A stretch of DNA of 64,000 bases, taken from assembly GCF_964204645.1 (NCBI RefSeq), contig NC_134035.1, forward strand, positions 3,238,001 through 3,302,000, given 5' to 3'. Both the position numbers and the translations under genes were made by a program. Below the pieces are notes generated by a model, which saw only the letters and a program-made list of their open reading frames with translations, was not told where the DNA came from and searched no databases. Of this stretch, positions 1-64,000 are shown piece by piece; the first letter of the stretch is position 1; each line of letters opens with the position of its first letter. This DNA is from Tubulanus polymorphus. Its lineage: Eukaryota > Nemertea > Palaeonemertea > Tubulaniformes > Tubulanidae.

Positions 1-1860
1 ATGCATTAAGTATAACATATCTTTCAATATAATGAAGAAGTATTCAATTGGCCATCTGATCACAACAATAGTGTGACTTGTCTTATTGAAGCAATTGTAA
101 AATACCGGAGAGTTAATTGGAGAACCCTGAATTCAAAACAATTCCACACTCAATCGTTTACTTTGAAAACACAATTTACAATTTGTGGACATGCATTTTT
201 TCTGCACGAAAAGCATGAAGTATATTATATTTGCTTGTAAAAATTTGAAGTTTTCGGGGAAGATTTTTGGCCTAACCTGTGACCATGTCCTTCATATATT
301 TTACTTCATATAAGACCGACCCTTGAAATAATGCTGAGAGTTTCGAGGAAAATTATGGTAGGATGTAAACTTAGGCCGCTTCGTATCCGTGGAAGGTTGC
401 TAATTATTGATTCTATACACAATAATCATAAGTACGTAACATGAGATTCGATAGAATATCGTTTTTCAATCATACGTACGCGAATTATCGCGATATAAAG
501 ATAAATGGTACTTTAATATACTTGTTAAGTCTTATAATGTCTATTTCTTTAGTAGTACAAATCAAGAGTGGATCTGCAGGCCACCTGAGACTATTCCACG
601 ATCTAAGGTCAGTTGCCAAAAGTTAGTAAGTTTTCCAGTGGATAGTTAACATTAACAATGACAATTAAAACTTCATTGCTAAAATAACTTTGTACTTGTA
701 GAATAGTCACACTCAAATGCGGAGAATCGATAATACGATAATACGATACGAAAACTCACTGAGTACAAACAAATTCAAAAGGATGATCTCTAGTGAGAAA
801 TTGAACGTTGTGTCGTAATGTTCTAGTGATAAAACTTGGTTTGAAATTTGAAATGTGTACATAGTGGATCTTTTACATATTAACAGTGTATTTGGCCATG
901 TATCATATTGTATAATGGTTAATCTAAACTAACTGGTCCCAGAGTTGTATCCTTAATTCCTGTAATAGAGGATGCAATCTTTTTGTGGCAAACAGTACAA
1001 ATAGCTAGAAAAAGCAACGATAGTGCATTGGCAAACTTAAAGCAAGCGTACATTGGTTTGTTTAGGTTTTTCGTTGGGAAAATTAATGTTTAATCATTAT
1101 TGAAATATCCGAGGCGAGCTTTTCCAGGAATTTACAAAGTTGAGCTTTACACAAGGAATGCTTTTGTAGTCCGATATCCGTGATTAACTCTGGCGTGGAG
1201 AGATACAATCTAAAACGTAGAGTCAAATATTTTACCACAATTTTCTATGATTAGTAAAAAGATTGAGTACCGGTAATAGACATAAACATGCAAACAGTAA
1301 TATCTGAATTCCACTCCATTTCAAACTCATCTTTACACAAACTCCAACTTGTTGAACAGTTCAAAATCGCGTGGTTTGAATTATTGCGATAGCTAAAATT
1401 AGGGACCACGATACTTGCTCATCTACACTGGCTACAAATTTAACAAAGGATTGAATTTGAGTGTTTGATGTTGTAACAATACCATACTGAATTATGGTTT
1501 CAGTTTCTACTTTTTGATTGAACATTTATATCACATATTGGGCATCATTTTTACCAGTATATATGGAATAACTTATCCATATATCATTTTTGATTTTATA
1601 TAATCTGACTTTTGAGATGTCATTCAATCAATGCATTCATATGCGGTCGTCGCTTTCAATAGCCACCACGGACTGGCTCCTTATTATCTCCTTAGCGATA
1701 CCTTGGCGGACGATCTCACACGTTTCTTGCTCCAGCCCTAGAATGCTCAATTATAGTCGATATGAAAACCCGATTTGAATTAAAATTCTTAAAGACTCCT
1801 AAAAACACACCTGTTAATTCGATTACTCTAAAGCGCCTTTGAACATGCAAGAACCAGTGA
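1..1860. other. No gene seen; one MITE fragment
   Basis: AT-rich sequence with only short chance reading frames. Around 604-690 there is a fragment of a repeat also present near 38.7 and 48.4 kb: a 'CAGTTGC..AAAAGTTAG' start, then 'CCAGTGGATAGTTAA' and an ACAATTAAAA segment. Nothing else could be supported. Confidence 0.5.
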
Positions 1861-3420
1861 AATAAAGAAGTTTCCAGTTTCTAGGCGCCATTTTGTGGCG
1901 GTCCCTCGAGGTCCCCATTGTTGCGATGATTTGCGCTCATTTTTAAAACATAAGTTTAGATTGAATATCATATAGTTCTGCAGCCCCTTGCTCGACGAAA
2001 TCAATTTATACACCATTTTAAAGGAAATTAAATGCAGATATTTGCTGGCGATTCTTGGAATTTTTGAACTCAACAATTGAGAACAGTGACGATGTGAAAC
2101 CAAGGACAGCATATCTTAACCGTGCGTAAAAGAAACCGCAATATCTATTAATTTTGAAATATCTAAGTATCTCTTGAAGCTTTATTTCCAATTTTAAGCC
2201 TGCGTTAAAATCTTTTGAATATCTTTTCTGACGACTGATCTGTACCCGCTTGAATTTGAGATTACGCGCAAAAGGGGTCTCCCACTGCGCATTGCAATTT
2301 CACTGAACATTGGGATTTGCGACAAGAAATCTTTAAATGCAATTTGATTTCTTCACATTTTCCATGGGGATATTTTGAGATGATAATCCATATCTTGTTT
2401 GTACCGTATTTTGGCGGGGGCAATTCGTTTAGCTGGTTTCGGGGTCCGGTTTGTCCCGCTATTGAAGTTTGAACGGCCCAGTTGAGGAATTGTCGTATAC
2501 AGCCCATCCAGCCTAGCGCCGATTTTGTGTTCGGTGAAATCAAACGTTTTAGAGTCGATGGTGAAATGTGCCAGTCAATTTAAACGCTTAGGACATATTT
2601 AACACATATCCCTCTCTGGTAATCCCTCATTCTGGGGTCATACGATGAATTTACTGAATCTCAACCTTCTTGCTGGAAAACATCGACCAGAAAACCTTAC
2701 TGATAATTCCAATATACTATTTAAAGGGGTTCAGATCTGTCCCCCATTTGATATTCTGTTTTAGGGGGTCAACGTCCAGTTTGGCAACTTTCAGCTGCGC
2801 CACATATTCAAAAATATATAAAAACTTAGAATTTTTTTCTAGTGTCCAACCATGAGTGGTACATTCGGTTAAAACGCAAATTAGGTTCTCAACTAGGCCA
2901 CATTTGCAACCAACACGGAAAGTCCCCACTCTTACAAGAAATCCTTTAATTTCCCAACGCTACAAAACTCGAATTCATCAAAAAACGCAAAGTCCATTTT
3001 CAACCATACGAAAATAAAGGTAATATATAACCATCAGAAGCAATATTAGTAATTACAAACCAGTATAAAATCTTATTTCTGCGATTTCTTTTCACAAATC
3101 TCAATGTTCAGTGAAATGGCGGCGCGCAGTGGGAGACCCCTTTTGCGCGTAATCTCAAACTCAAGCGGGTACAGATCAGTCGTAAGTAAAGATATTCAAA
3201 AAATTTAACGCAGGCCTAAACTACAAATAACCCTCTTTAACCTCTGTGAAAATTGGAAATACAGCTTTAAGAGATACTTAGATATTTTAAAATTAATAAA
3301 TATTGCGATTTCTTTTACGCGCGGTTAAGATATGCGGTCCGGTTCAAGTCCAGTATAGCGTGGAATAGTTCCCGCTCAAGGATACATTTTTAGAAAAGGA
3401 GTAATTCGGCTGCGTATTTT

Positions 3421-3515
3421 TCAAGACAAACCGACATACCGACAAACCGACATACCGACAAACCGACATACCGACAAACCGACGAACCGACAAACCGACA
3501 TACCGTTAAACCGAC
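3421..3515 (+). repeat. Octamer array (CCGACAAA/CCGACATA)
   Basis: An 8-bp tandem array alternating CCGACAAA, CCGACATA and CCGACGAA. It lies at the left side of the nested element and is the reverse complement of the array at 4080-4200. Confidence 0.9.
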
Positions 3516-3524
3516 AAACTCGTA

Positions 3525-4075
3525 TGCCCTCGATCCAGCCACGGGTAATCCACGGAAAAACCCTGTCCGTCGATCCTAGCCACATTATATAAGGGTAATC
3601 CACTCAACCACACAGCCCCTCGATCCCAACAACTTTATAAAAGGGTAATCCACGCACCACACAGTCCCTCGATCCCAGCCACTTTATATTAGGGTAATCC
3701 ACGCACCACCCAGCCCCTCGATCCCAGCGACATTATATAAGGGTAATCCACGCACCACCCAGCCCCTCGATCCCAGCCACATTATATAAGGGTAATCCAC
3801 GCAACCACGCAGCCCCTTGATCCCAGCCACTTTATATAAGGGTAATCCACGCAACCACGCAGCCCCTCGATCCTAGCCACTTTATATGAGGGAAATCGGC
3901 GGGTAATCCACGCATATACCCAGCCCCTCGATCCCAGCCACATTATATAAGGGTAATCCACGCAACCACGCAGCCCCTCGATCCCAGCCACATTATATAA
4001 CCAGGGTAATCCACGCAACCACGCAGCCCCTCGATCCCAGCCACTTTATATAAGGGTAATCCACGCACGGATTTG
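3525..4075. repeat. About 50-bp minisatellite, roughly ten units
   Basis: The repeat unit contains CAGCCCCTCGATCCCAGCCA followed by CATTATATAAGGGTAATCCACGC split across the unit; starts near 3711, 3760 and 3810 give a period of 49-50 bp. It forms the core of the nested element between the two inverted octamer arrays. The minus-strand frames through it are repeat translations, not genes. Confidence 0.9.
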
Positions 4076-4079
4076 TCTT

Positions 4080-4200
4080 TTTGTCGGTTCGTCGGTGTGT
4101 CGGTATGTCGGTTCGTCGGTATGTCGGTTTGTCGGTTCGTCGGTTCGTCGGTTTGTCGGTTTGTCGGTTCGTCGGTTTGTCGGTATGTCGGTATGTTCGC
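4080..4200 (-). repeat. Octamer array, inverted partner of 3421-3515
   Basis: Tandem GTCGGTTT/GTCGGTAT/GTCGGTTC octamers, the reverse complement of the left array. The two could pair into a long hairpin with the minisatellite as its loop. Confidence 0.9.
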
Positions 4201-4679
4201 ACGTCCCTATGGCGTAATGTCGTAAGATTCAATCAGTCCAATATTGGCGGATTAATTCCAAATACCAGTCCAATGTGATAAGTCTCTGCTGGAACTATTT
4301 AATGCTATAATGGACTTGAGCCTGCGGTCCTTGGTTTCACATCGTCACTGTTCATCATTGTTGCGTTCAAAAATTCCAAGAATCGCCAGCAAATATCTGC
4401 ATTTCATTTCCTTTAAAATGGTGTATAAATTGATTTCGTCGAGCAAGGGGCTGCAGAACTATATGATATTCAATCTAAACTTATGTTTTAAAAATGAGCG
4501 CAAATTATCGCAACAATGGGGACCTCGAGGGACCGCCACAAAATGGCACCTATAAAACTGGAAACTTCTTTATTGGGGCTTTATAAGTTGTATTCATCAT
4601 TCGAACCCACAAATTCTCCTTATCCTATGAATGTGAAAACCTATCCTCGTAAGAGAATGAATATATAGGCTCTGTCATT

Positions 4680-4753
4680 TGATATGAGGCTACGTGTCAT
4701 CTTTAATTGAAATCATGTGATTTCAATTAAAGATGACCCGTGGCCTCATATCA
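4680..4753. repeat. 74-bp near-perfect palindrome
   Basis: Two 35-36 bp arms, reading TGATATGAGGC then GTCATCTTTAATTGAAATCA, differ at only about two positions and meet with almost no spacer at 4716. It is probably a tiny MITE. Confidence 0.85.
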
Positions 4754-5640
4754 TTACGTTATGTTTTTTTAAAGGCTGGGCGAGAATATGTTCTTATGTT
4801 TTTGTTTCTGTGAATGTTGCTATTTAAGAGTTCAATAATTTCAGTCTTCCAAACAAAGGGTTTTTCTTTATGTTTCGTGTCCTGTTTTTCCATAACCCTA
4901 TCGCATTTTAGGTATCTTTTCGCGGATGACCAAAAGTTGCTGTCCCTTTCTAGTAATTTGATGATATATGTCGAATTTAAATTTTAAAAAGGAATCAGGC
5001 ATATCTCCTTGTTTGACTAAGTATGAACTCAACTTTAAGGGGCACTCCCTTAAAAGGCACCGAAGTGAAATCATGTGTCGAGTGGAGATGACAGAATTTC
5101 TTCAAAATCGGCGGAGAAAATTGAGTATTTTGAAAATAATAATCTTACATGTATGCAAATCCGTTATATCTCTCTAGAAATAACAATACGACGACAAGCA
5201 CTTTCGAATCCGACCACGATATTCGAGAAGTTTCACTAGGGCAGTGGTGGTCAGTGATGGTCATTTATGAATTTTCAATGGCGAATCCTTTCTAGTTTGA
5301 CACCGTAACACGCGGTGAGCGTATTATTATGAAATCTTTTTTTTTAAACCACGGTACCACGAAGTAATAAGCATCGTTTAAGCACTTGAAACACCCATTA
5401 ACCACTTGAAACTGTCAGATCAAACATCATACCGCATCCCCGCAAAGAGGGGTAGTTCAGCAAACATTGTTCAGTTTTCATTGGCCTCTCTAGACTACCC
5501 CGGAAAACTCATAATGGCCGGGAATCGGGGCGGGGTTAGGTTTAGAGATAGAGGTTAGGGGACCAAACCGAAGGTTTGGAGACCCCACTAGTGCACGGGC
5601 AGCGGGTTATCCCTGTAAAAAAGTAGTAAGAGTTAATTGT
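4754..5640. other. No gene seen
   Basis: AT-rich intergenic sequence with short chance frames. The last part (about 5520-5640) may be the 3' tail of the adjoining retroelement relic. No internal structure was supported. Confidence 0.4.
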
Positions 5641-5654
5641 TGTAGTGAGGCGGT

Positions 5655-6488
5655 CTACGGGACGTTCATGCCTCGGGGCGTGTTCGTGTCGAGTCGTCGT
5701 ATCCAGTCTTGTTCGGCTGCTTCGCGGATCGGTCTCGTGGAGCCTGGTAGGTGTTGGGGACCGTACACCCGAAAGTGTTCGCGGGTGTGGTCGACTTGGT
5801 TGAAGTGGTCCGAGACTGGAGTCGAATTCTTCGTTCTGATGCGTGAGACGTGATGCGTGACGCGTTCTCGTAGAGACATTCCGGTTTGGCCGACGTACAG
5901 CATGTTGCACTAGGTGCATTCGATGCAGTATACAATTTCACGGGTCGCGCAATTAATTGTGCTCATGCGGATCGCGTGCATTTTGTTGTGGCTGCGGCAA
6001 ACGGTTGATTCTCGGACGAGTGGACACGTACGACATCTCGGTGTTCTGCATTTCTTGGTGCCTCGACGTCGGGTTGACGGAGTTCTTTGAGTAGACCTGG
6101 AAATAGAAGAATTGGAAACAACGGAAGTATTTCTGTTACGATGCGGTGAAGAGGGGACTCGGGGAGGGGGTGGCTCCGTGGGTTTGAGCTGCGACGAAGT
6201 TAGGAGATCTTTGAGACTCTTGTGCTTGGTGTAGGCGGTGACCGTGGTTACCTCGTCCGACCGGCCGGTGGCCGTAGCCAGTTCCGTAAATCTGGTTCGG
6301 ATGTTACGGGCTAGTAGGGTTCGGTTGGCTTCGGAGTGAGGTAAGATAAGTGGTAAACGCTTTTTCGGCGGTTCGTTGGCCCGTTGTTGTTCTCGTAGAT
6401 CTCGTTCGGCGTGGTGCCGTAGAGCTTGGCTTTTGATGTGTCGCAGTTCGCGGTCTTTGTAGCCACGACCTCTGAGTACTTTAAGTTT
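5655..6488 (-). pseudogene. Penelope-like retroelement relic (RT C-terminus plus GIY-YIG endonuclease)
   Basis: One minus-strand frame runs about 277 codons from 6488 to the stop at 5655, broken once by TAG at 5910-5912. The N-terminal part has the basic 'KLKVLRGRGYKDRELR' helix and a 'KKRLPLILPHSEANR' segment, as in the C-terminal region of Penelope-like reverse transcriptases. A low-complexity linker and a Cys cluster (KKCRTPRCRTCPLV) follow. The GIY-YIG module comes next, with IVYCIEC, then YVGQT, an RERVTHH catalytic-arginine segment, and a typical ending (WIRRLDTNTPRGMN). The TAG replaces a residue between the two conserved half-motifs. Upstream of 6488 the frame is closed and the RT core is missing, so this is a 5'-truncated dead copy. 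The retroelement class is firm; its subfamily was not assigned. Confidence 0.85.
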
Positions 6489-6557
6489 TAGTTAGGGGTC
6501 ATAGTAGTTAGTTATCTAGTAGTAGTTAGTTGCTCTTCGCAAATTTGTGAACAATAA

Positions 6558-6608
6558 ATCTATCTATCTATCTATCTATCTGTCTGTCTATCTATCTGTC
6601 TATCTATC
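6558..6608. repeat. (CTAT)n microsatellite
   Basis: Tandem CTAT tetranucleotides with a few CTGT variants, about 70 bp beyond the truncated end of the Penelope-like relic. Confidence 0.95.
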
Positions 6609-6609
6609 C

Positions 6610-7215
6610 TAATCGTTGGTGGTAAGCTTTTACAATCGGATGGGCTTATACTTATGGTTACGTTAGGGGTTATAGATGTTATAAGTGGTGTCGGGTCAAC
6701 ACGCCCTCATGTCAAAACGTCCTCGCTTTCGTCGGTCAAAACGTCCTCACTCACGCCAGAATAATTACAAATAATTACAACTCACAAAAACATCATGATA
6801 TCAAACACTAAGATAGGCCTTCCCCGATGACACTTTGGCAGAATACGTTCTTCAGCGATAGATGTCCTTTACAATATGAATTGATGGCGTAGGTTTCGAT
6901 ATGCGATTGTTGTTTAGAAGAAGCACCTGAATTTCATTTTTCTTTTGTTTGCTGTCTCATAGCTTTACATTGATTTTAAATTCCTGTAGCGTACAAAAAT
7001 AGAAACACACATTAACTTTACGTTTATTATATTATTTATTCCGTCAATACTCAAAATTTTAGATACATACTCTAAAAATGGAAATGGTACTTGTTCATTG
7101 GTCGTCATGATTTAGTATAATATTCATCTTATCGTAGTTTAATTTAGAACTTATTCAGGACGATTGATTTCGCGTGTTGTCGTCAAACCATAGGAACGAC
7201 TAATTCAATCAGTCA
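6610..7215. other. Intergenic, no gene seen
   Basis: It separates the retroelement relic from the receptor locus. It includes a short CGTCCTCGCTTTCGTCGGTCA-like degenerate repeat around 6715-6755. No coding signal was found. Confidence 0.4.
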
Positions 7216-7314
7216 GCACCTGTGTCAGTTTAAACGTTATGGTCGTAATTGTATTTGTAAAACTGAATACAAGAAACTGCTGCATTTATCTATTGATGAA
7301 ATGTTTAGTTTAAT
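7216..7314 (+). pseudogene. Relic of a GPCR paralogue (TM1 and first loop)
   Basis: In frame, the sequence reads VSLNVMVVIVFVKLNTRN, then CCIYLL and KCLV, followed by a stop. It matches the intact receptor's residues 27-57 (VGLNAMIIVVFVKLKTKN, RCIYLL, KCLAV), with one extra residue before KCLV, and the DNA is alignable too. It ends at a TAA where the second helix should begin. It lies about 30 bp upstream of the intact gene's ATG, so it is either a decayed tandem copy or a partial duplication. Confidence 0.75.
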
Positions 7315-7341
7315 TCATCAGTTCTATCATATAGAACGAGG

Positions 7342-8277
7342 ATGAACGCAACGATTTTCAAGAGGTCGTACGTCGACAAATGGATTTTGGCCGCATATGT
7401 ATTGCCGCCTCTAATCCCGGTCGGTGTTGGTTTAAACGCGATGATCATCGTCGTATTTGTCAAACTGAAAACTAAAAATCGCTGCATCTATTTACTGAAG
7501 TGTCTCGCTGTTGTCGATATCATATTTCTGGTGACGAAACTCATTCAGGACCCGGTGCGGTTTTATATTCACTATGCTACGTACGGTGATATGATCATTT
7601 ATTTCGTAGCGCCGCGAATTTCCCCGTACATTTACATATGGCTGACAATGTTGAATAACGGATTTCAAATGTTTCGTAACTATTTAACTGTAATTATTCA
7701 ATGCGAACGATTAGTGACTATCATTTTTCTACTGAAGGTACGATATAGGATAAATTTTCTTATCTTATTCGCGTGTGTCTTTTCTGTGGCTATGTGTTCG
7801 TATTACCCGATCACGATGCGTGTAATCTATCAGCCCACATCGAAGCTCGCTCCTCATTACAAAGCATCATTTGCGCGTGACAGTGTCTTTCTACTAATGA
7901 ACCGATACATCGACCCGATCTTCCGTATTTTCATACCGAATCTATTAGTTTTCGTAGCGAATATAGCTCTTCTAATTGTATTACACGTTAAAACGACGCG
8001 TAGGCAAGATCTGACCGCCACAACTAGCGATCCGAAACCGCAAAAGGGCATGGCAAAAGCCACGAAAATGGTGCTTACAATGAGTATCATTTTCACGATT
8101 TTAGAATTTCCAGGTTTGCTCGGTAAAATCGGTGGACGCTACGTCCTCGGGCGCGGTTTAAACGTATTAACATTCTATCTGGTTACATCGATCATCAATT
8201 CTTGTATAAATCTTATTCTTTATATAATTGTGAACAAGCAATTTAGAGAAAAGTTCGTTCAGTTGTTGAAATGCTGA
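7342..8277 (+). CDS. Rhodopsin-like (class A) G-protein-coupled receptor, intronless
   Basis: A 311-residue single-exon receptor of the plasma membrane, expected to couple an external ligand to G proteins. Seven hydrophobic segments are visible. Class A landmarks are N32 in TM1 (position 1.50), LAVVD with D59 in TM2 (2.50), ERL at 122-124 in place of DRY at the end of TM3, and NLILY at 290-294 in place of NPxxY in TM7. TM7 is followed by a short helix-8 segment (KQFREKF) and a very short tail. An N-glycosylation sequon (NAT) is at residues 2-4. No cysteine is seen at the usual start of TM3, so the standard TM3-loop disulfide appears absent. The third loop is short and basic. Closest by eye are invertebrate peptide/orphan receptors; the ligand is unknown. 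The start is the first ATG after upstream stops. A polyadenylation signal lies 75 bp downstream. Confidence 0.9.
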   Translation: MNATIFKRSYVDKWILAAYVLPPLIPVGVGLNAMIIVVFVKLKTKNRCIYLLKCLAVVDIIFLVTKLIQDPVRFYIHYATYGDMIIYFVAPRISPYIYIWLTMLNNGFQMFRNYLTVIIQCERLVTIIFLLKVRYRINFLILFACVFSVAMCSYYPITMRVIYQPTSKLAPHYKASFARDSVFLLMNRYIDPIFRIFIPNLLVFVANIALLIVLHVKTTRRQDLTATTSDPKPQKGMAKATKMVLTMSIIFTILEFPGLLGKIGGRYVLGRGLNVLTFYLVTSIINSCINLILYIIVNKQFREKFVQLLKC

Positions 8278-8304
8278 TTAAGATCGACATGAGGTTATCC
8301 GACG

Positions 8305-8368
8305 CTGCTTGCACCGAATAGTCGCTCGGATTTCTTCAGTTCGAGGAATTAAATAAATATAAAAGTTT
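8305..8368 (+). repeat. Inverted repeat, left copy (GPCR 3' UTR)
   Basis: About 60 bp, containing CGAATAGTCGCTCGGATTTC and TTCAGTTCGAGGAATTAAAT, recurs almost unchanged in reverse complement at 10308-10372, about 1.95 kb away. Confidence 0.85.
8352..8357 (+). terminator. Polyadenylation signal AATAAA of the GPCR gene
   Basis: AATAAA within an A-rich stretch about 75 bp after the receptor stop codon. It lies within the 65-bp segment that is repeated in inverse orientation at 10308-10372. Confidence 0.6.
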
Positions 8369-9978
8369 CCCAAATTTAGAGGGTTGTTTTTTGCTCTTTT
8401 TTAAAATCTATACACTGCGGCTATATACTGACCAGTGACACTCATAGACTGGTATTAACATTTTATCTCTAGCCTATAATCTGTGTAGTGACTGGGGAGT
8501 AGTAACTTCCGAACAACCGGGCCTGCAGCGGACTGGGGGGTGGGGGGGGGGGTATAGTTCAGGTGGTTTACGACAAACCGCCGGAAATCCCAAAACGGTT
8601 CGCTCTGAAAAATGAATTTGCTGGAAATGAATAACATCCTAGGCTTGTCGTATGTCCTACCCGATCTTATAGTGCTACAGATACCTAGGACTAGCGTTGG
8701 ACTCCGTAGGGAGCCTTGCATTGCTAACACATAATGCCATTGTCACTAGGCTCCTTTTTTACCTTCGAGCGACTTTTCAAAAAGGTCCACTTAAAATTCC
8801 ACATTTTAAGGAAACTTTTATTTATAGGGAAAGCAAACTGCCTATAAAATCGGCCACATTACAGGCCTGGCTACGATATCAATCATCTATCCATTTACTC
8901 CGGAGAATGAAGCGGAGAATTTCTCCTGCCCCCATAAGAAAATACTGCTTCCCGGAATTAAAACCACCATCGATCACCATTTCTGAGGCTTAGTGCGTAT
9001 TGGATTACTGAATAAGTAATACGTATGATTCAGTCTGGTGCCACCTTTTCTCCTTCGAATACGCTTCATTCATTTTGCACAGTTATTGACGGGGTCCAGA
9101 AGTCTATGTCTCAGATCCCCGCCTTAAGGGTCCTCTGTGATTTCTGCATTTCCTAGATTGTATTGTTAAGAATATCTCATCAATCAGTCGCTCGGTCATT
9201 CGGTCACCAGTCATCCATTTATCCAGTCAGGCATCAGACCATATTTGTAATGAAGAGGGACCCCAAATCCATTGGCCCCGAGAGACAGATTGATGATAAA
9301 ACAAGGGATTTTCTGGACTTTTTCGCCTGGAGAAAGAGTACCAAACTGGTGGGGGATTTCCTTCTATATTCGGCTCGGATGTACTGGCATACCTGTACTG
9401 GGATACCCATCTTTCTAAAGGTTTGATTATTTCAAAAGTTAGTTTGGGTATGTGGGGCGAAAACCATTATCAGCCGAGCCCAACTTTCGTTCGACAATGA
9501 ATGGCCAAGGAAAATAATCATTCCTTAACTATAATCGAAGTTTTTTAAGGGTTAAGAGGCGCAAGTTGCATACGTATTTGAACAAAATGTGTCGCGCACG
9601 ACTTAACTGGAACCATGGCCGTGACCGGGACGTGATTAGTCTTTATATATTCTGTACATGAGTCAGATCGGCTGTCATACGAGACGCACGTAGAGTTTTG
9701 TGGGATTTAGGATATTGGATTTTTGAAACGGAAATACGCTATTTAGAACTCTCAAATTCAAAAACCACCCGTCGTATCTAGGACTAATATGCTGCAACGA
9801 TCAGTATATATTTGTAGAGATTCAAGATATAGACTCTGGAGCTGCAAGTTTGGTCAGAAACGGGCGATTTCAGTCTGAGTCGACATCGTCACGGCGTTGA
9901 CAATTGTGACGTCATGGTCTTTTGTCCGAATGTGAATGGCCGTGGAATATGTTCGAATGTTTTCCTGTCACAATCGGG
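8369..9978. other. No convincing gene
   Basis: A poly-G run lies near 8536-8551. Short frames (8697-8993 plus, 9163-9426 plus, 8455-8730 minus) show no domain, no homologue I recognise and no splice support. The stretch is enclosed by the inverted copies of the GPCR 3' UTR. Confidence 0.4.
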
Positions 9979-10262
9979 CGGACCGGATGGCTTAGTCGGT
10001 CGGCGACTAGCGTGTCACCGCTGTGGCCCAGGTTCGAGTCTCGGAGGAGGCGGGTCAGGATGTGGCAAGTGATCTCCGGTAAGCGGGCGAGTCGAGAGTA
10101 CTGTCCTCCCTGGAATGAGGTTGCTAATGCGTGAGTCCTACAAAATAACTGGTGTGGGGTAAATTATGTTTAATTCAGTCGTTTCTGGCTGAATTATTTA
10201 TTTATCCCACAATACCGGTCCCGGCAGCGGAGTAATTCCCCCAGGGACCTTCGACTTTTTTA
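9979..10262 (+). mobile_element. tRNA-derived SINE
   Basis: The head carries RNA polymerase III internal promoter boxes. An A-box-like TGGCTTAGTCGGTCGG lies at about 9988-10003, and a B box GGTTCGAGTCTC is at 10031-10042. The tRNA fold does not close, so it is not a tRNA gene. A tRNA-unrelated body follows, ending at a T-run (about 10256-10262) that would act as a Pol III terminator. The outer limits are approximate. Confidence 0.7.
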
Positions 10263-10307
10263 CAATATTAGTTTGTTATTTTAAGTTGAGTGGTGAGGGT
10301 TTGGGTC

Positions 10308-10372
10308 ATTTTATATTTATTTAATTCCTCGAACTGAAGAAATCCAAGCGACTATTCGGTACAAGCAGCGCG
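10308..10372 (-). repeat. Inverted repeat, right copy of GPCR 3' UTR
   Basis: Reverse complement of 8305-8368 with only a few differences, including the AATAAA region. No receptor coding sequence was recognised beside it on the minus strand. Confidence 0.85.
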
Positions 10373-10374
10373 CG

Positions 10375-10662
10375 GTGATCAATCACAGTTCTTTCTCAAC
10401 TGATGATAAAACTTCCATAATTTTTCACCAGATTTCAGTTAAAGAAGATGTGTACGCGGCGATGTCTGGTGAACTTGTGTATAAATTCGGCTTCAAAACG
10501 ACTCTATCCAATAGAGAATCACTCACTGGAGACCTGCCATACGCTCTACTACATAATAGTGCCGCGTCACTGCACAAACCCTTAAGCAAACTTCAATATC
10601 CTAAAGCAAAACTCGAAAAAAGTAAAATTGAGCCGGTATTACAGTTCAAAACCGGACTTTAA
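10375..10662 (+). CDS. Hypothetical 95-residue reading frame
   Basis: An open frame with an ordinary, lysine- and serine-rich composition and no recognised domain, signal peptide or membrane segment. It starts directly at the edge of the inverted repeat. No splice or promoter evidence supports it, and it may be chance. Confidence 0.2.
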   Translation: MINHSSFSTDDKTSIIFHQISVKEDVYAAMSGELVYKFGFKTTLSNRESLTGDLPYALLHNSAASLHKPLSKLQYPKAKLEKSKIEPVLQFKTGL

Positions 10663-11600
10663 TAGAAGGGAAATCTACACTAAAGTTTGTTGGAGTTTAT
10701 CTAAACCATTAGATAAAATTTCAGCATACAATTTTAGGCTAAAATCGTAGCATTCGATATTTCTATCTTTAACAATATGTGCCTCTATGAATAGTCGAAT
10801 TAAACTCGATGACCTGTAGGCCCCATTGAAAATGTTTGGCACGAATTGAATGGTTCCTGCGGATTAGCGTCACGGACTCGGGTCTGTCACAGGAATGCAC
10901 GATCGAGCTTTCTGATTGATCCAATCCGGTCGCATCGATGATGCACCGTCGCTGATTGGTTGACGTAGGTATTAGAAGCGCGGTTCGAGCCGCCCGATGC
11001 CAGTCCGAGAACTGATGTCCAGCGATGAAGGTCAACCCATAAGAGCTCTGCAACAAGGCGTGAAGAAAGTGTGGCTTCAAGCGAACAACCAACTAATAAG
11101 CGGCTGATGATGTTAGGAGAGACTGGAACGTGAAGGAATTTGTGACGCCTAGCGATTGAGAACGCAAGATGAGACTGGCGGCTGATGGTGCAGATGATCG
11201 CGGAGGAGATCCCGATACTGCTGCTGCTGTTACTGGTGTTGCTGCTGCTGTTGATGTCGGATTTCAACTACAAACAGATGACGGCTAATTTGCTGATGAA
11301 GACGAGTTGCTGTTGTCGCTGATTTCCGATGTTCTATTTCGCGCACATTCATACATTATGAATATTGTGTCTTTTTAGGGTTAAACCGAAACCAGTTCGC
11401 TACTACTGACAACTACATGTACACACAATTCGTTTGTCGCAACGTCCTGAACTAGTCTGCTGCTGCTGCTGCTGCTGCATTGGGAACCGCATCAACTCAC
11501 ATTTTGCTGTTTCGGTATCTTTACATTAAGATAAGGTAAATTATATTAAACTATACCCATCCGTACATTTTGCATCTTCATTAGCTTGACGATTATCCGA
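10663..11600. other. No gene seen; CTG/GCT trinucleotide tracts
   Basis: Two overlapping minus-strand frames (10769-11092, 10887-11267) are low-complexity or chance. Interrupted CTG tracts lie at about 11218-11255, with a cleaner (CTG)7 run at about 11457-11478. Confidence 0.5.
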
Positions 11601-11635
11601 TTTGTTTTTCAGCTGGCAATATTTGAGTGACGGCA

Positions 11636-11890
11636 ACATCTTCAAACCTCGAGACGCAGACTCTACCCCGACTACAGAACCATCTTCAAACCTCGAGAAG
11701 CAGACTCTACTCCGACTACAGTACCATCCTCAAACCTCGAGACGCACATTCTACTCCGACTACGGAACCATCTTCAAACCTCGAGACGCAGATTCTACTC
11801 CGACTACGGAACCATCTTCAAACCTCGAGACGCAGACTCTACTCCGACTTCAGAACCATCTCCAAACCTCGAGACGCAGACTCTACTCGT
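11636..11890. repeat. 44-bp minisatellite, about 5.7 copies
   Basis: The unit contains CTTCAAACCTCGAGACGCAG followed by ACTCTACTCCGACTACGGAA. Because 44 is not a multiple of three, each copy shifts frame, which explains two overlapping plus-strand frames that look like proteins (11602-11925, 11627-11938). Confidence 0.9.
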
Positions 11891-12230
11891 CATTATTTCG
11901 TTTTGCCGCATGTTATAAAAAGTAACGTCAATAAATAAACGTCTATATATAAAATGCTCTCTTTAATAAAATCTCTCGGGCACTTTGCCCCGGAAAGGAC
12001 TCTCCCCTCTCACGACTTCCACTTGCCCCGGACTCTCTTACAACTTCTCACGTTCAAGGAGAGGACAAAGTCAAAAAGGAAAGACAAACGCAAAGGATTT
12101 ATTCCAAATTCAAAGTAGGAATTTGTTACAGCTTGTTTGCAAAAGTAAAATTCAACATTTTATTGAAACGAACAAAATCAAAATTCAACATTTTATTTAA
12201 TCAACAACCAATAAAATATTATTTAAAATA

Positions 12231-12294
12231 CGGGATTTGAACCACCAACCACTGGTCTAGCAGTCCAGCACCCTACCCACTACGCTACAGGGAC
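12231..12294 (-). mobile_element. tRNA-derived SINE head (tRNA-Ser-like)
   Basis: On the minus strand there is an A box (TAGCGTAGTGGGT), an anticodon arm with loop CTGCTAG that would read GCT, and a B box (GGTTCAAATCC). The sequence upstream of the A box (GTCCCTG) has no complementary acceptor strand after the B box; an AT-rich tail follows instead. This is therefore a tRNA-derived retroposon, not a functional tRNA. Confidence 0.65.
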
Positions 12295-12412
12295 GTACAG
12301 ACAGCCTGCAGGGGAACTCATATTTATCCATTGCTTAAGCAAATTTTATCAAAAAAATAATGCCATCTACCGGGCGAGACAGGAACTAGTTCCTATCACA
12401 ACCCGGTAGATG

Positions 12413-12893
12413 GTGAATGAGAGATGAGTATGAGAGATGAGAATGAGATGAGTATGAGAGATGAGGATGAAAGAGTGAGATGAGGATGAGTATGAGAGAT
12501 GAGTATGAGATGAGAATGAGAAAGAGTGAGATGAGGATGAGTATGAGAGATGAGTATGAGAGATGAGTATGAGAGATGAGGATGAAAGAGTGAGATGAGG
12601 ATGAGTATGAGAGATGAGTATGAGAGATGAGTATGAGATGAGAATGAGATGAGTATGAGAGATGAGTATGAGATGAGGATGAAAGAGTGAGATGAGGATG
12701 TGTATGAGAGATGAGTATGAGAGATGAGTATGAGATGAGTATGAGAGATGAGTATGAGATGAGTATGAGATGAGGATGAGAGATGAGTATGAGAGAGTGA
12801 GAGATGAGAGATGAGTATGAGAGATGAGTGTGAGAGATGAGGATGGGAGATGAGTATGAGAGATGAGGATGAGAGATGAGAGATGATAGAAAG
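12413..12893. repeat. GAGATGAGTATGA-type satellite
   Basis: About 480 bp built from short GAGATGAGTATGA / GAGATGAGGATGA modules with occasional GAAAGAGT interruptions. The 183-residue minus-strand Ser/His/Leu-rich frame through it is a repeat translation. Confidence 0.95.
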
Positions 12894-13073
12894 AGACAGA
12901 GAGGGGATTGTATATCACCTGAACTTCTATGTTCCTCGTTGTTTTCTATTCGGCAGATTCTAGATGCCGTCAGTAGTTTTAGTTTTACAGTTTTTAGTTC
13001 AAACAGATATTTATCCCATCAGCAGCAAAGTCATCACATAGTTAGTCCTCGTGGACATAAAGTTCACTATAAC

Positions 13074-16000
13074 TGAAGTCAAGTTCTCCCAATATTTGTT
13101 CGTTTGTTTGTTTATCCTCTCAGTGAGTTCTAACGCTGCCAACACATATTTTATCCAGTTCATCTGATGTAGTCCTGATCATCAAACACAAACGTCAATA
13201 ATTCCATCCTAATGATGACAAACATCCTAAAAGATATAAATGAAACTTTATAGATTTGAGGCAACCAATCAGTTATACACAGTGTAAGAGTTAAGTAAAG
13301 TTACTGGTGCATCAGAGAAATGGCAATCTAAGGTAGGCTACTCCCCAAAATGAGTGTCAGGGGTCAAATATTTTTTGTCTCCGATTTTGATGAAATTCAG
13401 TATAAACATGTATTCTTGGGTGCTGATCACAAATCTGAACGAATTTTTTGGATCTGAGGCCCAGAAAATGAGAAATTCGAATTATTGGGGGACCCCCCTA
13501 AATTTTCAAAAGGCCTTGGACCCCAGAGTTTTCGAGATATTCAAAATCTGATTGCAGATTTGGAATCAACACCCCTGAAAATATAAAGGACTAAAATTTC
13601 AAGCAAATCGAAGAGATTCGGTTTTTTGGCCAAAAATGGCAAAAATCTAAGGTGTTAGTCCAGGAGTTTTTTTTCGGCGAAAACTTTTTTTTCTCTGATT
13701 CCTTCTAAAATTGGTAGGAATATGTATTCTGAGGTGTAGATTCCGGATCCGCAAACAGATTTTGAATCGGAATTCAACTTCATGGGCAAATAAGGGTTTT
13801 AATGCCCAAAATATGCACCCCAAAAATGGGGTACAAAGTCAAAATATTTTTTTGGCCCAATTTTAATGAAACTTAGTGCAGACATGTTTTTTGGGGTGCT
13901 GATTACGAATATGGGGTTAGATTTTGGATCCGAGGCAACTAAAATGAGATATTCAGGATTTCGTGTTTTGACCCCCTTAATTTCGTCACAAATTTTGATG
14001 AAATTTGCCTGGGAAATTCGGCCCAAAATCGAATTTTATTCAATGATCAAATATTCAATCAATTTTTAAGGTAGAAATTGATGCTCTTACTAAAAACCCT
14101 GTATTATAATTCCTGCAACACAATTACAGGCTGCCTCAAATAACCACATTGACAATTCTTATGAAATGCAGAAAACAGTGTTTACAGATAAACTGCTTTC
14201 TCATAATTGTTTTGGAAACTTATAAGAAATTCTACTCACACACTCACTAGCCCTTGTCTAGCAGAAATGGTAGTCCACCGAGTTCCACAAATCCACATAC
14301 AGAGTTCCACACCTCCTGGAGTCCACCACTGACTGTTTTTTTATCCACTTATAGTCCAGTTAGTTCACTAGTAGTCCGGAAGAAGTAAAACTGTGACAAA
14401 TTTCAGTTGAAGTCCACCACGTCCAGTATTTGTGATGAAGTTTACACAACAGCCCGAAGAAAACCTGAAATATAAAATTGAAATCACATTAACAGGGAGA
14501 CTGACTGAGAGGTTGAGGGAGGATGGGGTGAGAGGTTGGGGAGGATGGGGTCAGAGGTTGAGGGAGGATGGGGTGAGAGGTTGGGGAGGATGGGGTGAGA
14601 GGTTGAGGGAGTATGGGATGAGAGGTTGGGGGAGGATGGGGTGAGAGGTTGGGGGAGGATGGGATGAGAGGTTGGGGGAGGATGTGGTGAGAGGTTGAGG
14701 GACAATGGGATGAGAGGTTGGGGAGGATGGGGTGAGAGGTTGAGGGACAATGGGATGAGAGGTTGGGGAGGATGGGGTGAGAGGTTGAGGGAGGATGGGG
14801 TGAGAGGTTGGGGAGGATGGGGTGAGAGGTTTAAGGAGGATGGGGTGAGAGGTTGGGGAGGGTGGGTTGAGAGGTTGAGGGAGGGTGGGGTGAGAGGTTG
14901 AGTGAGGATGGGGTGAGAGGTTGGGGAGGGTGGGTTGAGAGGTTGAGGGAGGGTGGGGTGAGAGGTTGGGGAGGATGGGTGAAAAGAGAAGCAAACACAA
15001 TAACTCAGGCTTAAGCAAAAGTTTTCAGCAGTTTTCAGTACGGCACTGGATTAACAGATTCTCGTTTTACACAAGAGCCCAGCCTGTGGCAGTGGGAGAA
15101 AGCTGGTGTAACTTGCTGAACAAGATGTGGTGCTGGAGGAAGTTGAAGAACAGTTCATCAAGATTTGTGAAACTATCGCCTGCACCATGTGTAATGCAAG
15201 CGGCTAGGGTAGTGCGGCCCGTATAGGCTAGAAAGTGGTTTTTGACACCGAGTGAGGTCCCTGTTAGCCTAGCACCTAGCCGTCGTTACCCAAACAACCC
15301 GGAACCCGTAGTAACAACGACTGACTGATTCAGACTAAATTTGAGTAGGTCCCGGCCTCCACTGACTGTCGTGAAGTGTCTGCGAAGTCACTGGAGTGAG
15401 GTCCCCCTAAACTGTGTGTGTGTACCTGAGGACATGAAAATGAAATATCATGTATGAATTTTTATCTTTTTTACCAATATCAAAATTCGTACATTTAGAA
15501 TCATCGCGGCTTTAAAGTCTTTATCAATTGAGGGAATAGTTCACTGTAAATAAAGAATTAGCGATTGAATTGAGCCCGCTCCACAGTAAAATTGCGCGAT
15601 TAATTCAATCTCGACCGTCTAGTGCTGCCGCTATGTATAACGATAGCGTGGAAAATGTGAACTAACATAATACTCGCTTGCCAGAGTCTTCGAACGGCAG
15701 GAGTGGACGAACTAATTACCGATTTGCGGGCCGGATTCCGAGGAAAATTCTCAAACTCTGAAAACTGCTCTCAAACGTTCGAACCAAGCAGTTTTTCTAT
15801 AAGAGAATGAGCCTTAAAAGAGTTAATTTGAATCGGGGTATTTCTAGTATGGTCTGGGAGAGAGCGACAGGTGTTTGTAAGTTCCCTGTTTATTTGCGCG
15901 CAAATAGACTATAATCGAAGAAAAAATATGAACATTTTGTCAATTCTGATGATAAATTATCATTAAAAAATGAAAATGAATAATTTATTCTGTATACAAA

Positions 16001-16591
16001 TACTATATCAATTGATAAGTAAGTGAATTTTAGCTAAAAAAAATTAAATATGTTACCTAAAAATAAGGAAATATCATACAAAATTCAGAACGTATTCATA
16101 GTATCATATTTAATCAGAATAAGACGACACACTGGTCGGTACTGTACGTAATAAGGACATTTAAATTCCGGCGGTAAATATGCGCTACTATTTTAGTTCA
16201 CAGAAATTCCGCTATCGTTATTCATAGGGGCAGCACTGTACGGTAAATATCTAACTCAGCCTCGCTATCTTACTGTGGCATGCGAGCAATACAGATATTT
16301 TTCTTAGCCGAATTTCGTTGATTATCTAATACGATTCCATTGTATATGAATAATTCGACTATCGTTTAAGGTTTTTAGAAGGGGATTCTCTTTCTAAAAC
16401 GAATTTCAAAACGTTTGTGATAGAACTCTTTTGTCTGCGGAATGTATTAGCATCCGGTAAAGCGGTAGGCTCACATGCCAAAGGAAGAACTTCAAGCAAA
16501 TTTAATTTTATTCTCTAAAATAGTGCATTCAACTACCACTAACACTGTAACCAGAAATAATGCTCGGAAACTAATAAAGAAGAGTAAATTT
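13074..16591 (+). repeat. Tandem duplication, unit 1 (3518 bp)
   Basis: Begins at GAAGTCAAGTTCTCCCAATA and runs to the next occurrence at 16592. It contains, in order, a short TATTTATCC-rich leader, two related blocks of ~200 bp (about 13350 and 13830; 'GTGCTGAT...GATCC' pattern), a CTGGAGTCCACCACTGACTG block, a GGGGTGAGAGGTTG minisatellite (14507-14985), and a unique-looking tail with CGATAGCGTGGAAAA. No protein-coding gene was recognised inside it. Confidence 0.9.
14507..14985. repeat. GGATGGGGTGAGAGGTTGGG minisatellite (unit 1)
   Basis: About 22-24 bp G-rich units, some 20 copies. Frames on either strand through it (for example 14551-15018 minus, Pro/Ser/His-rich) are artefacts of the repeat. 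The G-rich strand has GG/GGGG runs that could form quadruplexes. Confidence 0.95.
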
Positions 16592-19500
16592 GAAGTCAAG
16601 TTCTCCCAATATTTGTTCGTTTGTTTGTTTATCCTCTCGGTGAGTTCTAACACTGCCAACACATATTTATCCAGTTCATCTGATCCTGATCATCAAACTC
16701 AAAAAGTCAATAATTCCCGGCATCCTAATGATGAGAAACATCCTAAAAGATATAAATGAAACTTAATAGATTTGAGGCCACCAAACAGTTATACACAGTG
16801 TAAGAGTTAAGTCTAGTTACCGGTATATCAGAGAAATGGCAATCTAAGGTAGGCTACTCCCCAAAATGAGTGTCAGAAGTCAAATATTTTTTGTCTCCGA
16901 TTTTGATGAAATTCCGGTTAGACATGTATTCTGGGGTGCTGATCACAATTCTGAACGAATTTTTAGGATCCGAGGCCCAGAAAATGAGAAATTCGAATTT
17001 TTGGGGGGACCCCTAAATTTTCAAAAGGCCTTGGACCCCAGAGTTTTCGAGATATTCAAAATCTGATTGCAGATTTGGAATCAACACCCCTGACAATATA
17101 AATGACTGAAATTTCAAGCAAATCGAAGAGATTCGATTTTTTGGCAAAAAATGGCAAAAATCTAAGGTGTGTTAGTCCAGGAGTTTTTTTTCGGCGAAAA
17201 CTTTTTTTTCTCTGATTCCTTCGAAATTTGGTAGGAATATGTATTCTGAGGTGTAGATTCCGGATCCGCAATCAGATTTTGAAACGGAATTCATCTTCAT
17301 GGGCAAATAAGGGTTTTAATGCCCAAAATATGCACCCCAAAAATGGGGTACAAAGTCAAAATATTTTTTTGGCCCAATTTTAATAGAATTTAGTGCAGAC
17401 ATGTTTTCTGGGGTGCTGGTTACAAATATGAGGTTAGATTTAGGATCCGAGGCTCCTAAAATGAGATATTCAGGATTTCGTGTTTTGACCCCCTTAATTT
17501 CGTCACAAATTCTGATGAAATTCGCCCTCGAAATTCGGTCCAAAAACGATTTTTATTCAATGATGTCAAATATTCAATTAATTTTTAATATTCAATTAAT
17601 TTTTAAGGTAGAAATTGATGCTCTTACTAAAAACCCTGAATTATAATTCCCGCAACACAATTACAGGCTGCTTCAAATAACCACATTGACAATTCTTATG
17701 AAATGCAGTGAACAGTGTTTACAGATAAACTGCTTTCTCATAATTGTTTGGGAAACTTTTAAGAAATTCTACTCACACTCACCAGCCCTTGTCTAGCAGT
17801 AATGGTAGTCCACCGAGTCCCACAAATCCACATACAGAGTTCAACACCTCCTGGAGTCCACCACTGACTGTTTTTTATGAGTATCAATCTAAATGGTCCT
17901 AAATGGACTAAATGGTCCGGTTAGTTCACATATAGTCGGGTTAGTTCACTAGTAGTCCGGAAGAAGTTGACTGAAGAAGTAAAACTGTGATAAATTTCAG
18001 TTGATGTCCACCACGTCCAGCATTCGTGATGAAGTTTACACCACAGCCCGACAGAGGAAAACCTGAAAAATAAAATTGAAATCATATTAACAGGGAGACT
18101 GACTGCGAGAAGTTGGGGGAGGTTGGGGTGAGAGGTTGGGGGAGGATGGGGTGAGAGGTTGAGGGAGGATGGGGTGAGAGGTTGGGGACAATGGGATGAT
18201 GAGGTTGGGTGAGGTTGAGGGAGGATGGGGTGAGAGGTTGAGGGGGGATGGGGTGAGAGGTTGAGGGAGGATGGGTGAAAAGGGGAGCAAAACAGTACAA
18301 TTACTCTAACATAGTAGCCTAAAGGCTTCAGCAAAGGTTTTCAGCAGTTTTCAGTCCCCTGGTCACACTGGTTTAACAGATTCTCGTTTTTCACAAGAGC
18401 CCAGCCTGTGGCCGGGAGAAAGCCATTGTAACTAACTGGTCGAGTCAGGGCCTGGCCGGCTTCACTAGTGTGTCGTGACGTGTTTGCGAAGTCAATTGGA
18501 GTGAGGTCTCCCTGTGCGTCCCGGGCCCTGAGGACATAAAATATGATGAATTCTTATCATTTTACCCAATTCAAAAGTCGTACATTTAAAATCATCGTGG
18601 CTTTAAAGTCTTTATCAATTGAGAGAATAGTTCACTGTAAATAAAGAATTAGCGATTGAATTGAGCCCGCTCCACAGTAAAAATAGAGCGATCTAATCTT
18701 GACCGTCTAGTGCTGCCCCTATGTATAACGATAGCGTGGAAAACGTGAACTAACATAATACTCGCTTGCCAGAGTCTTCGAACGGCCGTAGTGGACGAAC
18801 TAATTACCGATTTGCGGGCCGGATTCCGAGGAAATTTCTCAAACTCTGAAAACTGCTCTGAAACGTCTGGCCAAACAATTTTTCTATAAAAGAATAAGCC
18901 TTGAAAGAGTAAATTTGAATCGGGGTATTTCTAGTATGGTCTGGGAGAGAGCTACAGGTGTTTGTATGTTCCCTGATTATTTCTGCGTAATTAGAATATA
19001 TCGAAGAAAGATTATTGACATTTTGGACATATGGACATTTTGTCAATTTTATCATTCAAAAATGTAAACGAATAAGTTATTCTATATATAAATACTACAT
19101 TAATTGATAGGTAAGTGAATTTTAGCTAAAAAGAATTAAACATGTTACCTAAAAAATTAGGAAATATCATACAAAATTCAGAACGTTTTCATAGTATCAT
19201 ATTCAATCAGAATTAGGCGCCACACTGGTCCGTATTGTACGTAATAAGGAAATTTAAATTCATGCGGTAAATATGCGCTACTATTTTAGTTCACACAAAT
19301 TCCGCTAGCGTAATTCATAGGGGCAGCACTGTACGGTAGATATCTAACTCGGCCTTGCTATCTTACTGTGGAATGCGAGTAATAAAGATATTTTTCTTAG
19401 CCGAATTTCGTTCAATGTTTAATACGATTCCATTGTATATGAATAATTCTACTATCGTTTAAGGTTTTTTGAAGGGGATCATCCTTTTAAAACGAATTTC

Positions 19501-19855
19501 AAACCATTTTTGATAGAACTCTTTTGTCAGCGGAATGTATTAGCATCCGGTAAAGCGATAGGCTCACATGCCAAAGGAAGAATTCTGAGCAAATTAAATT
19601 TTATTCTCTAAAATAGTGCATTCAACTACCACTAACACTGTAACCAGAAAAAATGCCCTGAAACTATTAAAGGAACAACTTTCTATGAAAGAATTAGGCT
19701 TAAGAGTAAATTTGAATCGGGGATATTCCTAGTTTCGTCTGGGAGAGAACGACAGGTTCTAGAAGCCACGCAGTTTTTTTTCAGTTGCCCTGTTTTTAGT
19801 TCAAAAGCAAATCGGTAGTGTCACATATTTAGTCCTCGTAAAGTTCACTATAACT
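16592..19855 (+). repeat. Tandem duplication, unit 2 (3264 bp)
   Basis: Collinear with unit 1 over almost its full length. The minisatellite is much shorter (18103-18270), which accounts for most of the length difference. Near its end (about 19670-19855) it carries extra sequence that unit 1 lacks at the matching junction. Confidence 0.9.
18103..18270. repeat. GGATGGGGTGAGAGGTTG minisatellite (unit 2)
   Basis: The same G-rich repeat as at 14507-14985, with about seven copies instead of about twenty. Confidence 0.95.
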
Positions 19856-20025
19856 GAAGTCAAGTTCTCCCAATATGTGTTCGATTGTTTGTTTATCCTC
19901 TCGGTGAGTTCTAACGCTTGCCAACATCCAGTTCGATGTAGTCCTGATCAACAAACAAAAATGTCAATAAATACCGGTACTATAGTTCCTAATGATGACA
20001 AACATCCTAAAAACAGACATGACAG
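19856..20025 (+). repeat. Tandem duplication, truncated unit 3
   Basis: Only the first about 170 bp of the unit is present, up to the 'CATCCTAAAA' segment; the sequence then diverges. Confidence 0.8.
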
Positions 20026-22774
20026 TCATTTTGGCCAAATTTTCATCTTCAGGAAATATGTGGTAATGTATTCTGATGGTGAAGAGTAAGAAGTGAATGG
20101 TGATAGCCCTCAGTCGGCTGAGAAATACTGTTACGCCAAACAGGAAAAAGGCTCGTGGCTCCAGTTAGTCGAGCGCGACGAGATATATTGTTTCAAATAT
20201 ATGCACCTCCAATGCCTTGCGCCTCCAACCTGAAAAATATGATGTAGAGGACATGGGCCGAATGGAATGTTAGCTGGACCATCATAGTATGGGCTGTAAA
20301 CAGTGATTTAAGTGGGATTCGATCCAAATGTTGAGGATAAATGAAAATCAACCAGACGCGTTTTACCCGAGCTTCACGTGACCAGAGAATGTTAGGATAA
20401 TCGCCCTTAGAACAGACATATCTAAAAAATCTAGGAACCGCTACGATATCTTTTATAACATTATTACAATAAGAAACCATTACGCGTATTTGTCAAACCC
20501 GAACTTCGTTGTAAACCGGTTAATTGTCTTGGACCTGTGAGCTATTGATCCGCAGCAAGATTCCGTAGTAACTAAAAAATGTTTGTAATGTTGGTTTTTG
20601 TTTGCGTTGGTGGTTTCTTTATGGGTATCAGACAACAAACGATGTAGTATAAAATTGTGCAAGTTGTTGTTTGATGCTTTGATCTATCAGCGCTGACAAT
20701 AAATCAGCCAGGTGCAAAAATAATTCTTTCTCGGTTCTTGTGCTGCGATATCTGGCAAACATTCAGAATCATTTTTAAACTTAAGAATAGACGGAACTGT
20801 AATTGGTTGGGTCGGAACAATGAGGTGCTTTGATAATGTGGTTTGTGCAGGGATCTCGCTGTTACTTCTTGATACTCCCGACTACTTTCTATAAAAGGAA
20901 GAACCGGAAGTATAGGAAGACATTGTTGTTTTGCTTTATCCTGTATTATAATAGAATTAGTTAAATTATAAATGAAAATTGGTATAATAAGTATAGAATG
21001 ATTTTAGATTTGATAATTAATTACATTGTATTTCTGAATCAAAAGTTTACTATTGTTAATTGGAAAAAGAAACGATGAGTTTGTTCCATAATCTAGGTGA
21101 AAACTAAGTTTTGAAAATATATCTAAATTAAGTATCCTGGATGTTAATTAAGGACAAGACCTTTATAATCGCTTAAGTTTTATGGAAGTTTAATTGTGGC
21201 AAATATCAATACTAGCTCTCTAAGGTTTCTGTTGGTGTACATGTCTGTTGGTAACCCGTAGAGAATAGCTGCTCTCTCAACAATGATAAGCAAGGAGTGA
21301 GTAAATCAAAGCGCGTCATGACAGGAGCGTTGAAAAGAAAAGTTACTTTGGCAAATCAGTTTCTCAAATAATTTTAGATTAGCGAATCATTAAGGCTAAT
21401 TCTACATGTCCAAAACCGTCATGACAGCTAGGTTGCTGCTCCTTGCCAAAAGTCGAACGGGAGAGTCGGCATTCTAGGAATGCCGATCTTTTCCATAAAA
21501 GAGGCCCGCAGTCTTGAGAAAGCAGACCTACTAGGGACGCTCGTTAAGATACTTGAGATCTGGGTGGAAATACCAGAATTAAGACGGGTTGCCAACAGTA
21601 GTGTACAATAGGAATTTAGAGTTAGGAATTGGACTGTGTGCTATCTGGAGATATTACTATTATCAAGGTAAATAAAATCTATTTTATCATTATTATATTC
21701 AATCAGAATTTCGGCATTTTAGTTTAATTATTTGGGTTTGTGCACGGACACGTTCTCTCGCCAGGGACCGATCTTTACGTTTTTATATTCAACGATTAAG
21801 GAGAGGATTGTGACCGGTGTATCACTATATTTTACAATGTGTTACATAATTTTACACTATGTTTAGAAACGTTTCTTCGCCATCGTTTCTTCGCGTATTG
21901 ATAACAAGTATTCTTTGTTGATTCGACGTAAGTTACTTTATTCATGTATCATGTATTTGACTGATATTTTCAAATATCTGTATCAATCGTTTTAGATTTT
22001 GTACAGTATAGTTTTCTCCTGACCAACTACTGCATTCTACATCATCTAAGATTCTTTTCCACGGTTTTAGGTAACATAAAAGCTTTTTAATTCCATATGT
22101 GTATTGTACAGAATGTTGTAATTTATTCATGAAATAAGTAATTCATACTTTCACGTTATCATTGACAATGAATTTAATACATTGTTATTTATGATAAGAG
22201 GTAGAATTCATGGCAGTCGAATAGCACCTTACACCTATAATAACAGATAAAATGATAGTTCAAAACATCAACAGCACTTCGAGTACACGTGGACGCTAAG
22301 TCAACTTCAACAATCTTATATCAATTTCCAGTTAAAGCCTGTTCAACCGATATCGATAGCAATGCGATAGCCGCCTGCTCGGTGACCCTTGGCAAATAGA
22401 GTTGATTTGTTTATAAGAAGAAGACGCTTATGTAAGTCGTATAAATCGAACGGACCACGTACACACTACAGGTAAGAACAAAAGTAGAGAGTTACGTATA
22501 TGATGTACATGTATAGCAAACGTACGTTCACTTATTTCTAAAATCAGAAAACAATGTTACATGATTAAAAAAAGATTAGAAAAAGAGACATTACGTATTC
22601 AAAGGGGTGAGACCCCGCTTGCCTCGGATCTCACGGGACCATTAATCTATCTCCGATGTAAGCGAATTCCGGAGTAACCAAGACGATATGTCGCCATCAT
22701 TGCAAAGTCGGAACATTTTAAGATGCTTTTTTTCTGGCCGGGTAACTATGATCGGAGGCAAGCGTGGTCAACAT
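20026..22774. other. No gene recognised
   Basis: AT-rich. A 95-residue minus-strand frame at 20193-20480 and a 62-residue one at 21942-22130 have no recognised domain or splice context. Nothing further could be supported. Confidence 0.4.
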
Positions 22775-22882
22775 GGACCCAGTTCCACAGTTGAGTTAAA
22801 ATCAGTTCATTTTCTCAGTTAACTGAGTTCTCTGAGTTAACTCAGAGTCCAATCTTAACTCACAACTGTGGAATTGGATCCT
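22775..22882. mobile_element. MITE, family GGACCCAGTTCCACAG
   Basis: A short palindromic element. The left end reads GGACCCAGTTCCACAGTTGA; the right end, inverted, reads GGATCCAATTCCACAGTTGT. Internal 'GAGTTAAC' and 'GTTAACTC' segments pair. It lies just downstream of the DRE-TIM/EF-hand gene. Confidence 0.8.
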
Positions 22883-22986
22883 GAGGTCTGATTGATAATT
22901 TTTCATTAAGTAACCATCTCCTAAATTCAGACTGTATGGCTTACGTATAACTTAGGAGTAATACAATGTATTTTGTCGTTTATGAG

Positions 22987-22992
22987 TTTATT
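22987..22992 (-). terminator. Possible polyadenylation signal AATAAA
   Basis: AATAAA on the minus strand only about 6 bp after the stop codon of the DRE-TIM/EF-hand gene. The spacing is tight but plausible. Confidence 0.45.
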
Positions 22993-22997
22993 ATCAT

Positions 22998-25900
22998 TTA
23001 TCCTTGCTTTTTCAATATCTCGTCTTGCATTGCTGGAATGATACCCTCCCGGAAAGCAACGTCCAGCAGCTCTTCCGAGTCGGCGATCTTCGGGTATTCG
23101 TGAATAGCCCATTTGAGGTAAACCATGAATTCCTTCCAATCGATTCCGCCATCGCTGTCCATGTCGATCGCTTGCAGGGCTCTCTTCGTGTCGGAGCAGC
23201 GATAGCAGCCGAAATAGGGCGCCATGAATCCGTTATAGAACGAATCGAACTCCAGCATATCATCGCCTTAAAATGTAACAGAAAAAAATATATATAGTAT
23301 TTACACACATAGGATTCGGTTCCTGGGCTAAGTAGGTGGTTTTGGAGTTGCAAATTGTAATTAGCCAAGTTAGAACATTAGCTACGGACCAGGGACCAGT
23401 TGCGTAGTCAAGACTTAAGACCAAAGGTGGTCTTAAATCTTAAGACTGATCTTGAGTTGTTAGATTGGCTATAGAACTAAGTTTGTCTTCAAAGCCCTGT
23501 CTATGGAACCGGACCCTGACGACTAGTTAACTTTGAACTTAAGTCAGGCCCGTACAACTGGGAGCTGTTTCAGGATTAGTGCATATTTACAATAACCTGG
23601 TGTCAAATTAGAAAACGTAAGAATACAGTACATTGAGGGATAACTTGTTTTGATTGGTGTATTATATACACCATTTAGATACTATTGTTTCTACGTTGAT
23701 TCGGCTCATTTTATCTGATAAAATCTACTGCTGTAGCGAAAGAGGTTACTTTTGGAAAATAACAGTTGCAAAGATATTGATTGAAGAACTCTCGTCAGAA
23801 CTTTACCTTGAACGGTATCTTTAAGATCCCACGTATCCCATATTTCACGAATCTCGGCAATAAGTCGTTCAGCATGAAGCGAATTGGTCTCCATTTTAGA
23901 AATAGCTTCACTCATCGCTTCGGTCAAAGAACCTCCCGCTCTATCGTATAGGATAGCTAAACCGACCATGCTTTGGTATTCTTCTTTCCTGAAAACGAAT
24001 CGAAAAAGAACCGACCGATGTATTTGAGTACTGAATTACATTAACGATCACTCTATACCCCAGGCGCGGATCCAGGGTCAAAGGGGGTTCACTTAGGGAA
24101 TGTTGGGCCTATTTCTTAGCTTCACCGCTGTTATTCTAATCAAAACAAAATCGTTGTTCCACATAAAGATCTTCAAGAATGGTAAAACAGCTAATTGCCG
24201 AAACAGGATTTCGATATCTTTCAGTTTTTCAACCAAATATTTGATATTTCTTCGGAGAATGATTCAGTCTGCAATATTTGAGGATGGAAACTATAAGGGA
24301 CCTCGACATTTTTTCGTGTTCTGGACTTCTGGTTCGTGTTGTGTATATACAACGATACCTGTTGTTGCGTAAGTCCTCGAGCATCTTCTCTTTCATTTTC
24401 GTCGTCCGTTCGGTTGTGAAATCAGCGTTTTCGCCGAACAGGTGCACCAGTCGCAGTCTGATTATCTCCGGTGTGGCGACGGTCGTGATGCGCATCGTAT
24501 TCTCCTCGCCGAAAAACTTGGCCATGTCGAAGTCGCCCTTGTCGAGGCTGTACACGAATTCCAAAGCCCTCTTGCCGTAGATAATCTGTCGGCCGTGCGG
24601 TTCCTTTTCGGTGGTGATTTTTGTCACGTTTCTGGCCGCTTGTCGCAAATAGCTACAGTTGTACCTGAAAATGGCGAAGTTTTACTCACGTTTATATGAT
24701 CGAAAGATTATATCATCAAATAACGCGGTAAAATCCTAGAATTCAGAAAAGAAAAAAGGCCCGAAAAGTTTCCTTGAGCTATAGTTAATTTTCATCTTCG
24801 TCTGCGGGTTCACTGATATAAGCATATAGTCGAAACGTTGAAACAAACTACTAGCTCGATGAAACCATTCGGACCCATCTATCTTTCCGATATTGTAGGA
24901 TTTTAGCGTTTTGTCGTTTCAGCTCGGACTCTGAATGTTTCAACAAGATTATCGTATTATAAGTGTATTGGGGACGGGGCATCATTCAACTCAAAGAATC
25001 TATCGAATCTGTTATAATTCGTTCTTTGTCCCTCGACCCAGACGGAGAGGCGTAACAGTGATGTCCCGCTCTGCCGTCGCTATCGTAAACTGACAGAATG
25101 AAATTTTCCCTGGACAGAATTCTCACCTTTTCAGGACTTTCTTATTGCCGAGTCGTATCAAGTTGGTAATTGTAACACACGATGAAGCGGCTCCCATCGA
25201 AGCGCCCTCGCAGCAAACGCTTGCCCATATTCCGTTACAGCCGAAAGCTAGTGCCTATAATATGACCGCAAAAAACACTGTTGAGACCTTGGTTGATGCT
25301 GTGTTCAAAGAGTTTGTAACGGGAAACGATGTTTTATTCATCGACTTGTTTGGTTCTCCAGGACCCAGTTCTACAGTTCTGGGTCCATTTCCACACATCC
25401 GAGTTAAGATTTAACTCCGAGTTAACTCATTGAAAATGAACTGACTTTAACTCAGAGTTAACTCTAACTCACAACTGTGGAACTGGGTCCTGAGTTTTAA
25501 TTCGACCCTTTCATTGAAAATGAAACGATTTCGCTCACAACTGTCGAACTGGAGCCAGAAATCATCAAGTCATTATGCAACCAAAATAGTTTGAAATTAC
25601 GATACTGATCTATATGAGCGAAAAGTTCAAATACCATATCCATGAAATAATGACCCAAGTGTAGAATCCGATTAAGTAGTTCCGGGACAAATCAAAATGA
25701 AGAACCGAATCACTACCGAAGTATGGAATAATGTTCCTACCACCCTTGCACTATTACCCCGTTTACTACACTTGGGCCAAAAAGGATCTTAATTTTTGCC
25801 GAAGAGAAATTCACTCACTTTTAGATTAGTTGCGTCACACAATCCATACTTTTCGTGTGTATGAACTAACAAATGACCCTTCCAATCATTGTTGTCCATA

Positions 25901-28211
25901 ATCTGTCGCAGGAATCTCGACCATATTCCGCACTCTTCCGGTAAGCTCGACCCGGTCGGATCCTCGAAGATGATGCCGAACGGACGAATATCGGCCGGCA
26001 ATTTGCCCAAGAAATCGGTCATCTGGAATATACGCTCTGGCTTGTCTTTCATGCTATCCGGCAGATCGCGGTAGTTGATGAGAACCTGGATTTTAATGAA
26101 AATCATAAGGGGAATCGCATGATGAATGATGCAACATCAATTTCGTATGAAATAGACCGATATATTCTCGGCGATTTTGATAATAAAGCAGTTTAATAAC
26201 AAATAAGATCTTATGAAATGCTATCATGATTGCCACGCGTAAACACGATAAAGGTAAGCGTTTCATAGTTTGATTCGTAGTAGATGAACACATGGAAAAA
26301 ATAAAAAATAAATAAAGAGTTGAAAAGGAATAAAAAGCAAAAACAAAAGGAAGGAAAATGAATAATTAAAAAGACAGATTTATAATCTTGGTGATCCTGT
26401 AATGATCTTATTTCAAAGTTAAATGATCTGTGACAGTTTCGAGATCGCATCTTCAGATGAGCAGTAAAAAATTTTAAAAATTTATCAGTTATTGTCATTT
26501 GGTGAATCTGGTATTTATTTATGTAAATTATTCTGGAAATAAATAAATGAATAAATACACTGTTGATGCGACTTATTAACTGTCAGAAAAAAATAAACTT
26601 TGACATATCGCAATTGCGGGATCATTCGTCATAGGGATCGTAACATTCGAGATGAATTCTGCAGAAACACTAGCGCTAACCTTTGCGTCCTTATGCAAAT
26701 TTTCGTGACACCACACGATCCATTTTTTCATTAAATTTTGCATTTCGGTCATCGGGAATTTGTCGAAATCGTAAACGACGTCGCTCAAATCCACCTCGAG
26801 TATCGCGCCGTGCAAACCGAACTGTTTCATCTTCTTCAAACCGATCGGGACGTTTTCGGTGTTGGGCACCTTCTTTGCCACTTCTACAGTAAAATAAAAA
26901 CAACGAGAAGACCAACTTGAAAGTTTATTGACGATGTGAAAAATATTCTATATGTATTTTGCTTTATTCTGTCGAAAATTAATGATATGATAAAGATCGT
27001 ATAATAAGAAGGATCAATGCTGTTGATTCGAATTTGAATAAATCCACAATTGAATTGATTTGATTTGAATTGACAGGCAACCCAAATAGTGATGACGTAG
27101 TGCCACGTCCAATCACACAATATTCTAATTCATTTTCAAAAATTCATAGAAATTCATTAGATAGAAAATAAATCATGAATAATTCAATAAAAAATAAACG
27201 CCTATTTTCGCTAATGGTAATTACTGTTTTGAAACACCAATTATGATGACGTAGTGCACATCAACTCACACAGCTCCTTATTATAACGCAAAGTAGTTAT
27301 TAATTTATGAAAACATTTTTGAAAGGTTTTTACGGCGTCATAAAAACGCGTTAGGTTACGCTCAGGTTCACATGACCTTGTCACGCATTCGCGTTTCTTT
27401 TTTTAAAGATTTTATCGCCAAGAATATTTCCAACTGGTTCTAATACGAATGGCATTTCACAAACGAATGGCATTTCACAAAAGAACGCGCGCGTTTAACG
27501 CGTTCTTGAACCGACCTATTCAATCATATCATCAAATTAAGGATATCGCGATACAAAACCAGATTGAAAAGCAATAAAGTATTATTACGATATTATGCAT
27601 TATAGAGTTTAGAAGCGCCCTGGAGACATATTCATAAAAACAATTTCGAAAAAAATTGGTTGTTTATTTCCAAAAAAACTGGTTTTTATTGTTTTCATTG
27701 TTAAAAGTGATTTTTGGAGGTTATTCCGAGATTCCTGAACTGTTTCTAAGAATACGTTGATATGTCACCAGTAAATTATACGCGTACGCTTAGGTATACG
27801 TTTTTTCGCTTACTTGTGGTAATTTCTGAGAAGGCGAACATGCCATCCGTGTCTTCACCGTTATCCTTCAGCTGCTGCAGAAACAAGTCGTCGACGCGAG
27901 TCATGTGCGAAAACGAAGCGACCACTCGATGTTTGAAGCCGAGTTTCTTCACTTCGTTGTAGATTTGCCATTTGTTTTCGATCGTGTGTCCGGTCAACGA
28001 GCCGACCGTGCTTTCGCGGATCGAGTTGTCCAACACGAACAAGTCTAAATCCCTCAAAACGTCGTATTTGCGCAGCTTCGCGTCTTTGGCGGCTTCGTAT
28101 TCGCCGACCATCGCCGAGAAATCATCGTTCACCTTCACGTCAGCCATCGCCTTACTATGCTGTTCTATATTGGCCTTGTACTTGCGAAACATGTCTGTTT
28201 GTATTAATAGC
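22998..28211 (-). CDS. DRE-TIM (HMG-CoA lyase-like) barrel protein with C-terminal EF-hand; 5' incomplete
   Basis: Seven exons on the minus strand, 5' to 3': 28211-27814, 26883-26681, 26085-25819, 25254-25127, 24664-24359, 23988-23807, 23266-22998. Every junction has AG/GT sites and matching phase, giving 583 residues. The N-terminal part has the DRE-TIM signature (LFVLDNSIREST) and, later, GIIFEDPTG and the metal-binding HTHEKYGL (HxH). A GIWASVCCEGASMG loop, equivalent to the family's C-terminal catalytic loop, follows. These are features of HMG-CoA lyase, isopropylmalate synthase and pyruvate carboxyltransferase domains. A helical region comes next, then a C-terminal EF-hand loop (DMDSDGGIDWKE). 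I infer a Ca2+-responsive, divalent-metal-dependent aldol-type lyase or synthase; the substrate is unknown. The first exon starts in mid-codon, so at least one upstream exon is missing, unless translation begins at ATG 28192. Introns hold MITEs and hammerhead-like repeats. Confidence 0.85.
24813..24840 (+). repeat. Hammerhead-like core motif, degenerate copy
   Basis: CTGATAT, a weak stem, then CGAAACGTTG and AAACAAACTACTAGCTCG. It is related to the copies at 48.15 and 62.55 kb. It lies in an intron of the DRE-TIM/EF-hand gene, antisense to it. Confidence 0.5.
25361..25490. mobile_element. MITE, family GGACCCAGTTCCACAG, intronic
   Basis: Starts GGACCCAGTTCTACAG and ends with the inverted CTGTGGAACTGGGTCC. 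The left end is doubled (a second CTGGGTCCATTTCCACA), so it may be a nested or rearranged copy. It lies between two exons of the DRE-TIM/EF-hand gene. Confidence 0.8.
27040..27350. repeat. Dimeric GATGACGTAGTGCAC repeat (copy 1)
   Basis: Two GATGACGTAG cores at 27091 and 27245 (154 bp apart), each followed by TG(C)CACRTC..ACTCACAC. The copy is intronic in the DRE-TIM/EF-hand gene. Copies 2-4 are at 29.4, 52.6 and 63.7 kb. Confidence 0.8.
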
Positions 28212-28439
28212 CTGTTGACACAAATAAAAAAGTATTCACGTTAAGCCAATAAACGTTCAGGACCCATTACTTGGTAAAGTTTAAATCTAGAGTTAAAAAT
28301 AGTCCATTTCTTAATGCCTTAACCCTAAACGACCAAAACAAATATAAAAATGGACAAAATGATCTTCACCCTTGTAATTAGCTATTTCCAAAATCTTGAT
28401 GTATTAAATTAGGCAGCCAGAAAAATTCACCCCAATCAG

Positions 28440-28640
28440 TCGCTTGGCGTTTCAGACTGCTTGGAAGATTGTTTAAATGAACCGGAACCGAATTTCCAAT
28501 TATGTACTTCGATTTAAAAAAGAAAATTCTGTAAATTAGACCGCCGAGCAAACAACTATATCTGTACTTCGATTTCCGATTTCAAAATCAAACCCCCTGT
28601 TTCGCTCCCGGCTGGTGTGGTGGGTCTGTAAGGGACACTC
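28440..28640 (-). repeat. Interspersed repeat A (GCCGGGAGCGAAACAGGG), copy 1
   Basis: Minus-oriented copy of a family with GCCGGGAGCGAAACAGGG, GTTTGATTT..GAAATCGGAAA, and GGTTCCGGTTCA blocks. Other copies are at 47.1-47.35 (minus), 53.9 (minus), 57.3 (plus) and 60.4 kb (plus). Confidence 0.8.
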
Positions 28641-28754
28641 AATCAAAAAATCTAACGAACTTTACAAACCAAATAAACAACAGGGACAATCCCTATTTTA
28701 AGATCCAAAAAAAAAAAATCAACAGTGGAATAAGATCCTAACAAGTAGTTTATT

Positions 28755-28867
28755 CAAGATTTCGACTATAATATCCTAATAGTCATCTTCAGGATTACTA
28801 TTAGGATAGTAAAGCGAGATACTTGAGTATTCCTGAACATGACTATTGAGATATAGTCAAAATGTTG
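28755..28867. repeat. Inverted pair of hammerhead-like motifs
   Basis: On the minus strand (28792-28755): CTGAAGA, stem GACTAT/ATAGTC, then GAAATCTTG and AATAAACTACT. On the plus strand (28833-28867): CTGAACA, stem GACTAT/ATAGTC, then AAAATGTTG. The two lie head to head about 40 bp apart. Confidence 0.6.
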
Positions 28868-29096
28868 CAGCTAATGGAAACTGTTCAGACTCGCTTATAT
28901 TAATCGTTTTTGTATCATGGGGTTTTAACGTATCGAACTATTTATGATGGTGTCTTCGTTGTCCTATAATCCTAAAATTCGAGGTCGGGGTCTGGAATGC
29001 CTGGAATTCGGCCTTGTTTCCCCCCCCCTATTTGCCGAATTCTAAATACGTTTCGTATAATACTAACACAACTTTATAATTGCTGTATCGTTTCAG

Positions 29097-30975
29097 ATGG
29101 AATCAAGGCTAACATTTTTGCTCGTGGTCGCTTCGCTGTTCGGAGCGCCCGCAGTCAGCGGCCTGCCTCTCGTCACCATCTTCAGCAAAGCGATTCGATA
29201 TTTTGCATCGGGCGACGCCGCCGCAGCTGCACCAGCCGTACACAACGGGCCACCAGCATTCTGCAACGATCTCAGCTGCCCACGATTTCAGATCATCGAC
29301 AAAACGCTAGTACGTATTAAACTACCGGCAGATCAGAATTGCGTTTTGTTGAATTAACCGGCAACCAGTCTAACCAGACTAGCTCCAATAGTGATGACGT
29401 AGTACACATCCGATCCTCAAAGTTAATGGTCAAAAAGACATGAAAATTCATTCAAATTGAAAATAAAAGTCAAGAATAAGATTTGATTACAAAATGAATG
29501 CCAATCACAATTATAATTGTTATTCTGAAACGCTAATATTGATGACGTAGTGCGCATCGACTCACACAGAACCCCTTCAATAACGGATACTCGGTATCAA
29601 TGTATCCAAACCTTATTGTAACCATTTTTACTGCGTCAAAATTTTCAAGAGAAATCTATCAGCACGAATCTGCTTAAAATGAATGAAAAATTATGTTTTC
29701 GTTTCCAAAATAGGATTACGAATTAAGACGTTACGAAGCAGTGCAATGGGTATCGACGAACACGAGCGAGGGATACTCATACACGGTATCAACGACGAGG
29801 TTGTTCCGAAAGTTGTTCAAATACATTAAAGGAGCTAACGCAGAAGGTTGGTTTTCCTAGGCAAGACTGTCTGGAGAAGAACTCCGAACGCAAAATAGCA
29901 AAGTGACGTTTTAGTTGTGAAAATGGTTCATTCAATGATAGAATTCAGTCCAATCTCTTAGTCGAAATGCCAATCACCCTTTTTGTTTCTTCATAGTTGT
30001 CGGGTTTCTTCAGTTCTCGATTTTGATAGACACATTTTTTCTCAAACAAAATTTTTGAAAATAGGGATTATAGAATTTAGTCGAAATGTCACTATTAGAT
30101 TTTCTTGTGATTTTTTCACCTACAACCGAAGAAGAAAATCGAAGATGGAGGAACTTTACCTACTTTGAGAAATTAGGATTTTTACCGAAGGTTTTTTTAC
30201 GCTGCTAACCTTTTCCTCGAATAACGATAAATTTTCTTCTATAGCGCTCCTACAAATTATAGTCAGTGCACGTTGCATAGGTATAGAACAAACAGCTGAT
30301 AAAATAGTAATTTAAAACACATGGGGAATAAATATCAGGTTAAATTTACAGGTGGCTAAATTTCGGTTTAGAAGGTGTATGTAATTACGTTAAGTCAAAG
30401 AGGAATAACACCTATGCATATTGACGTGTGTTCTGTGTCTCATTAAATGATCTGCAGAATTCGGCATTTAATTTCAGAGAAAAAGATCGCCATGACCGTA
30501 CCCGTGATTAATCTTATAAACGAAACCGCCAGCCCCAGACAACTGGAAATGTCGTTCTACCTCCCCGCGGAAAAGCCCCAGCCGTCCGATCCGCGAGTGT
30601 ATCTCACGAACACGCCGAAAATGCTCGTCTATGTTAGGTGAGATCGAAATACCTAGATTAACCTAACGATCAGTAAAAACAGATATATCTATCTGAAATA
30701 CGAACTTTCGTTACTTAACTTCTCGGGTACAACATGTTACCGAAAGGGCCCGAGTATTTTTGAAAACGCTATTATTCGAATTGATCTTACCTTTCAGAGA
30801 ATTTGGGGGATTTACGTTCGGATACCGCCGGTGGGAAATGGAGGCTAAGAAGTTGACAGCGGCTTTGGATTCAGCTGGCATAACCTATCATTCGACGTTC
30901 TTCTACACGGCCAGTTACAACAGTCCTTTCACTTTATTCGGACGCCACAACGAAATATGGGTCATAGCGAAATAG
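29097..30975 (+). CDS. SOUL/heme-binding protein family, secreted
   Basis: Four exons: 29097-29309, 29714-29846, 30478-30637, 30798-30975, with matching phases, giving 227 residues, close to the family's usual size plus a leader. Residues 1-22 form a clear signal peptide (MESRLTFLLVVASLFG, cleavage near AVSG). The mature part has the SOUL hallmarks: YELRRYEAVQWVST, the KKIAMTVPVINLI strand (the 'K-x-MT-PV' core), EMSFYLP, VYVREFGGF and the C-terminal WVIAK. SOUL proteins bind tetrapyrroles such as heme or have related roles; mammalian members are cytosolic, whereas this copy is predicted to enter the secretory pathway. Two cysteines (CNDLSC) near the mature N-terminus could form a disulfide. 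An AATAAA lies 119 bp after the stop. The specific ligand is unknown. Confidence 0.92.
29370..29650. repeat. Dimeric GATGACGTAGTGCAC repeat (copy 2)
   Basis: Cores at 29393 and 29541, 148 bp apart, with the CGGCAACCAGTCTAACCAG leader and ATCGACTCACACAGAACCCC trailer that mark the family. It occupies most of intron 1 of the SOUL gene. Confidence 0.8.
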
Positions 30976-31093
30976 ATAGCAAGTTATAGCAGGAACTATT
31001 GCCACGGTTGAAAAAAAGTCTTCTCTAGCGTGAAGCAATACTCTGCACCCTATAGAAATAATCCTAACTACACATGTATTAAGATTTGAGTTG

Positions 31094-31099
31094 AATAAA
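31094..31099 (+). terminator. Polyadenylation signal AATAAA of the SOUL gene
   Basis: AATAAA 119 bp downstream of the SOUL stop codon, before any other coding feature. Confidence 0.6.
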
Positions 31100-31882
31100 T
31101 GATTAAGAACTGTGAAACTGAGACCAGTGTACATTTCTTTTATCCTTGTTGTCGATAGCACAAAAAGCAAATCCGCTTTTACTAAATGTGACTTATTGTT
31201 TTGTGCGAGTAATACAAATTATGTTATTGTTCTTCGCTGTCAACGCAGTTCGACTGTCTTTATGGATTGTGAATTTAGGAAAAAATTATATAAGAGCCAG
31301 TTTTATAGATTAGTATTAATTTTATATTTAGTATTAGCTCAATGGATTTTCTATTGAGTTAGCCGCCGGGTTAAAGCTAATACCAGAGTCTATAAAACCG
31401 GGCACTAGTGTTTAGATTAATTTGATAAGATTAGGTTTTAAGTTCAGTTTCAAAATTTTGCTAGTAGATTGATAGTATGGAGATATTCAGTTTGTTAAAG
31501 TTAGTTTTTCCGGGTAAGAATTGCAGAAAATCATTCAATTCATTTTAATTCATATAAGAGTAATCAAAATTGTGCGCGGAGTTACATTATTTTGGACACG
31601 AGCCTAGAATATTAGAGGAACAAATTCCAATTGATGAAAACGCAACCATATATAAACATACATAAATTTACCTAATTTATACAGTACGAATATATACTAA
31701 GTCACATCAAGACATATCAAAATTTAGTAAATTGAATTGGAAATATCATAAATTAAGAAATGGTGAAAATCTATGTAAATAAACTAATTTTTCCGTTGAC
31801 GACTTAACCGAGTTTGACAGTATCCTAACGTTCCGTATTGTTGACATTCGTTTCTTACATCGAAATCTATTGAAAAGGTGTA
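31100..31882. other. Intergenic region upstream of the coiled-coil gene
   Basis: No gene seen. About 31331-31410 holds a half copy of the MITE found at 47178-47289 (CCGGGTTAAAG and TCTATAAAACCGGGC). The promoter of the following gene should lie here, but no clear TATA or Inr could be assigned. Confidence 0.4.
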
Positions 31883-34800
31883 ATGGATTCTGGACGCAAG
31901 GTTTCGCCTTTCATTATGGTCGAAAAAGACGGCGGTATATACGGCGAAGACTTCGAACTGGACGACGAGGAGAATACTAGTTCATCGTCTCTTCATTCGA
32001 CCATGAAACGAACGTCATCAACTGACGTCATCGTCGAGGACGATAAAATCTACGACCTATCGGAATTAAGAAAAATCGAAACTTCGCAACAACAGCACGA
32101 CCAAAAAGGAGGGAGGGGAAATGTTGTTACCACAGATGCTAAGTCGAGAAGCGTGCCTCGACAGTCTACGTTTTTATCGAGCAGTTCCGGAAGTGAAACG
32201 GACATCCACATCGATATTCAAAAGGAAGATGGCCTCGAAGAATTAGAAGCGTTGAAGTGTCTAGAAATGGCGAGCGTTAAGTTGAGATTTCCGATGGACG
32301 TCATCAAACGGGCGTCCGACATCAAACAGATGGACGAAGCAGTCGAACGCGTGTACGCGCAGGGTTATGCGGTCGGTCGTCAAGACGGTTTATTAGACGC
32401 ATTCGCCGGTCGTTGTGGTGGACGGACGGGCGGCGTTACCCGTTCACAAGAGCGCAGAAAAAAAATTACCAACCTAGCGAATAACAAGTCTATTATGGGT
32501 AGCGACGATCGGGACTCAGATTTCGATGAAGATTGTATTATCGAGCTAAGCGGACCGTCACCAGACGAAAGTTCGACGATTAACTATTTCGACGATATAC
32601 CCGACGAGTTTCACGTCGTGGAAAATCGAAACGGAAAAGGAAGCTTCAACGATAGCTCGGAGAGCGTTCAGTGGACGACGGTAAAACCGTCGACAGTTGT
32701 TATAGAAGAACTGCCGGACGAGAAACTCGGCAAACAACGAGGGTTCGAACCCGTTTATCCGTCGGATGACCTACCCGGCGACGTGGTTAAAACGAAACCC
32801 GACATTCGGGCCGGTAGTCCACTGGCTAACCATCTCGTAGATCTGTTTACCCCGGAAGGTTATAAGGGCCCGCGCGCTAAACGCGACGACAAAAGTCCGC
32901 CGAAGAAATCGACACCGCAAGTTGTAATGCCGTCGGAAATACCACCGCAGACCAGCAGTAACCGCGACGACGGTCCATCCCGCGAGGAAGCCATCGAGCA
33001 TCAGAGTAAATGCGACGAGAATACACGCGTTAACAAAATTGAAAATAAAGAAGAGAGTTATGTTGGGTCTGTCAGGAGAACAGATGCATTGCCTTCGGGA
33101 ATGAACGCTTTAGGTGAGTTATGTGCGAACGCGTATTTAGCCTTACCGCAGATTCACCAGAACCCCGGTGGGGAAGGGGCAGTAAATCATGGCTTCTGTC
33201 TCCGACAGTGCCGAATGCAAAGAGAATTGGCGTTAGTAGCAAAGGGCTTTTGGGCAGTTTACACTTTGGGAACTTAATTTCTGTGGTAGACAGCGAAACC
33301 TGGGCTCTCCACTCACTAGTGCAAACATTGAAATCGTGACGCATTCTTTTTCTAAGGAACTGGAGATGAAGGACAATTCCTGCACCGAACAATAGAAGAT
33401 CAGGCGTGCATCATTAAAACGTTGAAGGAAGATAGGGATGAACTCGAGGTAGGATGTCTGACAGTCGTGTCTTTGTCGAAACGGGATGAATAAGACAGTT
33501 TTTTTTCAATTCACATCTTGCATGGTACACTGTACTTTATCGTAGGCCTATGTTAGCGAAGGTTTAATGGACCTGCGGCAAACATCTTTGTCTGAGGTCT
33601 TCAATCTAATGACAGGTCTAATCTCATCGAAGGTCTCATCTAATCTAGAGGTCTAATGGCAAAATTTGTCATATCATTTCATTCTAATTTATCACAATAT
33701 TATCATCGAAGTAGGTCCTCTTGATATGCGCAATATTTGTCTGGAATAGTTTTTCTTTTGAAAATCGAAATGAAGATTTTTTTGTCAATTTTGTCGATTC
33801 TAGGAATACATAGAGACGAGAGAGAGGGAATGGTCGGACACCAGTGACCGTTTGAATCGAGAGATTCTTACTCTGAGAAACCACCTTACCAAGTACACCC
33901 AGGACAGGGTCGCTTCCGGTAATTGATGATGACCGTGCGTCATTTGCAAATCTGACGACAGAAGTAAAAACCCATGATATAATGAGAAAAAAACTAAATA
34001 AGAATTCGACGATTCGGCCCAATTCTATGGGCCATTTTCAAGAAATGTTAATTGAAAAACTGGGTATTTACTTCAATATTTTGTCCATGGAAACCAACTG
34101 ACTACACTAGTTACGACTCCTTTAAGACCTCAATTTACTCTTCCTTATGATATCTATATCATAATAGTCTCTTGTTCATTTTCCAAATCAAACCACTACT
34201 TCTTAAATTAAATTACTCCCAATAGTGATGAATACTTCTCCAAAACGTGAATACCAGGTAGTCAGATCTGCACTTTATGGTGGCCACATTAAAACGAAAA
34301 AACATGGTGCTCAATCTCTCCAATTTTCATTACATTTTTCTACTTTTCCTTTCACCGCAATGTTTTGGCGAAAACCTATTTTCAACGAAAACGCCCACGT
34401 TTCAGTGAAAAGCTGGGTTTAACGATATGTTGAGTGTCATATTCTAGTTTTAATGTGGTCCGAATCAGCCACCATGGCATTTAAAAATTCTACTTCTAAA
34501 AGAAATGCGTCGTAATTTCCTACATAACGTTTTTGAATCAGGTCGACAGGTGAACTCCCGTCTGCTGGCTTCGATGGTGAAAGCGAAACAAGACAACGAT
34601 AAAGCTTACGCAATCGCGGTTGAACTACGAACCAAGGTTAAAAACAAGCGTTAACAGTTGGAAAGATTCAACAAAACAAGTGTTAACAGTTGCTAAGATT
34701 TACCAAAACAAGTGTTAACAGTTGCTAAGATTTACCAAAACAAGTGTTAACAGTTGCTAAGATTTACCAAAACAAGTGTTAACAGTTGCTAAGATTTACC

Positions 34801-36173
34801 AAAACAAGTGTTAACAGTTGCTAAGATTTACCAAAACAAGGGTTAACAGCAATCTGTATAATTGCCGCGTCTTGTTTTCAGGTTAACGAATTGAAGTTGT
34901 TGCTAGCTAGTCAGCAGATATACATATACAATCTCGAAGAAGATCGTTACTCTCTTGCGTCGCAGCTATCCGCCCGGAACGCCTCCGAAAACCAGGTAAC
35001 CTTTAAACGTAATGACCCATAGCTGTTCCACTGCCGAGAACCTCGAATTTATAAGTCATACCGTGGATAAGTCCATGAATCCGCCGCGCTGAAAGCAAGG
35101 TCAACCTGTACTAGATAATCGAGAAATGTTTCGAACGTTGTAATTTCTATGCAGGAATTCAAAAGCGCGGCCGCCGTCCCGAGCGCTAAGGTATCGGACG
35201 TTTTGTATTCGGACCGTGGGACGTACACGCCTTTAACTACTAACGACCCCGAGTCGGCCGTACTGGACACATTTAGCATCGGGGGTATGTTCTATCAAAT
35301 CGCTATTACACCTGACGAAACTTCGGCCAGTTCTATGTATATTGTTCAGAGTTGGGATTTGACTCAAGAAACAACTAACTCATTGAAAATGAACTACGTA
35401 GAATCGGAATTAACTTTTCTCGGAACCGGGTCCGGGCTCTAACACATGACCCAGGTCCACAGTCGTGAGTTTGAATTTTCTCCGAGTTAGAATCAGTTCA
35501 TTTTCAACGAGCTCTATCTCCCGATTCAAATCTTAACCCACACCGGACTGGAACTGGACCCGGTTTCACAGTGGTGGTTAAAAATTAACTCTGAGTTAGA
35601 TTTTGATCCTTAGGTTTGTCATTCAACTCACAACAACAACTGTACCGGGTCCGGGGTCATAATCGGTTTTAGAAAATCCAATCTACTCTTCAATAGTAGA
35701 ACAGCCCGAATGACACTCAAACAGGAAGAAAATAAAACATGATTAAAACCCACAATAAACCGATTTTAATGCAAAACTAATTACTCAAAATTGAATATTA
35801 AAACCTGACGATGATCTCCCCAGAGAGTTCAAAACTCCGTTTTCAATTCTCAATTTTAGAATAGTAAATTTGCTTTCAAATTTCTACGTAATGGGTTTTT
35901 ATCACGCGATTAACGATACTCAGTATTTCTTTGTATTTATACAGTCCGTATCTATACAATAGATAATTCTCTTTTTTTATTATCGCAGGTACGGCAGTTT
36001 TAGACGGAACTCAGGATGATAATGAGATGAACCCGAGCACGGCGAGGTTCACGTACGACCCGACGATGATCCCGTTCGTTAGGAGACAGCTACTAACGAC
36101 GGATATCGCAGACAACGATTCACGCGTCGTTATCCGCTGCCCGCAATCAACCCTGACAGAAAAACATATTTAA
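31883..36173 (+). CDS. Acidic/serine-rich coiled-coil protein, function unknown
   Basis: Seven exons: 31883-33113, 33357-33448, 33804-33918, 34542-34636, 34882-34995, 35155-35284, 35989-36173. All phases agree, giving 653 residues. The first exon (410 codons) is hydrophilic and mostly disordered, with Ser/Asp/Glu-rich stretches and one ordered-looking helix around residues 118-170 (LEELEALKCLEMASVKLRFP, then a 'YAQGYAVGRQDGLLDAF' segment). Exons 2-5 encode heptad-like helices (IKTLKEDRDELE; REILTLRNHLTKY; SRLLASMVKAKQD; NELKLLLASQQ), typical of a coiled coil. The C-terminus (TYDPTMIPFVRRQLL) is short and non-helical. There is no signal peptide or membrane segment, so it is probably cytoplasmic or cytoskeletal. 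I do not recognise the family. The ATG is the first in frame after stops. Confidence 0.8.
34640..34850. repeat. 32-bp intronic minisatellite, about 6 copies
   Basis: Unit AAGTGTTAACAGTTGCTAAG followed by ATTTACCAAAAC, nearly identical between copies. It begins immediately after the donor site of exon 4 of the coiled-coil gene and fills most of that 245-bp intron. Confidence 0.95.
35420..35660. mobile_element. MITE, family GGACCCAGTTCCACAG, degenerate
   Basis: Contains 'CCCAGGTCCACAG', 'TTCATTTTCAACGAG' and inverted 'GGAACTGGACCC' ends; two overlapping copies seem present. Located in the last intron of the coiled-coil gene. Confidence 0.6.
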
Positions 36174-37180
36174 GTCGAGCGAAACCGAACAGCGTGTGAC
36201 GTCATAGCGCATCGTATATCAGACGTCGTCAAGGAGTGCAAGCGGCTATAACCGAAGTAAAAAGCCAATGCGACGGCCGTTTTACGTCCAGTGTGACGCT
36301 TGCGAACTATATACGCATTGCCTCGTTTAGGCCTACAGAATAAGGTCTCAAAACCGAGAGCCGTGCGTACCAGCTTTTCAAATAGTTGGTCAGTTTTCAC
36401 GCAGTTTGTGAGTTTAGCGTAAACTAAGTTGGTGTGAATGAATTTGTCTCTATTCCGGTATGTCCGGTAATTTCTCGCTGTATAATTTAGCCTCGAACCA
36501 GAAAATGCAGGACTCCAATCGTATACACAATAATTCAGTCGGTGCGAAAACAAGTTCATCGCTTCACCAGACCTCTATATATCGATATAATTAGTTCAAT
36601 TTTCATCATCCAGCGTTTCGTGTAACATTGTGTGATTGACGCGGCGCGCGCGCACCAGTCCTTCAGGTGAAAACCGTATCAAACAGGCGCAGCCAACCAT
36701 CAGTTAGTTCGTTAGCTTCATAATGACGTCATAACGCCGAGAGGTGACAAAAGTCAGGCATCATAACCGCGCGCGTCGTGTCGTGTTGTGTACGGTTCTT
36801 TGAGTTACGGTTTTCGGATATTGTAGCGCGTTTTTATGCCGGCCGGAAAACATGACAAGGGCAGAAACACGGGAATAAACCGCCACCGGAGATCACCGTA
36901 CGACCGACAGATCGTATTACGGCAAATATCCGGTCATAAAACTACGCTCAGAAAATGTACGCGAGCATTTCGATATTGTCGGCAATGCGCCTATTATTTT
37001 GGCCAATTGGCCGAAATGGTGCGCGTAATTGGTTCTCGTGTATGATATACCTGTCGGAAGCTGGCGCGTAGAATTCCTTCCGCCGTCTCGTATATACACA
37101 TTTATGTATACACTAATGTCACTGATCCGCTAATAATTCTTGCGAAGGTAAAAAGAATCCACCGAGGCCGCGTAGTACTC
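36174..37180. other. CpG-rich intergenic region
   Basis: GCGCGC-rich stretches (for example 36630-36660 and 36765-36790). Frames at 36170-36559 (minus) and 36836-37045 (plus) have arginine/tyrosine-rich chance composition. It could be a promoter-type CpG region; no gene was identified beside it. Confidence 0.4.
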
Positions 37181-37181
37181 A

Positions 37182-37560
37182 GTATGGGCGACAATTCCCA
37201 AAAGAAACCCCCGTGGCATATGGGCGGCAATTCCCTTCAAAAAGAAACCACCGAGTGACCGCAGTCTGTGTAAGAGCGCTGGAGCGGTGTCCGGTAGAAT
37301 ATGGGCGGCAATTCCCTTCAAAAAGAAACCACCGAGTGACCGCAGTCTGTGTAAGAGCGCTGGAGCGGTGTCCGGTAGCATATGGGCGGCAATTCCCTTC
37401 AAAAAGAAACCACCGAGTGACCGGAGGCTGCGTTCGAGCAATGTCCGGTAGCATGGGCGGCAATTCCCTTCAAAAAGAAACCACCGAGTGACCGGAGGCT
37501 GCGTATAGAGCGCTCCAGCGGTGTCCGGTAGCGTATGGGCGGCAATTCCCTTCAAAAGAC
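37182..37560. repeat. 81-bp satellite, five units
   Basis: ATGGGCGGCAATTCCCTTCA begins units at 37220, 37301, 37382, 37453 and 37535 (periods 81, 81, 71, 82), with a degenerate first unit at about 37184. The 81-bp period keeps frame, so long repeat-derived frames exist on both strands (37130-37597 minus is 155 codons); I see no evidence that they are expressed. Confidence 0.9.
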
Positions 37561-37696
37561 TGTGTTTTGTGAATGCGTTGTAGCAAAGCCACCACAAATA
37601 TAATTTCGCGCCGCGAGAAACATTGGAAATTCGAGCTTTTATACGGTGTTGAATTGAGTGAAATTATTTCTGTTTTCCATTCTGACGTCATTTCAA

Positions 37697-37711
37697 GTGC
37701 CATCTGCTGGC
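37697..37711 (-). promoter_or_regulatory. CTCF-like motif
   Basis: Minus strand GCCAGCAGATGGCAC, close to the bilaterian CTCF core. Matched by eye only. Confidence 0.35.
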
Positions 37712-37855
37712 ATTTTGGCGCATGATTTCGCATCGTGGAGTTCGCGATGTGAAACTAAACATTATCAATGCATTATGTAAAAAATCAAATTATTTACAGA
37801 ACATTTCAGCATATAATATTCATTATTATTTTCGGGTCCTCCTATCGGATCGTGA

Positions 37856-37869
37856 CGCCATCTAGCGGG
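37856..37869 (-). promoter_or_regulatory. CTCF-like motif
   Basis: Minus strand CCCGCTAGATGGCG, close to the CTCF core, about 145 bp from the previous one and in the same orientation. Confidence 0.35.
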
Positions 37870-38311
37870 CTAGCTGGTGACACGGGGTCCTCATCGTCGC
37901 GCATACAGCAGCTAACCATAGCTGAACTACTCGTCTAAGATTCCGATGTGACCGTCGTGCCGTCATTAGTGCGACAAGCGTTCGCGCATCATTTCTTATT
38001 CATACGCCAGCCAGAGGCTCGATTAGACCAGAGTTCGATCAATCAACGAGCAAGTGAAACGTCGCAAATAACTTACGGGTACTCGAACCGGCAACGACGA
38101 CGGCGGAGAAATCATTTTCGATATCCACTACAAACGTTTCGAAGTATTTTTTCGCCGTCCGCGCCGTTTGGGTTGTATTATAACACGTATCGGCATTCAC
38201 TGTTAGCAACTACTCATTATTCGTATCAATCGTTGTTGCAAAAGTTGCTACTAATACGCATCGCTTTTGCGCGAAAAATAATTCAGTATCAACGTGTAAA
38301 TACGGGGGGAG

Positions 38312-38420
38312 TTAACTCTAACTCACAACTTTACCCCGCATTTGACTGAGTTAAAATTAGTTGATTTTCAATGAGTCAACTCTGAGTCAAATCTTAATTC
38401 AAAACTTTAGAACTGGGTCC
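38312..38420. mobile_element. MITE, family GGACCCAGTTCCACAG
   Basis: Internal GAGTTAACTCTAACTCACAA and the ending 'AGAACTGGGTCC' match the copies at 22.8 and 25.4 kb. The left end is degraded. Confidence 0.65.
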
Positions 38421-38681
38421 AGTATACTAGCAAAGTATCCAATATAATAGCAAAATACGAAGTCTTTTCAGTCTTCGGAAGATATCATGTTTTGGTAGAT
38501 AGATTTCACAGTGAAAATTGAAATTACAGATTGTTACCGTGGTATTTGTCCACACAGTTAACACAAATGATTACGCCAAGCTCCAACGAACCCAGTTGGG
38601 CAGTCTGGTCAATTTTACCATAAATTTGAGACGTGAATACAGGGTTCTCTATCTCAGAAACCAAGATAGATAGAATCCTGC

Positions 38682-38790
38682 GGCCAGTTGCTCAAAAGTT
38701 GGTTAGAATTAACCAGTGGATAGTTGAAATAGTGACAACTAAAAGTTCTCATCGTTACTATGCTATTGAACTTTTGAGCAACTGACCCCT
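38682..38790. mobile_element. MITE, family GGCCAGTTGCTCAAAAGTTG
   Basis: Inverted ends: GGCCAGTTGCTCAAAAGTTG on the left and, inverted, GGGTCAGTTGCTCAAAAGTT on the right. It contains the CCAGTGGATAGTTGAAAT block shared with 604-690 and 48.4 kb. Confidence 0.8.
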
Positions 38791-38965
38791 GGTATGGATA
38801 AAATATACAAGTCCCCCATCTTACTAATGGATTAAGCTCAAAAATATTTATTTCTTAGTTACGTCGGTTGGTGAAAACAGCGACACTGTGTGTAGATAAA
38901 CCAACTGACGATGATCTTGACTATACATCGAAATTGAAGGTTTCGCAAAAAGCCATTCCATAAAA

Positions 38966-39154
38966 TCATCGCATTCTGTCGTTATTGATGCTCGAATCGT
39001 CAGGAAAAACGCGTTCGTCTTCGTTAGTTCTAAAAGCAAGTAGTTGTTCGTCGCGAATGCGTACGTTACGATACGGCAACGAACCGCTTACCGTCGAGTA
39101 TCGACCGAGTTCAACAACGGATGGAAACTTATCACGTAAACTTCCGCAGTTCAT
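38966..39154 (-). CDS. Hypothetical 62-residue frame
   Basis: The composition looks protein-like (for example 'VVELGRYSTVSGSLPYRN'), but there is no domain, and a competing plus-strand frame (38985-39221) covers the same bases. At most one can be real. Confidence 0.2.
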   Translation of the reverse strand: MNCGSLRDKFPSVVELGRYSTVSGSLPYRNVRIRDEQLLAFRTNEDERVFPDDSSINNDRMR

Positions 39155-39221
39155 GCGTCAGATGAGGCTAACACCTATCAACGATCGGCTTTTCGTTTTT
39201 TTGTATTTGTTGAAAGAATGA

Positions 39222-42200
39222 TTTGTTATTCGATAATCTAATAAATAATCCAATCTGAAACGAGTCAAAGGTGCAGCGATTCGTAGGAATTAGCTTGCTT
39301 TTAGAACCTACAGTTCCATGGTCCAAAAGTGATCTAAGACTGGTCTTGAGTTGTGATTGGCTTTAAAAAACTAAGATGGTCTTAGACCAAGTTAAAGCCA
39401 CGATTATGGAAATGGCCCGAGGTGGATTGTGCGGTTTGGATTTATGTCTTGACCATATAGGACCGGCGTATCTTGGCCGTTAGATCATGCCACGGTTTGG
39501 CCATCGACTCAAGAAAAACGAATCCGTTTTAAAGCTCACGATTTGGCCAAATGCTGAATCAGTTATTAGTTCGTATCACATGATAATTACTTAGGAGATA
39601 AATTGAAGATATTCTAAGGGAGGGGTCGATTGGCCACGATCTGTGCTAATTGAAAACACAACTCTTGTGGTCAGTGATTTGCATGCGAACTGATGAACAG
39701 GGCTCTGAAAGGGAAATTAAATACTAATTGTCATAAACTGTCAATGTTGCTTGTACTGTCATTAGAAGAGCTCAATATGAGCCGGTAATGCGATCCTAAT
39801 GGTGACATGAAATTAAATGGTTTCGTGCGAGATATTATCAATTTGGCTTCTGTAGTTGACATGAGTCTATTGTAAAATGTTTGTCCACTCAATATAATAT
39901 GACGCATTGTATTGCGTCTTGAGGAAACCATTCCGAATAACTAACTCAAAAATATAAGATAGAAACTTCGACAATCTTTTTCAACAATTCCCTAAGACGT
40001 TCCCGTACTTGGGTAGATGATAATCTCAACCGGAAGTATAGTTTTCTCAGAGGCGGGCCAAGGGTATTTTATCCACTGTATTCAGGATTTAGAAGGGCAC
40101 TTTTTATTCTGTATACGGGGTACCTTTTACGGCCACTCAATTAGCAGATATCCCGCAATAATTCAGCCAAGGATATAAAGTTCTCGAGTAGATTGCAGAG
40201 TTCTAGAGTTTATAGCATTCTGAATAAAGACCATTCGCCATCAGGCGTGCTGATGCTGGCTAATAGTCTTCGTAGTTCAAAATAACTCTATTACTCAAGA
40301 ACTTTTCATCTTTGAGTGAATTATTTTAGAATTTGTATCGTATATTCATCTTATACGGATATCGTGTATCTTCTCTCGACTTGAGAGGTGTTGATTGTTA
40401 TCCGAAATGTCGCCGACAGAAATCACTTTGTAGAATCACCTATTTACAGAATATGATTTTAAAAAAGAACGCTTTCGGGGAAAATGGCACTTTCTTCGAT
40501 CACTAGCGCTGTATTCCGGAATACTTGGAATCACGCTGGATCCTGTGCACGTTAAGAATTTGGTTTACGATTATATCGAATAAAGCATGGTCCCCCCGAC
40601 AAGCAGTGTACACATATCATGATATATATGATATAATTTCGTGGCCTCGATTTGTTGTATTTCGCTTAAAAAAGTCTAGACATAATATTGTTTGCTAACC
40701 GTGTTCGCCGTGCGCGCCCCGGTAACGAACACGCCTAATTCGTCCCTGGCGCCATTAGAACATTATTACAGACGTTTTTCCGTCTCTAAAGCTCCCGCGC
40801 GCTCTTTGATGCTTCAACAAAACGAGCCATCGACGCAATTCGCGAAAGTATGTTATTTCGCGTGAAAAGAATTCGACGCATTCCGATTTCAGAGGGCTTT
40901 AATCTTCGTCGGAAGGTTTTTCGCGCGTATATACACGCAACCGTCACTTAGGCGCGCGCGTTCGGCTCGGCGACGGTATCGTAAATTAGAGGTTACGGGG
41001 AATCTGATCAGGTTCTGAAATAGCTCGGGGTTTTGTCAACCGCACGGGGCTTCGTACCTACCTTACTTCGCTATAACGGCGTCGTATATCAATCGTAGAT
41101 AGTATAGGGCATTAGACTATCTCGCATTTCTATTCCATCTCTGCAAAAGTAAATACATTGTGTAGATTTATATTGTGGGTTTATCACTCATAGACTTAGC
41201 TATCGGATGGTCGACATTGAATTAGTCAATTGCGACCACGGTATTTATCCGACAATTATCTTTAACCAACCTTTGAGGAACCTGGTACCTGGATCTAAGT
41301 TTGGAATATAAAAAAATGAACTTGTTCAACTTTGGAGACTTAAAATTCTTGCTGTTTTCACCACGCGACGAATCAGGAAATTCGAACGCATTCGATCTTT
41401 AAAAAGATCGATAAATTGCGGCAAGATCTTGGCTTTTAAAAACCACCCGAGCCACGAGCGATATGGAAGGAGTTAAATAAGCCGGTTTTGTTTTCGAATT
41501 TATAATATAATACGATCTGTTTTCGAAATCCCTCATGTGGCACTCGATTCCGGCGCGCGAGAATCTGCGTATATTTTGAAAAGCGTCGATAACGCCTCTG
41601 AAAGCCGCGGCTCGACGATGCGTTCACGATAGCTGCGCGCGAAACAGCGATTACAACCTATGACGCGTTGTTCTCCATCGTCCCGCGGGGTTTACGAACG
41701 TTCCGTTCCCTCGAGCGACAGACGAAAACGCTGACCGCAAAGGTCAGAACGACGCTTTTATCTCGGTTTGCAGAATTTTGACGAGCGGATGGAAGCGTTT
41801 GGTTTTGATAATGGATGACAGATTGTTAATCACGGCGTATCTGGTGATTGACTTTAATTACGGCGGTGAATTAGCCGCACATCCGCTATCGAGAGAGAGG
41901 TAGTTCGCTGTCACAGTTTATGCACTCATTCAACACGGATACAACACGAGGAAAAAACCAGTCATTCTCTCTTTAGTCGTGAAGGCAATAATCCTTTATT
42001 TCCCGTTAAAGAGAAGTTAACAGTCTTGTATTATATCAAAATACCTAATTATGGTTGTAAGGTGATTAATACTAATGACAGAAAACCTTTCTACAACAAC
42101 AAAACATGAAACATGAAGTACCATCTTCATTTTTGAGACCCTTCCTACTTAGAAATTCATGTTACCGTATAACATATGTATTTCCATTATACCTGATTTA

Positions 42201-43297
42201 TAGTCAAATTCAGACGAACGACTGGTCCCAGTTGTGGTGGAACTTATAGTAAACTGTGCTCTATAGATTATTTGGAATTATTCATTTTTGTCGGTTTTGA
42301 CGAAAATATCTTTACATCTAATATGATAATAGTAATAATAATATTTTTATTGTAAGAGAATATTCTCTTATGACACATACAGATACAAGGCGTAGATAGC
42401 ATTTGAATGTGAGGGCGGGGGAGGGGCAGAGAAACTACAGAGAAAGAACAGTTATTACCTGTGTTAGACCTATAACAAAATGCTTGTTAGTCACAATAAT
42501 ATATTTGCAAAATGGTACTTTCCCCAAAATCTTGGACGGGGGGGGGCAACTGGCTCCCTACTCCCGCTATGTACGGCCCTGAGATAAGTAGTTAACATAG
42601 ACAGTTACACATGAACACATATCTTTATAAGGAGAGTTGAGGAGGAACCGCGTTAACGTGGTGTCAAATCAGTGAATGTGCACCAGCACAAGCCCCCACT
42701 ACCATAGTTCTAACACCCCACCCCGTCTCGCGCACGCCTGGAAATTGGAATTATTTCGCTTTCTTTGAATCGGGAGAGAGAATACGCATTCTACAAAAGC
42801 GCATTTCATAGTAATGGATTTGCCGCGAAAGAAAAAACACCCGTTGAGAATTGCACGAGTCTCTGCTAATGACAGAATACGTGGGAACAAATATAAAGTT
42901 TCATCATCGAATACAAGTTCGATTGAACTTCATTGATGAAAAGCGAATCATTAGATGATTGCTTTGAAGTATCATATCGTATTACAACAGCAGGATACCA
43001 CTTCTATTTCCTATACGGATAATCTGTCGTTTTACGGCGAGATCGGTGCATTTTTTTGTCAAGTATCGTCTAGAGTATAACAGTGTGTTATACGGTGCGT
43101 TGATTCAACCCATAACGTATAATTCGTAACACGCGAAAAGAGGGCGGAAAAACACCGAAATACCAGTCTATAAAACCGGGCCCAGAAAGGTACGATGGAA
43201 TTCTCTTCCGTCCGCGATATAGAATCTCTCGTAGTATTCAAAGGACAGCTGAAGACATTTCTGCTGAAATCATCACTTTTTTATGGAGAGCACTTTT
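39222..43297. other. No gene recognised; repeats and CpG-rich patches
   Basis: About 39309-39425 holds a copy of the repeat with GGTCTTGAGTTGTGATTGGC also seen at 23.4, 53.2 and 61.0 kb. A decayed hammerhead-like copy (CTGATGC, GGCTAATAG) lies near 40250-40290. CpG-rich patches at 40690-40990 and 41560-41760 could be regulatory. Short frames show no domains. Confidence 0.4.
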
Positions 43298-43469
43298 GGG
43301 GATCATTCATTTATCACGCACGTATAAAATTTGGATTCAACCCCCTCGCCCTTGTTCGCAAAATCGGCCATTTTTCGGATAAACTAGGCATTACAGAACG
43401 TAATTGCACTGACCCTGCACCCTCCATTTCAATTTGGTTGAATCCAAATTTTTATAAGTGAATGACCCC
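43298..43469. mobile_element. MITE with inverted ends GGGGATCATTCA
   Basis: The left end has GGGATCATTCATTTAT, then ATAAAATTTGGATTCAACC. The right end, inverted, reads GGGGTCATTCACTTAT, then AAAATTTGGATTCAACC. The 88-residue plus-strand frame across it is not a gene. Confidence 0.75.
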
Positions 43470-46246
43470 TTGGTAATAGTTCGTAGATTTACAAGGCGCT
43501 ATACTATAATCTCTAATCCCATCCCATCCAATCCTATCCTATATGAGAAAAACTTAATGCTTTATAACAAATTTAGCTTCACGAAGGACGATTTCATTGA
43601 ATTTGAGTTAAAGATGTTTTGTTCTCAGGGAAATGTTCGCGTTTAGTGAAGTGAACACCGCTATTGAAAACGATGGCGTATACTATACTATGATCAGGCC
43701 GTAAAAGATTTAATGAAGTCAAATCACCTTTCTGTTGCGAATGCGAAATTGATAGTTTGAACTGAATTAGATTCTGTTAGATGTTGTATTGTATTGCATT
43801 GGAAACGACATTTTGATGCGCGCTCTCTGTCTCTCGTTCCCTATCGTTCGTTGCCTTTCGGCAGAAAAATCGGTGACATTCATCTTTCGGCTTATCAGTT
43901 TACCGGCAGTTGCTCTGCGTGACACAGCGGCAGTACCAGGAGAACAGAAGATGAACGCAGGTCATGTTTCAAGGGTCTTTAATTAAATAAACTACAGATC
44001 CTATCGGGTTGACTAACGCTCCATTCCGACCGGGCTATACGACATACAGATTCTGTATACGCATACCAAACACGTTCTTATGCGGATAATCGATGCCATC
44101 GGAAAAAAGGAATCGGTTCTCTCGTCATCAAAATCAACAACTCTCGCCTCTGAAGCTTTGTCGCTGAATGCTTTTTATGAAAACAGTATTCAGCGAATAC
44201 GTTACACATGTAGTCGTATCCGCGATTATGTGTAGATCTGTCAAAGATCAACCGCGTCAATGTGTACTTAAGATAAGGTTTTGATTGACACTACCAGGCC
44301 CACCAAAATAGGAAAACCATGAGCTAGAGATTTTTTTCACGAAATTCAAAATGTCAGAATCCACAATCAGATTCTCCTTATTGTGGTACCATCGTAACCG
44401 GAAAGCAGGGAAATTCCAACAGGGAATTTTCTTTTCTTAAACAAGTCAGGAAATAACTGCGCAGAATTTTGTAAAGAGCTGAAATTTCAGGGAAAAGTCA
44501 AGGAAACGGTGCGTTTGGAAATGTGTCGAGATTGCTAGATCACGCGTAAAATCAAACAGTTTCCGTCTGTTTCCTACATATTTGACTGTGTTAATTGATT
44601 GGATTCTTAGCAGATCAAGTCAGGCAAAACAACGCGCATGTCAGGGAATAGTCAAGGGAAAGGCGAATCAAATAAAAGTGACCACCGTGTTTAGTTCAGC
44701 GATGGCTTCACTGAAATATTGCGACGCGTGAAGGCCAGGAAACTTTCCAATCCTGCATCTTCAACCGGGTACTTTCGTCTCTACAGCCACGGCAATTCAG
44801 TTTCTTTCGCCCCATTTTCTTTTTAAATGTTTTTTTAGCAGACGACAGATAGATAGAGAGGGGATTGCCGGCAGTTTGGCGTATTTACGGCAAAACAGCG
44901 CTCTACGACTTGCAGCAATTACGACCGTTGTAATGTGTGCTGCGAAGCGCGCGGCGAAAACCACTGGTCACGGCACTATTTACGAAACACCGCGGTCGTT
45001 ACCATCTCGGCAGGGGAAAATTGCCCCGGCAGCTCGCACACAATTTTCTCTAAATTATTGCGCAAGCCGATTTTCTTATTCGCCGCGCCGTCGACGGTAA
45101 TTTTCTTCTCGCATAGGCGAAAAATGTTGCGTTTTTTTCGCAGGCTCGGCACCTCGCGCACGCGCGCGGGTCGATGTCGCTGTAAGTTTAGACACACGCG
45201 TGCGCTGGACAGGTCATTAGTCCACGTTTCAGTTTGTATTCGTGGACGCATTTGTCTTTCGACTTCTTCCTCCGACACGGCACCGGCAAAAAAGCCGAGT
45301 CGACGACGTCGAACACGCGAAAGCGTATAAACTCTCCGTGCTAAACATCGTGCCGGTATCGTTTATCGGACGTCGATTAATCTCAATCGCGCGCGGTCAA
45401 CATTTTTTGCGATATAAAAACAAACACGCAAATATACTGACACACGCTCGGCGTACATGGCTCGCAGGTGTCGAATGTCGAATGTCGACTGAGTTACGCC
45501 GACTTGCGACGTGCGCGACACGGAACTAACGTCGCCGGCGGTCATGCGCGGTAATTAGTCAGGTTTTGTTTACGACCTTTCGCGTCATCTCGCCACGCGT
45601 TTCGCACGGAGCGACGGAGAAAATGAAATTCAAGAGATTTCAAAAAGCGTTTCTTATTCACCGATTTCATGCATATTCAAATCGACGACGGCTTCTGTCG
45701 TCTGTAACTGGAGATCGGGTTCTCTACCGCGGGCTCTGTTTCGACGTTCTACGGTTACACATTCATAGACAGATAGAAAAAACTATGATCACCATTAAGA
45801 TTGTTTGTGTGCGCCGCAGGCGATTCGAATGAAATGTTTAACTTGGATCATGAATTTGAAAGTCACCGGTCTAAAAACGCACCTGTATCACTCCCCAGCA
45901 GCCGACTAGTCGAATGTACGTTACTGTCTTCGTAAAAAACGAAATGCTCTCAAGGGGACACCCGCGGGGATTTTGTTCCTACACGAAATTCCACGCAGAA
46001 AGCGCGAATAAATATCGTAATCTTTCGATGGCCGAAACGGAAAGTTTTGCAGTTTTTTTTTTAAGAATAGTACATTTTAGCAATACTTTGTCGCAATCTA
46101 AAGCCAGGGGATCTAGGATTAAGATGTAGAATTTCTTCAAAGTGAGGGGATGCAGAAAAGGGCAACTATTCTTTATAGCTGTGCGTGAGGGGGTCTAGAA
46201 AATTTCGGTAATATACTCTTAGACATCCGATCTCATTACCTCATAA
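43470..46246. other. No gene recognised; CpG-rich block at 44.9-45.6 kb
   Basis: The 44870-45620 block is rich in CpG and GCGCGC and contains overlapping open frames on both strands, which is expected of GC-rich DNA. None has a recognisable domain or splice context. A promoter or CpG-island role is possible but unproven. Confidence 0.4.
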
Positions 46247-46450
46247 AGCCCAACGCACACGGCACCGGAAAAACGTTTTTTCCTCGTGAAAAAAAAAAAC
46301 GTTTTCGATGTTTTTGGTCATACCATGTACGGGGGAGGCAAAACAAAAAACGCCGAACTGAAAAACGTTTTTCACGAACAAAAAACGTTTTCTGAAAAAC
46401 GTGTTTCTGTTTCGGCGAAACAAATGTTTTGCCGTGTGCGTTTAGGCAAC
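46247..46450. mobile_element. MITE, family GCCCAACGCACACG, copy 1
   Basis: The left end AGCCCAACGCACACGGCACC and the inverted right end GCCTAAACGCACACGGC flank GAAAAACGTTTTT-rich sequence. TAA precedes the left end. Confidence 0.75.
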
Positions 46451-47130
46451 TTAGATTTTATGTATTCATAGAAACTTATAATAAAAATATTGGGGCGTGA
46501 AAAAAGGGAAATCGGAAACTTTTAGGTGTGATGGTGGATCCCCTGCACATCTGTGTTACGAGGCTACACGGGGCTTCTATCGTGGATATACCAGCTAAGA
46601 GAAAGCTCGAATATCTATACACCTTGGTACAGTGGGGGAGCGCGACTGGCCTGTGACGCCTCGGTGCAAAATCAACTTAATAAGGCTGGACATATTTCTA
46701 AATACACGTAATGTATATACTTATTGCTGGTCAAATAGATTTTTTTTTTCAAATTTGAATTTCTATTCAATATAGTCACACTCCCGAATTACTGATAGCA
46801 ACGGTACATACCTCGTTGGTTCCTAGTGTTGGTATCTACTATACGAATCAGCCTCTAGTCCCTCCCCTTTTGAAGACATCCGCGAAATGCGAGCTCGGAA
46901 TAACAGCACCTGTTCCTAGCGAGATGCGATTACTGAAACCAATATTATTCTTAAACCATTTTCTCGCTGACTTTGATGACGACCGCCTATTATCCAATAT
47001 CAAAAACTGATTTATGAATTAAACTCGCGGATGGCGTTAAGGTTAATGGTAAACAGACGTAAAATTAATAAGGGTTTGGTAACAGACGTTTTCATTGATC
47101 TTAAAATGCCAAGGCCGGCGAAGGCAGGTT
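46451..47130. other. No gene seen
   Basis: AT-rich sequence with a 64-residue plus-strand frame (46816-47010) that has no recognised feature. Confidence 0.4.
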
Positions 47131-47345
47131 GACGAAATTTAATTTACGTGAAAAATTCTGTAAATTCGACCGCGCCGCTGGGGCCAGTTTTGTAGACTGT
47201 GGTATCAACTTTAACCCGGGGGCTTACACAATTGAAAATTGATTGAGTAAACCCCCGGGTTAAAGTTCATTCTATAAAACAGGGCCCAGTGTTTCAATTT
47301 CCGATTTCAAAATCAAACCCACTGTTTCGTTGCTGCAAGTGTGTT
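47130..47345 (-). repeat. Interspersed repeat A, copy 2, split by a MITE
   Basis: The repeat's GAAATCGGAAATTGAAACAC side (47290-47345) and its GGTCGAATTTACAGAA side (47130-47177) are separated by the palindromic element at 47178-47289. The unsplit copy at 60.4 kb shows the ancestral order. Confidence 0.75.
47178..47289. mobile_element. MITE with ends CTGGGGCCAGTTTTGTAGA
   Basis: The left end CTGGGGCCAGTTTTGTAGAC and the inverted right end CTGGGCCCTGTTTTATAGAA pair; inner arms CTTTAACCCGGGGG/CCCCCGGGTTAAAG also pair. It is inserted in repeat A. Half copies lie at 31.35 and 43.17 kb. Confidence 0.8.
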
Positions 47346-47967
47346 TGGCGGGTTTATAAGTACCGCTCCTCAATTAACAGTCGGGAAAGTTGCCTTCGAG
47401 AAATATCGCCCTTGATTCTGTCATCTGCTTTGCACCAGTTATAGTACCCGTGACTGTTTTCTGATTCGAACTGGGTTCGAATCCCATCCCCGATTTAACA
47501 ACGAAAGCGTCCGGCAGCAATTGCCCATGTTCAGGACAAAAAGCAGCTGCGTGCTACACACAGAAACAGAAGTCAATCTAACAACGAAATTAACTACAGA
47601 GAATTAAAATATAAGTTTAAGACAGTCATGGCCGATGAATCGTCCGTTTTACAGGACTGTATTACGGATACTCAAATATTTGCCTATCGTATGGCGGCGA
47701 GTGTTCTATCGGTTAACTGACCGCTACACGGCACCTTATCTCGACGTCTCTATTTACCGGTACAGTCGATAACGCCGTGGAAATGCAATTAAGAACCCGA
47801 TAAACAGCTCATTGGAGGCGGCAGTACTCGAGAGAATGAATACCGAAGATGCGGTGATGGTGGTGGTGGTGGTGGTGGTACTGTGTCGCGCTAACTAACC
47901 ACTCCACGCTCGTCTCGAAAAAAAAAAACAACGGATCGATGCACACACGCATGCGGGAAGGACATAC

Positions 47968-48080
47968 CTGAGCACCGATGTAACAATTAGGCTCTCCGCA
48001 AACAACGCCAGAATTAACAGTATAACGGCGAATAATTCTTTCCATTCTCTCCATCGCAAGGGATTTGTATGATCCTGTCC
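47968..48080 (-). CDS. Candidate internal exon, gene unknown
   Basis: On the minus strand, a pyrimidine-rich CTCTCTACAG acceptor precedes 113 bp that stay open in two frames and end at a CAG|GTATGT donor. One frame encodes a hydrophobic, membrane-like stretch (FAVILLILALFAESLIVTSV) after a polar WREWKE segment. The other reads RRYTVNSGVVCGEPNCYIGA. No partner exon was identified nearby, so this may be chance. Confidence 0.2.
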
Positions 48081-48149
48081 CTGTAGAGAGAATTCCACAA
48101 TAATAACGAAAAACAGTCCGAAAATGTAACTTTGAGCTACTAGTTTATT

Positions 48150-48184
48150 CAACGTTTCGACTATATTCTAATAGTCATCTTCAG
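48150..48184 (-). repeat. Hammerhead-like core motif
   Basis: Minus strand: CTGAAGA, T, stem GACTAT / loop TAGAAT / stem ATAGTC, then GAAACGTTG and AATAAACTAGTAGCTC. It matches the CTGANGA-stem II-GAAA core of hammerhead ribozymes. Stems I and III could not be established. Confidence 0.6.
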
Positions 48185-48386
48185 GAAGAGTGAATACATC
48201 GCTTCAACACGGATAATAGTGTTTTATCAATCATGATCCTGTCCCTGTTTGTCGGTTATCGGGAAGAAAAGTTTTCGTCGAAATATTGACCACACGATCT
48301 CCGTCGTGAGCGAACGGATAGGCCTATATACTGAACATTCACCAAAAACCTGGAACACTCAAGGGATTAGGATAATGCTTTTGACC

Positions 48387-48617
48387 ACGGGCCAGGGGCT
48401 GTTGGTTAAAGATAACCGGTGGATACTTACCATAGTTTACATGAAGTTTTTTTAATTGTCACTATGTCAACTATCCACTAATCTAACCAACTTTGGAGCA
48501 ACTGGCCCCCTGATCAAAGGTTGGTATGAGTTAAAACCAGTGGAAACATACCATTGACAATTGAATTTGTATTGTTACCATGTCCAACTCCGACCAAGTT
48601 TTGAGCAACCGACCCCT
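48387..48617. mobile_element. Two adjacent MITEs, family GGCCAGTTGCTCAAAAGTTG
   Basis: The first (about 48387-48511) has inverted ends GCCAGGGGCTGTTGGTTA and GGGGCCAGTTGCTCCAAA with paired TATCCAC/GTGGATA inner arms. The second (about 48514-48617) is more degraded and ends TTTTGAGCAACCGACCCC. Confidence 0.7.
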
Positions 48618-49028
48618 GAGTGTCATTGTAACGCAGACACCTAGGCAGGAAGGCTATTGTCTCGATACTTCTTCTTGAAATCGCCATAACTTTAGACCAC
48701 AGAAATCCAGTTTAATCAAACGGATTTTGCGGAATACCGTCGATACAGCCACTACCAGGACTGGGTGAAACTAAAACTGATTATTGGGCCGTACGTACTT
48801 ATCCCGGCCTTCCCTGTTATTTGAATTATGAGTTCGCACTCTGCGCCCCTCTCCCTCTGAGATGATGATCATCGATATAAACGAATATAGAAAAAACTGA
48901 TCATTTCTAATACGATTCGTATATATAGCGTTTATTAGTTTTTATCATTGCCTCCGTGCTACTGTCGTATCTCGAAAAAACCACTTAAATCTTTGAGTCG
49001 AGAAGATACACACTATGCGTGTAAGATG

Positions 49029-49279
49029 GATGACGAGAAAAATCCCTGACAATGATTCAGTCCGAGATGAAAAATTCTTGAATAGAAGAGACTTTATTTT
49101 GAGTACCGTTACGGCAAAACACTATCAGCCATCATCAGGCGTACTGATGATGGCTAAAATAGTGTACGCCTGATGATGGCTAATAGTGTTTAGCCGAAAC
49201 GTTGCTCAAAATAAAGTCTCTTCTATTAAAGAATTTTTTTATCTCGGACTGAATCATTGTGGCATTTTTTCCTCGTCAC
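49029..49279. repeat. 250-bp palindrome built from two hammerhead-like repeats
   Basis: The arms run from GATGACGAGAAAAAT to the inverted ATTTTTTCCTCGTCAC and share AATGATTCAGTCCGAGAT, AATAGAAGAGACTTTATTTT and the motif CTGATGA-TGGCT..-GCC-GAAACG. The plus copy (49170-49205) keeps CTGATGA, stem GGCTAA/TTAGCC and GAAACGTTGCTC. The minus copy (49139-49107) has GTAAC instead of GAAAC. Confidence 0.85.
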
Positions 49280-51670
49280 CTAAATTCTAATGCGCTTTCC
49301 TGTATGCCGTATAACGTCATTTATATCTACACACGTATATTCGTCGGGATTTGTTTTCTTGACGCAGTTTCGTTGATAAGATGATCTTATATAATGCCGT
49401 CTGCTTCGACGACGGAAACAACACTCGGCGCGTACGTATATTTCAAGGCGGCGAGAAATAACCCGACAGACGACGACAGAGATGCCGATCTAAAATAATC
49501 CAATTCGTATGTCGTCGATTATTTTCGTAAGATAAACTGTGTAGCCTTTTTACTCGACGTCGCGGGTTCTGTTTTGATTCTATTTAGCAGTCGTATCGCG
49601 ATGTCTCTCCGTCGAGGAGGAACTCTTTGAAATCCGAACGATTTGTTCGACGCTGTTGTGTGATAGCGGCGCTAACCGTCTTCAGCTCGGTGATATAGAG
49701 ACATAAAGAATTATTTAGAATTGTATACTTTTTTACGAACGTTATTATATGGGAACCTTCATCATCGCTAGTCGAGGATTCCGGTTTAAGCGAGCTATGA
49801 TTCATCCGCTAGGGGCTCGAAGATTTTAATAGTAACCATCTTGATGGATAGAGCGAAAATCAAGCGTGCTAAGCATCTTTTGAGTAAATGTTCCCTATGG
49901 CCCCTGTTTGCAGTACTAGTACGTCAGTATTTCATTATATCATTATAACTATGCAAAATTTGTACAGCACCTTATTCCGAAAGAGCGCTTTACACAACAT
50001 AAAATATAAAAGACTTCTGCTAAACGTCTCTGCTATTTTCTGCTATATGTCTCTCTAAAAAATGAATGAATTATCGTCAAAAACTAAATATGATGATATT
50101 CGAATTCGGAAGCCTCAAAATCCAAATCAGTTTCAAATTGACAACCCTTTAGATTAAGTATTAGTCATGCCATCTGTTTGGGATAGCCGGCGTTAATTTT
50201 CCTCAAATATCCCAAAAAACTACTAGAGATACCTCCATCGCCGTGTTCAAGAATGACAAGATTCTTTATCTGTACATTGACTACAGGAGCACGGGGTTAA
50301 GAGAAGTTTAAAATGTCTCGCGATGAGACGCGCGGAAAACAAACCGTTTCGTGCGGGTAATTTGTATTCTGGTATTGACGGCGCGTTATCGTGTGCCGGT
50401 GACAGCCGCCTGTCGAAGATGAAAACGCGCCGGAGAAACGAAGCTGACCGGTAGTATAATCATCAGCCGAACACGCCGGGGATGTACGTCATTTCGTGGA
50501 CACGTAATTATCGCAATCAAATGATTGATAATTGTATTTTTTTCCTCGCCGAGCGCCGGGACGTCGCTCAAACACGCCTCGGAAGACGTCGACGACTTTC
50601 GAATTATCTATGATGGGTAGTTTTTTAATAGTATAGCTTCCGAAATGTGTCTGGTTTTTATTTCTAATCCTACATACATGCAGGAAGCGCTCGGGACTTG
50701 GCGCTAAAAACAACTGCGGGATGCGCCCGTTACTAAATCTTGCCAAAATTTAAAACGGCACTTAACGGCTCTCAAAACCTTCTGCATAAATCCCGTAAAC
50801 TAATACCCCTTGCACTAGTTACTAAGCCCCGTTTCCGGCTGCGGGGCGAGTCTTATTTTTTTTCTCGCTTAAAATCCAGTTCTCCGAAACATCGGCCTCG
50901 TTCGTTTATAATATGAAATGTATCAGTCGATTTACGAGATTTTTGAGGTCGTTTCGTTTCGAAAGTAATCAGTCCCGTCGGAGTGATCATCGTTCCGAGT
51001 TCAATTTTATTTCTATTCCTTACTTATAATACAAAAGAAGATATATGGCGTATTTACGACAGTAACTACGTGTATACTCGATATAGAATGTAATAGGAAT
51101 ACGGTTCGGTTAGACAGAATCATGTTGATATGTATACGCATATTATATATTCCTCATATAGAACATAATATACAAAGAAGATAAAAAACAGATGTTCCCA
51201 ACCGATATCATAAGAAGGCTCCCTACACCGAGCTCTCGTTTTTGACGAGTATCTTCGAATTATAGCTTGATCTGTACACCAGTAAATGCAGTCTCCGAAC
51301 AAAATTCTAGATAAACATCAAGTGTAAATTCTTAATGCTGAAAAGTTTTCTGTGTATATACATCATGTCGTGTCAGACGTATCAGTTCTTGCAAAATAGC
51401 TCGCAGGGTCGGATCCCAAGGGTCTTATGGGACACATTTTCAACATCCTCAAATTTTGATTGCCTACTTTCGGGAAGAATCTGCCGAAAAAAATCTAGAA
51501 AATGACAATTTCTGTAAAATGAAGTCAAACTTGTCGGAAATTCTTGAAAGGTCCATTTTATTATCAATACGCTCAAAAGAAACATTCGATAAGGCCCTCG
51601 GGTCACGCAGACTCGTGACATATTTGAACGGCCATTTTGTATGCCCGAGATTTGGCAAATTGATAGATCA
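49280..51670. other. No gene recognised
   Basis: Several short frames on both strands overlap each other (49584-49805, 50386-50746, 51382-51687) without domains or consistent splice sites. A CpG-rich patch lies at about 50330-50620. Confidence 0.4.
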
Positions 51671-51942
51671 TTAAGCCAAACGCACACGACACAGAGAAAC
51701 AGGAAAACACAGAATTACGGAATCAAACATTGTTTGATCTTGTAAACATTGTTTCCCGAAAAATTGTTTCTCGTAAAACGAACTCGCCATGGGGAAACAT
51801 GACAGAAACGCGGAATCGAACTTGTTTGATTTGTGTTTCTCGTAAGCGCACACGACGCACACGACGCAGTGAAACGCTCGGAAGCATGTTTCTGTCTCCG
51901 GTTTCCGTGTTTCCTTGCGTCGTGTGTCGTTGGGATCAATTA
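51671..51942. mobile_element. MITE, family GCCAAACGCACACG, copy 2
   Basis: Left end AGCCAAACGCACACGACAC and inverted right end CCCAACGACACACGACGC. It contains inner copies of the same motif (GCGCACACGACGCACACGAC near 51845), so it may be two merged elements. TTA occurs beside both ends. Confidence 0.7.
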
Positions 51943-52244
51943 GTTTTTGAGAGGGGTGGCGTCGATGGATGGAACGGGGACGAGAGATGGATATCTGCGG
52001 GCATTATGTAGATTTCCGTCGCGCATTGAAGGTCACGATCGGCGTGCGATATGGTCGATTTTGCTCGATCGGTGTCGTGTCGCGACGGATGGGCTGATTG
52101 TGCTGTCGACCTTATATTCGAGACTCATCTACAGACGATAAGAATGTCACCGATACCTCGTTGAGAATCGTCGAGTGACTATTCTTGACTACGAATTAAT
52201 TGCATTCAAAAGAACCCGTCGAGCGTCGCATTAAGTATATTGTT

Positions 52245-52285
52245 AAAATGCTGTTGCTGTTGCTGCTGCTGCTGCTGCTGCGCTG
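52245..52285. repeat. CTG/TTG trinucleotide tract
   Basis: Interrupted (CTGTTG) followed by (CTG)7-8. No open gene contains it. Confidence 0.9.
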
Positions 52286-52569
52286 CACCTCTGTATAGAT
52301 TTTCGTAGACTTAATCTTATTAAACTAGTCGAATATAAGCGCTGCCCCAGGTTAATTTGGACGACGGCGCCGCCGGGTAGAAACGCCATCATCTGCGGAG
52401 TCCCAAGACTTTAACAATAACAGGAAAACTAACTTTCAAGTTCATCGACACCTCGGAAAATAACACTATAATTTGCTTGAATTTGTCGATAATAAATAAT
52501 ATGATATTTAGAATCATATAATATTAAGGAACAATAAGGTTATTTTTATTTGAATGTATCGTAGGCTTA

Positions 52570-52920
52570 ATTGAATTGAATTGGCTGGCAACCAGTCTAG
52601 CCCTGATATTGATGACGTAGGGCATATCTGCTCAAAATAATCATCAAAATTTATCGAAAATAAAATAGAAGTTATGAAATTTATGCCACTATTGTAATTG
52701 TTATTTCGAGACGCCAATATTGATGGCGTAGTACACTACGGGCTCAAGAAAACATTTCGGACTTTATTTTTCTTTTGCGGTTTAGGACAAAGTGTTTCAT
52801 CGATGGTTATCCAAAAAAATTCCCAAAAGACTCCTTCGAAACAGGTCAAAAACAGCATTCATTTTTTGAATCGGTTTAAATGCGAGTTCCATTGAATTGA
52901 GGATTTTTCAGCTTTTGACG
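52570..52920. repeat. Dimeric GATGACGTAGTGCAC repeat (copy 3)
   Basis: Leader GGCAACCAGTCTAGCCCTGA, cores at 52611 and 52722 (the latter mutated to GATGGCGTAG), closer together (111 bp) than in copies 1 and 2. Confidence 0.75.
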
Positions 52921-53159
52921 AAAATATTCATGCAGTATCGAGTAACGAAAGCAAATATTCATGGGCGCTAAAATATTTATTCAGATTTATTCAGAGAGTT
53001 GACACATGACGGTATCGATGTACGAAACGTTGCTTCTATATTATATTGGTCCCTACAACCGGGAAGGGTAAAAAGGTTGTCGAGCTGAGAAACATTGATG
53101 TAACGGAATAGATATGAAATGAAATAGATGGCCGGTTTTATGGATAAGGGGTCATTGCT

Positions 53160-53660
53160 CCCACTTGAGACCATAGTCTAAGACCATTTCAGTTCTATAA
53201 CTATCAATATAACCACTTAAGAGTGTAAGCTCATTTTGCTTCTATAGACAATCTAATAACGTAAGACCATTTTAGTTCCACAACCAATCAAACTACAGGG
53301 GCTCGTATCAGAGTTGTAGGTAATGTAAAAACGATAATCTGTTAATCCGATGTATATAGTATATATTTTATATACACTATATACATCGGATTAACAGATT
53401 ATCGTTTTTACATTACCTACAACTCTGATACGAGCCCCTGTGAATCAAACAACTTAAGACCATTCCAATGCACTATGCACAGGGTTTCAGTGCCTTAATT
53501 TTCTAAGTACAGCCTATTGGCTCGCACTCTATCCCCCGGAACCAACATTATGTATTGAAAAAAAATCTATCTATTCAAGCACATTTTAGTTCTATAACCA
53601 ATTCGGATTTTGGATTCGACACTCGACTATGGAACCGACCGACCTTTATAGGGCAAGGAA
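53160..53660. repeat. Host repeat (AAGACCATTTTAGTTC family) around the hAT MITE
   Basis: Several degenerate units of AAGACCATTTTAGTTC and CTATAACCAATC on both sides of the MITE. Related to repeats at 23.4, 39.3 and 61.0 kb. Confidence 0.6.
53294..53442. mobile_element. 149-bp hAT-like MITE with 8-bp TSD
   Basis: A nearly perfect palindrome. The ends are TACAGGGGCTCGTATCAGAG and, inverted, CACAGGGGCTCGTATCAGAG; the roughly 64-bp arms are essentially identical around an AT-rich centre. It is flanked by AATCAAAC at 53286-53293 and 53443-53450. The CAGGGG-type terminus plus an 8-bp TSD indicates a non-autonomous hAT element. The near identity of the arms suggests a recent insertion. Confidence 0.9.
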
Positions 53661-53889
53661 GGATGTCATCGTAGGAAGCCGCGGACGATGCCCCCAAGCT
53701 TTCGCAGAGTAACAAACAATTTCAAAGCCCCAAATGCCACATATACGCCAAGAAAAAGGTATTAGTGAGTGCAGTCAATCCATTGGCCTCATTTCGTGTT
53801 ATCCAGAACGGCTTGCCTGCATTTCTTTAGGTAAATTAACTTTTAGTGCTGCCCCGCTAAGTCAACGCACGTTCAAAGAATCACTTCAC

Positions 53890-53965
53890 TAACTGTTCAA
53901 GCAACTCCAATTTCAAAATCAAAACCCCCGCTTCGTTCCCAGCAGGTTAGGCGTGTTTGTTCAGT
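53890..53965 (-). repeat. Interspersed repeat A, copy 3 (fragment)
   Basis: Only the GGGAACGAAGCGGGGG and GATTTTGAAATTGGA blocks survive. Confidence 0.6.
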
Positions 53966-54242
53966 GACATAACAAATAACTCAAATCAAACGACCAATCA
54001 AGTAAATAGAGGTAAAATCTTCCCTATTTCACGGTGAAGAAATCCGGATTTAGAAAACCTTCGACGATTTAATTCAGTTTTATCAGTCACTATAAAAAAA
54101 CTAAGAGGGTAATGACATTTTGTTGACTCAATCCTTTGAGCCATTTTCTAAGTTCAGAACTTCGTGACGTTTAGACTCAATTCAATGAGCCATTTCCAAA
54201 AGTAGTGGCGTTTAGACTCAGTTCTACGAGACATTTTCGGTT
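53966..54242. other. No gene seen
   Basis: A loose repeat of 'GACTCAATTCAATGAGCCATTTTC' type occurs two to three times at about 54125-54240, written here only as a pattern. Nothing coding. Confidence 0.4.
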
Positions 54243-54369
54243 TTGAAAATTTCTCATAAAAAATCGAGCCGAAACGTCGAATATTCTCGTTATAGTTCAT
54301 TCTTAGTATCGTTGGCTTTCCGTAACAATAATCGAATTAGACACAGTTTCATCTTGTCTATTGAAACCA

Positions 54370-54480
54370 CCCGTGCAGGTTTCTTGCGCGCCCGGCGCCC
54401 CTGCAGGTTTCTTGCTCGCCCGGCGCCCCTGCAAATTTGCCTGCGCGCCCGCCCCTGCAAGTTTTCCTGCACTGCAAGTT
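54370..54480. repeat. About 30-bp GC-rich tandem repeat, four copies
   Basis: The unit CCCCTGCAGGTTTCTTGC followed by GCGCCCGGCG decays along the array. Arg/Pro/Ala-rich frames on both strands derive from it. Confidence 0.8.
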
Positions 54481-54714
54481 CATCTATCTCGAAACGGAGT
54501 TGCGCCGATGCGCGTTATAGCACGTCGTCGACGCGTCATACGACGAGTGCGCGCGCCAGCTCGACAACGACTCATCAATAGCCACCGCACGCTCAAAAGC
54601 AGTCATCGCCTTTCATTTTTCTCGGATAAACTGAAACAACTCAGCGAACTCGTCTCGACGAAGAACTATAACAAATTACAAAGCGACAATCGTCAACGAT
54701 TCTCTAAAAAGGTA
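54481..54714 (+). CDS. Possible coding exon ending at a consensus donor
   Basis: The frame reads a basic stretch, then an amphipathic helix-like segment (FFSDKLKQLSELVSTKNYNK) and QRFSKK, ending precisely at AAAAAG|GTAAGA. No downstream exon was found and the upstream part is GC-repeat derived. It could be a first exon of an otherwise unrecognised gene. Confidence 0.2.
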
Positions 54715-55176
54715 AGACGCAATTAAGTATACGCTGAAAATTGTATCGTTCATCATAAAACAACGTGGTTCAACCGATTTACTTTTTAGTTTAAATCTAT
54801 AGAATTTTTAGTAATGAAAAACATTTTCAGTCTTAACTATCGTCGTCATACGACGGAATACAGCTAGCAGGAAATGTTCTTAGATTTGCGATTTTAATCT
54901 ATAAATCGATATATTTTTTTGCTAAAATATTTGTCGATTTTGATTTCAAAGAAATAGAAAAAAACTGAATGTAGAAAACATAGCGTTTTATACTCGTTTC
55001 AAATAAGATTTATTTTCATTGATTCACCGCATTGGTAAGCTTCGGTAACAATTCCATTCTTTTGTCAAAATATCCCCCGAAGGCTTCGCTAATCAAAGTA
55101 CAACATGTAGAAACATCTAAAATAATTCCTCGACCTCGGATAGAAATGCGCAATCTTTGAGGTCGGATCGCTATCA
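54715..55176. other. No gene seen
   Basis: AT-rich and featureless to inspection. Confidence 0.4.
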
Positions 55177-55490
55177 GGATCCAGTTCAAACGTTATTGTG
55201 AGTTACTCTGAGATGAATAAGTTCATTTTCGATGAGTTACCTCTTGAGTCGAATCGGGTGATTTTAAAGTTATAACGAATTCTATGCTGTGTAAGTCAGC
55301 GAGAGAGTTAAATCTTGGGCCCGGTTTTATTGGCTAGATGTCATAGTAATCTTTATAGGGTAAATCCTCACCCAGACCAACTTCTGCAGTGTTGTGAGTT
55401 AGAATTTGACTAATAGAAAATTGACTATAATCTAAACTATAATCTTAACTGAATGTTAACTCCAGGTGATATGACCGGGAACTGGATCCC
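55177..55490. mobile_element. MITE, family GGACCCAGTTCCACAG, degenerate pair
   Basis: GATCCAGTTCAAACG start, TAAGTTCATTTTCGATGAG centre, and a second decayed unit ending near GGAACTGGATCCCAGG (55478). Confidence 0.55.
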
Positions 55491-56618
55491 AGGGTTCATG
55501 TCTTACGAAAAAGTTTAAGCCATATCTTCGGTTTGATTGCTCAAATTGTTAATTCATGTTTCCAACGAGTGCAAAAATTAAAACTAAAACCGTTTTAAGC
55601 TTGAACATTATCGTGATTATCGGGACCCACAGTGTTATTTTAATGTAACCGCCATAGTTTTAATGAGAAACAAAAAAATTGACGAATTTAGAAAATGTTC
55701 TCGGGGATTATTTTTTACCCCGCGTATTTCTAGAACTCGGCGCAGTAGAGATCGACCGAGAATCGATGATCATTCCCAGCTATGACGTACGCGCACGACT
55801 TCGCCATTTTTCGGCATATTCGCGCGTTCGATAGCAAAACAACGTTTGGTCATTTACGAATAACGTGTTCTTTCGAGAGAGATCGAACCGCGTCGAAAAT
55901 CCCGTCCGATATATATTATAAATAGCGACCGCCTGTTGAAGAATTGATATTTCGCCGAGTGCATTTTACGACTCGCGTTTCGGCCTATGACGAGTTGAAC
56001 GAAAAATTCCCATTTTCGTCAATAAGATTTCGCGCGCGCGCGCTCGCACGACGCCACTTCGCGATCGAAAGAGCCGACAATAATCGGCGAAATCCTGAGA
56101 AAAACATCAACGGTTTTACGAACGTTCTCCGCCACGACAGCAGCCGCCGGCTTAAATAGAGTTTTAATTAAAAGCCAGAAAATTCTTCTAGCCGCTTTCG
56201 AAAGTACCCAAACTCGTGCAGATTAGAAATATCTACATCAAAAGACAAAAGCGCTGGTGGAATTTCCAGTGAATTATTGTGTTTTTTCCCCGATGAGACG
56301 TTCGAAGCTGTCGATGAATCCTACATTATTCCTTTTGTTTCTGCGTGAAAAAAAACATTACTTTCGATGTTTTATAGAAGAAAAAAAAGATTCTTTATCC
56401 CGAACATTTTCAATCATTTTCCATCGCGATTCGAATCAGGAACGGGCAAAAAAAAATCTCGATCGCGTTTTCTCAGTCGAATCGAGATCTCTGCGACGAT
56501 CGCTACATATTTCTAGTTATTTCTGTATAATTCACGCCGGATTAAGCTCGCGAGGAATTCGGTAAAATGATTATGGATGTCTGCGCGCGAAGCCCATACT
56601 TTAAACTTTCCCCCTTGA
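55491..56618. other. No gene recognised; CpG-rich block
   Basis: Around 55740-56160 the sequence is rich in CG and GCGCGCGCG; frames there have no recognisable domain. It may be a regulatory or promoter region. Confidence 0.4.
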
Positions 56619-56740
56619 GTCTAACGCGCACACGGCACAATGTTCGTTTCATCAAAACAAAAAAACACGTTTTTCACAAACGAATATTTCAATTTGAATA
56701 TTTCAACGCACACGGTATGACGATGTTGTGCGCTGGGCTT
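56619..56740. mobile_element. MITE, family GCCCAACGCACACG, copy 3
   Basis: Left GTCTAACGCGCACACGGCAC and inverted right AAAGCCCAGCGCACAAC, with an internal AACGCACACGG motif. Confidence 0.6.
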
Positions 56741-57260
56741 TATTCGTATTCACGTATATAGTTACTGTCATTCTGTAGAGATGCTAATCGTCAAAATGAT
56801 AATCAGCGATGGAATTTCATCTAATATCGTCGAGGCAAAGTTAACATTTTTGTGGAAAAACGGCTCATCAAAAGTGGGAACAGAACCGATAACTCTTTCT
56901 CCTTATCTGGGCAGTATCGCCTAGAATATTCCTTCTACTCAGAAAATTTGTCGATCTTCAAAAAGGGAATTGTCCTTCTCGTTATAATTCGGTTGATTTA
57001 TTCTCTATTTGATGTACGCTCATTTCTAGGCGTATCCAAAATATTGTTCGCAATATTTGCATTTATGATTGTTACACAACTCTTTGCAATACGTATTAGA
57101 TTGATCGTCTAATTGAATTCGCGATTCTAGCAAATTCTCTATCGATCGTTGGTTTTCTTCGCGCGTAAAAGAATCAACGTTAGGTTCAACGGCGTCGATC
57201 TTGAAATAGAGACGTTTTTGTCCATTTTATTTTAATTCGATCGATTAGATTTGCTAAAAA
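56741..57260. other. No gene seen
   Basis: An 86-residue hydrophobic frame (56852-57112 plus) contains two membrane-like stretches, but there is no homologue, promoter or splice support. Confidence 0.35.
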
Positions 57261-57264
57261 GCCG

Positions 57265-57480
57265 ACCACGCCTGCCGGAAATGAACGAAAAAGAGGGTTT
57301 GATTTTGAAATCAGAAATCGAAGATACATATACAGATACAGTTGTGTGATCGGCGATCGAATTTACGGATTTTTGTGTCTAAATCAAAGCGATAATACAT
57401 CATTGGAAATTTCGGTCCCAACCAGACAACCAGCCCGAACCGACAAGAACTACTGTTAAGACAGTCTCCGCTGGGCCGTA
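57265..57480 (+). repeat. Interspersed repeat A, copy 4
   Basis: GCCTGCCGGAAATGAACGAA, GGGTTTGATTTTGAAATC and the downstream AACCAGCCCGAACCGACAAG blocks align with 60.4 kb. Confidence 0.75.
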
Positions 57481-58330
57481 GATTGCCGCGCGAACTGTGT
57501 CAGGGCGAAATAACCTGTCCAATATACCATTCCGTCGACATTATTTCGAACAAGCGCCGTGCATCATCCGGCATACTGATAACTACATCCGTGTCTAATA
57601 AATTGGTTAATAATATATAAAACCGACCGAAGACAATATCTGGGAATTACTTCATCAACGGGCCCGGGTTTCACCGTCGGTTCGTAAATTTGTTATCACG
57701 CAAGTCGTCGACGTCGTCGATCGTCTGCGCGCGTCGTGGCGTATATGTATTTGACGAAGCGTCGATTGCAATTTTCGCGCCAAACCGCCGCGAGCGCTTC
57801 GACACCGGCGTATATAATACGAAAACTAACGCCACAGCAGCAGCGGCGGCGGTGGCGGTGCATCGCGATGAATAAAATATATCCGCAGATTATTTTTGGT
57901 CATAAAACTTGGATTAACTAATCAATCCCGGCGTGATGGTCGCGCCTCGACTTGCGAACACCGATGGCGTTTTGTGCAGAGACGACGCGCGTTCGTAACA
58001 ACAATTAGTTATATTATACCGCGCACACCGCGCACACCGCGCACAGCGTAGAATATTTCCATTGAATTTCATCAAACGATCCGAATTTCAGGAAATTTTC
58101 CAATTTATTCAATCGGAAGTTGATGAAATAGCGGTCGCTTTTCAATCAGACTCGCTTTTCAAACCGAGTTCTATAACGCCGCGGTAATAGCGGTAGTTAA
58201 ACCGTCGAAGAAGCTTTTGAAATCAATCAGTGTTGAGATCGTCTCTTCGTTCGCTATTGTTTATAAGTGGCCGAACGGCGTGACAACTTCGACGAAAAAG
58301 GCACACGCAGTTTTCAAACAAACAGTAAAT
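57481..58330. other. No gene recognised; CpG-rich, short tandem repeats
   Basis: Includes a (CGG/CAG) tract at about 57830-57862 and three copies of GCGCACACC at 58020-58047. Short frames are compositional. Confidence 0.4.
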
Positions 58331-58656
58331 TCGAGCGCTAGCGCGCGCACGGCACGAAATGAACGCGAACGTTTCGTTTCTCCGGCCTGTTTTGCTAGCG
58401 CGTGCGCAGCTACGAAACAAGAAACGCGGTTTCGATCACCGTGTGCGATGTAAACAAGGAAACTTTTGGTCAGTGCTGTTGCGAAAGTTGGTTAAAGTCA
58501 ACTATCCACTGGTAAATATATAATAGTTTTCGCCATGTATATATGCAGAATGAATAATATATAATTACGAACAGGTTGCATACATAGGCGGCTGGATGCT
58601 TGGAAAGCTAATAAAGGCTGTGTCCCGTAGGGATCCAAGCACCAAGATAACTCTAA

Positions 58657-58809
58657 AGCCAAACGCACACGACGCATGGAAACAGGCTTTAAAGGGTTGC
58701 GCTGTGTCGTGCGCGTTTGCGAGAAACATTATTTCGGGAACAATGATTCCGAGATAAAACATGCTTCTTTCCGTGCTTCCGTGTTCCCATGCGTCGTGTG
58801 CGTTGGGCA
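58657..58809. mobile_element. MITE, family GCCAAACGCACACGACGCA, intact copy with TAA TSD
   Basis: The ends AGCCAAACGCACACGACGCA and, inverted, TGCCCAACGCACACGACGCA match over about 28 bp. TAA lies directly on both sides (58654-58656, 58810-58812). A 3-bp TWA duplication is typical of PIF/Harbinger elements. A decayed relative lies at 58333-58450. Confidence 0.8.
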
Positions 58810-58812
58810 TAA

Positions 58813-60405
58813 CCAACTTTCGAGCTGAACACCTTTATACGTTTACCCCGGAATCACCCACCTATGATTACGTAATCTTAGTTCCGTACACTTTCGATTT
58901 AGCGCGTCCTCTGTGAAATCAATATCCAGCGAAATACTCATAACTAGAATACACGAAAAACTCATAAAACAAACTGATCTACTTTTGCGCGAGCATCGGC
59001 TGTGCGGTAATAACACCGATATTCGGCGTGGCTTCCCGGAGTCTGATAAATCAACGCGTGTAACTAAATATCGTCGGCTATATTACGACTGAACTCGACG
59101 GACGGATAGCTCGGTATGTCACCGGCAATCATAGCTTGATCAGCATATAATGAAAATGTTTGAACGGAAGAAGAAACGTTCGCCGCGGTATAAGATTCAT
59201 CCGAACCACGACTCGACGGCGCGATTGCTATTACGTTTCATATAACGACGACGGGAAAATAGGTAAAAAGTTTCTCCAAATCGGAAAAAGGACCACGCAT
59301 CGCGCGATATCCGACGCCCGTCACCGAAAATAAACTAACAACCACCGCACGTTAGATACGCGCAATTTGCTAATGATTAATGATGAAAATGCGGCCCTAG
59401 TGTTTTCGAATGTCGGTTCGGTCGCCTGGCAGCCATATTCAATCGACCGCCGAAACCGGCGCAATCTCATCTCCTCGGCAAATAGGCCCAATTATACGCG
59501 AAACAATCTCGACGAAAGCCTTTTCGGGATAATTTGACGAGAATTGAAACCGATTCCGAGTGGCTGGAATTATATTCTTGACGCGCGGAAACCCGTCTAA
59601 TACACAATGGCGCCTCGACGAATTTCAATGCCGCCATTGTTCGCGTCGCGGAAATCTTACCGAGAGTCTTGACGCAACGAAAATGATGAAAATTTGATAC
59701 GTCATTACTAACGCGCACCTAGCGGCTATTTCTGTATCAACATTTTTTGAATGCTATATAGCTAATGTTTTTTTCTGGTTATTGATAGTGTTTAACTGTC
59801 TGTTTGCCGAACGCCTCGGGGCTCGCGTATCTTTTTGAATGGATATTTTCGTAAAGCTCTTCGGTGATGTTTTTGTCTGTCTTTCAAAATGTACTATCCG
59901 TTAAAAACATCGTTCTTGCGCGAATATCCGCGCTCGCAGATAATGGCATATTTTCGGTAAGAAAACGCGCCTTGAAGCGTATCATGTGCAGAAGGCTTTG
60001 AAATATATATTTCTTACGCGTTTCTTATTTGATGAATTGATCGTTTAGAGATCAATTCATGATATATATTCATATATATATATATACGTCGACAAGACAA
60101 CAGAAATAGCAGAAAGACAATCGACGACAACGAAACATTATCGACAAACAATGATACGATCATAAGTGTAGAGCTTGGAAATGGTTGATTTGGTTAGCGA
60201 ATGATACCGATCTATAATCCGTGTTTGATCCGTACCTCTCTTCTATTGAGTTATCTAGAAAAAGTTATTCTTGCATCACCGCGCACATGGCGGTATCATA
60301 GGATGGATTGCATAGGCGGTAGCTTTTTGATCTAAAAAAAAATTAGCGATTGACCCTGTCATCTAACTATTTGGTAGATTTTTGTTTTGATTTGGTATCC
60401 CTTAC
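58813..60405. other. No gene recognised
   Basis: CpG-rich patches (58990-59480), a (TA)n tract at 60061-60086 and short frames without domains. Confidence 0.4.
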
Positions 60406-60605
60406 AAACCAAGCGCACCTGCCGGGAGCGAAACAGGGGGTTTGATTTCGAAATCGGAAATCGAAGTACAGATAAAGTTGTGTGATCGACGGTCGAAATT
60501 ACAGCATTTTCTGTTAAAATCTGAGTACATAATTTGAGATTTTGGTTCCGGTTCATTCACACAATCTTCCAACCAGCCTGAATCGACAAGTGTCAAATTC
60601 CTTCT
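60406..60605 (+). repeat. Interspersed repeat A, copy 5 (best preserved)
   Basis: Contains TGCCGGGAGCGAAACAGGGG, GATTTCGAAATCGGAAATCG, GTGTGATCGACGGTCGAAAT and GGTTCCGGTTCATTCACACA in order. It serves as the reference for the other four copies. Confidence 0.8.
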
Positions 60606-60964
60606 AAGAAAAACGACGGCCCCGATCCAACCAAATAGAGGGCTGTACGTTGTTTTAAACAATAAAGCTTAACAACATGAATTTTATCACACAATAACAG
60701 TCACACATTACCACGAAAATACAAAACCGATACTTTTACATCTTACGGAGTTCCATCGCTACTACAATGATAAAACATACACAGATCGAAAAAATGAAAT
60801 ACACAAAAAAGAACTCCCGTGTGTTATCACGCCATTATCGGTTTTTTCTCAACAGGTGTCGCCACCAGCCGATATCGGAAATAATATATATATATATGAT
60901 ACATGACAATACGCGACGGTATATTAGCTTAAAAAGACGAGGTTTAACGCACGTGTTTAGCCAA

Positions 60965-61060
60965 GCTGGACCCAGTTAAGACAAATCTTGGGTTGTAAGA
61001 TTGGATATTGAACAAAGATTGTTCGTCTTAAATCTAAGCCATGTCTGTCCAACTTGCCTC
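60965..61060. repeat. Repeat with GACAAATCTTGGGTTGTAAG
   Basis: Short copy of the family seen at 23.4, 39.3 and 53.2 kb (the 'CTTGAGTTGT.AGATTGG' pattern). Confidence 0.5.
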
Positions 61061-61443
61061 CGGATTTATTAGGTTAATACTGCTATGCAAGGCCGGTCCT
61101 TTGATTATAAGCTTTTGTGATGTATGCGATACTAGCTGTGTTCGCATAAAGCAAAAATATCACGGGACAAACATAATCCGTTTAGCCTCGGACCATCCGT
61201 CTAAATAAGTAATGACAATACAATCCAATAGATTGAATCTAATAGTATATGACAAGTAAAACAGAGTCGCGTTACAGCACCAACTTAACAACAGGATTAC
61301 TGTATTTATCACTGAGACTGATACCTCACAAATTACGGACAGAATTTCGTGACGAGTGTTGATTTATATAATTGGATATTGAACGATAAGGACTCCGCAG
61401 TCGATTGTGGCAATTGAGGATTCCGCTTGTGGCAAGTGATGAT

Positions 61444-61456
61444 CCACCAGGTGGCG
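61444..61456 (+). promoter_or_regulatory. CTCF-like motif
   Basis: CCACCAGGTGGCG on the plus strand, a close match to the CTCF core. Confidence 0.4.
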
Positions 61457-61961
61457 ACAATATCGAAAATCGCGCAAAGATGGCGGATTTATTTCTTCCC
61501 GGATTCAACAGAAAGAATCTATCCATGATTTCTCATATTCTATATGGACGGTAGATAAAATCTGCGCCTTATATGAACTCTAAAGGTCAATCCGAGTTCA
61601 ACTTGAGACTAGATTTGCCTAAATTTTCTGTACGAATTTCATTGAAATGAACTTAGTTCTGATCAATATTGGAGAAGGAATTAGGAATTGATTTACACTC
61701 CAACAATTTCCATGGTATATGGAGGAAAACTATGAAAAATATATACGATATTTACAAAACAGAAAATAATATATCATCAACATTAAATATATACAATTTG
61801 TACAATGTATTAACTATTGGAGGGACCTATATACATCTAAGCCTATTTTGATGAATTTAGCAAACTGGGTTGTTGGATTCTTTTTGAATATCAAGGTTAC
61901 CAAAAGTGTTCAAATTCCGATGGTTTTCGTGGATTTCAAGAATATTGTCCTATTGTTGTGC

Positions 61962-61975
61962 GCGCCATCTGGTGG
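61962..61975 (-). promoter_or_regulatory. CTCF-like motif
   Basis: CCACCAGATGGCGC on the minus strand, facing the motif at 61444. Confidence 0.45.
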
Positions 61976-62544
61976 GATGAAGCACGGAGCCCTCCTCATT
62001 GCGGTAGAAACCGACTGCGGTCGAAGAGGCCGAGATGATGCATCCGGGCATAATCACCTCTCCAAGTCAATGCGGCTTCCGTTTAATTATGTATCATATA
62101 ACACTACAACCGATCGTTTAATTAAAGTCACGTCGGGTTTCAATATTCAATGTTTCTGGCGCGATACAGATACTAAACACAGGTATCATCGTTTGTCATT
62201 CGGGCGGTGGATGCGCGTTCGGAGCCGAGAGAGAGAGAGAATGTCTAATAGTATAGCCGCTGTCTAAACGACTCGGCCGCGTTAACGACTGTTCGGACCG
62301 CGAGCGCTACGGCCATTATCGTTCATCATTTTTCTTTTTTTTGAAAAACAAAGATATTACACGCCGGACGCGGCTGTTAAGTATATCGGCGATGTCGAGT
62401 GCCGACGGCGCTCTGTCAGTCAGTCATGAAAGAATTAGTATTCTCGTTATGTGTTTTGAAGAAAGAAAATATTATATGATGAATCGATGAAAAATCGGCG
62501 AAAAAACCCAAAGAATATAACCATTGCTGAAACAAACGTCATTT

Positions 62545-62579
62545 CTGAAGACGACTATCAGAATATAGTCGAAACGTTG
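62545..62579 (+). repeat. Hammerhead-like core motif
   Basis: CTGAAGA, C, stem GACTAT / loop CAGAAT / stem ATAGTC, then GAAACGTTG and AATGAACTATCAGCTC. The same arrangement as the minus-strand copy at 48.15 kb. Confidence 0.6.
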
Positions 62580-63350
62580 AATGAACTATCAGCTCAAGGA
62601 AACATTTCCGACGTCCTTTTTCGTGATGATTTAGTGTGAGGATTTCCTTTATTCATATCTTTCTTTTATTGCCGTGTCATCGACGTCAAGACGTTTACAC
62701 ATACTCTCAATGATACAAACCCCCGGAGAAACTTCCGTCGAATACACGGTATATTCGTAAGGGAAGCAAAAGTGCGAAATCACGTACAAAATAAACCATG
62801 ATTAGAACTAACTTTTATTGTCGAATCCTCCCTACAGAGGATTTATTCGATGAAATAGTAATGCTTTAAATGAACACCCAGCGACGAATTGTATTTACAA
62901 CCAGCTTACGATCGCGTATATAGTCTTCTATATACAATCCCGACGGTATTCAACCTATACCCTTCGTTTATACGGCTGTTATTCTAAGCATATCGTGATA
63001 TATATCGAATAGGTTTCAGCTCGCGCGCGGACGTGACCGTTTGGAGTTTCGCCGCCGACGTTAACGAGATGACACTACACGACGGAAACGATGATTTGGT
63101 CGGTACCTGTTAAATGTCGTTCGTCAGATGCTGTACGAGTCTCGCGGGACCGGACATACCGGTGTCTAAATAGTGGCTGTGACGCGTAGATAGTCAAACG
63201 CGGACAATACGCCTATAATGTCAGTTAATTACCTGCGTATATCATCGCCGTATAGACGGTTCCTTGTATCAGTTCATATCACAAGCACGCGCGAATATTA
63301 GTTTTTCTTTAGCAGCAAATCACGTTGCTATATTCGCTTTGTATCGAACC
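62580..63350. other. No gene seen
   Basis: Mixed composition with CpG-rich segments at 63010-63080 and no supported feature. Confidence 0.4.
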
Positions 63351-63354
63351 GATA

Positions 63355-63386
63355 CTGCCGCTGCTGCTGCTGCTGCTGCTGCTGCG
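63355..63386. repeat. (GCT)n trinucleotide tract
   Basis: About nine GCT/CTG repeats. Poly-Ala and poly-Ser frames across it are artefacts. Confidence 0.95.
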
Positions 63387-63639
63387 GGTCCAGGGTGTCG
63401 TCTCGTAGGTCTTGTAAGAGACCCTAAATTGTTTTCGATTGCCCTTTCTGATTGAACTATTTGTCTTTTTACTGCCTTTATCATATCTGATAAACTTCTC
63501 ATGCATATGTTGATGGGATAAGGAAATGTTTGTTACTTGTAGTAGCTATAAAATGCATCGAATAATCCATCCACAAGTTTTCAAAGGCGACGCCCTTATT
63601 GCTAATACGACTCCAATGATATCAGGTAAACTAACCTGA

Positions 63640-63810
63640 AAGTTTATTGAGGCCCTGGAAAATAACGCACAAAACGCCAATGTTGATGACGTAGTGCACA
63701 TCGACTCACGCACAACCCCTTAAAAAATAACGCATGCTATAAGGTATCAATGTATATAATCATTATTGTAACGATTTCTACGGGCGTCAAAAAAACCGTT
63801 AAAATGTGTC
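63640..63810. repeat. Dimeric GATGACGTAGTGCAC repeat (copy 4, half)
   Basis: One core at 63684 with the ACATCGACTCACGCACAACC trailer and a GGTATCAATGTATATAATC tail shared with copy 2. The first core is missing. Confidence 0.7.
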
Positions 63811-64000
63811 GTAAGACCTTCCAAACAAGGCCTTGGATCCACCCGTGATATTGGCGTAGCTGGTGGCGAGTCTTAAAAAGGTGGTAAACGGTTCAGAACG
63901 TCCGATGCAATCACGAAATCATCAGTTACATCATCCACAGGTGACGCGAGTACCGCTCGAATGGCTCGCTCATTGAATACTAGCACAGCAACTCGGCGGT

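What the first reader, a model, noticed from the sequence alone, without database searches (positions are those of the whole stretch)
48150..62579. Dispersed family with a hammerhead-ribozyme-like core
At least six places (24813, 28755, 28833, 48150, 49107/49170, 62545) share CTGANGA, a short perfect stem, then GAAAC or a near variant. In the best copies the stem is GACTAT/ATAGTC or GGCTAA/TTAGCC. The stem bases differ between subfamilies while pairing is kept, and the flanking CTGANGA and GAAA stay constant, which is what a hammerhead stem II with its catalytic core would show. Hammerhead ribozymes are known in Penelope-like retroelements and small retrozyme-like repeats of animals, and a Penelope-like relic is present here. 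Stems I and III and the cleavage site could not be established, so self-cleavage is only a hypothesis.
Basis: partly seen in the sequence, partly recalled or inferred. Interest (0 to 1): 0.75.

Follow-up and report, generated by a model that had tools for sequence, protein, structure and literature searches.

The report
Hammerhead ribozyme relics of Penelope elements
The repeated motif is the small hammerhead-type self-cutting RNA that Penelope-like jumping genes carry near the start of their transcripts, left behind in many short copies; the kind is already known, but this genome shows its anatomy unusually clearly.

Summary
Three window sites carry an intact motif, CTGANGA-Y-[6-bp stem]-GAAACGTT (62545 +, 49170 +, 48184 -); the other named sites are decayed. 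The genome holds at least 2,727 exact motifs against 5 for the reversed control. Across 38 distinct copies, stem II and a previously missed stem I are kept by double-sided changes (92.7% of cells paired; at most 43.9% when slid). The motif sits in the terminal repeats of Penelope-like elements (RT plus GIY-YIG) of five lineages, three with long open frames, and each named window site aligns to one of two of these lineages. It is therefore best read as the minimal type I hammerhead of Penelope-like elements, without helix III (palindromic ACGU instead), predicted to cut ACGUU^G. No Rfam hammerhead model matched, and every aligned copy has one extra nucleotide between CTGANGA and stem II. Short insertions of about 150-340 bp, many with 9-17 bp target duplications, begin near a predicted transcription start just before the ribozyme, so they lack the promoter; I infer that they arrive dead. 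Self-cleavage was not tested. New member of a known kind.

The parts
62545..62578 (+). intact hammerhead motif of lineage A (CTGAAGA C GACTAT..ATAGTC GAAACGTT); predicted cut after 62578
62539..62544 (+). 5' strand of stem I of the 62545 copy (TCATTT)
   Evidence: sequence; six pairs incl. one G-U
62579..62584 (+). 3' strand of stem I of the 62545 copy (GAATGA)
   Evidence: sequence
62541..62610 (+). pLTR fragment of a lineage-A Penelope-like element, 81% identical to L041
48151..48184 (-). intact hammerhead motif of lineage A (CTGAAGA T GACTAT..ATAGTC GAAACGTT); stem I reduced to 3 bp
48085..48232 (-). short pLTR insertion holding the 48184 copy; 3' tail (from 48197) in inverted orientation
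48069..48084 (+). target site duplication, left copy, 16 bp (ATGATCCTGTCCCTGT)
   Evidence: sequence
48233..48248 (+). target site duplication, right copy, 16 bp
   Evidence: sequence
49170..49203 (+). intact hammerhead motif of lineage D (CTGATGA T GGCTAA..TTAGCC GAAACGTT); stem I 2 bp (3 bp in L040)
48994..49267 (.). head-to-head two-armed lineage-D pLTR relic: tail-bearing arm 48994-49147 (-) with decayed ribozyme, short arm 49164-49267 (+)
   Evidence: no convincing target duplication (longest repeat 5 bp)
28744..28797 (-). lineage-A pLTR fragment with a near-intact motif (GAAATCTTG)
28828..28867 (+). lineage-A pLTR fragment facing it head to head; core broken (CTGAACA..AAAA)
24817..24857 (+). 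lineage-A pLTR fragment, 5' half of the core lost
5664..6476 (-). Penelope-like RT/GIY-YIG relic of a different lineage (37% identical to L042 ORF2)

Best explanation
The sites are relics of the minimal type I hammerhead ribozyme carried by Penelope-like retroelements (PLEs). Shown: a fixed core CTGANGA / GAAA, stem II and inner stem I kept by compensatory change, helix III replaced by a palindromic ACGU, and location in the pLTR upstream of an RT + GIY-YIG frame, repeated at each boundary of a tandem array. Inferred: two copies on a tandem transcript pair their ACGU stretches to make a double hammerhead, which cuts after ACGUU. Inferred from insertion ends: transcripts start at an initiator-like A, the seventh base before the ribozyme core; reverse transcription starts on either side of a stem-loop about 95-140 nt after the start of the core (the known PLE 'tail'); so many insertions are short, promoterless, ribozyme-bearing fragments, often head to head, which is what the window holds.
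For: At least 2,727 exact motifs versus 5 control. Covariation: 92.7% of 342 cells paired, 8 of 9 pairs with a double-sided change, covariation score 0.649 versus 0.278 in shuffles (0 of 500 reach it) and at most 0.189 when slid. Mean ungapped stem I (G-U allowed) 3.30 bp against 2.09 (sd 0.21) with shuffled partners over 37 copies. PLE linkage: L041 (A) has three ribozymes 2,856 bp apart, units with 2 mismatches and open frames of 739 and 833 aa; RVT_1 and GIY-YIG over cut-off in all four RT-bearing frames scanned, from L040, L041 and L042; L044 (B) has RT/EN homology over 796 codons with 3 stops and a 713-aa open stretch, ribozyme in the downstream and the inverted upstream pLTR; in L026 (C) the homology ends 75 bp before the motif; L042 (E) has the same core with a different stem I (AGTTA/TAACT) and stem II (GAT/ATC). 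Insertion ends: of 30 head-to-head loci fetched, 19 have both arms reaching position 150 (C3 = 61); 17 of these 19 have one arm ending at 154-165 and the other at 194-202; 31 of 38 inner arm ends lie at 52-56. Target duplications of 9-17 bp in 13 of 19, against 16 of 600 random controls at 9 or 10 bp and none longer. Papers: PMC11167929 (main text section read) describes a minimal hammerhead at the ORF start of a lizard PLE and RT start in an AC-rich stem loop 111-118 bp into the ORF; the stem-loop here lies 101-117 (A) and 106-122 (D) nt after A9. PMC3846280 (passages): inverted pLTRs, tail on one arm, short TSDs. PMC7761336 and PMC6466107 (passages): minimal type I hammerheads in PLEs, thought to act as dimers.
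Against: No Rfam hammerhead model matches, even at E up to 10 on short stretches; one model over the whole genome also gave none (its control genomes gave none either, so that search says little). All 38 aligned copies and L042 carry one nucleotide between CTGANGA and stem II, which the textbook core (recalled) lacks; pattern search found 0 copies without it for the stem types GRCT..AGYC. Helix III cannot be tested by covariation because ACGTT was fixed in the search patterns and in L042. The number of pairs with a double-sided change (8) is not far above shuffles (mean 6.6; 62 of 500 reach it), nor is the number of further pair types (20 against 17.6; 35 of 500). Single-strand folds of B, C, D, E and the 49170 copy prefer an extended hairpin that pairs GANG with CGUU. 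In 6 of the 19 two-armed loci no target duplication of 9 bp or more was found (one of these with a wrongly set border). No cleavage data exist for these copies.
Confidence: 0.9

Rival explanations
1. The motif is a plain structured RNA hairpin (for example a binding site for the PLE protein), not a ribozyme: GANG pairs with CGUU and the extra U pairs with the G of GAAA, giving one long interrupted hairpin.
For: ViennaRNA prefers this fold for single strands of lineages B, C, D, E and the 49170 copy; the extra nucleotide is T (37) or C (1) in the 38 aligned copies and could pair with that G in all 38.
Against: The helix shows no compensatory change (0 of 5 pairs), though three of its pairs were fixed by the search pattern. 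Its N11-G38 pair is broken in 19 of 38 copies because position N7 is A there; N7 is the position that hammerheads leave free (recalled). In L042 the extra nucleotide is A. It does not explain why the fixed bases are the hammerhead core. In a lizard PLE the related motif lost cleavage on C3 or G8 mutation (PMC11167929).
Confidence: 0.08
2. The short copies are a separate non-autonomous family (retrozyme- or SINE-like) that multiplies by itself through ribozyme-made circular RNA.
For: Short elements with hammerheads, target duplications and many copies resemble metazoan retrozymes of about 170-400 nt (PMC7229834, passages); 33 of 35 loci fetched by pattern show no PLE-coding match within 1.5 kb.
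Against: Their inner ends lie at the predicted transcription start, so they lack the TATA box that starts 31 bp upstream of the initiator A in the A and D elements; neighbours are head to head (12 of 12 within 300 bp among 100 listed places), not head-to-tail; their ends coincide with the predicted start and the tail, not with the ribozyme cut.
Confidence: 0.07
3. The repeats are palindromic DNA transposons (MITEs) whose inverted repeats happen to contain the motif.
For: Two-armed copies are inverted repeats, many flanked by target duplications.
Against: The same sequence is the pLTR of RT-bearing elements; the two ends are unequal in 17 of 19; a one-armed insertion exists (L004).
Confidence: 0.02

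Closest known systems
Minimal type I hammerhead ribozymes of Penelope-like elements (Cervera & de la Pena 2014; Lunse, Weinberg & Breaker 2017; seen here only as cited in passages of PMC7761336, PMC6155905, PMC6466107, PMC7229834 and in PMC11167929)
   Same: Hammerhead core, stems I and II, no helix III, palindrome in place of helix III, pLTR location, tandem copies, thousands of dispersed copies in one genome
   Different: One nucleotide between CUGANGA and stem II in every aligned copy; I could not check whether the published consensus has it, because both primary papers are not held (the DOI tried was wrong)
Poseidon PAc hammerhead of Anolis carolinensis (PMC11167929)
   Same: Ribozyme beside the ORF start, stem loop about 110 nt on where RT starts, insertion ends at RT starts ('tail')
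   Different: PAc's ORF is said to begin at the start of stem II; here the first in-frame Met of the long frame lies 139 (A) and 144 (D) nt after the ribozyme start, and in L042 the ATG follows 9 nt after the predicted cut. The ATG within CTGANGATG suggests (inference) that PAc has the same extra U
Penelope elements of Adineta vaga (PMC3846280, passages)
   Same: Head-to-head inverted pLTR, one arm 37 bp shorter, 31-bp tail on one arm, TSD 8-10 bp, TATA box followed by an initiator-like sequence
   Different: Here many short two-armed copies without ORF; TSD 9-17 bp where found; TATA starts 31 bp from the initiator A in A and D
Metazoan non-LTR retrozymes (PMC7229834, passages)
   Same: Short elements with type I hammerheads
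   Different: Canonical hammerheads in short head-to-tail tandem repeats; not seen in the loci examined here

Membership tests
Hammerhead ribozyme (general) | Core C3 U4 G5 A6 N7 G8 A9 and G12 A13 A14 A15.1 (numbering recalled) | tested here: met
   Present in all 38 distinct copies, but the core was part of the search pattern, so invariance is by selection; also present in the distant lineage L042, found through its protein. N7 varies: A 19, T 13, C 6
Hammerhead ribozyme (general) | Stem II with compensatory changes | tested here: met
   6 of 6 pairs with a change on both sides, 94.3% of cells paired
Hammerhead ribozyme (general) | Stem I flanking C3 and the cleavage site | tested here: met
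   3 inner pairs, 2 with double-sided change, 89.5% of cells paired; outer pairs 4-6 pair in only 14-17 of 38
Hammerhead ribozyme (general) | Helix III or equivalent closing A15.1-U16.1 | tested here: inconclusive
   No hairpin possible within ACGTT; palindrome ACGU could pair between two copies; no variation sampled, so no covariation
Hammerhead ribozyme (general) | A9 directly followed by the first pair of stem II | tested here: not met
   One extra nucleotide in 38 of 38 aligned copies and in L042; 0 copies without it by pattern. [quoted passage not shown]
Hammerhead ribozyme (general) | Match to an Rfam hammerhead model | tested here: not met
   no hammerhead family listed
Hammerhead ribozyme (general) | Self-cleavage at NUH | not testable with these tools
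   predicted GUU^G; needs a transcription assay
PLE-type minimal type I hammerhead | Stems I and II only, in the pLTR of a PLE near the ORF start, repeated in tandem units | tested here: met
   L041: ribozymes at 5920, 3064 and 208 (-), 2,856 bp apart, RT/GIY-YIG frames between
PLE-type minimal type I hammerhead | Palindrome in place of helix III | tested here: met
   ACGU in lineages A-E
PLE-type minimal type I hammerhead | Activity as a double hammerhead (dimer) | not testable with these tools
   needs a cleavage assay; the co-folds do not model it
Penelope-like element | RT followed by C-terminal GIY-YIG endonuclease in one ORF | tested here: met
   L041 RVT_1 330-500 then GIY-YIG 689-722; L040 and L042 ORF2 in the same order
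Metazoan retrozyme | Head-to-tail tandem monomers with canonical hammerheads | tested here: not met
   12 of 12 neighbours within 300 bp, among 100 listed places, are head to head; no helix III

The most novel reading that the evidence does not exclude
In these Penelope-like elements the ribozyme is placed exactly at the 5' end of the messenger: TATA box, then an initiator A as the seventh base before C3, so the first transcribed bases are the 5' strand of stem I. Cutting would remove the cap, and the constant extra nucleotide after CUGANGA marks a distinct hammerhead subclass. A ribozyme at the cap site could act as a switch between translation and the tandem read-through RNA needed for a full-length copy.
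Probability: 0.33. Interest if true: 0.55.

Novelty: new member of a known kind. Interest (0 to 1): 0.38.

Why it matters
Hammerheads in Penelope-like elements are known but their role is described as unknown (PMC7761336, passages). A genome with at least one recent tandem array and many insertion footprints lets the predicted transcript start, the ribozyme and the reverse-transcription starts be placed relative to each other to within a few bases. It also gives five natural ribozyme variants with different stems for a cleavage test. The Rfam searches run here did not recognise this class, so annotation that relies on Rfam would miss such copies.

Tried and rejected
Rfam at gathering threshold over the window, at E up to 10 over 47.9-49.5 kb and over three short stretches: no hammerhead. 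The MIR1435 hit at 49067-49240 covers the inverted repeat and is below its cut-off. RF00163 over the whole genome gave nothing, but nothing rang in the controls either. Pfam on ten open frames of the window: nothing at E up to 0.01. I first thought that the two arms of head-to-head copies came from two unrelated RNAs; in 17 elements the arms are more alike at shared variants (0.086) than randomly paired arms (mean 0.192, none of 2000 as low), which speaks for one source or for copying one arm from the other, so I dropped it. A tail-to-tail control search found 2 places, but it is not a fair control because pLTRs extend over 100 bp beyond the motif; the head-to-head pattern (247 places, control 1) also catches some unrelated repeats in its listing. 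A stem II without the extra base was searched for and not found. Loci were taken from the first places listed (contigs C1 and C2 mainly), not at random; 15 of the first 35 were chosen for unusual stems, and some loci overlap (L002/L003, L010/L011, L017/L018). Rows without the exact 34-nt core were left out of the alignment (38 distinct of 79 found). In one search, 11 of 30 loci were left out of the end count because one arm ended before position 150; in L057 the left border used for the TSD search was wrong. L044, which I had first taken for an unbroken frame, has 3 stops. The organism was not identified.


Full report
Check of the observation. A scan of both strands for CTGANGA, a perfect stem and GAAA gives three intact copies in the window: 48184-48151 (-), 49170-49203 (+) and 62545-62578 (+). 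The copies at 28792 (-), 28833 (+), 24813 (+) and the minus-strand partner near 49107 are decayed to different degrees. The window lies in a 267.8-Mb genome (G000, contig C11; organism not named and not identified here), where CTGANGAN{12,30}GAAACGTTG occurs at least 1373 times on one strand and 1354 on the other, against 2 and 3 for the reversed pattern.

Stem II and stem I. The genome holds several subfamilies with different stem II: GACTAT/ATAGTC (A), GGCTGT/ACAGCC (B), GATCTC/GAGATC (C), GGCTAA/TTAGCC (D). The bases directly before CTGANGA and directly after GAAACGTT also pair, and differently in each: TTATTC/GAATAA (A), CCAC/GTGG (B), ACAC/GTGT (C), CGC/GCG (D), AGTTA/TAACT (E, L042). Many short A copies have one unpaired base in this stem (GAAATAA or GTAATAA). 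On 38 distinct copies 92.7% of 342 cells form a standard pair; all six stem II pairs and two of three inner stem I pairs show a change on both sides. Sliding the partners by 1-3 columns drops pairing to 25.7-43.9% and the covariation score from 0.649 to at most 0.189. Two measures are weak against shuffling: the number of pairs with a double-sided change (8; 62 of 500 shuffles reach it) and the number of further pair types (20; 35 of 500). Among 37 copies mean ungapped stem I is 3.30 bp against 2.09 (sd 0.21, highest 2.78 of 200) with shuffled partners. A rival helix pairing GANG with CGUU shows no compensatory change and one of its pairs is broken in 19 of 38 copies.

What carries it. A GIY-YIG search scored 150 of 306 first-look candidates; the 150 matches are over the cut-off, a number of them in open frames of 800-841 aa. 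L041 (C12, lineage A) shows three ribozymes exactly 2,856 bp apart; the two units differ at 2 positions and hold open frames of 739 and 833 aa, the latter with RVT_1 and then GIY-YIG. L040 (lineage D, 817 and 544 aa) is alike. L044 (lineage B) matches the A protein over its length at 58%, but with 3 stops and a 713-aa open stretch; it has the ribozyme in the downstream pLTR and in an inverted upstream pLTR. In L026 (C) PLE homology ends 75 bp before the motif. L042 (E) is a distant relative (28% identity over 436 aa to A) with its own stems and the same CTGACGA / GAAACGTT. In 33 of the 35 loci fetched by pattern no PLE-coding match lies within 1.5 kb, so short copies prevail in that sample. 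Each named window site aligns to the pLTR of A or D, best alignment 80-89% identity. A relic of an RT/EN gene, nearest to L042, lies at 6476-5664 (-).

Where the insertions start and stop. In unit coordinates with C3 = 61, 19 of the 30 head-to-head loci fetched have both arms reaching position 150. In 17 of these one arm ends at 154-165 and the other at 194-202; the remaining 2 have two short arms. The two ends flank a stem-loop, AACACGGATATTGTGTT at 168-184 in A and TACACGGATATTGTGTA at 173-189 in D, that is 101-117 and 106-122 nt after A9; in A the longer ends fall at the ATG of the long frame (unit 199). In the lizard PLE studied in vitro, reverse transcription starts in an AC-rich stem loop 111-118 bp into an ORF that begins at stem II, and the 'tail' is the stretch between two RT start sites (PMC11167929, main text section). 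Target duplications of 9-17 bp flank 13 of the 19; random placement gave 9 or 10 in 16 of 600 trials and never more. The window copy at 48.1 kb has a 16-bp duplication, 48069-48084 and 48233-48248. The inner ends lie at 52-56 in 31 of 38 arms. In the PLE units of lineages A, B and D an initiator-like TCANT has its A as the seventh base before C3, and in A and D a TATA box starts 31 bp further up. The B units gave no match to the TATA expression used; the C copy showed neither at that place; in E the initiator-like A is the fifth base before C3 and a TATA box starts 42 bp further up. I read the A/B/D position as the transcription start; no RNA data were available.

How it most likely works. Step 1 (inferred): transcription from the pLTR starts at the 5' strand of stem I. 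Step 2 (inferred from the motif and from papers seen as passages, PMC7761336 and PMC6466107): because helix III is only the palindrome ACGU, a single motif is weak and two motifs on a tandem transcript pair to form a double hammerhead that cuts after ACGUU. In the lizard element cutting needed the protein and was not needed for insertion in vitro (PMC11167929). Step 3 (inferred from footprints): reverse transcription starts beside the tail stem-loop and runs to the RNA's 5' end, so an event on the first such site of a transcript gives a short piece with the ribozyme but without promoter or ORF; full-length copies would need a read-through transcript of a tandem array. Step 4 (footprints shown, mechanism open): close neighbours are head to head (12 of 12 within 300 bp among 100 listed places). 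The two arms share source variants more than random pairs do (17 elements), which fits the self-priming proposed for Adineta PLEs (PMC3846280, passages) or two copies of one RNA. The window copies are such relics. Of the intact cores, only 62545 keeps a six-pair stem I.

Known or new. Minimal type I hammerheads in PLE pLTRs, lacking helix III and thought to act as dimers, and thousands of dispersed copies in animal genomes are in print (PMC7761336, PMC6155905, PMC6466107, PMC7229834, passages). The two primary papers are not held. So this is a new member of a known kind. Points I did not find stated in the passages read: the fixed spacing from a predicted start to C3, the constant extra nucleotide after CTGANGA (0 copies without it and 17 with A or C in its place for stems GRCT..AGYC), and the near-strict rule of one tail per two-armed insertion (PMC3846280 calls the tail optional on one arm). 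Two searches that combined Penelope with transcription start returned 6 and 4 papers, seen as listings only; none names PLE hammerheads and transcription start in its title.

Noticed in passing
L042:2084-6473 (G000:C4): A Penelope-like element with a second, upstream ORF bearing a weak GDSL lipase/esterase match (E 1.8e-6, 29.1 bits, below Pfam's cut-off of 32.9) in front of the RT + GIY-YIG ORF; the ATG of the upstream ORF follows 9 nt after the predicted ribozyme cut. GDSL ORFs are reported for Terminons (PMC6431247, passages), whose RT elements lack the endonuclease.
   Followed up: partly
window 5664-6476 (-): Relic of a Penelope-like RT/GIY-YIG gene nearest to the L042 lineage, not to the lineages whose pLTR fragments lie at 24-62 kb.
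   Followed up: partly
   Followed up: partly
window 49067-49240: The head-to-head pair forms a long hairpin that scores 72.8 bits against the Rfam miRNA precursor family MIR1435 (cut-off 94); such PLE copies could be mis-annotated as miRNA precursors.
   Followed up: no
G000:C12:8927200-8933200 (L041): Tandem PLE units with only 2 differences in 2,856 bp, so the family has been active recently or the array is being homogenised.
   Followed up: no
window 31874-33277 (+): Open frame of 467 aa with no Pfam match at E up to 0.01.
   Followed up: no
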